A DNA stretch of 35,562 nt from Elusimicrobiota bacterium (GCA_040757695.1 JBFLWK010000018.1:1-35562), one strand, 5' to 3'. Positions 1 through 35,562 are shown, counted from the stretch's first letter. The notes: a model not told the origin generated them from the letters alone. Numbers and translations: made by a program.

Positions 1-57
1 TTTCAAAATTCAAAGAGCAATTTCAAAGGTCAAACCTTTGATTTGAATGAATTTGCA
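1..57. repeat. Inverted short-word array at window start
   Basis: Words containing TTCAAA (TTCAAAA, TTCAAAG, TCAAAGG) are followed by their approximate reverse complements (CCTTTGA, TTTGAAT, GAATTTG). The centre is a perfect hairpin, CAAAGGT-caa-ACCTTTG, at 24-40. The format resembles the inverted heptamer cassettes elsewhere in the window. The apparent start codon of the next gene lies in the right arm. Confidence 0.6.
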
Positions 58-571
58 AATATATTTTATAGTGGTTCCGACGAGCCGTATCAAAAAAACA
101 GTGTTTATAGCCGTTTTTCAGGTCGACAAAGAAGGTAAAACAGTAATACCTTTTAAGTTTGATTATGCAGGTTCTTTCTTTGAAGGATTAGCACCGGTTA
201 CATTGAATAATAAATATGGATTCATAGATAAGAAAGGCAACTTGGTAATTCCTTTCAAGTATGACCGTGCAGATGGTTTTAGAGAAGGATTATCAAGTGT
301 TGAACTCGGTAGTAAATGGGGTTATGTAGACAGGAATGGCAAAGAAGTAATTCCAATAAAATATGAATCAGTTGATTATTGGAATTTCAGTGAAGGGCTT
401 TCTGCTGTTCAACTTAATGGTAACTGGGGATATATCAATAAGAAAGATAAGGTAATCATTCCATTGAAATATGAAAGTGCTAAATCTTTTAGAAATGGTC
501 TTGCTGAAGTTAAACTTAATGGTAAAACAGGTTATGTTGATAAAAATGGCAACGAGTATTTTAGGAAATAA
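47..571 (+). CDS. WG-repeat protein, probably missing its 5' part
   Basis: About four WG-type beta repeats are visible, with the pattern GYVDRNGKEVIP then KYE..., a aromatic/F..GL and AxV.LNGKWGY. WG-repeat proteins often lie at the surface or bind partners, but no specific function can be given. The first 26 or so codons do not look like a WG repeat or a signal peptide. The first recognisable repeat begins part-way in (VDKEGKTVIPF, about residue 27). No ribosome binding site precedes ATG 47 or the alternative GTG 71, and ATG 47 lies inside an inverted repeat. I infer that the upstream part was lost or separated by the repeat, so this may be the intact 3' part of a broken gene. It ends 23 bases before the moxR start. 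Confidence 0.6.
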   Translation: MNLQIYFIVVPTSRIKKTVFIAVFQVDKEGKTVIPFKFDYAGSFFEGLAPVTLNNKYGFIDKKGNLVIPFKYDRADGFREGLSSVELGSKWGYVDRNGKEVIPIKYESVDYWNFSEGLSAVQLNGNWGYINKKDKVIIPLKYESAKSFRNGLAEVKLNGKTGYVDKNGNEYFRK

Positions 572-594
572 TTGTGTAAAATTGAGGAGTGAGT

Positions 595-1578
595 ATGGAG
601 AAGATCTCTGATGTGAAACTTGTAGAAAAATTGGTTGAAGCACGGAAGTCAATCCTTGAGCAGTTGAGAAATGTTATTGTCGGCCAGCAGGATGTGATTG
701 ATGAGCTTTTGATTTCGCTTTTTGCAAAAGGACATTCGCTTATTGTCGGTGTACCCGGGCTTGCGAAGACGCTTATTGTGTCTACAATTTCGCAGATTCT
801 GGATTTGCAATTCTCACGGATTCAGTTCACACCTGATTTAATGCCGTCAGATATCACAGGCACCGAGGTGATACAGGAAAACATTTCAACTGGTGAACGA
901 AATTTTAAATTTATTAAAGGACCGATTTTTGCGAATATAATTCTTGCTGATGAAATCAACCGCACACCACCTAAAACGCAGTCAGCACTGCTTCAAGCAA
1001 TGCAGGAATATAAAGTAACCGTTGCAGGACAGACATATTCACTCCCGAGCCCGTTTTTTGTTTTAGCAACCCAAAATCCAATAGAGCAAGAAGGTACATA
1101 TCCACTACCGGAAGCACAGCTTGACCGTTTCTTTTTTCAGATAAATATTGATTATCCAACACAGGAAGATGAGAAAGAAATTATCAGAAAAACAACAGGT
1201 ATAATATCATCAGAAATCAAGCGTATGTTGAACCAGAAAGAGATTTTACTACTCCAGGAGATTGTAAGAAAAGTGCCAGTAAGCGATTATGTTGTCAACT
1301 ATGTTGTTAAACTTGTCTCTCAAACCAGACCTAAAATTTCAGTGTTAGATTTTACAAAAAAATGGTTGAACTGGGGTGCAGGTCCGCGTGCTTCACAGAA
1401 CCTTATTTTAGCCGGGAAATCCAAAGCAGTTTTAGAAGGTAGATATACCGTCTCGGTTGAAGACATCAAAGCGGTTGTATATCCTGTATTAAGACACCGT
1501 TTAATTTTGAACTACGCCGCAGAAGCAGAAGGGCTTTCAACAGAAGATATCATCAAAAAATTAGTAGAATCGGTTTAG
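595..1578 (+). CDS. MoxR-family AAA+ ATPase
   Basis: A MoxR/RavA-type AAA+ ATPase of 327 residues, a usual length. Walker A is GVPGLAKT (about 52-59) and Walker B is ILADEINR (about 116-123). The sensor-1 region reads LATQNPIEQEGTYPLPEAQ, the family signature, and is followed by LDRF. MoxR proteins are thought to act as chaperones that assemble or activate the VWA proteins encoded beside them, here the DUF58 and Bat-like genes. ATG 595 is chosen over GTG 589 because GAGG at 584-587 is well placed for it. The DUF58 partner usually follows directly, but here 356 bases of hairpins intervene. Confidence 0.93.
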   Translation: MEKISDVKLVEKLVEARKSILEQLRNVIVGQQDVIDELLISLFAKGHSLIVGVPGLAKTLIVSTISQILDLQFSRIQFTPDLMPSDITGTEVIQENISTGERNFKFIKGPIFANIILADEINRTPPKTQSALLQAMQEYKVTVAGQTYSLPSPFFVLATQNPIEQEGTYPLPEAQLDRFFFQINIDYPTQEDEKEIIRKTTGIISSEIKRMLNQKEILLLQEIVRKVPVSDYVVNYVVKLVSQTRPKISVLDFTKKWLNWGAGPRASQNLILAGKSKAVLEGRYTVSVEDIKAVVYPVLRHRLILNYAAEAEGLSTEDIIKKLVESV

Positions 1579-1934
1579 TCACTTAAGTCGGTCTAATCGG
1601 TCAATTCCGTTAACAAAGATAACGAAACAGCAAATAGCGGATAGAGGTGAGCAGAGAGAGGAGAGAGAATAGAGGTTAGCAATGCTCTCCGATTTATCGA
1701 AGCACGCCTACAAATTTCAGTAAAACTGAACTGTCACCACTAACCATCTCGCTTTGCGAGCGCCTATAATGTATCGGATTCAGTTTCTGATACTATGAGA
1801 ATGGTGAGTATGAATATAGAGCAAGTGCTCTATATTCCGACGACAAAACATATAGAGCAAATGCTCTACAACCTATCTGCGGCTATCCGAGTTCATTTGC
1901 GGTTGCTTTTTATAATTTCCTGTGCTGTAAAAAA
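1579..1934. repeat. Intergenic nest of hairpins between moxR and DUF58 gene
   Basis: No credible gene is present. Perfect inverted repeats seen: TTCAGT-aaa-ACTGAA (1716-1730), CTCGC-ttt-GCGAG (1748-1760), GTATC...GATAC (1771-1793), GAATATAGAGCA-ag-TGCTCTATATTC (1812-1837) and TAGAGCA-aa-TGCTCTA (1853-1868). The last two are sister copies. Weaker arms enclose them: ACCATCTC/GAGAATGGT (1743-1804), and GCAAATAGCGGATAGAGGT (1630-1648) against 1871-1900. A TATAAT at 1911-1916, 18 bases before the DUF58 start, could be a -10 box, but no convincing -35 is present. Confidence 0.75.
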
Positions 1935-2822
1935 ATGAAACCATATCTTGACCCATTAGTTGTAGCAAAACTATCGTCAATGGCATTAAGAGCACGATTC
2001 GTCGTTGAAGGGTTTATATCAGGATTGCATACAAGCCGTTTCAAAGGTCATTCTATAGAGTTCGCACAACATCGTGAGTACTCGTTTGGTGATGAATTAA
2101 AACATCTTGATTGGAAGGTGTATGGCAAGTCCGACAGGTATTTTGTAAAACAGTTTGAAGAAGAAACAAATCTTAAATCGTATATTTTACTTGATACAAG
2201 CGGCTCAATGGGCTATAAGTCCAACGGAATCTCAAAACTGGAATACGGTTCCTATATCGCTGCAGCACTTTCATATCTGATGATAAAACAAGGCGATTCC
2301 GTCGGCTTGGTTGTGTATGATACCAAGTTGAAAAAAATTATTCCACCACGGTCAAGTTTGAGTCATCTTGCTGTTATATTTGATGAACTTTCAGAATTAG
2401 TGCCTACCAGCAGCGAAACCGATATTACAAAAGTGCTTCTGGATTTTTCTACAAATATCAAAAAACGGGCTTTAATTATTTTGGTTTCAGACCTGTTTGA
2501 CGACCAAGAAAAAATTATCAGGGCAATAAAAAATTACAGATATGCCAGGAATGAAGTTATTGTATTTCATATTATGGATAAAACGGAAAAGATATTAAAT
2601 TTAGATGGAAATATATTATTTAAAAGTATGGAAAATGAAAGTTTTTTAATTGCGGAATCGGAGATTATCAGAAAAGAATATCAAAAACTTGTAGCCGAGT
2701 TTATAGAAAAGTATAGGTTAGAATTCCAAAAATCAGATATTGATTACTCTGTTTTTGATACATCAACTCCACTGGATGTTGCCTTGACAAATTATCTTTT
2801 CAAAAGAGAAAAGATAATTTAG
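1935..2822 (+). CDS. DUF58 / VWA-like protein of the MoxR operon
   Basis: A DUF58 protein of 295 residues. The family block HREYSFGDELKHLDWKVYG is at about 46-64. A metal-ion-dependent adhesion-site-like motif, DTSGSM, follows at 87-92, so the VWA-like fold may bind a divalent metal. No membrane segment is evident, so the protein is probably cytoplasmic or peripheral. DUF58 proteins pair with MoxR ATPases and Bat VWA proteins; the biochemical role is unknown, with links to stress and aerotolerance in some species. The ribosome binding site is weak. The next gene starts 4 bases after the stop, so the two are probably co-transcribed. Confidence 0.9.
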   Translation: MKPYLDPLVVAKLSSMALRARFVVEGFISGLHTSRFKGHSIEFAQHREYSFGDELKHLDWKVYGKSDRYFVKQFEEETNLKSYILLDTSGSMGYKSNGISKLEYGSYIAAALSYLMIKQGDSVGLVVYDTKLKKIIPPRSSLSHLAVIFDELSELVPTSSETDITKVLLDFSTNIKKRALIILVSDLFDDQEKIIRAIKNYRYARNEVIVFHIMDKTEKILNLDGNILFKSMENESFLIAESEIIRKEYQKLVAEFIEKYRLEFQKSDIDYSVFDTSTPLDVALTNYLFKREKII

Positions 2823-2826
2823 AAAA

Positions 2827-4761
2827 ATGTCATTTCTTAATTCTGCATTTCTTATTGGGCTTTTTGCTGTTTTTATACCGATACTTATTCATTTACTATC
2901 CAGAAAAAAACCGAAAAGAATAGATTTCAGCGATTTAAGGTTTTTACAACTTGCGGCACGGCGGTCAGTGAACAAATTCAGAATTAAGCAGTATCTACTG
3001 CTATTGATAAGATGTCTTCTTATAATTATACTCACTTTGATTTTTGCCCGACCTGTGATTCATTATACTTCAGCATCTAACAATGTTGAGACAGTTTTTC
3101 TGATTGATAATTCGTATTCAATGGATTATTATAAAGATGGTAAAACTCGCCTTGCCGTTGCTAAGGATGTTGTTAAAAAAATTGTCTCATTACTTAACCC
3201 ACAGGAACAAATATCAGTTTTTTCTTTTTCAGATGCTCTATCAGATGTGGTAAAAAATCCAACAACTGACAGACAATTGATATTAACCGAGTTAGAAAAA
3301 ACCAAAATTTCATACAGAAAAACAGATACAGTAAATGCAATAAACGGGTTGACAAACTATTTCCAGAACAACCAGTATGAAAAACGGATTGTTTTAATAA
3401 GCGATTTTGCTAAAAACGGTTGGTATGAAAAAAAAGATATATTCAATGAAAAACATAGAATTATATGTGTTGATGTTGGTGATAATAATGCTGAAAACTT
3501 TGCAGTATCAAATATAGAAACAGATAATAACCAGATATCTGCTGAGATATCAAATCTGTCAATCGCAGATAGAAAAATTTCAGGCTCTATTTATATTGAT
3601 ACTAAAAAGTATAAAGATATGTTTTTTGAGACAAAAGCGGCTAAACCAATTTTCACAACATTTAATCTAAAAAATATTGAAAACGGTATCCATCGCTGTT
3701 TTGTAGAAATAGAAAATGATAAACTTTTAGCTGACAACAAACATTTTTTTGCGTTTAATTTTCGTCAGAAGCCAAAAATACTTTTAGTTGACGGTAACCC
3801 GCAGTTTTCAGATTTTAAGGGTGAAACTTATTTCTTAAAAACAGCACTCTCAAATTATGCAACGGTTAAAATCATAAATTATTCCCAGTTTGAAAATGAG
3901 TTGTTAGACGATTATTCAGCATTGTTTTTGTGTAATGTTTCTAATTTTGATAAGACAACCGCAATGAAACTAAACCACTTTATTTCTAAAAACGGCTGTC
4001 TTGTATTTTTTTTAGGCGATAAGGTATCAATTGATAATTACAATACTTCTATACGGTTTCTGCTTCCAGGCGAAATTTCTAAAATCCTGAATGGAGGCAA
4101 CCTGTCAGATTATGGATTGACTGCAAATAGTGAAGAAATTATTAAAAATACAAATATCATCCGACGGTTCTTGTTAATTCCTGAAAAGGATTCAGAAGTA
4201 GTTTTTAAGTTTGCAGACGATACACCATTACTCATAAAGAACAACCAGAATGTTTTTGTCTTTGCTGTATCTGCTAACCTGAACTTTTCTGATATTCCTG
4301 TAAAACCGAGTTTCCCAATTATTATTAAGCGGATTATGGATTATCTGGTGCAGAGTGATACTGTAATTCAGTCAAAAAAGGTTGGTGAAAAATTTGAACG
4401 AAAAAATATACTATTAGTCACCGAAATAATTACGCCCGACAGCCAAATAGTAAAATCACCGACTGATTTTGTGTTTGACCAGCCGGGTGTTTATGAAATA
4501 AAATATAAAAATAGAAAAACTGAATTCTGTAATGTGAATCTAGATACTCATAGTGGCGAGTCAGACCTGACAAAGATAAATACAGCAGAACTCAAAAAAA
4601 TACTTGATAAACTGTATGTCGGGATAGTATTAGCGGATAGACATCTTGAAAAAAATGTAAAAAAATTATTGTACGGGAACGAAATCACAAAGTATTTTCT
4701 ATCAGTTTTATTGATACTGGTTATATTAGAAACAGTCATTGCAAATTTGAGAATGAAATGA
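2827..4761 (+). CDS. BatA-like membrane VWA protein
   Basis: A 644-residue membrane protein. The N-terminal BatA-type double transmembrane domain (segments about 8-24 and 57-73) contains the family-like stretch IHLLSRKKPKRIDFSDLRFL. A VWA domain follows with the metal-site motif DNSYS (94-98). The long middle resembles the glutamine-amidotransferase-like fold seen in large Bat-type proteins (LLVDGNPQFSDFKGETYFL near 320). The C-terminus has one more transmembrane helix. It probably sits in the inner membrane with its VWA part anchored there, working with the MoxR/DUF58 pair. The stop overlaps the next start (ATGA), which suggests translational coupling. Confidence 0.85.
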   Translation: MSFLNSAFLIGLFAVFIPILIHLLSRKKPKRIDFSDLRFLQLAARRSVNKFRIKQYLLLLIRCLLIIILTLIFARPVIHYTSASNNVETVFLIDNSYSMDYYKDGKTRLAVAKDVVKKIVSLLNPQEQISVFSFSDALSDVVKNPTTDRQLILTELEKTKISYRKTDTVNAINGLTNYFQNNQYEKRIVLISDFAKNGWYEKKDIFNEKHRIICVDVGDNNAENFAVSNIETDNNQISAEISNLSIADRKISGSIYIDTKKYKDMFFETKAAKPIFTTFNLKNIENGIHRCFVEIENDKLLADNKHFFAFNFRQKPKILLVDGNPQFSDFKGETYFLKTALSNYATVKIINYSQFENELLDDYSALFLCNVSNFDKTTAMKLNHFISKNGCLVFFLGDKVSIDNYNTSIRFLLPGEISKILNGGNLSDYGLTANSEEIIKNTNIIRRFLLIPEKDSEVVFKFADDTPLLIKNNQNVFVFAVSANLNFSDIPVKPSFPIIIKRIMDYLVQSDTVIQSKKVGEKFERKNILLVTEIITPDSQIVKSPTDFVFDQPGVYEIKYKNRKTEFCNVNLDTHSGESDLTKINTAELKKILDKLYVGIVLADRHLEKNVKKLLYGNEITKYFLSVLLILVILETVIANLRMK

Positions 4762-5513
4762 AAAATAGTATAAGATGGCAAGATGGCAAGATGGTAAGAT
4801 GGTTAGGCAATCTTTTCCTATCTACCTATCTACCTATCTACCTATCTACCTATCTTTATTGTCAACAAGGTGGTAAATTCGTTTTTACACAGTTATCCTA
4901 CACTGGTAATTGGGATACCCGACCAACTGCTTGGTCGCGGATTATTGAATATATTAGTATGACAACCAGTGTAAAAACTATACCGGAAAGACGAATTGTT
5001 CAAATTGCCGACGACAAACTTTTCTGGTCGCCTTTTCTGGTAATTACTGCAGATTCCGAATTTCCACAATTCAGCGAGTATGAAATAAAAATACTAAATA
5101 GATATATTCAATGTGGTGGCACAATTTTTATTGATGAAACATCAGGCAGACGAGATTCTGCAACTGATAGAGCAATCAGGAATGCAATTAAAAAGATAAC
5201 GCCTCAAAATCCGCTTGAAAAAATTCCAACAACCGATGCTGTATATAAATCATTTTATCTGTTACAAAAAGGTATTACTACTCGGTTTTTAGAGGGCTGT
5301 AAAATAGGCGAACGTTATTGCATTGTATATTCACAGAATGACCTATTAGGTGCTTGGGAACGTGACAATCTCGGGAATTATATTTATCCGTGTGATGAAC
5401 AGCAGAGATGGGAAGCCAAAAAACTAACAGTCAATATCATAATATACGCACTATCAGGAACCTATAAATCAGATGCTGTCCATATTCCATTCATAAAAAG
5501 TAAGTTAAAATGA
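4758..5513 (+). CDS. DUF4159 exported protein with repeat-derived signal peptide
   Basis: From about residue 40 this matches DUF4159 (FVFTQLSYTGNWDTRPTAW, later GGTIFIDETSG), a family found in Bat-type operons and often exported. Function unknown; length 251. The first 35 residues are written almost wholly in repeats. The charged part (about 5-16, RWQDGKMVRW) is four copies of AAGATGGY, and the hydrophobic part (about 21-33) is 4.6 copies of CTATCTAC. Together they read as a signal peptide or anchor, ending at YCQQGG. The gene overlaps its neighbours by 4 bases on both sides (ATGA). Confidence 0.85.
   Translation: MKNSIRWQDGKMVRWLGNLFLSTYLPIYLSTYLYCQQGGKFVFTQLSYTGNWDTRPTAWSRIIEYISMTTSVKTIPERRIVQIADDKLFWSPFLVITADSEFPQFSEYEIKILNRYIQCGGTIFIDETSGRRDSATDRAIRNAIKKITPQNPLEKIPTTDAVYKSFYLLQKGITTRFLEGCKIGERYCIVYSQNDLLGAWERDNLGNYIYPCDEQQRWEAKKLTVNIIIYALSGTYKSDAVHIPFIKSKLK
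4772..4854. repeat. Inverted octamer cassette: AAGATGGY x4 and CTATCTAC x4.6
   Basis: Left array of four 8-nt words at 4772-4803 (AAGATGGC twice, AAGATGGT twice). Right array of CTATCTAC at 4818-4854. The right word is roughly complementary to the left one, so the arms can pair imperfectly. The cassette lies wholly inside the coding region and forms the N-terminal signal/anchor of the DUF4159 protein. Confidence 0.9.
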
Positions 5514-7570
5514 AAAAACTATATTTCATCCATATTGTATTAAGAATCATTCTTTTTTTAGCAATAATAATGCTAATTTTTCAGCCAATAAAAAAGGTGT
5601 ATAAAAAAAGAGCGCGCCCTACTGTTGCGGTTCTTATTGATAATTCAGCGAGTATGAAAAATTTTGGTTTCAAACAAGTAAAGAAAAAAATAGTTTCACA
5701 GGTTACTAAATCAGCCAGGATTAAACCACTTTTTTTTGTGTTTTCAGATGAGACAAAAAATATCACGCCACTTACGGAGTACGAGATAGAATCATTAAAA
5801 GCAGATGGTTCCCGAACCGATATAGTTGGCGCACTGGAAAGGATAAAAACGGATTTTCTTGGCAAGGAGTTAGATGGTATTATTCTGTTTTCTGACGGGA
5901 ATCAAAATATAGATACGGGAATAACTGATGAAATACTGAATGAACTGACTGCGCTAAAAATACCCATTTTTGCGGTTGTGCCTGAACTTCAGCAAATACA
6001 AAAAAATATCTCTATCGGTAAAATAGAAATCCCTGATATTATTTTCAGGAATGTTAACGCTACTATTGTAGCAAAAGTTAATGTCGTCGGGTTTGCTGGT
6101 AAAAAAATTTCGGTTTTTCTTAAATCCGAAAATGGTTTACTACAAACTAAGACGCTGGATATAAAAACTGATGGGCTGTATGATATACCATTTGAAATAA
6201 TACCTGAAAAAGCTGGTATGGTTTCATATTCTATAGAAATACCGCAATATCAAGCCGAGCAAAATATAACAGATAACAAAAAAAAGTTCCAATTAGAAGT
6301 AGAAGCAGAAAAGATTCGGGTGCTTTATCTTTGTGGTCAACCATCGTTTAATTATTCATTTTTAAGAGCAGCATTAAAAAGTAATCCTAAAATAGAACTT
6401 GTCTCGTTTATAATTCTAAGAAACCCGGAAAATATCGTTCCTGTGCCTGATACAGAACTTTCATTGATACCATTCCCGGTGGATGAACTTTTTTCTAAAG
6501 AGATTTTTAATTTTGATTTACTCATTTTAGATAATTTTAATTATTCCAAATTTCCTATAAATTTTCAGCATCTTACTAATATAAAAAATTTTGTCAGTTT
6601 GTTTGGTAAAGCGTTCTTAATATTTTCAGGCGATGTCGCAATGTCAATATATCAGAACACACCGCTAGATGAAATTTTGCCTGTTCATCCATCTGCTCAA
6701 ATTATACCGGATAGATTCCGATTAAGTATTCTGCGACCTGAACACAATATACTGAAATTTGCAGATGATAGTTCTGAAAACAGTTCAATCTTGAAAAGTT
6801 TGCCTGAATTGGATACTATAAACTCCTGTACCAGCCGAGATAAAACTATCTTGCTGGCTGAAAGTGAGAAATCCAAAATACCAGTGATTGCAATTACAGA
6901 AGCAGGCAAAGGCAGGGTAATGTGTGTTACAACTTCGTCGTTATGGCGACTTGCACTCGGCAGTGAAAATCCATACAGTTATGCAAAATTGGTTGAACAA
7001 TCACTAAAATGGTTAACAAATGCAACCTCTATGAAACAAGTAGCAATAATCACAAAAAAAAGATATAATACAACTGATATTGCGAATATCAAAATAAAAG
7101 TAAATAATGAGTACTTCGTACCGCTAAATAACGCAACCGTGTCACTATCACTGACAATGCCTGATAACAGCAAAAAAAGTTTCTTTGCTATACCTGATAT
7201 AGAAGATGGGAATTATACTACGCAACTTGAACTGAATTCGGCTGGTAAATATAAACTTGACGCTCGTGCATATCATAACAAAAGATTTTTAGGCGACGAT
7301 AAGATAACTTTTGCTGTTTCTGAAACTTCAACTGAGTCAGCAGATATTTTTATAAATGACCAGTTTATGAAACAAATTGCAACCCAAACTAATGGCGAAT
7401 TTTTAGTAATAGACCAATTTGAAATATCTCAACTAAAAATTAAGCCGCGAACAACAGATTCTGATTTCCTGTATGATATAAATATCTGGAATAAACCGTT
7501 AACTTATATTATCTTGATTTTGTTGGTTTCGCTGGAGTGGTATTTAAGACGACGAAGCGGACTTTTATGA
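5510..7570 (+). CDS. VWA-domain membrane protein with amidotransferase-like region (BatB/large Bat type)
   Basis: A 686-residue protein with an N-terminal transmembrane helix (about 8-25) and a VWA domain whose metal motif is DNSAS (44-48). A class-I glutamine-amidotransferase-like region follows (VLYLCGQPSFNYSFLRAAL, about 266 onward). A late beta-sandwich part and a C-terminal membrane helix (TYIILILLVSLEW) end it. No catalytic triad was traced, so amidotransferase activity is not claimed; in these proteins the fold is probably structural. The start overlaps the DUF4159 stop (ATGA). It is the last Bat-type gene before the glycosyltransferase block. Confidence 0.82.
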   Translation: MKKLYFIHIVLRIILFLAIIMLIFQPIKKVYKKRARPTVAVLIDNSASMKNFGFKQVKKKIVSQVTKSARIKPLFFVFSDETKNITPLTEYEIESLKADGSRTDIVGALERIKTDFLGKELDGIILFSDGNQNIDTGITDEILNELTALKIPIFAVVPELQQIQKNISIGKIEIPDIIFRNVNATIVAKVNVVGFAGKKISVFLKSENGLLQTKTLDIKTDGLYDIPFEIIPEKAGMVSYSIEIPQYQAEQNITDNKKKFQLEVEAEKIRVLYLCGQPSFNYSFLRAALKSNPKIELVSFIILRNPENIVPVPDTELSLIPFPVDELFSKEIFNFDLLILDNFNYSKFPINFQHLTNIKNFVSLFGKAFLIFSGDVAMSIYQNTPLDEILPVHPSAQIIPDRFRLSILRPEHNILKFADDSSENSSILKSLPELDTINSCTSRDKTILLAESEKSKIPVIAITEAGKGRVMCVTTSSLWRLALGSENPYSYAKLVEQSLKWLTNATSMKQVAIITKKRYNTTDIANIKIKVNNEYFVPLNNATVSLSLTMPDNSKKSFFAIPDIEDGNYTTQLELNSAGKYKLDARAYHNKRFLGDDKITFAVSETSTESADIFINDQFMKQIATQTNGEFLVIDQFEISQLKIKPRTTDSDFLYDINIWNKPLTYIILILLVSLEWYLRRRSGLL

Positions 7571-9699
7571 ATATAATTTTTCTTTTATCGTTATGCCTGT
7601 ATCTTCTGACATTGTGTCCGACGGTCTATGTCGGTGATAGCGGCGAGTTCGCAACTGCTGCGTATACTTTAGGAATTACTCATCCACCTGGTTATCCGCT
7701 GTATGTCTTGTTAGGCAAAATTTTTACAGTAATTATTCCATTTGGTAATATCGCATATCGCGTAAATTTAATGAGCGCATTTTTTGGCGCTTTAACCTGT
7801 TGCCTTGTGTATCTAATAACAAAAGATATGAGATATGAGATAGGAGATAGGAGTAAAGACAGAACTCCCATCTCTTATCTCCCATCTCTTATCTGTGCGT
7901 TAGCACTTGCTTTTTCCAAGACATTCTGGGCACAGGCAGTTGTTGCAGAAATATATACATTGAATGCATTCTTTGTTGTTTTACTTATTTATCTATCTAT
8001 CTATCCATCTAACCATCTAGCCATCTATCTTTTTTCGTTTATTGCTGGTATCGGAATTGCAGGGCATTATATTACCGGATTGGTATTGCCTGCTTTTTTG
8101 GTTTTATACTGGCAGGATTTGTTTTATAAAAAGAGTTTTTGGAAACGATTTTTTACCGCTTCTATATTCTTACTGTGTGGCTTAACCATAATGTTTTTTA
8201 TGCCTGTTCGTTCTACAGCGCAGCCGTTTATGGACTGGGGTGATACTGAAATTTTTAGTAATTTTGTCGCACAGATAAGAAGAGTACAGTATAAAACATT
8301 TGAATTCGGTCAGACGGTAACACTATTGACAAAAATCCAGTTTGCAAAACATTTTCTGAAACTTGCTGGAGAGCAGTTCACATTTTTTTTGTTGCCTTTT
8401 GTAATTTTGGGCTTGGTAAGTTTATGGAAATCAGCAAAAAAAATTTGTATTTTTACTGGCGCCTTATTTTTAACAAACAGTTTAGGGTTGATTTTGTTAT
8501 TAAAATTCCAGTTCAATCCGCAACAGGCATCTGTGGTTGAGGTATATTTTTTACCAGCATACACGATAATGGCAGTTTGGTTGTATTTTGGGATTTTATA
8601 TCTCACAAAATATGTTAAGCCCGTTTTTCTTCTGCCTGCTATTGTTTTACCGCTTATATCAAACTTTAGTTACAACAACAAACGAAATAATTTTATCGCT
8701 TTTGATTATTCATCAAATATTTTGAAATCACTTCCTGAAAGCTCGCATTTTTTTTCGTCAGGCGATAACCAGATGTTCCTTCTGTCATACCAGCAATGGT
8801 GTTTAAAAAAACGGAAGGATGTGAACTGTTATACCGATACCGGTCTCTTATTCAAGAATGTTTTTGGTGACGATTTTTTTCAACTTACAAAAGAACAGAA
8901 ACGAGAAAGACGCGAATATATCCAGCGAGAACTATTAAAGCAGTCAAGACCTGTTTGTTTTTCGCTCGGTAGCAGTTTTTCTAACTTAAAAGATGTAAAA
9001 CACGAAATTAACGGAATAGTTTTCAGGGCAAAACTGTTGACGCAAAATTACAGTATGTGGAATTTTTATACTATCCGTGAAATAGATAACAAAAATTTTT
9101 TGGCTGAATATCTTTTAAGAGATATTGCAGCACAGTATCATTATTTTCTTGCAGAAAATTATTTTTTAACTAAAAATAATGCTATGATGCTGAAAGAATT
9201 TGATAATGCTGTAGATATAGGCGGTGATGTAGAATGGGTATATAATAATATCGGTATTGCACTGAAAGAAAAGGGGTTTATTGACGATGCAACCAAAAAA
9301 TTCAAAAAAGGAATTGAAACAAATCCATTTGATGAGAACATAAAAGTAAATCTGGCTTTTATCTATTTGGAATCGGGCTATAAAAAATTTCAGTCAGAAA
9401 AATATAATGAAGCAATTGAACTTTATAAAGAATCATCATCCATAAGTCCTAATATGCCAGAGCCATATTGCTACATTGGCGTTGTTTATGAACGGCTAAA
9501 CAAAGATGAACTTGCAATCTCTGAATATAAAAAAGCAATTTCGTTAAAATATGATTATGTAGATGCACATTACAACCTCGGTGTGGTTTACTGGAAACTC
9601 AAAAACTGGGCAGGCGTAATATCCGAATTTGAGACGGTATTGCAACTGAATCCCAACCACCAGCAGGCAAAAAAATATCTGGCAATGTTAAAGAAATGA
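7567..9699 (+). CDS. DUF2723 GT-C-like membrane protein with C-terminal TPRs (paralogue A)
   Basis: A polytopic protein of 710 residues with the DUF2723 hallmarks DSGE (24-27, in the first periplasmic loop, where GT-C enzymes keep an acidic catalytic residue) and HPPGYPLY. The family resembles protein O-mannosyltransferases (TMEM260-like), so membrane sugar transfer from a lipid-linked donor is inferred, not shown. TPR repeats fill about 540-710. ATG 7567, overlapping the upstream stop as ATGA, is preferred to in-frame GTG 7537. An inverted heptamer cassette encodes about residues 87-109, and a CTATCTAT-type array lies in the second loop (7985-8030). The third loop, unlike those of B and C, is ordinary sequence. 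Confidence 0.85.
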   Translation: MNIIFLLSLCLYLLTLCPTVYVGDSGEFATAAYTLGITHPPGYPLYVLLGKIFTVIIPFGNIAYRVNLMSAFFGALTCCLVYLITKDMRYEIGDRSKDRTPISYLPSLICALALAFSKTFWAQAVVAEIYTLNAFFVVLLIYLSIYPSNHLAIYLFSFIAGIGIAGHYITGLVLPAFLVLYWQDLFYKKSFWKRFFTASIFLLCGLTIMFFMPVRSTAQPFMDWGDTEIFSNFVAQIRRVQYKTFEFGQTVTLLTKIQFAKHFLKLAGEQFTFFLLPFVILGLVSLWKSAKKICIFTGALFLTNSLGLILLLKFQFNPQQASVVEVYFLPAYTIMAVWLYFGILYLTKYVKPVFLLPAIVLPLISNFSYNNKRNNFIAFDYSSNILKSLPESSHFFSSGDNQMFLLSYQQWCLKKRKDVNCYTDTGLLFKNVFGDDFFQLTKEQKRERREYIQRELLKQSRPVCFSLGSSFSNLKDVKHEINGIVFRAKLLTQNYSMWNFYTIREIDNKNFLAEYLLRDIAAQYHYFLAENYFLTKNNAMMLKEFDNAVDIGGDVEWVYNNIGIALKEKGFIDDATKKFKKGIETNPFDENIKVNLAFIYLESGYKKFQSEKYNEAIELYKESSSISPNMPEPYCYIGVVYERLNKDELAISEYKKAISLKYDYVDAHYNLGVVYWKLKNWAGVISEFETVLQLNPNHQQAKKYLAMLKK
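7678..7800 (+). repeat. Near-identical 123-bp island, paralogue A copy
   Basis: This segment, encoding HPPGYPLY through FFGALTC, recurs at 9807-9929 and 11692-11814 with no indel. By eye A differs from C at about 10 positions and B from C at about 4, while flanking sequence is clearly more diverged. Recent gene conversion or very strong constraint could explain it. Confidence 0.8.
7825..7893. repeat. Inverted heptamer cassette in paralogue A loop
   Basis: Left: GATATGA, GATATGA, GATAGGA, GATAGGA (7825-7852). Right: TCCCATC, TCTTATC, TCCCATC, TCTTATC (7866-7893). The arms match as reverse complements at about 24 of 29 positions. The cassette is in frame and encodes a charged stretch (RYEIGDRSKDR) followed by a hydrophobic one (PISYLPSLI) at a loop-to-membrane boundary. 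Confidence 0.92.
7985..8030. repeat. CTATCTAT/CTAACCAT-type octamer array
   Basis: Successive 8-nt words CTATCTAT, CTATCCAT, CTAACCAT, CTAGCCAT, CTATCTTT run in frame through the second loop of paralogue A (YLSIYPSNHLAIYL). There is no purine-rich partner array. The matching place in paralogue B holds CCTACAC x4. Confidence 0.8.
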
Positions 9700-11393
9700 T
9701 AATTACTTTTTTTGTCAGTTTTGGAATATATTTAATAACATCCTGTCCGACGGTATATTCAGGTGATAGCGGTGAACTTACAACTGCGTGTAATGTTTTA
9801 GGCATTGCTCATCCGCCTGGCTATCCGCTGTATGTTCTGTTAGGCAAAATTTTTACAGTAGTTATTCCGTTTGGTAATATCGCATACCGTATCAATTTGA
9901 TGAGCACATTTTTTGGCGCTTTAACTTGTGGAGTTGTATATTTGATACTACAAAAAATGGTAGACGGTAAACGTGAGACGGTAGACGGAAAACCATTTAC
10001 CTTTTACCTTTTACCTTCTACCGCTGCTTTTTGTCTGGCATTTTCAAATCCGCTCTGGTCGCAATCAACCATTGCAGAGGTTTATACTTTGAATGCTTTT
10101 TTTGTTGCATTGCTAATTTATCTTTTCCTACACCCTACACCCTACACCCTACACCCTGCCTTTCTATTCGGACTGGGGCTCGGTGACCACCATACACTTG
10201 TGCTTTTGATTCCCGGAATTGTGTATTGGATAGTAAAGAATATGAGATATGAGATAAGAGATAAGAGTAAGAAGTCATCTCTAATCTCTAATCTCTTATC
10301 TCTTATCTGCTTTTTTTTGCTGGGTTTTTCTGTATATCTCTACCTTCTACTTCGTTCGCAACAGAATCCAATTGCTGATTGGGACAACCCGGAAAATCTT
10401 ACAAATTTTTTTAGAGTTGTGTTCAGAACCGGTTATGGTGGTGTTTTACATCTTGAAGAAAAAGGCGGGTTCTTGAGCCGACCGATGAGTTTATTCATTC
10501 AGCAAATATTGGAATTTATTAGAAACTTTATAAAATCATTCACAATTTTTGGTTTTCTTGTTGGTATTTTAGGAATTTTTGTGAATTACAAACAAGCTAA
10601 AAAATCTTTTTGGTTTTTAGTTCTTGTTTTTAGTTTTGTCGGTCCATTTTTTATATTTTTAGCAAATAAGCCCGTAGATATTTATACACGCGATTTGTTA
10701 GAACCATTTTATATTCCATCAACGCTTGTATTTACAATCTGGCTTGGTTCTGGCATAATTTTTATAGTTAAAAAAACCAGATTTAGTTATCTGCTTATAT
10801 TGGCGATTTTGGTTTTTCAACTCCGAACAAATTTCGCTGAAAATAATTTAAGAAACAATTTTTTATCTTTTGATTTTGGAAAAAATATATTGAATACAGT
10901 AAAAAATAATTCATTGCTTTTTTTAGATAAAGCAGACGAGTCTGTTTTTATCCTCGCATACCAAAAAATCGTTGAAAACCGAAAACCATTGGTTAAGATT
11001 TACGATTGTAATGCAAGTGTTTTTCCGAATATTTACGGCGATAGATATTTTTGGATAAAGGGCAAAGAACGGACTGCGGTTCGGTTGCCGGTTGAGCGAA
11101 AAATGATTTTAGAAAGTAAGAAAAATGTATATTACCATGCTGGAAACCTAAATTATTTTGCAGATATGAAATTTTCTAAAACAGGGCTTTTATATTTGTT
11201 AACCGAAAAACTGCCGCCAATACTGGTTGAAGATATATATGTTTTGCGTCAGCAAAATCTCAGACATCGCGATAAAATTATTGCTTATTCGTTCTATGTA
11301 TCCATCGGCGATTATTATCTTGAAACAAACCGACCGAATTCAGCAAATACAATGTATGAGAAAGCCAATAAAATCTTTACTGAATTAAAGTAA
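9696..11393 (+). CDS. DUF2723 GT-C-like membrane protein (paralogue B, without full TPR domain)
   Basis: A 565-residue DUF2723 paralogue with DSGE (24-27) and HPPGYPLY. About ten membrane segments are followed by a short periplasmic-type tail. It ends in one TPR-like helix pair (GDYYLETNRPNSANTMYEKANKIF) where A and C carry several TPRs. Three repeat arrays are in frame: inverted heptamers at 9959-10022, CCTACAC x4 at 10127-10157 and inverted heptamers at 10240-10308. All fall in predicted loops or at membrane-helix starts. The start overlaps the stop of A (ATGA). The glycosyltransferase role is inferred from the family only. Confidence 0.85.
   Translation: MIITFFVSFGIYLITSCPTVYSGDSGELTTACNVLGIAHPPGYPLYVLLGKIFTVVIPFGNIAYRINLMSTFFGALTCGVVYLILQKMVDGKRETVDGKPFTFYLLPSTAAFCLAFSNPLWSQSTIAEVYTLNAFFVALLIYLFLHPTPYTLHPAFLFGLGLGDHHTLVLLIPGIVYWIVKNMRYEIRDKSKKSSLISNLLSLICFFLLGFSVYLYLLLRSQQNPIADWDNPENLTNFFRVVFRTGYGGVLHLEEKGGFLSRPMSLFIQQILEFIRNFIKSFTIFGFLVGILGIFVNYKQAKKSFWFLVLVFSFVGPFFIFLANKPVDIYTRDLLEPFYIPSTLVFTIWLGSGIIFIVKKTRFSYLLILAILVFQLRTNFAENNLRNNFLSFDFGKNILNTVKNNSLLFLDKADESVFILAYQKIVENRKPLVKIYDCNASVFPNIYGDRYFWIKGKERTAVRLPVERKMILESKKNVYYHAGNLNYFADMKFSKTGLLYLLTEKLPPILVEDIYVLRQQNLRHRDKIIAYSFYVSIGDYYLETNRPNSANTMYEKANKIFTELK
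9807..9929 (+). repeat. Near-identical 123-bp island, paralogue B copy
   Basis: About 97% identical by eye to 11692-11814 (roughly 4 differences in 123), whereas sequence just upstream is clearly diverged (GDSGELTTAC in B, RDAGEMASVC in C). Similarity falls off again just before the repeat cassette in each gene. Confidence 0.82.
9959..10022. repeat. Inverted heptamer cassette in paralogue B, first loop
   Basis: Left: GGTAGAC, GGTAAAC, GTGAGAC, GGTAGAC (9959-9986). Right: ATTTACC, TTTTACC, TTTTACC, TTCTACC (9995-10022). It occupies the same loop as 7825-7893 in A and 11842-11920 in C but uses an unrelated word. It encodes MVDGKRETVDGK followed by PFTFYLLPST. Confidence 0.92.
10127..10157. repeat. 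CCTACAC x4 heptamer array
   Basis: Four exact copies of CCTACAC plus CCT, in frame in the second loop of paralogue B (LHPTPYTLHPA). No inverted partner lies nearby. It looks telomere-like but is four copies inside a gene. Confidence 0.95.
10240..10308. repeat. Inverted heptamer cassette in paralogue B, third loop
   Basis: Left: ATATGAG twice, ATAAGAG twice (10240-10267). Right: TCTCTAA twice, TCTCTTA twice plus TCT (10278-10308). The word family is close to that in paralogue A loop 1, so related words occupy different loops in different genes. It encodes MRYEIRDKSKK followed by SSLISNLLSLI. Confidence 0.93.
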
Positions 11394-11412
11394 CGGTGAT
11401 TAAAAATCACCG
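11394..11412. repeat. Hairpin after paralogue B
   Basis: Perfect 8-bp stem CGGTGATT-aaa-AATCACCG starting at the base after the stop codon. No T-tract follows, so it is a poor intrinsic terminator and better grouped with the other hairpin repeats. Confidence 0.7.
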
Positions 11413-11416
11413 ACTG

Positions 11417-11444
11417 TTTGCTATTCGCTATTTGCTATTCGCTA
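11417..11444. repeat. TTYGCTA x4 heptamer array
   Basis: TTTGCTA, TTCGCTA, TTTGCTA, TTCGCTA: four 7-nt words in 28 bases between genes. The alternating two-word pattern is also seen in the right arm of the paralogue A cassette. Confidence 0.9.
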
Positions 11445-11446
11445 AC

Positions 11447-11506
11447 ATTCTACGATGCTTTAGCATCGGTTTGCTGTTTTTAACCGAAACTAAAGTTTCG
11501 TAGAAT
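11447..11506. repeat. Nested hairpin element, copy 1
   Basis: Outer arms ATTCTACGA (11447-11455) and TCGTAGAAT (11498-11506) enclose two perfect hairpins: GATGCT-tt-AGCATC (11454-11467) and CGAAACT-aa-AGTTTCG (11485-11500). CGGTT/AACCG lies between them. A second copy with the same plan and compensating changes is at 21629-21748. A separate ACAGGAT/ATCCTGT pair (11523-11550) lies downstream. Confidence 0.85.
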
Positions 11507-11574
11507 AAGTGGACTCTATTTTACAGGATAAAAACAGAAGTTAATCCTGTCAAAAACGGGTTTCAGGGAATTTT

Positions 11575-13779
11575 ATGTTTTATTTTTTAATACTTACAAT
11601 TTTTGGGATATTTACATATACTGCTTTTCCGTCGGTTGCTGTCTATCGTGATGCTGGCGAAATGGCATCCGTCTGTTACACTTTTGGTATCGCTCATCCG
11701 CCTGGCTATCCGCTGTATGTCTTGTTAGGCAAAATTTTTACAGTAATTATTCCGTTTGGTAATATCGCATACCGTATCAATTTGATGAGCACATTTTTTG
11801 GCGCTTTAACCTGTTCTATTGTGTATCTGATAGTTAGGGACAAAGGGACGTGGGACAGCGAGACAGAGGGACGGCGAGACGCAAAAAACTCTGTGCATCT
11901 GTCCCTCTGTGCCTCCGTGGTTGCTTTATCCCTGGCTTTTTCTAAGATATTCTGGTCTGTTTCACTTGTTGCAGAAATGTATACTGTAAATACATTCTTT
12001 ATTACAATAATAATCTACACAATGACAAAGATACGAGATACTTCATATCTCCTATCTCATATCTCATATCTGAATTTATCTGCTTTTCTATTCGGACTGG
12101 CTATGGGAAATCGTATTGATATTGTCTTGATTGCACCGGGAATTTTGTATCTGATAATCAGGGACGGAGGGACGAGGGACAGAGGGACGGAGAAACGGAG
12201 GGACGCAAAAAACTCTGTGCCTCTGTCACTCTGTGCCTCTGTGGCTGCCTTTCTTCTTGGTTTTTCTATCTACCTTTTTCTGCCTGTCAGGTCAAAAACA
12301 CAGCCAGTGCTCGACTGGAACAAACCAGATAATGTTCAGGCACTGGTTAATACAATCACCAGAAAAACACATGGCAAAACACTTGACTTAATTTCAACAA
12401 GATATTCAATCAGTGATGTTTTATCGTCTGAAATAAATGTTTATCTCAAAAGAACCTATAAACTATTTACAGTAGCAGGTATTCCATTTATGTTTTTAGG
12501 ATTTTTAGATTTGTACAAAAAAAACAGAAATTTTTTGCTCTCAACATCTCTGATTTATTTTATTGCAGGACCTGTTTTTATAGCAATCGCAAAAATGCCA
12601 CCTAATCCACATGCACTTGCGATTATGGAACCGCATTATCTAATTTCTGATTTGATGCTTACGATTTGGTTTGGTTATGGGATATATTACATTTCAGCAA
12701 AATTCCAAAAATTTATATTATTATTTTTAATAATCCCAATTAGTTTGTTTGTATTAAATTATCGGGCTCAAAATATGCGGTTCAATTTTGTTGCCTATGA
12801 TTTTGCAAGAAATGTATTCCGGTCGCTGCCTGAAAATTCAATAATTATCTCCCGTGAAGATATTCAGGTTTTTTCTCAATGGTATTTACAGTTTGTAGAA
12901 AAAAAACGGGCTGATATTGCCGTTATCGCAAAAGGACTCGCAGGTAGTTTATGGTTTCAGGAGACACTAAAAAAATATAAAAATACAACTGTTATATCAC
13001 TGGCTAATCCTGAAACATTCACGCAATTTTATGCAATGAACAAAAACAGAAACATTTATTTTACAAATGATGTTGAAGATTACGAGATGCTTGGTACCAA
13101 ATTTTTTAGTTATCCCTACTGGCTGGTATTTAATATCAAGGACAAAAAAATATCTGGATATACAGGGCTTGATTTTGGCGAGATTTATATCATAAGAAAA
13201 CTTTTAAAATCTGAACTATATCCAGATTTCTTTTCGCAAAAAATTGTTACACAATATGCCGATTCGCTTTTTAGAACCGGTATGTTTTTTATGAAACAAA
13301 ATAAAATTAATGATGCGATAACCAATTTTGAAAAAGCGATTCTGCTGAAACCTGATATGCCTGCTGTATATTTCAATCTCGGCTGGATTTACTGGAATAT
13401 GAATAATTTTGAGAAAACAGAGTACTATTATAAACAGTCAATAAAGTTTTATGCCAAAATGCATAAAGATGCATTAGCGTATAAATCATTTCCGGAAGTT
13501 GTTTCGTCAATAATTTCCGACTGGGTTATTGTTCATAATAATCTCGGTACAGTTTATGAAAAACAAAATAAATTCAATGATGCAATCTCAGAATATCAAA
13601 AAGCAGTTCAGATTAAACCCGATTATGCAGATGCACATTACAATATGGCAGTTGCATACTGGCAATTACAAAACTGGCGAAAAGTTGTTGAAGAACTTGA
13701 AAAAGTATTACAAATAAATCCAAATCATACTGAAGCCCAAAAATATCTGTTTATAGCACGCAGAAACGCAGGATTATGA
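11575..13779 (+). CDS. DUF2723 GT-C-like membrane protein with C-terminal TPRs (paralogue C)
   Basis: A 734-residue paralogue of A and B. The acidic motif is DAGE (26-29) rather than DSGE, then HPPGYPLY. About ten membrane segments precede TPR repeats over roughly the last 190 residues. The final TPRs closely resemble those of A (PDYADAHYNMAVAYW against YDYVDAHYNLGVVYW). AGGG precedes the ATG at a workable distance. Three repeat cassettes are in frame (11842-11920, 12030-12073, 12161-12244). The first and third have almost the same sequence and the same reading frame. Function inferred as lipid-linked sugar transfer to exported protein; the substrate is unknown. Confidence 0.85.
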   Translation: MFYFLILTIFGIFTYTAFPSVAVYRDAGEMASVCYTFGIAHPPGYPLYVLLGKIFTVIIPFGNIAYRINLMSTFFGALTCSIVYLIVRDKGTWDSETEGRRDAKNSVHLSLCASVVALSLAFSKIFWSVSLVAEMYTVNTFFITIIIYTMTKIRDTSYLLSHISYLNLSAFLFGLAMGNRIDIVLIAPGILYLIIRDGGTRDRGTEKRRDAKNSVPLSLCASVAAFLLGFSIYLFLPVRSKTQPVLDWNKPDNVQALVNTITRKTHGKTLDLISTRYSISDVLSSEINVYLKRTYKLFTVAGIPFMFLGFLDLYKKNRNFLLSTSLIYFIAGPVFIAIAKMPPNPHALAIMEPHYLISDLMLTIWFGYGIYYISAKFQKFILLFLIIPISLFVLNYRAQNMRFNFVAYDFARNVFRSLPENSIIISREDIQVFSQWYLQFVEKKRADIAVIAKGLAGSLWFQETLKKYKNTTVISLANPETFTQFYAMNKNRNIYFTNDVEDYEMLGTKFFSYPYWLVFNIKDKKISGYTGLDFGEIYIIRKLLKSELYPDFFSQKIVTQYADSLFRTGMFFMKQNKINDAITNFEKAILLKPDMPAVYFNLGWIYWNMNNFEKTEYYYKQSIKFYAKMHKDALAYKSFPEVVSSIISDWVIVHNNLGTVYEKQNKFNDAISEYQKAVQIKPDYADAHYNMAVAYWQLQNWRKVVEELEKVLQINPNHTEAQKYLFIARRNAGL
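11692..11814 (+). repeat. Near-identical 123-bp island, paralogue C copy
   Basis: Third copy of the island that encodes HPPGYPLYVLLGKIF onward; closest to the copy in B. Confidence 0.82.
11842..11920. repeat. Inverted octamer cassette in paralogue C, first loop
   Basis: Left: AAAGGGAC, GTGGGAC, AGCGAGAC, AGAGGGAC, GGCGAGAC (11842-11880). Right: CTCTGTGC, ATCTGTCC, CTCTGTGC, CTCCGTGG (11889-11920). CAGAGGGAC (11864-11872) pairs exactly with GTCCCTCTG (11901-11909). It encodes a charged part (RDKGTWDSETEGRRDAK), then NSVHLSLCASVV. Confidence 0.92.
12030..12073. repeat. Heptamer cassette in paralogue C, second loop
   Basis: A short left part GATACGAGATA (12030-12040), then TATCTCC, TATCTCA, TATCTCA, TATCTGA (12046-12073). 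It encodes KIRDTSYLLSHISYL, again charged then hydrophobic. Confidence 0.85.
12161..12244. repeat. Inverted octamer cassette in paralogue C, third loop
   Basis: Left: GGGAC, GGAGGGAC, GAGGGAC, AGAGGGAC, GGAGAAAC, GGAGGGAC (12161-12204). Right: CTCTGTGC, CTCTGTCA, CTCTGTGC, CTCTGTGG (12213-12244). The last 50 bases match 11871-11920 at about 44 positions by eye and are read in the same frame (RRDAKNSV.LSLCASV). Confidence 0.92.
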
Positions 13780-15581
13780 GAACAAAATTATTAGTATTTC
13801 TGTTGCTTGTGATTTTAGCCGTTCAAGTAATTTTTTCATCCAAACAGAAATGCGCCTATTACGACGAGCCGTTTCAGATATCAGCAGGACTGTATCATTT
13901 GAAGTATAACGATTACAGAATAGAAGTCCAGAACCCGCCGTTATTAAGGATTTTTTCTGCACTCCCACTTCTTTTTACAGATGTAACAGTAAAAAAAGAA
14001 GAAAAAAAAGAATGGATATCTTATGAAAAATACGCGTTTGGCAAAGAGTTTTTATATAAAAATATTTTATCCGCAGACACAATTTTATTTCTGGCACGAT
14101 TGCAAATTTTAGCATTATCAATTTTTCTGGGAATAATCGTGTTTTTATGGTCAGTAACAATTTTTAACGATGCGAAAACAGGGCTTCTTGCACTTTCATT
14201 TTACTGTTTCTCACCAAATATTCTTGCGTTTTCAGGAATTGCAGGAACTGATTTAGGTGTTACATTTTTTATTGTGCTATCGTTGTTTCTGTTCAGGCAC
14301 TACTTTTATATGCCGTCGCCAAGAAAACATTGTAGCCACAGATTAACACAGATTAAACATCAAGACACAGATAAACACAGATATCTTATCCGTGTTCATC
14401 ATCTTTTTTATCTGTGTTCATCTGTGGTTAATTTTATACTTTCCTATAGATCAAAAAATGTTATACTTACAGGGATTTCAGTTGGCTTGGCGTTTTCGTC
14501 TAAATTTACAGCAGTTTTGTTAATACCGATTTTTGTTTTCTTGGTAGTAATAAAAAAAAACCGAATAAAAAATCTGGCAAATATAATTCTAATCTTTATT
14601 ATCGCAAGTTTTGTAGTAGCGGTTGTATACCAGGGTTCAATTACCCAATTTATTGATGGCTTAAAAAATGTTTTCGGGATAGTTGGTGAAAAAGGCGCGT
14701 TGACATTTCTTCACGGTAAATACTCTGCGGTCGGATTTAGAAATTATTATCTTGTAGCATTCTTGATAAAATCTACGATACCTGTTGTAGTTCTAATTGT
14801 AATTTCTATACTTTTATACAAAAAAATTCCTGCAGATAATTTTGATAAAATGTTTCTGCTTGTTCCAGCAGTTGTATTTTTTGTAGCTGCATCTTACTCA
14901 AAAACACAAATCGGTCTACGATATATCCTGCCAGTTTATCCATTATTTTTTATCTATTTCTCTGGGTTAATAAAAATTAAAAATAATTTCTTGCTTCTTG
15001 CTTCTTGCTTCTTGCTTCTTTTTCATATTTATTCCTCAGTAAAGACCTATCCACACTATCTCGCATATTTTAATGAATTCATTGGCGGGTCTAAAAACGG
15101 TTATAAATATCTTGTTGACTCAAATCTGGACTGGGGACAGGATTTGAAATTGTTGAAAAAATATCTTGACGGTAAGAATGTGAATCTGATTGAATGTTAT
15201 TTTGGTCAAGGTGATACAAAATACGAGGGTATAAAAAGCCAGCATATTTTAACATCCGTATGTTCCGACAATGTTGATTATACAAAAAAGGATAGAAGAG
15301 ACCTGCTCGCTATAAGCGCCACATATTTTCAAGGAATTTATATCGGTGATATACATGTGTTTGACTGGCTAAAAGGGGGGGGAGGGAGATGGGCTAAAGA
15401 CCCGATTGCAAATATCGGCTACAGTATGCTTGTGTATGATATAACAGATGATGCTGAATCGCATCAGAAACTTGGCGATATTTTTTTGTATGGTGTAAAA
15501 AACCAAAAAGCAGCCGAAAAAGAATATAAACACGCTGCTGAAATCCAAAAAAAAACGCAACTGAAAAATGGATATAAATAA
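13776..15581 (+). CDS. PMT/ArnT-like GT-C membrane glycosyltransferase
   Basis: A 601-residue polytopic protein. An acidic pair in the first periplasmic loop (YYDEPFQISAG, D about 29, E about 30), then NPPLLR, matches the dolichyl-phosphate-mannose-protein mannosyltransferase-like GT-C group. The late soluble part DSNLDWGQDLKLLKKYL is typical of this group in candidate phyla. It probably transfers a lipid-linked sugar in the periplasm; donor and acceptor are unknown. The start overlaps the stop of C (ATGA). One loop is an inverted repeat cassette (14336-14427). TTGCTTC x4 lies in a membrane helix and a G8 run lies near the end, so the reading frame depends on several slippage-prone tracts. 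Confidence 0.82.
   Translation: MRTKLLVFLLLVILAVQVIFSSKQKCAYYDEPFQISAGLYHLKYNDYRIEVQNPPLLRIFSALPLLFTDVTVKKEEKKEWISYEKYAFGKEFLYKNILSADTILFLARLQILALSIFLGIIVFLWSVTIFNDAKTGLLALSFYCFSPNILAFSGIAGTDLGVTFFIVLSLFLFRHYFYMPSPRKHCSHRLTQIKHQDTDKHRYLIRVHHLFYLCSSVVNFILSYRSKNVILTGISVGLAFSSKFTAVLLIPIFVFLVVIKKNRIKNLANIILIFIIASFVVAVVYQGSITQFIDGLKNVFGIVGEKGALTFLHGKYSAVGFRNYYLVAFLIKSTIPVVVLIVISILLYKKIPADNFDKMFLLVPAVVFFVAASYSKTQIGLRYILPVYPLFFIYFSGLIKIKNNFLLLASCFLLLFHIYSSVKTYPHYLAYFNEFIGGSKNGYKYLVDSNLDWGQDLKLLKKYLDGKNVNLIECYFGQGDTKYEGIKSQHILTSVCSDNVDYTKKDRRDLLAISATYFQGIYIGDIHVFDWLKGGGGRWAKDPIANIGYSMLVYDITDDAESHQKLGDIFLYGVKNQKAAEKEYKHAAEIQKKTQLKNGYK
14336..14427. repeat. Inverted ACACAGAT/ATCTGTGT cassette in PMT-like gene
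   Basis: CCACAGAT(T)AACACAGAT at 14336-14353 and ATCTGTGTTCATCTGTGG at 14410-14427 match as reverse complements at 17 of 18 positions. Further ACACAGAT and ATCCGTGT words lie between them. It is in frame and encodes a polar/charged part (SHRLTQIKHQDTDKHR), then a hydrophobic part (LFYLCSSVVNFIL). Confidence 0.93.
14991..15018. repeat. TTGCTTC x4 heptamer array
   Basis: Four exact copies, in frame, encoding LLLASCFLLLF of a membrane helix in the PMT-like protein. Confidence 0.95.
15375..15382. repeat. G8 homopolymer tract in coding sequence
   Basis: Eight G in a row inside the PMT-like gene (encoding KGGGGR together with the following purines). A one-base slip would shift the last 65 or so codons. 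Confidence 0.9.
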
Positions 15582-18500
15582 CTTAATATCAACTACAAAA
15601 AAGAAAATTGCTGGATATTATCTTGCTGAAACCATACTAAAATTGGCTATTGCAGGGTTGCTGCTACTTTTTATAAATTATTTTGCTGATATTTTAGATA
15701 TTTCTAATGTTTATTTTAGGATTTCTATCTGGTGCTTACTATTAGGTTTTTTAATTTTTTTGATTCTTAAAATTATTACAAAACTTATTTTTTTACAAAC
15801 TGCAGACGAATATATCGCACTGCTGATACAGAAAAAAAATAGCAAACTGAATGATGATTTGATAAATGCTGTTCAATTAGAAAGAAATAATTATAGCGAA
15901 ACATCGGCGGAACTTGCGAAAGAGTTTGTAAAAATTACATCATCAAAAATATCGCTTCAGTTAAGTAACACAGTTATAAATTTTAGTTCATTAAAAAGTA
16001 TTTTTATAGTTTTTGTTGTTCTTTTTGTTAACTTTATACTGTTTTACAATTCATTCCAGATTAAAAGATATTTTTTGCCTTTCAGTTCCAGTATAAAAGT
16101 TTCAGTTCTACCCGGTGATATCTCGGTAAATACCAGCGACAGTATTAACATTTATACAACTGTTAAACCAGAATCAATCATACCGTTTCTTTTTTTTAGA
16201 GAGTATAATTCAGAATGGCGTAATAAAAAAATGAAACGATGTGTTTTGGGAAAGTATACTGAAACAATTGACAAAATCACGGCAGATACAGAGTATTATG
16301 TTCAAGCACAAGATATTAGGTCACCAAAATATAAAATAAAAATTACATCCCCGCTTGTAATCGCAGATATAAAATTAGAATATATCTATCCACCATATAC
16401 AGGGTTATCCAATAAAATAACTGACGAGGGGGTGGAGCCTGATATAGGAGCGCCTGTTGGAACAACAATAAAGGTTACTGCAAAATCAAACAAAAAAATT
16501 AAAACTGCATTCTTGTTGACTGATACAAACGAAAAAATACCGATGCATATTTCTAAAAATTTGCTTACTTCGCAATTTATTATACAAAACCAGTCAGCAT
16601 ATTGGATAGAGGCAACCGCCGATAATGGTGAAACAAACAGTCCTATAAGACACATAATAAAAATTATCAAAAATATCCCACCAACTGTTGAAATACTCGC
16701 ACCTGCTTGTAATGTTATGGTTTCAGAAAACGATTCTCTAAAAATTATTTATACTGCCGAAGATGATTTTGGAATTTCAGAAATCAATATGAACCTTCTG
16801 ACACTCCAAAAACGAACATGTATAAAATCATTCCCTAAACCACAACAAAAAGTTTTAGACGATTACGAGATTTCAATTGCTGAATTGAATCTTAAACCAG
16901 GCGATGTTGTCCAGTATAGAGTTGAAGCAACTGACAACAATATCTATCCATCGCCGGAAACAGGTATATCAAAAATATGGACATTTGAAGTTCTATCATA
17001 TCAGATGGAACACAAAATTATAGAAGCCGAACTTTCAGAGTTTAATATCGCTTTACAGGAGATTTTATCTCGTCAACTCCAAAGCAGAACAGCACTTACA
17101 ACCTCTCCTCCGGATTATGAAACTGCGATAGGAATGCAAAAAAATACTCAGGAATTAACCAACAAAACACTCGCTAATTTATCCGCAATACTCAAAAAAA
17201 TGGCAAATGACCCGCTAACATCATATTTCGTTTATACAGAATATGAAAATTTAGCACAGTCACTTTCAACACTTGAGAAAGATAAAATGAACTCGGCATT
17301 GACTTCTCTTACCGAAAACAAATTTGCTACTGCTGAGCAACACCAGAATGAAATAATAGACGAACTTCAACGCTTGGTAAAATTTTCGCAGGATATTATT
17401 AAGAACCAAAAAATGGAAGATATTGTCTCCACTGTGGCAGAAATGAATGATTTCTCGTCAGATATTCAGGCAAATCTCAAACAACTGCGAGAACAACCAT
17501 CAAAAGAGAAAATGCGCCAACTCCAAAAAGCGATGGAGAAACTTTCGGATTTAATGACACAACTTGCTGAAAAAGTAGCAAGCATACCGAGCGAAATGCC
17601 ACAGGATTTTGCGAATAATGAAAATGTAAAAAAGATAAACCTTACTGAAATGCGGCTTACAGCCGACGAGATGAAATGGACACTTCAAGCCGGTAATATT
17701 GATAAAGCAATAGAACTTGCCCAAAAACTCAGCCAACAAATTTCGGATATTCTTAATGCGGTTGAAAATTCAGCCAAATCAGTTTCTGATAACAGATACA
17801 AGGAACTTGAAGCAAAATTAAACGAATCTATGCATAATCTGACCGAAATTATTGAGACCCAAAAAAGTATTCTATCAGATACACAACAATTAGATTCCAA
17901 ACGGCTTGAAAAAATTTTACAACTCCAGAAAGAACTGCTCAAAAAACTGGCTGAAAAACAGAAACAGGCGATTGCAGAATTACAAACTTCCAAAACTATT
18001 CTTGAAAAAAGTACAACTACACAGCCGAGTATATTCAATCTCTATATTCAGCCTGAAACACAAATGAATATTGTTCTGAAAGAATTTAGTGACGAAAAAA
18101 TTGAGAAATCAAAAAAGTTGCTATCTGAAATTATCGCAGAACTTGAGTATCTAACAAAAAATGTAACACTACAAGAAGCCCAACAACATATCTCAATTTC
18201 AAAAGTAATTGAACAAGAAATTCTTGATGAATTAACAAACTTTTCACCACCCAAAACGGATGTGTTTAATAACGCAGATTTGGACAAACACAACCAATTA
18301 GCCGAAAAACAACAAACTAACCAACTAAAAACACAAGCGTTACAAAATAAACTTTCGGTATTGTCATACCAAACACTTTCAATACCACGAGAATCAATAA
18401 AGAATATCTCTGATTCTGAAAAATCAATGGGTATTGCCGCAAATGAACTTTCTAATTTTAATACTACATCTGCGGTTGACTCAGAAAAAAAGGCGCTTGA

Positions 18501-18789
18501 TGATTTGCTCAACAGCAAAGATTCGTTAGAAAAAGCATCAAACCAAATGAAACAGTTGGCTATCGGCACTACACCAATGGGTATGGGTAGCAGTGGTATG
18601 GTCAGAGTGAGTGGGAATGGTACAGGTGGCTATACCGGCTTCAGAACCGGTTATGTAAAAATACCATCTTTAGACGATTACAAGCCACCTAAAGAATTCA
18701 GAGAAACAATAATTGAATCACTTCGTCAGAAATATCCGCAAAAATATGAACCAATCATCAAAGATTATTTCAAACGGCTTATTGAATAA
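15568..18789 (+). CDS. DUF4175-like large membrane protein with coiled coils
   Basis: A 1073-residue protein with two N-terminal membrane helices (about 22-42, 48-70) and another near 145-162. A beta-rich region follows (about 200-480), then a long Gln/Glu/Lys/Leu-rich stretch likely to be coiled coil (about 490-950). A Gly/Ser/Met-rich linker comes before a conserved-looking C-terminus (PPKEFRETIIESLRQKYPQ...DYFKRLIE). This plan matches DUF4175-type proteins found at the end of MoxR/DUF58/VWA operons. Function is unknown; the domain order suggests an envelope scaffold partner. It overlaps the PMT-like gene by 14 bases and is followed by a terminator, so it closes the long operon. Confidence 0.72.
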   Translation: MDINNLISTTKKKIAGYYLAETILKLAIAGLLLLFINYFADILDISNVYFRISIWCLLLGFLIFLILKIITKLIFLQTADEYIALLIQKKNSKLNDDLINAVQLERNNYSETSAELAKEFVKITSSKISLQLSNTVINFSSLKSIFIVFVVLFVNFILFYNSFQIKRYFLPFSSSIKVSVLPGDISVNTSDSINIYTTVKPESIIPFLFFREYNSEWRNKKMKRCVLGKYTETIDKITADTEYYVQAQDIRSPKYKIKITSPLVIADIKLEYIYPPYTGLSNKITDEGVEPDIGAPVGTTIKVTAKSNKKIKTAFLLTDTNEKIPMHISKNLLTSQFIIQNQSAYWIEATADNGETNSPIRHIIKIIKNIPPTVEILAPACNVMVSENDSLKIIYTAEDDFGISEINMNLLTLQKRTCIKSFPKPQQKVLDDYEISIAELNLKPGDVVQYRVEATDNNIYPSPETGISKIWTFEVLSYQMEHKIIEAELSEFNIALQEILSRQLQSRTALTTSPPDYETAIGMQKNTQELTNKTLANLSAILKKMANDPLTSYFVYTEYENLAQSLSTLEKDKMNSALTSLTENKFATAEQHQNEIIDELQRLVKFSQDIIKNQKMEDIVSTVAEMNDFSSDIQANLKQLREQPSKEKMRQLQKAMEKLSDLMTQLAEKVASIPSEMPQDFANNENVKKINLTEMRLTADEMKWTLQAGNIDKAIELAQKLSQQISDILNAVENSAKSVSDNRYKELEAKLNESMHNLTEIIETQKSILSDTQQLDSKRLEKILQLQKELLKKLAEKQKQAIAELQTSKTILEKSTTTQPSIFNLYIQPETQMNIVLKEFSDEKIEKSKKLLSEIIAELEYLTKNVTLQEAQQHISISKVIEQEILDELTNFSPPKTDVFNNADLDKHNQLAEKQQTNQLKTQALQNKLSVLSYQTLSIPRESIKNISDSEKSMGIAANELSNFNTTSAVDSEKKALDDLLNSKDSLEKASNQMKQLAIGTTPMGMGSSGMVRVSGNGTGGYTGFRTGYVKIPSLDDYKPPKEFRETIIESLRQKYPQKYEPIIKDYFKRLIE

Positions 18790-18804
18790 ATTTAAAACTG
18801 AATC

Positions 18805-18836
18805 AGAACCGAGAAACAGGTGACAGGTTCTTTTTT
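18805..18836 (+). terminator. Intrinsic terminator after the Bat/glycosyltransferase operon
   Basis: Stem AGAACC/GGTTCT (18805-18810, 18826-18831) with a 15-base loop, followed by a T run. It lies 16 bases after the DUF4175-like stop codon. The stem is short, so strength is uncertain. Confidence 0.65.
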
Positions 18837-18882
18837 GTTCCCGTAGATAACACGAATTTGGAATAATAATCAGTTTTTTTAT

Positions 18883-18911
18883 TTGCATTTTTTTATTTTT
18901 TTTGTTATAAT
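18883..18911 (+). promoter_or_regulatory. Promoter with -10 TATAAT next to the start codon
   Basis: -10 TATAAT at 18906-18911 and a weak -35 TTGCAT at 18883-18888, spacer 17, in a T-rich region after the terminator. The ATG lies six bases beyond the -10, so transcription would begin at or near the start codon. Confidence 0.6.
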
Positions 18912-18917
18912 TCATAT

Positions 18918-19313
18918 ATGTCATTTTGTCAGAAACAGGAAATAAAATGCTCTTGCGGAAAAAGTTTTGAGTGGGATTTGTGGGACTCTGTGAATGTTAC
19001 GACAGATCCTGACTTAAAAGAAATGATTTTAGACGGGCAGATGAATGTTGTAGTTTGTCCTTTCTGCGGGCTTTTATTTTATTATGAAAAATTTTTATTG
19101 TATCACGATGAGAAAAAACATCAGTTGTTTTATATTTATAATCACAACTGCAAAAGTGATAAAACTTTATTAAAACAAAAAGCAATAAATGATTATGAGA
19201 CAGTAAAAAAACAGTCAAGCAATACTGTATTTACCGACTATACGATAGAAGTATTTTTGGGGCTTGACGAGTTAGTAGAATTTTTGAGAAAGGAGGAACA
19301 AAATGCAAGTTAA
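18918..19313 (+). CDS. CpXC-domain zinc-ribbon-like protein
   Basis: A 131-residue protein. CSCG (about 11-14) and CPFCG (about 47-51) match the CpXC domain, a predicted zinc-binding domain of unknown function. No signal peptide or membrane segment is visible, so it is probably cytosolic. There is no ribosome binding site and the -10 box is only six bases upstream, which suggests a leaderless message. It overlaps the cyclophilin gene by 11 bases, and the cyclophilin's ribosome binding site lies in its last codons. Confidence 0.72.
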
Positions 19314-19887
19314 AGGTAAAAGGTTTCCGCCAAAGGCGAATTCGCCTCATGCGAAAAAGGTTAAAGTAGTTCAGTTTTTTATTTTCTTACTTCTTACTTC
19401 CTGCTTCCTGCTTCCTGCTTCCTGCCTTTACGGCAAGGCGAAAGAAGTTGCAGTTATTGAAACGGATAGGGGTGTAATAAAGTTTGAGTTTTTTGAGCAG
19501 GATGCACCGAATACAGTTGCGAATTTCAAGAAACTTGCCCGAAAAAAGTTTTATAACGGCTTGAAATTCCACAGGGTAGTACCAAACTTTGTTATTCAAG
19601 GCGGCTGCCCAAAAGGCAACGGGACGGGTGACCCTGGCTATAAAATCAAAGCTGAATTTAATAAACGACCACATCTTGATGGCACTGTTGCAATGGCGAG
19701 AGCACAAGACCCGGATTCTGCGGGTAGTCAGTTTTATATCTGTTTGGGACCTCAGCCATTTTTAGACGGTAAATATACCGTTTTTGGTCAGGTCATAGAA
19801 GGACTTGATGTTGTTTATAAAATCCAAATCGGCGATGTGATGAAAAAGGTCTATATAAAAAAATTAAAAATTAAAAATAAAAAATAA
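19303..19887 (+). CDS. Cyclophilin-type peptidyl-prolyl cis-trans isomerase, exported or lipid-anchored
   Basis: A 194-residue protein. The cyclophilin core has [15 protein letters not shown] and the catalytic-region pattern [20 protein letters not shown], ending with [11 protein letters not shown]. It isomerises Xaa-Pro bonds, probably in the periplasm. The leader is unusual: a basic part (residues 1-21), then a hydrophobic part (about 28-41) encoded by six TTCYTRC heptamers. LTSC at 31-34 could serve as a lipobox. The basic part contains a perfect 14-nt palindrome (19334-19347). The C-terminus KKLKIKNKK is encoded by an A-rich AATTAAAA-type repeat. AGGAGGA lies just upstream of the chosen ATG. 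Confidence 0.88.
19384..19425. repeat. TTCTTAC x2 + TTCCTGC x4 heptamer array
   Basis: Six 7-nt words in frame, encoding the hydrophobic core of the cyclophilin leader ([14 protein letters not shown]). The product is nearly the same as that of TTGCTTC x4 in the PMT-like gene. Confidence 0.95.
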
Positions 19888-19924
19888 AAAGATTAAGAAA
19901 TATCTGCGTAATTTGCGACTATGG

Positions 19925-19996
19925 ATTCCCGATAGAGCCTGTCCCCGAAATTCGTTATCGGGGAACATTCGGGAATGACACTTTGTGTCATCTGCG
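19925..19996. repeat. Nested hairpins with shared TGACAC module
   Basis: ATTCCCGA (19925-19932) pairs with TCGGGAAT (19969-19976), enclosing CCCCGA/TCGGGG. The perfect hairpin TGACAC-ttt-GTGTCA (19976-19990) follows, running into ATCTGCGTAAT. GTGTCATCTGCG (19985-19996) occurs in reverse complement at 30986-30997. An in-frame upstream ATG (19975) falls inside this repeat and is not used as a start. Confidence 0.8.
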
Positions 19997-20013
19997 TAAT
20001 CGGCGTCCAAAAA

Positions 20014-21594
20014 ATGAAATACTTTGATGAATTAAAGTTTCACAATCCGACAAGTTTTACAGACCAATACAGAAAACTGAGAGATTCTGTTTTTATAAAA
20101 GAAGCAGAAAAACCATATACTGCAACCGCACAGCCGGTTACTGAAAAACTGGTAAAAACTATTTGGTTTGACCAGAAGATTGAACGGCGTGGTTTGATAA
20201 CTACTGACGGGCAACGGCTTTCTATAATCTCGCCTGGTGAGTGGAATTTTGACGAAGGTCCTGATTTCAAGAATGCAAAAATAAATATAAACGGTCAAGA
20301 ACTTTCAGGTGATGTTGAGGTTGATATTTATTCATCCGACTGGAAAGCACACGGGCATTATAAAAACAAACAGTTTAATACCGTAATTCTGCATGTTTTT
20401 TTATGGCATAAAGGCAGCGGGGGAGTAAGGGATGGTAAGGGGGATAAGGGGGATAAGGGGGATAAGGGAATTATTACTAATACAATAACTCAGAATAAAA
20501 AAATAGTCCCGACACTTGAACTGATTAACTGTATAGATGACGATTTAGAAATTATTGATAATAACTTTGAGATTGAAAACTATCCGTATTCAAGCAAAGT
20601 ACGTGCCGGGAAATGCGCCAATTATACAGCACGAAAATATACTTTGCTTGAACATATCATCGGGCTTGCAGGTGATGAAAAAATAAAACTGAAATCAGAA
20701 CTGTTGAAATTACAGTTGTCTGATAAAAGTAATTCAATAAATGATATAATCTATAATGGTATCGTGGATGGTCTTGGATACGGGCCTAACAGAGACAATT
20801 TTAGAAAATTATCTGAAATCCTGCCACTCAAAAGAATAGACGAGATAATTAAATTAGAAAAGTTTGAAGAGAAACATTTAAGAGTTGAATCACTTTTTTT
20901 TGGTATCGTAGGACTTATCCCGGAAATAGAAAAGATTGAAATGCTTGACGACGAAGCTAAAGAATATATTCAAAAAATCAAAAAAATCTGGAAGGTATTA
21001 AGACAAAACATTTTACCTCACGAAGTTATGAAAAAAGAAAGCTGGAAATTTCGTGGGTTAAGACCTTATAATTTTCCATACAGACGGCTCGCAGCTACAG
21101 CACTTATTGTTTCGGAATATATTGATACCGGGTTTGAACAAGTTTTTCAGCATTTTTGTACAGATATTCTGAGTAATAAATTGAATCTGAAAAAATTTTT
21201 AGAAAAATTAAAGCCAGCCATACCATCATTCTGGTCTTATAGAACAACTTTTACTTCTAAAAAACTCACAAAACCAGTCGCACTTATTGGTGAGGAGCGA
21301 TTTTTGCTAATCCTTATAAATACTTTTTTACCGCTGGCGCTCGCTGTCTACCAGAAACCTGATGAGCAAAAAAGTATCTATCAGTGGTGGCTGAAACAGC
21401 CGGCAATATCTATAAACCGTCTTGCACGAATCACTTCTTGGCGGGTTGGTTTTGGGAGTTTTAGAAAAAGAAATGAACGAATCCAGCAAGGACTATTGCA
21501 GATATTCAGGGATTTCTGTGATACAAAAAAAGGGATATGTACAAACTGCAGTTTTCAATCAATATTCAGTATACCAGCAGGAACATTTTTTTAA
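20014..21594 (+). CDS. DUF2851 family protein
   Basis: A 526-residue protein matching DUF2851 by the block IWFDQKIERRGLITTDGQRL, then SPGEWNFDEGPDFKNAKI, GDVEVDIYSSDW, HGHY and VILHVFLWH. The family has nuclease-like acidic motifs but its function is not established. The C-terminus has a CTNC pair that may bind metal. ATG 20014 is chosen because upstream in-frame codons are repeat sequence and the family match begins at once. A GDKGDKGDKG insert (20439-20468) breaks the conserved core, with no close match expected in relatives. The last bases carry a TTTTACA-type heptamer run. Confidence 0.83.
   Translation: MKYFDELKFHNPTSFTDQYRKLRDSVFIKEAEKPYTATAQPVTEKLVKTIWFDQKIERRGLITTDGQRLSIISPGEWNFDEGPDFKNAKININGQELSGDVEVDIYSSDWKAHGHYKNKQFNTVILHVFLWHKGSGGVRDGKGDKGDKGDKGIITNTITQNKKIVPTLELINCIDDDLEIIDNNFEIENYPYSSKVRAGKCANYTARKYTLLEHIIGLAGDEKIKLKSELLKLQLSDKSNSINDIIYNGIVDGLGYGPNRDNFRKLSEILPLKRIDEIIKLEKFEEKHLRVESLFFGIVGLIPEIEKIEMLDDEAKEYIQKIKKIWKVLRQNILPHEVMKKESWKFRGLRPYNFPYRRLAATALIVSEYIDTGFEQVFQHFCTDILSNKLNLKKFLEKLKPAIPSFWSYRTTFTSKKLTKPVALIGEERFLLILINTFLPLALAVYQKPDEQKSIYQWWLKQPAISINRLARITSWRVGFGSFRKRNERIQQGLLQIFRDFCDTKKGICTNCSFQSIFSIPAGTFF
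20439..20468. repeat. GGGGGATAA x3 nonamer array
   Basis: Three exact 9-nt words plus GGG, preceded by looser copies (GGGAGTAAGGGATGGTAA). In frame, encoding KGDKGDKGDKG within the DUF2851 protein. The unit is a multiple of three, unlike most arrays here, and no inverted partner is seen. Confidence 0.93.
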
Positions 21595-21629
21595 TTTTAC
21601 ATTTTACATTTTGAATTGCTATTATTAGT

Positions 21630-21748
21630 TCTACGACGCTTTAGCGTCGGTTGTGTTGGATTTGTAGCCGGCGATTTTCAACCGCCGTAATCGTGAGCTG
21701 AAAATTCACAGCTACAAAATTCTAACCCCAACTAAAGTTGGGTAGAAT
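21630..21748. repeat. Nested hairpin element, copy 2, with an inner element
   Basis: Outer arms TTCTAC (21630-) and GTAGAA (-21747). Left hairpin GACGCT-tt-AGCGTC (21635-21648), right hairpin CCCAACT-aa-AGTTGGG (21727-21742). Between them lies another inverted pair, TTTGTAGC (21661-21668)/GCTACAAA (21711-21718), which encloses ATTTTCA/TGAAAAT (21674-21705). Same plan as 11447-11506, with a second element nested in the middle. It ends 14 bases before the pilT start. Confidence 0.87.
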
Positions 21749-21761
21749 CATTGGAGGTATG

Positions 21762-22826
21762 ATGGAAATTTTTGATATTCTAACAACCGCTGTAAAAAAA
21801 GGTGCTTCAGATATCCATATCGTCGTCGGCAAACCGCCAATGTATCGGCTGATTGGTGAAATGAGACCTATTGAGGGCTTTACTGAAATAATCACACCGG
21901 AAGAAGCGAAACGGCTTATCTATTCGCTGCTTTATGACGAGCAAAAACGAAAGTTTGAAGAAACATTAGAACTTGATTGTTCATTCAATATCCCGAATGT
22001 TTCAAGATTTAGAGTAAATGTGCTTATGCATCGGAATGGTATCGGTGCGGTGCTTCGTGTAATTTCTACAAAAATCCCAGCACCAGAACAACTTGGTTTC
22101 CAACAGGTTATTACGAACCTCGCAAATCTACCACGAGGCTTTGTGCTTGTTACAGGTCCAACCGGCAGTGGCAAATCTACAACACTCGCCTGCCTGATAG
22201 ATATCATAAATACAACCCGAAAAGAACATATTCTTACTGTAGAAGACCCAATTGAGTTTATCTATGAATCTAAAGGCTGCATTGTGACACAGCGAGAAGT
22301 AGGACAGCATACACTATCGTTTGCCAGTGCGTTAAAGCATGCACTTCGTGAAGATCCTGATATCGTGCTCGTCGGTGAAATGCGTGATTTAGAGACAATT
22401 GCAGCCGCGATAACAATCGCAGAAACAGGACATCTTGTTTTTGCAACACTCCATACAACTGATGCACCTTCAACCGTAGATAGAATCATTGATGTTTTTC
22501 CACCACACCAGCAACAGCAGGTAAGAATGCAACTTTCTACATCATTACAGGCGGTTATCTCGCAGACACTTATCCCAACCGCGGATGGAATGACCAGAGT
22601 TGCTGCACGAGAAATTATGATTGCTACACCAGCAGTTACAAATCTTATCCGAGAAGGCAAAACACACCAACTATATCAGACAGTAGAAGTAGGCGCAAAA
22701 CAGGGTATGATTTCATTAGATAAAGCACTTGCACAACTTGTAAGAGATGGGAGTATAAAAATAGACGATGCATTGGCAAAAGCGCATAATCCGGAAATGG
22801 TAAAAGCAGCAATTTATGGTAGGTAA
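21762..22826 (+). CDS. pilT: PilT twitching-motility retraction ATPase
   Basis: A 354-residue PilT/VirB11-type ATPase. Walker A is GPTGSGKST. The Asp box TVEDPIEF, the Walker B VLVGEMRD and the His box AETGHLVFATLHT are all present. The C-terminal motif VTNLIREGK corresponds to the PilT AIRNLIRE signature, so this is the more canonical of the pair. It powers type IV pilus disassembly at the inner membrane as a hexamer. GGAGG at 21753-21757 serves ATG 21762; ATG 21759 is in frame but too close. No pilin genes are in this window. Confidence 0.93.
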   Translation: MEIFDILTTAVKKGASDIHIVVGKPPMYRLIGEMRPIEGFTEIITPEEAKRLIYSLLYDEQKRKFEETLELDCSFNIPNVSRFRVNVLMHRNGIGAVLRVISTKIPAPEQLGFQQVITNLANLPRGFVLVTGPTGSGKSTTLACLIDIINTTRKEHILTVEDPIEFIYESKGCIVTQREVGQHTLSFASALKHALREDPDIVLVGEMRDLETIAAAITIAETGHLVFATLHTTDAPSTVDRIIDVFPPHQQQQVRMQLSTSLQAVISQTLIPTADGMTRVAAREIMIATPAVTNLIREGKTHQLYQTVEVGAKQGMISLDKALAQLVRDGSIKIDDALAKAHNPEMVKAAIYGR

Positions 22827-22842
22827 TTGAGCGGAGCGAATT

Positions 22843-23931
22843 ATGAATATTGAAGAACTTCTTAAACTGATGGTTGAAAAAAAGGGAACTGATTTACATC
22901 TTAAGGCAGGACTTCCGCCAATGGTCAGGATACACGGGGATATTGAACCACTGATTGATGGTGTTGAAGTACTAACATCACAAAAAATCAAAGAACTGGT
23001 TTCAAAATATATCGGCTATGGTGAGGAAAAAAAGATTCAGGAAAATAAAGAGTTTGATTTTGCCTGTGAACTTCCAGGTATTGCCAGGTTTCGTGGTGCA
23101 TTATTTATCCAGAAAGGAAATTACGGCTGCGTATTCCGAACTATTCCGACAAAAATCCCGACACTTGAAGACCTGAATCTGCCACCTGTCTTAAAAGAAG
23201 TCGCATCTAATAAACAAGGGCTGATTCTTGTCACAGGACCAACAGGCAGCGGAAAATCTACAACCCAGTCAGCAATCATCAACTATATCAATGACTCATT
23301 CAAAAAAAATATCATCACGATTGAAGACCCGATAGAATATATTCATACAGATAAAAAATCAATAATAAACCAGCGGGAAATTGGTGTTGATACTAATACA
23401 TTCGCAACTGCATTAAAAAGCGCACTCCGTCAAGACCCTGATATAATTCTGGTTGGTGAAATGCGTGACCCGGAAACGATTTCAACTGCGATAACCGCTG
23501 CAGAAACAGGGCATCTCGTAATCTCAACATTGCATACAAATGATACTAAACAAACAATAGACAGAATCATTGATACATTCCCGGCTGAACAGCAATCCCA
23601 AATCAGGTTCCAACTTTCACTGTTTCTTATTGCTGTTATTGCACAACGACTTATAAAACGGAAAGATGGTAGTGGGATGGTTGCAGTTCTGGAAATTATG
23701 GTAAATACACCGTTTATTCGTTCGCTTATTGCTGACAATAAAACAGGCCAGATTTCTAAAGCGATTGAAGACAGCGCATCATTTTACAAAACGCAATCGT
23801 TTAATCAAGCGCTTCTTGCACTTTACAAAGATGATGTAATTACCGTTGAGGAAGCACTCGCTACAAGCAACAATCCATCAGATTTGAAGATACAGATACA
23901 ATCAGTTGATTATGCAAAAAAAGGGGTGTAA
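22843..23931 (+). CDS. PilT/PilU-like retraction ATPase, second copy
   Basis: A 362-residue PilT paralogue directly after the first. Walker A GPTGSGKST, Asp box TIEDPIEY, Walker B VGEMRDPET and His box AETGHLVISTLHTND are intact. The C-terminal motif (FIRSLIADNK) departs more from the PilT signature, so a PilU-like accessory retraction motor is plausible but unproven. It starts 16 bases after the first gene stops, preceded by a GAGCGGAG-type ribosome site. The next gene starts one base after its stop. Confidence 0.9.
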   Translation: MNIEELLKLMVEKKGTDLHLKAGLPPMVRIHGDIEPLIDGVEVLTSQKIKELVSKYIGYGEEKKIQENKEFDFACELPGIARFRGALFIQKGNYGCVFRTIPTKIPTLEDLNLPPVLKEVASNKQGLILVTGPTGSGKSTTQSAIINYINDSFKKNIITIEDPIEYIHTDKKSIINQREIGVDTNTFATALKSALRQDPDIILVGEMRDPETISTAITAAETGHLVISTLHTNDTKQTIDRIIDTFPAEQQSQIRFQLSLFLIAVIAQRLIKRKDGSGMVAVLEIMVNTPFIRSLIADNKTGQISKAIEDSASFYKTQSFNQALLALYKDDVITVEEALATSNNPSDLKIQIQSVDYAKKGV

Positions 23932-23932
23932 A

Positions 23933-24823
23933 ATGAACCTGAAATCAGTAGAAATTTTTAAAGAGCTGGCTGATAATGTATTAGACAATATCACAAAAAT
24001 ACTTGACGAAAAAAAAGTTGAAAAAGATACAGTCATTTTTGAAGAAGGTGAACCTGCGGATGTCTTTTGTCTTATTGCAGAAGGGCAAGTTGAAATTTTT
24101 AAGCGGATTTCAAATACAGAAACAAAAACACTTGCAATTTTTAGCGTCGGTGATTACTTTGGCGAAATGTCACTTTTTGAAGATAAACCAAGAATCGCAT
24201 CAGTTAAAGCAATAGATGATGTAACACTGCTTGTAATAAAGAGAGAAAAATTTTGGGAACTCATACAGAGCGATTTGGATACCGGTATGAGACTCTTATC
24301 AGCAATTATGTCAACAATATTAAGTCGGCTTTCTACTACAAACAGTCATTTAATGCTGCTTTATGATGCTGGAAAAATTATCGCTTCATCAAAAAACTTG
24401 AACCAGATGGCAACTAATATATTCTTAAACCTGAAAAAACATTTCAGAAAATCGGATTCAGGACTGATAGCAGTGTATAACGAATTCACTAACGAACTTG
24501 ATGTCCATTCCTCATTTAATGACGGACAGAATAGAGATACTATTTCATTATCAGATGTTTTTGTTCAGAAAATAATCGGTCAAAAAGAAATAATTGAGAC
24601 CGCTGAAAAATCAGTGATTGCATCTGCATTTTATTTTGAAGACAAATTTCTCGGTTTTGTTGTCTTGAAAAGTAACCAAAAAAACGCATTTAGTGTTAAT
24701 GATTTAATACTTTTATCGTCTGTTGCTTCACTTGTTTCTGTTTCTATAAAAAATATCTCATTTATTGCAGAGGAAGAAGCCAGACGACGACTTAATGAAA
24801 CAAAAAGCCGACAGGGTTTTTGA
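23933..24823 (+). CDS. Cyclic-nucleotide-binding domain protein with GAF-like domain
   Basis: A 296-residue protein. An N-terminal cNMP-binding fold (about 10-130) has the phosphate-binding cassette FGEMSLFEDKPRIASV with its Arg present. A GAF-like domain follows (about 145-290). No DNA-binding helix-turn-helix is evident, so it is probably a sensor or adaptor rather than a CRP-type regulator. It abuts the second pilT, which suggests cyclic-nucleotide input to pilus retraction (inference). ATG 23933 follows the pilT stop; in-frame upstream codons lie inside the pilT gene. Confidence 0.85.
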   Translation: MNLKSVEIFKELADNVLDNITKILDEKKVEKDTVIFEEGEPADVFCLIAEGQVEIFKRISNTETKTLAIFSVGDYFGEMSLFEDKPRIASVKAIDDVTLLVIKREKFWELIQSDLDTGMRLLSAIMSTILSRLSTTNSHLMLLYDAGKIIASSKNLNQMATNIFLNLKKHFRKSDSGLIAVYNEFTNELDVHSSFNDGQNRDTISLSDVFVQKIIGQKEIIETAEKSVIASAFYFEDKFLGFVVLKSNQKNAFSVNDLILLSSVASLVSVSIKNISFIAEEEARRRLNETKSRQGF

Positions 24824-24826
24824 GCT

Positions 24827-25291
24827 ATGTTTGAACTTGGTATTTTACTCAACTTTTTACATTATTTTATAAACAGGTTTTTTGTAATACCAATCGGGTT
24901 TATTGTCGGACTGGGCTGGTGGGGCGCTTTTTTTATTGCGCTTGCAGGCGATATAATTCAGATGTTTGTTTATTTCTATGTGCTTGAAGGTGCGGGTGTG
25001 AATAAAAAATTAGCTATAGTGATAGCAAGAAAATTTCCAACACAGGATAAAGTAGAACGGACAAGAATGGTAAGACGGGTGCGTGGACTTGGATATCTCG
25101 GGATTACTATACTTGCAGCAATGCCTGTTTATTTCGGTGGAATGTATTCCGCAGTGCTTGTCAGCCATTTGATGCATCTCAAAAAACGAAAGTCATACAT
25201 ATTCCTAACAGCAGGTTCAATTATTGGCTCGGCTATTTTGGTTATTGGCTTATCAGTAATATGGGAATTGATAAAATCAGCCATTACATAA
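24827..25291 (+). CDS. Small multidrug-export-family membrane protein
   Basis: A 154-residue protein with about four hydrophobic segments and a basic loop (KFPTQDKVERTRMVRRVR). The pattern GYLGITILAAMPVYFGGMYSAVL resembles the small multi-drug export protein family, whose transport role is poorly established. It starts 4 bases after the cNMP gene and overlaps the CCA-enzyme start by 31 bases. Confidence 0.65.
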   Translation: MFELGILLNFLHYFINRFFVIPIGFIVGLGWWGAFFIALAGDIIQMFVYFYVLEGAGVNKKLAIVIARKFPTQDKVERTRMVRRVRGLGYLGITILAAMPVYFGGMYSAVLVSHLMHLKKRKSYIFLTAGSIIGSAILVIGLSVIWELIKSAIT

Positions 25292-26106
25292 AAGTTGCGC
25301 AACAGATTGAGAAACAATCCAACTGCAAAATTTATATTGTCGGTGGATTTGTTCGCGACAGGTTGCTTAAACTTAACAGCGTTGATTTAGATTTTGTAGT
25401 AGAGGGAACTGGTATAGAGGTTGCAAATAATTTTCATAAAAAGTTGGATGGAAAACTTACAATTTACAAAAAGTTTTTGACCGCTTCGCTAAAGCTAAAA
25501 AACGGTTTTGTCATTGATATAGCAACCGCAAGAACTGAAAAATATCCAAAACCTGCCTCAATGCCATTAGTTCAACCTGCATCACTTAAAGAAGATTTAT
25601 TACGTCGCGATTTCACCATCAATGCCCTCGCTACACCACTTCCGACTTCCGACTTCCGACTTCCGAAAATTATTGATATCTGCAGCGGTCTTGAGGACCT
25701 CAAAAAAAAGCAAATTCGCGTTTTGCATAAAAACAGTTTCAGAGACGACCCTACAAGAATTTTACGAGCAATACGATATGCAAACCGACTTAATTTCAAA
25801 ATAGAAAAAAATACAGAAAAATGGCTGAATACTGCAGTCAAAAAAAATCTGCTGGCGTTAGTTTCAGCACCGCGAGTCCGCGACGAATTCCTTAAAACAC
25901 TTGAAGAAAAAAATGCAAAAGAAATACTATCCGAGTTCAAAAACCAGAAAGTTCTAAAATATATTGACAGCAAGTTGAATATCTCTGCAATTTCTGAAAA
26001 CAAAGAGCACGTCAAAACCCGTATTAAAAAACTCTTATCAAATTACACCAAACAGCAAAAAATAGCATTCTTAAAAAAATTTTGTTTGCCAAAGGCTCGC
26101 AACTGA
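25261..26106 (+). CDS. CCA-adding enzyme/poly(A) polymerase family, unusually short
   Basis: A class-II nucleotidyltransferase head: GGFVRDRLL, then the catalytic DLDF (two Asp), RRDFTINALA and RDDPTRILRAIRYANRL. These enzymes build the CCA end of tRNA or add poly(A). At 281 residues it lacks most of the C-terminal part present in typical members (about 400 or more). It stops 46 bases before the next gene, so the missing part is not nearby in another frame. ACTTCCG x4 encodes PTSDFRLP inside the conserved head. It may be a truncated but active form; the head motifs are intact. Confidence 0.82.
   Translation: MGIDKISHYIKVAQQIEKQSNCKIYIVGGFVRDRLLKLNSVDLDFVVEGTGIEVANNFHKKLDGKLTIYKKFLTASLKLKNGFVIDIATARTEKYPKPASMPLVQPASLKEDLLRRDFTINALATPLPTSDFRLPKIIDICSGLEDLKKKQIRVLHKNSFRDDPTRILRAIRYANRLNFKIEKNTEKWLNTAVKKNLLALVSAPRVRDEFLKTLEEKNAKEILSEFKNQKVLKYIDSKLNISAISENKEHVKTRIKKLLSNYTKQQKIAFLKKFCLPKARN
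25638..25665. repeat. ACTTCCG x4 heptamer array
   Basis: Four exact 7-nt copies in frame within the CCA-enzyme gene, between RRDFTINALA and the next conserved block. It takes the place of a variable loop. Confidence 0.95.
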
Positions 26107-26152
26107 AGATGAGATGAATGGTCGGCTACTTCACTGAACTGTTACAATTTAT

Positions 26153-27049
26153 ATGAAAAATATTAGTGGGCTTAAGTGTATTGAATGTGGAAAAGAATAT
26201 CTTGAAAAAAGGGTGGGGAAGAGTGGTGAAGAAATAAAATATGTCTGCCCTTCCTGTAGCGGAAATTTAGATGTCATCTACAATTATTCTGAGATAAAGA
26301 AAAAATTTACACGGGATACTTTAACTACTGATGAAAATTTTTCTATCTGGCGGTATCTGCCAGTTCTTCCACTTGAATCTGATTTTTTATGTCCAATAAA
26401 CCCATTCCCAAAATTACAAATTGGCTGGACACCTTTATATCGTGCAGAAAACCTTTCAAAAAAATATAGTTTTGTGAACCTGTATCTGAAAGATGATGGA
26501 AAAAATCCGTCTGCATCATTCAAAGACAGGGCAAGTGCAGTAGTTGTAGTAAAAGGGCAAGAACTCGGCGTAAAAACTTTTACAACTGCATCTACTGGTA
26601 ATGCTGGCTGTGCGCTTGCATGTATGTGTGCAAATTTACAACTCCCTTGTGTAATTTTTGTGCCTAAAACAGCGCCTAAAGCGAAAATTGCACAACTGCT
26701 TCTATTTGGTGCTAAAGTAATCGCCGTCAATGGAAGTTATGATGCTGCGTTTGATTTATCACTTAAAGCATCTGACGAGTTCGGCTGGTACTGTCGTTCA
26801 ACTGGTTATAATCCTTATACACGAGAAGGCAAAAAAACCGCCGCATTAGAAATATGTGAACAACTTAAATGGCAAGTACCGGATAAGGTTTTTGTGCCTG
26901 TTGGCGATGGTAACATAATTTCTGGAATCTGGAAGGGTTTCAAAGATTTTTATAATCTGGGCTTTATTGATAAACTTCCGCAACTTGTTGCTGTCCAGTC
27001 AGAAAAATCAAATGCCATCGCAAAGGCGGTTCACGAGTTCACGAGTTAA
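26153..27049 (+). CDS. thrC: Threonine synthase, N-terminal part (frameshifted gene)
   Basis: A PLP-dependent threonine synthase that makes threonine from O-phosphohomoserine. An N-terminal zinc-ribbon (CIECG ... CPSCSG), the PLP lysine motif SASFKDRA and STGNAG are present. The frame ends at AVHEFTS just after the QSEKSNAIAKAV block. The remainder of the protein continues in another frame (27049-27441). The break lies at a duplicated 8-mer, GTTCACGA; with one copy the frame would read straight through (AVHELKIKPVKATT). Either a real frameshift or an assembly/sequencing error. No good ribosome binding site was seen before ATG 26153. Confidence 0.88.
   Translation: MKNISGLKCIECGKEYLEKRVGKSGEEIKYVCPSCSGNLDVIYNYSEIKKKFTRDTLTTDENFSIWRYLPVLPLESDFLCPINPFPKLQIGWTPLYRAENLSKKYSFVNLYLKDDGKNPSASFKDRASAVVVVKGQELGVKTFTTASTGNAGCALACMCANLQLPCVIFVPKTAPKAKIAQLLLFGAKVIAVNGSYDAAFDLSLKASDEFGWYCRSTGYNPYTREGKKTAALEICEQLKWQVPDKVFVPVGDGNIISGIWKGFKDFYNLGFIDKLPQLVAVQSEKSNAIAKAVHEFTS
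27029..27047. repeat. 8-bp tandem duplication GTTCACGA x2 that shifts the frame
   Basis: GTTCACGA GTTCACGA GTT. Removal of one 8-nt unit joins the two halves of threonine synthase in frame. Confidence 0.93.
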
Positions 27050-27099
27050 AAATAAAACCTGTCAAGGCGACGACGCTCGCTGATTCTATTTCAGTTGAT

Positions 27100-27441
27100 A
27101 TGCCTCGCGATGGTGTTGTGGCAGTAAAAGCGGTTTTGGAATCTAACGGGGTTGCAATAGAGGTTTCTGATGCTGAAATTCTTTTGGCAATAAAAGAAAT
27201 TGCAGAAAAGGAAGGTATCTTTTCAGAACCTGCGGCTGCTACAAGTTTTGCTGGTTTTAAAAAATTACGCCAGGAAAACAAAATCAAAAACAATGAAATC
27301 GCTGTTTGTCTTCTTACTGGAAACGGGTTAAAAGATATTGATTCAGCAATGAAAATCGCCGGTGAACCGATTCTTATTAAACCAGAAATAGAAGAAGTAA
27401 AAAAACTGCTTGACAAAAAAAGTAATAATTGTATAATATAG
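27100..27441 (+). CDS. thrC: Threonine synthase, C-terminal part (frameshifted gene)
   Basis: This is the rest of threonine synthase: DGVVAVKAVLES, then EGIFSEPAAATSFAGFKKL and AVCLLTGNGLKD, which match the family's C-terminal third. Matching codons in this frame begin upstream of the first ATG, at about 27049 (KIKPVKATTLADSISVD), so the ATG at 27100 is not a natural start. Alone this piece would lack the PLP lysine. A strong promoter for the next gene lies over its last codons. Confidence 0.85.
   Translation: MPRDGVVAVKAVLESNGVAIEVSDAEILLAIKEIAEKEGIFSEPAAATSFAGFKKLRQENKIKNNEIAVCLLTGNGLKDIDSAMKIAGEPILIKPEIEEVKKLLDKKSNNCII
27410..27437 (+). promoter_or_regulatory. Sigma-70-type promoter for the barrel-protein gene
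   Basis: -35 TTGACA (27410-27415) and -10 TATAAT (27432-27437), both consensus, 16-base spacer. It lies within the last codons of threonine synthase and about 105 bases before the barrel gene. Confidence 0.82.
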
Positions 27442-27547
27442 TAAATTCGTCAAAATCTTATCCGGAAAGGCAGGTGAAAAAAAATCCTCTAAATAACGGA
27501 TATTGATGGATTATCTGCACAAATTTTAATGAATGGAGGAATGATTT
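27442..27547 (+). promoter_or_regulatory. 5' leader with TATCCG/CGGATA stem
   Basis: The leader between the promoter and the barrel-protein start contains TATCCG, then, about 32 bases on, CGGATA. GGAAAGGCAGG and ATCCTC lie between and could pair further. A good ribosome binding site (GGAGG) precedes the ATG. No known riboswitch consensus could be matched by eye. Confidence 0.35.
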
Positions 27548-28141
27548 ATGAGAAAAAAGTTGTTAGTGGTATTGTTGTTGGGATTGGCAGTAGTATCAGT
27601 TATGAAAGCACAAGAGCATAATTCTGCTATCACCACGAATATATTTAATCTATTTATTGCTTTACCAAGCGCAGAATTTGAGACGAAAATCGCAGATAAT
27701 ATGGGATTGTTTGGGTCTCTTCGGTTTGGCAGTTACGAGATTGGTGATTTTAAGACATCTATCTTCGGCGTAAGTGCAGGTGTTGATATCTATCCTGGAA
27801 AATCAGAAGGTATAGAAGGTTTCTATATTGGACCAATGTTGTATCTAAACCAGATGACAGTTACATTTAAGTCAATTGGATATTACGACTATACTGATAT
27901 TTGGAATCCAGTGTATGTTCCTGGCAAAACTGAAGATGTTAGTGGTTCAATGCTTGGTCCGATGTGCAGGATTGGATATCGCTGGGATTGGGGTGGGTTT
28001 GCGTTTTCACCAAGCGCACAACTTGGATTTATAGTGGGCAAGATAGAATCTTCAATAACTGATGCGGCTGGACAGAAAATGGAACTTAAGTACGGTGGGT
28101 TCAGTTTTGGTCTCGGACTGAATATGGGCGTTGCATTCTAA
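27548..28141 (+). CDS. Predicted outer-membrane beta-barrel protein
   Basis: A 197-residue protein with a clear signal peptide (basic start, then VVLLLGLAVVSVMKA, cut probably after AQ at about 21-22). Alternating aromatic/hydrophobic strands rich in Gly follow, and the protein ends in Phe (GLNMGVAF), typical of barrel proteins assembled by BamA. An OmpW/OmpX-size porin-like or structural protein is likely; specific function unknown. It is a single-gene unit with its own consensus promoter, GGAGG ribosome site and strong terminator, so it may be highly expressed. Confidence 0.75.
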   Translation: MRKKLLVVLLLGLAVVSVMKAQEHNSAITTNIFNLFIALPSAEFETKIADNMGLFGSLRFGSYEIGDFKTSIFGVSAGVDIYPGKSEGIEGFYIGPMLYLNQMTVTFKSIGYYDYTDIWNPVYVPGKTEDVSGSMLGPMCRIGYRWDWGGFAFSPSAQLGFIVGKIESSITDAAGQKMELKYGGFSFGLGLNMGVAF

Positions 28142-28164
28142 ATTTGGCTCCATATTATGCATAC

Positions 28165-28198
28165 AAGTAGACGGCATTTAAATGCCGTCTACTTTTTT
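28165..28198 (+). terminator. Strong intrinsic terminator after the barrel-protein gene
   Basis: A perfect palindrome, GTAGACGGCATTT/AAATGCCGTCTAC (28167-28192), followed at once by T6. It starts 26 bases after the stop codon. Confidence 0.9.
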
Positions 28199-28199
28199 C

Positions 28200-28227
28200 T
28201 TGTAATTTTGTAAATTTTTGGTATAAT
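28200..28227 (+). promoter_or_regulatory. Promoter for the DUF2283 region
   Basis: -35-like TTGTAA (28200-28205), 16-base spacer and a consensus -10 TATAAT (28222-28227), directly after the terminator. The small ORF's ATG lies 8 bases beyond the -10. Confidence 0.65.
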
Positions 28228-28235
28228 TATTATCA

Positions 28236-28316
28236 ATGAATATTGTTATCTCAATAAACAAAGTTCCTGTTCGTTTAACTGATGAACGGTGGTTTTATAT
28301 TTCACGTCTGAGATAA
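28236..28316 (+). pseudogene. Remnant of a toxin-like gene (VPVRLTDERW family), 26 codons
   Basis: A short frame reading INKVPVRLTDERWFYISRLR then stop. The pattern VP[IV]RLT[DE]ERW.HI resembles the start of small proteins that often precede DUF2283 genes and are thought to form toxin-antitoxin-like pairs. The family is normally several times longer, so this looks like a 5' remnant. Resemblance is from memory and rests on about 15 residues. Confidence 0.45.
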
Positions 28317-28332
28317 AAAAGGAGGATATTGT

Positions 28333-28578
28333 ATGGCAGAAGCAACATTAACTCAAAGAACATTAGGTCAAATTTCTGACATAGTTCCGTATTTGGTAAA
28401 ATTTCCAGCAAAACATTTTTGGGTAGATTATGACAAAAATGCTGATGTATTGTATATTTCTCTTAACCGTCCCCAAAATGCTACAAATAGTAAGATGCTT
28501 AATAACGGGATATTGTTAAGATATAATAATAGAAAACTTGTTGGTATAACTATTCTTGAAGCATCAAAAAGGAAGTAA
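28333..28578 (+). CDS. DUF2283 family protein
   Basis: An 81-residue protein whose second half, VDYDKNADVLYISL...NNGILLRYNNRKLVGITILEAS, is the DUF2283 pattern. These small proteins are often the partner of a toxin-like gene, and here only a remnant of such a gene is left upstream. AGGAGG precedes the ATG. The stop overlaps the protease start (TAATG), so it may be co-transcribed with it. Confidence 0.8.
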   Translation: MAEATLTQRTLGQISDIVPYLVKFPAKHFWVDYDKNADVLYISLNRPQNATNSKMLNNGILLRYNNRKLVGITILEASKRK

Positions 28579-29222
28579 TGACTATTTCAAATATTGATTG
28601 GATACTTGCGGTGCCATTATTGTTTTTTGCGGTTGTTGTGCATGAATGCTGTCATGGTTATGTCGCTTATTTATGTGGTGATGATACTGCAAAACTTTCA
28701 GGTCGGCTGACACTGAACCCACTGCCACATATAGACCCGATAGGCACGGTAATTCTACCGATACTTTTGATACTGATTCGTGCACCTGTTTTAGTTGGCT
28801 GGGCGAAACCGGTGCCAATAAATCCGTATCGGCTGAATAATCCTGTAAAAGATATGGCAAAAATTGGTGCGGCTGGTCCGGTATCTAATTTTTGTCTTGC
28901 TGTGCTTTCTGCACTTATTATCTGGCTGTTTAAGATAACCGGTGTTGACCCCTATACACCACTAAATAATCTTATCATAAAACTGCTGTATATGAATGTT
29001 CAGATAAATCTGGTGCTCGGTGTGTTTAATCTGGTTCCAGTCCCGCCTTTAGATGGCTCAAGAATAATTTCAGCATTTTTACCAACTGAAATTGCATATA
29101 AATATAATCAACTTGAACGGTTTGGAATTTTTATAATATTTATTCTTTTATCATTCGGCTTTCTTGATTTTCTCTGGATGATTGTCGCAATTTTACAGAA
29201 ACTGCTTTTTATGGGAGTGTAA
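28578..29222 (+). CDS. Site-2 protease family (M50) membrane metalloprotease
   Basis: A 214-residue polytopic protein with the zinc motif HECCH (22-26, HExxH) in the first membrane segment. The second zinc-ligand motif, NLVPVPPLDGSR, lies near 155-166. GRLTLNPLPHIDPIGT is a common M50 motif. There is no PDZ domain, so it belongs to the short class typical of many bacteria. It would cleave membrane-embedded substrates; the substrate is unknown. It overlaps the DUF2283 stop by one base. Confidence 0.9.
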   Translation: MTISNIDWILAVPLLFFAVVVHECCHGYVAYLCGDDTAKLSGRLTLNPLPHIDPIGTVILPILLILIRAPVLVGWAKPVPINPYRLNNPVKDMAKIGAAGPVSNFCLAVLSALIIWLFKITGVDPYTPLNNLIIKLLYMNVQINLVLGVFNLVPVPPLDGSRIISAFLPTEIAYKYNQLERFGIFIIFILLSFGFLDFLWMIVAILQKLLFMGV

Positions 29223-29228
29223 ATTAAA

Positions 29229-29264
29229 TCAATTAAAAGTTAAAAATTAAAAATTAAAAATTTA
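29229..29264. repeat. ATTAAAA-type heptamer run before trpS
   Basis: Tandem TTAAAAA/ATTAAAA words between the protease and trpS. Similar AT-only runs encode the C-terminus of the cyclophilin (19858-19888). Confidence 0.6.
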
Positions 29265-29276
29265 AGGATAAATTTT

Positions 29277-30272
29277 ATGAGACAAAGAGTTTTATCAGGT
29301 ATGAGGCCGTCAGGCAAACTGCATCTTGGTCATCTGCACGGCGCACTTTCAAACTGGGTTCAACTCCAGAAGAGTTATGCGTGTTTTTATTTCGTCGCTG
29401 ACTGGCATGCCCTGACAACTGAATATGAGGATACAGCCAGGATAATCGCTGATACATATGATATGGTTGTGGATTGGCTTTCTGTCGGGCTTGATGCAGA
29501 AAAATCTACAATTTTCGTGCAATCCCAAATTCTGGAACATGCAGAACTGCATCTGCTGCTGTCAATGATTATTCCACTGCCATGGCTTGAAAGATGTCCA
29601 ACATATAAAGAACAATTGAAAGAAATAAAAACACGCGATCTGCGAACATATGGTTTCCTGGGCTATCCTGTTTTACAGTCAGCAGACATACTTATATACA
29701 AAGCAGATAAAGTACCAGTTGGTGAAGACCAACTACCCCATTTAGAATTAACAAGAGAAATTGCAAGAAGATTTAATTCATTCTATGGCAAGGTTGGTAA
29801 AATTTTAACTGAGCCGCAGGCGATTCTTACAAAAACACCAAAAGTACCAGGAACAGATGGCCGAAAAATGTCAAAATCATACAATAACTGTATCTACCTG
29901 TCAGACGAACCTGAAACAATTTCTAAAAAGGTGGCTTCGTATATAACCGACCCGGCAAGAATTCATCCGACGGACAAAGGCCATCCTGATATATGTCCTG
30001 TTTTTGCATTACAGGTAATCTATTCAAAAAATTATAAAGAGTTGGAACTGCTCTGCCAAAATGGACAAATCGGCTGTGTAAAATGTAAGCAAATGCTTAC
30101 ATCAGAAATAATAGAATCGCTTAAGCCGATACAAAAAAAACAGAAAGAACTCAAACAAAACTCTGACCAAATCAAGCAAATACTTAAAGATGGCTGTAAG
30201 AAAGCAAGATATATTGCCGAAAGAACAATGTCTGAAATAAGAAAATCTGTAAGAATATGGAATATGGAGTAA
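29277..30272 (+). CDS. trpS: Tryptophanyl-tRNA synthetase
   Basis: A class-I aminoacyl-tRNA synthetase of 331 residues that charges tRNA-Trp. The HIGH-type motif is HLGH (about 16-19) after SGMRPSGKL. The KMSKS motif lies in GRKMSKSYNN (about 197). SADILIYKADKVPVGEDQ is the usual TrpS block. AAGGA precedes ATG 29277. It overlaps scpA by 16 bases. Confidence 0.95.
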   Translation: MRQRVLSGMRPSGKLHLGHLHGALSNWVQLQKSYACFYFVADWHALTTEYEDTARIIADTYDMVVDWLSVGLDAEKSTIFVQSQILEHAELHLLLSMIIPLPWLERCPTYKEQLKEIKTRDLRTYGFLGYPVLQSADILIYKADKVPVGEDQLPHLELTREIARRFNSFYGKVGKILTEPQAILTKTPKVPGTDGRKMSKSYNNCIYLSDEPETISKKVASYITDPARIHPTDKGHPDICPVFALQVIYSKNYKELELLCQNGQIGCVKCKQMLTSEIIESLKPIQKKQKELKQNSDQIKQILKDGCKKARYIAERTMSEIRKSVRIWNME

Positions 30273-30994
30273 AGTTAGAAGTTTTTGAAGGTCCGTTGGA
30301 CCTTTTGTTACATCTCATCCAAAAAAACGATTTAGATATTTACGATATTCCTATTTCTAAAATCACATCAGATTATCTCGCATATCTTGAACTGATGAAA
30401 CAATTAAATTTAGAGGTCGCGGGCGAGTTCCTGGTAATGGCTGCAACGCTGATGCGGATAAAATCAAAAATGCTTCTCCCAGTAACTGAAACTGACAAAG
30501 ATGACGAAGAACTTGTTGACCCACGAGATGAACTTGTCAAACGGCTTTTAGAGTATAAAAAGTTCAAAGCGGCATCAACAAAATTGCGAACCAGTTTAGA
30601 CGCACAAAAAGATATTTTCTACCGTAAAGTCAAGCCGGAGTTCACTGAAGACGATTTTGGGCTTGAAGTAACCCTGTTTGATTTATTAGATGCATTCAGG
30701 AATGTACTTGAAAAAGCACAAACGGTCTCAAAAGAAATAATAAAAGAGGAATATACTATAGAAGAAAAAATCAGGGTCATACTTTCATTTTTGGAAGGTA
30801 AACGATTTGTTTCGTTTTATACAATTTTTTCAGAAACTGAGACGCGGCTATCAGTTATAGTAACATTTCTCGCATTGCTGGAGTTGATAAAAATCGGGCA
30901 GGTTTATGTGCGACAGAATCAGATGTTTTCTGAAATACGAATCTATAGAAGAACGCAGATGTCCGCAGATATGAACGCAGATGTCCGCAGATGA
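30257..30994 (+). CDS. scpA: Segregation and condensation protein A
   Basis: A 245-residue kleisin subunit of the SMC-ScpAB condensin. The N-terminus FEGPLDLLLHLIQKNDLDIYDIPI is diagnostic, and AGEFLVMAATLMRIKSKMLLP follows. The C-terminal winged helix (FYTIFSETETRLSVIVTFLALLELIKIGQVYVRQ...FSEIRIYR) is complete. The last 14 residues (about 232-245) are encoded by four 11-nt words, which add a tail beyond the normal end and finish exactly at the stop codon. It overlaps trpS. Confidence 0.95.
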   Translation: MEYGVKLEVFEGPLDLLLHLIQKNDLDIYDIPISKITSDYLAYLELMKQLNLEVAGEFLVMAATLMRIKSKMLLPVTETDKDDEELVDPRDELVKRLLEYKKFKAASTKLRTSLDAQKDIFYRKVKPEFTEDDFGLEVTLFDLLDAFRNVLEKAQTVSKEIIKEEYTIEEKIRVILSFLEGKRFVSFYTIFSETETRLSVIVTFLALLELIKIGQVYVRQNQMFSEIRIYRRTQMSADMNADVRR

Positions 30995-31127
30995 CACAGA
31001 GTGTCACCCTGAACCTTGCCATGAATCAAGTTCAGGATCTACGATTTCAGGGTTTAATGAGATGCTGAAATAAATTCAGCATGACATATCAGCGGTAATC
31101 AGCGTTGTGATTGGCGTAAATCAGCGA
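30951..31127. repeat. 11-mer x4 array, nested hairpins, 10-mer x4 array between scpA and scpB
   Basis: GAACGCAGATG, TCCGCAGATAT, GAACGCAGATG, TCCGCAGATGA (30951-30994), then TGACAC-aga-GTGTCA (30992-31006), CCCTGAA/TTCAGGG (31008-31052) with GAAC(C)TTG/CAAGTTC inside, and ATGCTGAA/TTCAGCAT (31062-31082). Last, about four ATCAGCGNN words (31087-31127). The left words encode the ScpA tail; the right array ends 8 bases before the scpB ATG. Confidence 0.9.
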
Positions 31128-31135
31128 GATGTTAT

Positions 31136-31645
31136 ATGGAACTTAAAAAAATTATAGAAGCACTTTTGTTTGTAGCACAAACTCCACTACAATTAGAAAC
31201 ACTGATACAGATAACAGAAAAAACTGCGAATGAAATAAAACATGCAATTGCCGAATTAAAAACGGAATATGAAACAAACCAATCCGCACTACAAATTATT
31301 GAGATTGCTGAAGGCTGGCAACTAACAACAAGAAAAGAGTTTGCGGGTTTTATAAAAAAATTATACAAGGAAGAAACAACACTTAAACTTTCATCATCGG
31401 CACTGGAGACATTAGCAATTATTGCTTACAAGCAGCCAATAACCCGTGCAGAAATTGAAGCGATTCGTGGTGTAGAGGTAAGTGCGGTATTAAAAACACT
31501 GATAGAAAAAAATCTGGTAAGAACCTGCGGTAGAAAAGATACTGTTGGGACACCATTCCTATATGGAACAACCCAACAGTTTCTTATATATTTTGGGCTG
31601 AAATCAACCGACGAACTTCCGTCGCTGGAAGAGATAAATGAGTAA
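31136..31645 (+). CDS. scpB: Segregation and condensation protein B
   Basis: A 169-residue double winged-helix protein that binds ScpA in the SMC complex. The blocks IIEALLFVAQTPL and LSSSALETLAIIAYKQPITRAEIEAIRGV are diagnostic, and GTPFLYGTT ends the second domain. It lies 141 bases after scpA because of the repeat block, where the two genes usually touch. No clear ribosome binding site precedes the ATG. Confidence 0.95.
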   Translation: MELKKIIEALLFVAQTPLQLETLIQITEKTANEIKHAIAELKTEYETNQSALQIIEIAEGWQLTTRKEFAGFIKKLYKEETTLKLSSSALETLAIIAYKQPITRAEIEAIRGVEVSAVLKTLIEKNLVRTCGRKDTVGTPFLYGTTQQFLIYFGLKSTDELPSLEEINE

Positions 31646-31658
31646 TAGGGAACTGAGT

Positions 31659-32132
31659 ATGAAAGAGAAAATATATTTGGATGCAAGTGTACCGAGTGCA
31701 TATTTTGATAGTCGGGAAAAGAAGCGTCAAAGGATAACTCAGAAATGGTGGAAAGAAATATTATTTAAGAGATATGATGTATATATTTCAAAAATAGTTG
31801 AAAGAGAATTAGAAGACACGAAGGACGAGACAAAACGTACCGGACTATTGAATTTGGTAAAAGGGATAAAAAGTTTTGAGGTAACTCTTGAAGGAGAAAA
31901 GTTAGCGAGAATATATATAGAAAATGACATAATCCCGGAATTATACTATGAAGACGCTGTCCATTTAGCAATAGCAACCATAAATGATATAAGGGTTCTG
32001 GTAAGTTGGAATTTTATGCATCTGGTAAATCACGAGACAAGAAGAAAAGTAAAGGCAGTAAATTTGTTACATGGTTATCGTGAGATAGAAATAGAAAGTC
32101 CATTGGAATTAGGGGGAGGTGAGTATGAGTAA
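31659..32132 (+). CDS. PIN-domain protein (VapC-like toxin candidate)
   Basis: A 157-residue PIN-fold protein. The start YLDASVPSAYFDS holds the first Asp, and YYEDAVHLAIATINDIRVLVSWNF holds the later acidic residues and the usual ending (TRRKVKAVNLLHGYREIEIESP). PIN proteins are metal-dependent ribonucleases, often the toxin of a pair. ATG 31659 with AGGGA upstream is preferred to ATG 31638, which overlaps the scpB stop. The gene is more A/G-rich than its neighbours, which hints at acquisition. The small partner gene overlaps its end. Confidence 0.83.
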   Translation: MKEKIYLDASVPSAYFDSREKKRQRITQKWWKEILFKRYDVYISKIVERELEDTKDETKRTGLLNLVKGIKSFEVTLEGEKLARIYIENDIIPELYYEDAVHLAIATINDIRVLVSWNFMHLVNHETRRKVKAVNLLHGYREIEIESPLELGGGEYE

Positions 32133-32301
32133 GATATTAGAGAAGCCGAAGGCGAACCCGAAGGAAGAATTTAAGAATGACCCGATGATGAGGGAATTAC
32201 ATGAGGGAATGATAAAAAGATATGAGGTCTTAAAGAATATGTCAGAAAAAGAAAGAATAGATTACATAAACAAAAAAGCAAGAGAATTTAGAAATCAGTA
32301 G
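32125..32301 (+). CDS. Small partner of the PIN protein (antitoxin candidate)
   Basis: A 58-residue, highly charged helical protein (MMRELHEGMIKRYEVLKNMSEKERIDYINKKA). GGGAGG precedes ATG 32125 and the start overlaps the PIN gene by 8 bases. The gene order is toxin then partner, the reverse of the usual VapBC order. No known antitoxin DNA-binding fold was recognised, so the role rests on position alone. Confidence 0.6.
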   Translation: MSKILEKPKANPKEEFKNDPMMRELHEGMIKRYEVLKNMSEKERIDYINKKAREFRNQ

Positions 32302-32322
32302 ACGAAAAAGGAGACAACATTA

Positions 32323-34317
32323 ATGAACTACTCAAAAGACAAAATCAGGAATGTAGCAATCGTAGGTAGTGCAGGTAGTGGAAAGACATCACTGATTGAA
32401 GCGATTTTATTTAATGCAAAGATAACAAATCGGCTTGGACGAGTTGAAGAAGGCAATACAGTAAGCGATTATAATCCTGACGAGCTTTCGCGTACTTCTT
32501 CAATCTATACATCTTTAATTTCGTTTGATACCGCCGGTAATACAAAAATAAATATTCTTGATACACCTGGCTATTCCGATTTTATCGGTGAAACGATTCC
32601 AGCATTCGCAGTAGCCGATACAGTAATTTTTGTACTGGATGCTTCTTCATCATTGCTGATTGATGCAACATTTGAAAATCTATGGGAAATTTGTTCTCAG
32701 CCTAAAATAATTTTTATCAATAAACTGGACAAAGAAAATGTTGATTTCTCAAAAGTTGTAGCACAACTTAAAGAGTTTAGTAATATTACAGCGCTTACTT
32801 TTATCCCGAATGATACAGGACCAAATTTTTCCAAAGTTGATTCAGCAATAGAAAACCCTGCCAGCCAGCTGCGTGAACAGTTTATAGAAGCAGTTGCATC
32901 AACTGACGATACATTGATAGAGAAATATCTTGAAGGTAAAGAAATCACGCAGGCTGAACTTGTAAATACATTTAAGACCGCGATACTCAAAAAAGCAGTG
33001 ATTCCTGTTTTATGCGGGAGTGCGACAAAAAATATCGGCTGTGCTCAATTGACAGATTTTATAGTTAACTTTTTACCTGCCCCAGTTTCTGCTACAACAC
33101 TACCTGATTCTGACAAAGTTCTATTACAGGTTTTCAAAAGTGCGATTGAGCCGCAAACAGGAACACTATCGTTTCTAAAAATTTATTCTGGCAAAATTAC
33201 ACAAGGTCAGGATATAAAAAATACTACCCGACGAACAACTGAGCGATTAGGCACACTTTGTACCATGCTTGGTAAGAAACGGACTGAAATTACAGAAGCA
33301 GCCGCAGGTGATATTATTGTTGCAGTTAAATTAAAAGAAACACAAACTAACGATATACTTGGTGATGAATCGCTTGCGGATAAAATCAAGCCACTACTTT
33401 TTCCGGAACCTAATATCAGCATGGCTGTTTTCCCAAAATCTAAAGGTGAAGAAGAAAAAGTCGCCAATGCGCTCCAATCAATGACCCGCGAAGACCCGAC
33501 ATTAAAAACTTTTTATAATGTAGAAACAAAAGAATTGATACTTTCCGGGCTGGGTGCGTTACATATAGAGATTGCTGTTAATCGTGTAAAAGGCAGATAT
33601 GGGATTGATGTAGATTTAAAACCACCAAAAGTCGCATATAGAGAAACCGTCAAAGGCAAAGCAGAAGTCCAGGGAAAATATAAACGCCAGACAGGTGGTC
33701 GCGGGCAATATGGCGATTGCTGGCTTAAGATAGAGCCGCTTGAACGCGGGAAGGGGTTTGAATTTATTAACGCAATTCGTGAAGGCAGAATCCCCAGAAA
33801 CTATATACCTGCTGTTGAAAAAGGAGTTAAAGAAGCGATGGAACAAGGTGTAATCTCCGGGTATCCTGTGACTGATATCAGCGTAACACTCTATGATGGT
33901 AGTTATCACGAGGTTGATTCATCTGATATGGCGTTTAAAATTGCAGGTAGTATGGCATTAAAAAAAGGTGTAACCGAATCCAAACCGTGCATCCTGGAGC
34001 CAATTGCAGAACTGGAAGTTATAATCCCAGACGAGTATATGGGTGCGGTGATGGGTGACCTGAATGCCAGACGAGGCAGAATAATGGGTATGGAACAACT
34101 TGGTGGTAGGGTGGGTAGGGCGGTGGGCGGCAAAAAACAGAAAGTTATCGCTACCACACCATTATCTGAAGTATTAAGTTATGCAACTGATCTGCGGTCT
34201 ATTACCAAAGGTGCTGGTAGTTTCAAAATGAAATTTTCACATTATGAAGAAGCACCACCATTCGTCGCCCAGCCGCTGATTGATACCTATCATAAACAGC
34301 AACAAGAGGGAAGATAG
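32323..34317 (+). CDS. EF-G-like translational GTPase (EF-G paralogue)
   Basis: A 664-residue protein with EF-G domain order. P-loop GSAGSGKTS (about 15-23), G3 DTPGYSDF, G4 NKLD and a late SATKN are present. Later domains are well preserved (PKVAYRETVKGKAEVQGKYKRQTGGRGQYGDCWL). The P-loop lacks the AHIDAGKTT form of canonical EF-G, placing it in the EF-G-like/FusA2-type group whose role is not settled. GGAG precedes the ATG. The main fusA is not in this window. Confidence 0.85.
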   Translation: MNYSKDKIRNVAIVGSAGSGKTSLIEAILFNAKITNRLGRVEEGNTVSDYNPDELSRTSSIYTSLISFDTAGNTKINILDTPGYSDFIGETIPAFAVADTVIFVLDASSSLLIDATFENLWEICSQPKIIFINKLDKENVDFSKVVAQLKEFSNITALTFIPNDTGPNFSKVDSAIENPASQLREQFIEAVASTDDTLIEKYLEGKEITQAELVNTFKTAILKKAVIPVLCGSATKNIGCAQLTDFIVNFLPAPVSATTLPDSDKVLLQVFKSAIEPQTGTLSFLKIYSGKITQGQDIKNTTRRTTERLGTLCTMLGKKRTEITEAAAGDIIVAVKLKETQTNDILGDESLADKIKPLLFPEPNISMAVFPKSKGEEEKVANALQSMTREDPTLKTFYNVETKELILSGLGALHIEIAVNRVKGRYGIDVDLKPPKVAYRETVKGKAEVQGKYKRQTGGRGQYGDCWLKIEPLERGKGFEFINAIREGRIPRNYIPAVEKGVKEAMEQGVISGYPVTDISVTLYDGSYHEVDSSDMAFKIAGSMALKKGVTESKPCILEPIAELEVIIPDEYMGAVMGDLNARRGRIMGMEQLGGRVGRAVGGKKQKVIATTPLSEVLSYATDLRSITKGAGSFKMKFSHYEEAPPFVAQPLIDTYHKQQQEGR

Positions 34318-34322
34318 TACAG

Positions 34323-34346
34323 CAATTAAAAATTCATTTTTAATTG
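34323..34346. repeat. Perfect hairpin CAATTAAAAAT-tc-ATTTTTAATTG
   Basis: 11-bp arms between the EF-G-like gene and galT, 5 bases after the stop. All A/T except the ends, with no T-tract beyond it, so not a good terminator. TATAGGAG, with the galT ribosome site, follows. Confidence 0.8.
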
Positions 34347-34366
34347 ATTTTATATAGGAGAACAAA

Positions 34367-35377
34367 ATGCCTGAACTAAGACGAGACCCTGTTATTGGAA
34401 GATGGGTAATTATCACTACAGAACGCGGAAAAATTCAACCAGATTTTGAGAAGGGTGAGGGAGCAGCTGAAAATTTAGAAAACTATAATAGTGGCTGCCC
34501 GTTCTGTCCTGGTAACGAAACCAAAACACCATCAGAGATTTTATCATTCCGCGAGCCCGGCACAAAAAAAGATGAAAAAGGCTGGTGGGTGCGAGTTGTT
34601 CCTAATAAATACCCTGCACTGCGAATTGAAGGAAATCTAAACCGCCATGGTGAAGGTATGTTTGATTTTATGGACGGACTCGGCGCACATGAGGTGGTTA
34701 TTGAAACCGCAAAACATAATGCTGCATTCGCCGAGTTAGCAAATAAAGATGTAGAAGAGATTATATGGGCATGGCGTGATAGAATGCTGGATTTAAAAAA
34801 AGATATCCGGTTTGAATATATTTTAGTATTCAAAAATCACGGTTCAGCAGCAGGCGCCTCGCTTGTCCATCCACATTCTCAAATTATCGCAATGCCAACA
34901 GTGCCAGTTCGGGTAAAACAGGAGTTAGAAGGCGGTAGAAATTATTACGAGTATAAAGAACGATGCGTATATTGCGATATTATCCACGAAGAAGTTGAAT
35001 CAAATATTCGGCTTGTCTCAGAAAACGAGGATTTTATCTGTATTGCACCGTTTGCATCAAGGTTCCCATTTGAGACATGGATACTTCCGAAAGTACATTC
35101 CGCCGTTTTTGAGGATTTACAAAAACATGAGGTTGTTAATCTTGCGGTGATTTTAAGAGATATCAATGGTAGAATGAACAGAGCACTTGAAAACCCACCG
35201 TATAATTTTATTATTCATAATTCACCCTGCCGAACTGGAAAACTGTTACACTATCACTGGCATATTGAAATGATGCCAAGATTAACAAGAGTCGCAGGAT
35301 TTGAATGGGGAACTGGTTTTTATATAAATCCGACACCACCGGAAGAAGCAGCAAAATTTTTAAGAGAAGCCCAGTAA
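34367..35377 (+). CDS. galT: Galactose-1-phosphate uridylyltransferase family
   Basis: A 336-residue HIT-superfamily nucleotidyltransferase. The zinc pair CPFC (44, 47) and the catalytic HPHSQ (H168, H170, Q172) are present. CVYC follows, and the second-domain ending is HYHWHIEMMPRLTRVAGFEWGTGFYIN. Galactose-1-phosphate and UDP-glucose exchange is the usual reaction. Related enzymes use ADP-glucose, and the alpha-glucan gene next door makes that alternative worth noting. AGGAG precedes the ATG. Confidence 0.9.
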   Translation: MPELRRDPVIGRWVIITTERGKIQPDFEKGEGAAENLENYNSGCPFCPGNETKTPSEILSFREPGTKKDEKGWWVRVVPNKYPALRIEGNLNRHGEGMFDFMDGLGAHEVVIETAKHNAAFAELANKDVEEIIWAWRDRMLDLKKDIRFEYILVFKNHGSAAGASLVHPHSQIIAMPTVPVRVKQELEGGRNYYEYKERCVYCDIIHEEVESNIRLVSENEDFICIAPFASRFPFETWILPKVHSAVFEDLQKHEVVNLAVILRDINGRMNRALENPPYNFIIHNSPCRTGKLLHYHWHIEMMPRLTRVAGFEWGTGFYINPTPPEEAAKFLREAQ

Positions 35378-35378
35378 C

Positions 35379-35466
35379 CACACCCGAATAACTGCACCGA
35401 ATAAAAACACCGAATACAACCGAATATTTGGTTACATTCGGTTAATATTCGGTTTACATTCGTGTT
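35379..35466. repeat. Inverted CCGAATA/TATTCGG array before the GlgE-like gene
   Basis: Left words ACCCGAATA, ACCGAATA, ACCGAATA, ACCGAATA (four). Right words ACATTCGG, ATATTCGG, ACATTCG (three). AACCGAATATT pairs with AATATTCGGTT. It fills the whole gap between galT and the next start. Confidence 0.9.
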
Positions 35467-35470
35467 TAAG

Positions 35471-35562
35471 ATGAAAATTAAAAATGTTTATCCGGAATTA
35501 GAAGGTGGTAGGTATTTTGTGAAAACAGAAACTGATAGAGAGTTTGTTGTTTGGTGTGAACT
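35471..35562 (+). CDS. GlgE-type maltosyltransferase/DUF3416, first 30 codons (cut by window end)
   Basis: The frame starts at ATG 35471 and runs off the window. The residues KNVYPELEGGRYFVKTETDREF match the N-terminal DUF3416 domain of alpha-1,4-glucan:maltose-1-phosphate maltosyltransferase (usual pattern V.PE.DGGR.PVKR..GE.V.V.A). GlgE extends glycogen-like glucans from maltose-1-phosphate. The call rests on about 25 residues. The ribosome site, if any, lies in the repeat upstream. Confidence 0.68.
   Translation, partial: MKIKNVYPELEGGRYFVKTETDREFVVWCE

Follow-up and report, generated by a model that had tools for sequence, protein, structure and literature searches.

The loop that follows the conserved FFGALTC..VYLI segment in three adjacent TMEM260-like/DUF2723 genes of an uncultured Elusimicrobiota genome is written in each gene by a different cassette of tandem heptamers or octamers. 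These cassettes are real and cannot be put down to chance; the loop tolerates them, and the swaps between these genes (A, B and C) and a fourth paralogue, D, are the product of gene conversion. More generally, patches of tandem words are distributed throughout the genome, and it is on balance probable that they are exchanged both through conversion between paralogues and through independent arrival, and are copied and folded in the manner inferred below.

The window, meaning the whole 35,562-nucleotide stretch of DNA analysed, corresponds to contig 18 of an assembly of 2.89 Mb, here labelled G000. G000 and its relatives were assembled from metagenomes, a procedure that can mis-join repeats, and the gene calls are crude ORFs. 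The three genes occupy 7537-13779, and all of their proteins (3/3) match PF11028, TMEM260-like/DUF2723:

7537..9699, plus strand: gene A, TMEM260-like/DUF2723 plus TPR (ORF reading, PF11028 match)
9696..11393, plus strand: gene B, TMEM260-like/DUF2723 (ORF reading, PF11028 match)
11575..13779, plus strand: gene C, TMEM260-like/DUF2723 plus TPR (ORF reading, PF11028 match)

The label 'loop' for the cassette sites derives from the alignment and the hydrophobic segments; an AlphaFold2 model of B (seven sequences) had a mean pLDDT of 45 and was unusable. A search of the window against Rfam matched no family, hence no known structured RNA. Between B and C, at 11417-11490, intergenic TTTGCTATTCGCTA repeats are found beside a separate TACGATGCTTTAGCATCG palindrome.

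All three genes contain in-frame tandem 7- or 8-mer patches at the loop after FFGALTC..VYLI (loop 1) and in one or two of the loops that follow:

7824..7894, plus strand: A loop 1 cassette, with a purine arm of four GATATGA/GATAGGA copies, a 9-nt loop and a pyrimidine arm of four TCTYNTA copies, encoding DMRYEIGDRSKDRTPISYLPSL
7986..8027, plus strand: A loop 2, a single-armed 8-mer array, CTATCTAT/CCATCTAA
9959..10022, plus strand: B loop 1 cassette, with GGTAGAC/GGTAAAC words, spacer GGAAAACC and TTTTACC/TTCTACC words, encoding MVDGKRETVDGKPFTFYLLPST
10127..10157, plus strand: B loop 2, a single-armed CCTACAC array, in frame
10240..10308, plus strand: B loop 3 cassette, a GATATGA hairpin (z -3.5) whose left arm matches loop 1 of paralogue D
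11836..11919, plus strand: C loop 1 cassette, with an 8-mer GGGACAGA-type arm, spacer GACGCAAAAAACTCTGTGC and an 8-mer CTCTGTGC-type arm
12029..12071, plus strand: C loop 2, a short purine arm GATACGA/GATACTT plus a TCATATC array, forming a small hairpin (z -2.2)
12160..12242, plus strand: C loop 3 cassette, in which the 8-mer cassette of C loop 1 is repeated, its 19-nt spacer identical (z -6.2)

The first-pass annotation had described one loop filled by three different cassettes within conserved flanking protein, and both observations are borne out: the fillings are GATATGA, GGTAGAC/TTTTACC and GGGACAGA/CTCTGTGC, whereas FFGALTC..VYLI and LAFSxxxW are kept. The accompanying suggestion that loops 2 and 3 behave alike stands only in part. 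Words are present in loop 2 of A, B and C and in loop 3 of B and C, but not in A loop 3, and the loop 2 arrays, unlike those of loop 1, are single-armed or nearly so in all three genes. The DNA folding z-scores indicate strong pairing for A loop 1 (z -5.2) and for loop 3 of both B and C, and weak, or quasi-palindromic, pairing for loop 1 of B (z -1.9) and of C (z -1.7). In the GATATGA repeats, the third and fourth copies read GATAGGA or GATAAGA, thereby avoiding a latent stop (ATA TGA after 21 nt), and a coding constraint on the words is therefore already indicated.

Aligning DUF2723 homologues at loop 1 across seven genomes of the same family, as the annotation had recommended, reveals other words, or none, at the site. 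In A, GATATGA (G000) corresponds to AGTCCGA/CATTGGA in G006, to GGGAGAC or GGTAGAC/TTTTACC in G004 and G007, and to a CACAATC-type word in G001. In B, the words are GGTAGAC (G000), AGTCCGA (G006 and G004) and CACAATC-type (G001); in C, they are an 8-mer GGGAC (G000), AGTCCGA (G006), GGGAGAC (G004) and again CACAATC-type (G001). G003 and G005 have no word at this loop in any of the three genes, and the filling of paralogue D differs in each of five genomes. Cassettes are nevertheless shared, together with their flank, across paralogues: AGTCCGA by A, B and C of G006 and B of G004; GGTAGAC or GGGAGAC by B of G000, A, C and D of G004 and A of G007; and GATATGA by A and D of G000. Homologues from outside the family lack the loop 1 insert residues, as expected if these are not ordinary conserved loops. 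Loop 1 measures 33-43 aa in these homologues and approximately 45-56 aa in most family members, whichever word they carry and even with none (G003 and G005). This constancy of length implies that replacement, rather than net insertion, is the rule. The term 'insert' used in the annotation is therefore apt insofar as the loop is longer than outside the family, but at many sites the word has replaced sequence and left the length unchanged.

The comparison of paralogues with orthologues shows that short-tract ectopic gene conversion among TMEM260-like paralogues, unlinked ones included, copies the cassette along with the segment preceding it. The copies of this segment upstream of loop 1 are:

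7687..7806, plus strand: converted segment, A copy, with 90-92% nucleotide identity to B and C, compared with 33-57% over most of the remaining gene
9816..9935, plus strand: converted segment, B copy, clustering by genome where the gene body clusters by paralogue
11701..11820, plus strand: converted segment, C copy, 97% identical to the B copy

Over these approximately 120 bp (residues 41-76 of B), A, B and C are 89-97% identical to one another within G000, G006 and G004; the identity between orthologues is lower, at 78-83%, while paralogues are mostly 33-57% identical elsewhere. The segment is thus more alike among the paralogues of one genome than among orthologues, with the reverse true of its flanks, which is the pattern of concerted evolution. 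Trees agree, with the segment grouping by genome (support of 1.0 for the G000 clade) and the body grouping orthologues. The homogenisation is weak or absent in G003 and G005, which are poor in words. Tracts that include the cassette are evident in comparisons with D: in G004, the A and D cassette tracts are 99% identical, and in G000, where separate contigs carry A and D, identity is 85-90% across the cassette and right flank, the bodies being only about 50% identical in both cases. Conversely, identity between the orthologues G004.D and G006.D reaches 87% in part of the body and is only 33% across the cassette. Conversion of cassette tracts therefore changes the word found at a fixed loop. 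Mis-assembly is unlikely to explain the A-D identity in G000, because it falls short of 100% and the paralogues differ outside the tract, a judgement that does not extend to the 99% case in G004. Copying is also evident within a gene, as the 19-nt spacer common to C loops 1 and 3 is present nowhere else in G000; hence the whole cassette has been copied between these loops. The B loop 1 cassette type recurs in A, C and D of G004 and at seemingly intergenic sites of that genome, where the GGGAGAC-type cassette is present at four further places just upstream of start codons.

Rickettsia palindromic elements (RPEs) are palindromic DNA found in frame in many proteins, and a similar arrangement, an in-frame palindrome with empty orthologous sites, is observed in the phosphomannomutase of G000 (PF02878-PF02880). 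Here a GATATGA hairpin lies between ADYV and VIVGYDTRF, and most of the hairpin segment is missing from the closest solved relative, the putative phosphomannomutase 1tuo. The same codon is occupied by an AGATGGA/CACTTCC hairpin in G007, a GTAG..CTAC two-stem REPIN-like element in G006, 8-mers in G001 and, in the distant G011, AACGTTC-type arms around another insert. This makes five different fillings among the orthologues, while the site is empty or near-empty in six others (G002, G003, G005, G012, G014 and G016). The close orthologues compared are single copies, with more distant family members existing, and conversion between paralogues is therefore an unlikely source. These data show that unrelated elements reached one permissive loop independently, several times. 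Of the two possibilities raised by the annotation, independent hits and the exchange of one word for another, both accordingly occur: exchange in the DUF2723 paralogues, and independent hits in phosphomannomutase. A second site in the same enzyme has been rewritten by words in an almost length-neutral manner (37-40 aa).

Other proteins, whose identities we presume from sequence motifs, give a mixed picture. The words of a dephospho-CoA-kinase-like protein differ between G000 and G004, and a seryl-tRNA-synthetase-like coiled coil carries one in G000 but lacks any in both G006 and G003. By contrast, words are conserved between G000 and G004 in PrmC-like and DNA-polymerase-I-like proteins, as they are vertically in loops 2 and 3 of paralogue E, such that exchange is not universal. 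The GTAG..CTAC REPIN-like elements of G006 are found in loops 2 and 3 of gene B (L017) as well as in phosphomannomutase (L297). As these loops hold heptamer cassettes in sister genomes, unrelated classes of repeat share landing sites. Two further arrays in the window can be compared with homologues: 4.7 copies of TTCTTGC at 14988-15020 encode FLLLASCFLLL in a membrane protein (13776-15581) whose G004 homologue is without the array, and an in-frame 9-mer array at 20419-20468 encodes GKGDKGDKGDKG, where the G006 orthologue is 18 residues shorter.

Word patches are not, as the focus of the annotation might suggest, special to loop 1 or to membrane proteins; they occur genome-wide, including in signal peptides and soluble housekeeping enzymes. 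Sampling 435,562 bases of G000 (the window and 20 stretches, each of 20 kb) identified 129 arrays of period 7, 8 or 9 (91, 29 and 9, respectively) in 436 kb, relative to 0-3 per replicate in Markov controls, which excludes chance. The 91 period-7 arrays, compared with 0-2 in the controls, agree with the STRR, or heptameric simple sequence repeats, of bacteria in being tandem 7-nt units dispersed in many copies. The density of 29.6 arrays per 100 kb extrapolates to approximately 850 genome-wide; in smaller samples of relatives it ranges from 31 (G006), 23 (G001) and 22 (G004) down to 2.7 (G003). The 129 arrays comprise 82 distinct canonical words, rather than the one or few words per genome that might be anticipated from known heptamer families. 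The distribution of individual words also differs between genomes: the GATATGA pattern has 6 matches in G000 and none in 40 relatives, TTTTACC has 55 in G000, 26 in G004 and none in G001-G003, and CATTGGA has 25 in G004, 10 in G001 and 2 in G000, all of these being counts of matches that overlap within arrays and not of loci. Pairs of arrays with the same word number 47, compared with 6.7 ± 2.6 under a composition-matched null (maximum of 17 in 2000 draws). Their clustering along the chromosome is weak, with values at distances of 2-5 kb lying at the upper limit of those from shuffling. The census shows that the patches sit at many unrelated sites, and that words, like entire cassettes together with their spacer, recur in the genome beyond chance.

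An alternative to copying between sites is that each array is born locally, through slippage of 7- or 8-mers at unconstrained positions, with a limited set of slippage-prone, purine/pyrimidine-asymmetric words accounting for the recurrences. Several observations are compatible with this. At least five of seven positions are purines, or pyrimidines, in 91% of array words, relative to a background of 49%; single-armed arrays are the majority; several arrays are length-neutral when compared with orthologues; and one word recurs in 98 stretches from many phyla, for which transfer is unnecessary. However, same-word pairs are sevenfold more frequent than the composition-matched null, whole cassettes with an identical spacer are present at two loops of C and at seven sites in G004, and the conversion tracts take in the cassette. 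Independent birth of all arrays therefore appears rather improbable, although a biochemical preference for certain words, instead of copying, could account for part of the excess in sharing, and the word found in 98 stretches of many phyla fits an independent origin by slippage as well as it fits copying. CATTGGA is found within ORFs, which were called crudely, in 37 of 96 matches from many other phyla. Its hosts there include proteins of L203 (WOR-1), L254 (Thermoflexia) and L178 and L181 (both Anaerolineae), and among them are a tRNA-synthetase-like protein (in frame), a DUF2723-like N-terminus and large repeat proteins.

The dispersed copies of one G004 cassette just upstream of start codons might also be expected of a dedicated mobile element, in which miniature, REPIN-like transposon hairpins built from heptamers are moved by a RAYT/IS200-type transposase. 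Y1_Tnp genes are present in all genomes of the family, and the REPIN-like element of G006 sits at the phosphomannomutase loop and in loop 3 of B. Nevertheless, Y1_Tnp counts are unrelated to array density, with five each in the word-poor G003 and G005, and five and four in the word-rich G004 and G006; simple Y1/RAYT dosage was rejected on this basis. No fixed word or tag unites the 82 words of the sample, most arrays have one arm only, and the phosphomannomutase insertion has no fixed ends or target duplication visible by eye. By inspection of their sequences, the cassettes of the window lack a fixed stem with a GTAG/CGTC tag at its base; such a tag is present only in the separate G006 elements. 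A dedicated element is thus an unlikely explanation, although IS200-type Y1 transposases, found throughout the family, may yet have some role. Still less credible is the writing of words by a reverse transcriptase or telomerase-like enzyme copying short RNA templates. The strict period of 7-8 nt with many words does resemble repeat addition from a short template, but RVT_1 is not matched in G004, G006 or G007, and only as a sub-threshold fragment in G000. No full match to the reverse transcriptase that would accompany a diversity-generating retroelement or RT-templated repeat was thus found in these genomes, and this origin was rejected, as word-rich relatives have no RVT_1 match.

The proposal of patches copied between sites and folded into hairpins draws on a further property of the cassettes. 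Among 26 distinct hairpins in sampled stretches of seven genomes of the family, 25 begin with the purine arm at the 5' side and end with the pyrimidine arm at the 3' side. Since the order of a palindrome's arms is identical on both strands, this polarity is a property of the element itself. It is unlikely to be a coding effect, because purine-first hairpins outnumber the reverse by 13 to 1 outside clear coding sequence, and the presence of the polarity in intergenic hairpins too makes it a strong mechanistic clue to the formation of the palindromes. In the clearest cases, such as G004.A1 and G006.A1, arms are internally homogeneous (up to 1.00) while complementarity between arms is 0.61-0.75. 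We infer how words first arise as follows. Words may be copied by template switching during replication or repair, using short repeats as microhomology; the purine-rich repeat strand would then fold back and prime synthesis of its own pyrimidine complement, generating a hairpin; and slippage would subsequently homogenise each arm separately. Priming by fold-back would be expected to yield the purine-first order that is observed. Under this scheme protein function would only decide where a patch is tolerated, with no gain to the cell required. A wider proposal, that purine-first heptamer hairpin patches are widespread in bacteria, spread through fold-back or template-switch synthesis and act as a standing generator of coding sequence, with conversion spreading versions among paralogues, is a tentative one. 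If true, loops, membrane-helix starts and signal-peptide cores, even those of housekeeping genes, are being written, erased and swapped in frame.

Heptamer repeats of bacteria have been noted for decades, but mainly treated as intergenic curiosities or single-word families. The closest parallel to word exchange is found in the trnL(UAA) group I intron of Nostoc, whose P6b stem-loop contains Class I or Class II heptanucleotide repeats: a hairpin of 7-nt repeats at a fixed site, in which lineages carry one of two words and have shifted between them repeatedly (PMC4476775). That system, however, involves intron RNA, two words and one locus, with no paralogue conversion, whereas the cassettes described here are protein-coding and involve dozens of words at many loci. 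The heptameric repeats of Xanthomonas and Nostoc (GGGAATC and GGGGA(C/T)T) form hundreds of arrays per genome, often in inverted pairs and some inside ORFs, as here; these differ in being one G-rich word per genome, mostly intergenic and under-represented on the coding strand, and are not known to undergo site-specific word exchange (PMC4692102). In Beggiatoaceae, Cyanobacteria and Bacteroidetes, TAACTGA direct repeats are likewise dispersed heptamers whose tolerated sites are reported to depend on the translation of the repeat, but they consist of one word and are mostly intergenic, beside start codons (PMC4679880). GTAG/CGTC REPs and REPINs can also be palindromic repeats inside ORFs, and the recB genes of two Xanthomonas species contain different REPs at about the same site (PMC3733652); they nonetheless are linked to RAYTs and have a fixed tag and stem, both of which are missing from the heptamer cassettes. 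RPEs, listed as RPE domains of proteins (PMC2635572), form a few defined sequence families, unlike the variable words found here, where whole families share one site. Rapidly evolving tandem repeats create new protein segments in Borg elements, but these are extrachromosomal archaeal elements with repeats in disordered regions (PMC9879509), in contrast to the signal peptides, membrane-helix starts and enzyme loops affected here. Judged on the open-access literature, heptamer repeats and intragenic palindromes are thus already known, and the swapping of multiple words in frame and the purine-first polarity appear to be new. Multi-word in-frame patches in membrane proteins, signal peptides and soluble enzymes that look essential, along with the movement of cassettes between genes, represent a concrete and testable source of new protein segments, and the exchange of words in this uncultured Elusimicrobia family shows a route by which tolerant stretches of protein can be rewritten.

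Within genes, the arrays bear the imprint of coding constraint. The words of coding arrays are open in all three coding-strand frames in 85% of cases, compared with 28-31% of intergenic arrays, showing that words kept in coding sequence are mostly those free of stops in every frame of that strand. The first 40 codons contain 39% of coding arrays (control 19%), and 55 of 80 coding arrays are pyrimidine-rich on the coding strand. Many arrays form the core of a signal peptide, whose charged n-region is encoded by purine-rich words lying ahead of the array; pyrimidine arms tend toward hydrophobic stretches (signal peptides and membrane-helix starts) and purine arms toward charged loops. Hydropathy was nonetheless rejected as the sole cause: 18% of pyrimidine arrays exceed 1.6, relative to 6% of random segments, yet the majority fall short of a full membrane helix, and words also occur in phosphomannomutase, which is soluble. 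Similarly, TGCCTTTA was rejected as a fixed DNA end. It follows many TTTTACC arrays on their right-hand side and is seen behind other words too, but other arrays do not have it; being mostly in signal-peptide c-regions or lipoboxes, it is taken as a protein-level constraint.

The permissiveness of these sites, and the conservation of some words between genera, might suggest ordinary conserved low-complexity membrane loops, with no special DNA process involved. This is extremely improbable, given that the DNA period of 7 is not a multiple of three, that different words occupy one site, that identical words are found in non-coding DNA and soluble enzymes, and that conversion is paralogue-specific, with the identity of the cassette tracking the genome rather than orthology. 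If the sites are instead read as tolerant landing places for word patches, they constitute a natural catalogue of insertion-tolerant protein positions, and variation in loops, signal peptides and domain boundaries of metagenome-assembled genomes should be interpreted with caution, as it can stem from the dynamics of DNA repeats and not from selection on the protein.

Several further arrays were observed in the window. The signal-peptide-like N-terminus of a 251-aa ORF (4758-5513) consists of two 8-mer arrays, AAGATGGC at 4772-4803 and CCTATCTA at 4817-4855, the purine-rich array coming first and the pyrimidine-rich second. In a peptidyl-prolyl isomerase-like protein (19303-19887), the core of the signal peptide is made up of CTTCCTG/CTTCTTA heptamers at 19384-19425, and ACTTCCG heptamers at 25638-25666 encode PLPTSDFRLPK inside a CCA-adding-enzyme-like protein (25261-26106). 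Finally, a perfect tandem repeat of 22 nt, with 1.9 copies, is found at 30951-30992, at the 3' end of an ScpA-like ORF (30257-30994).
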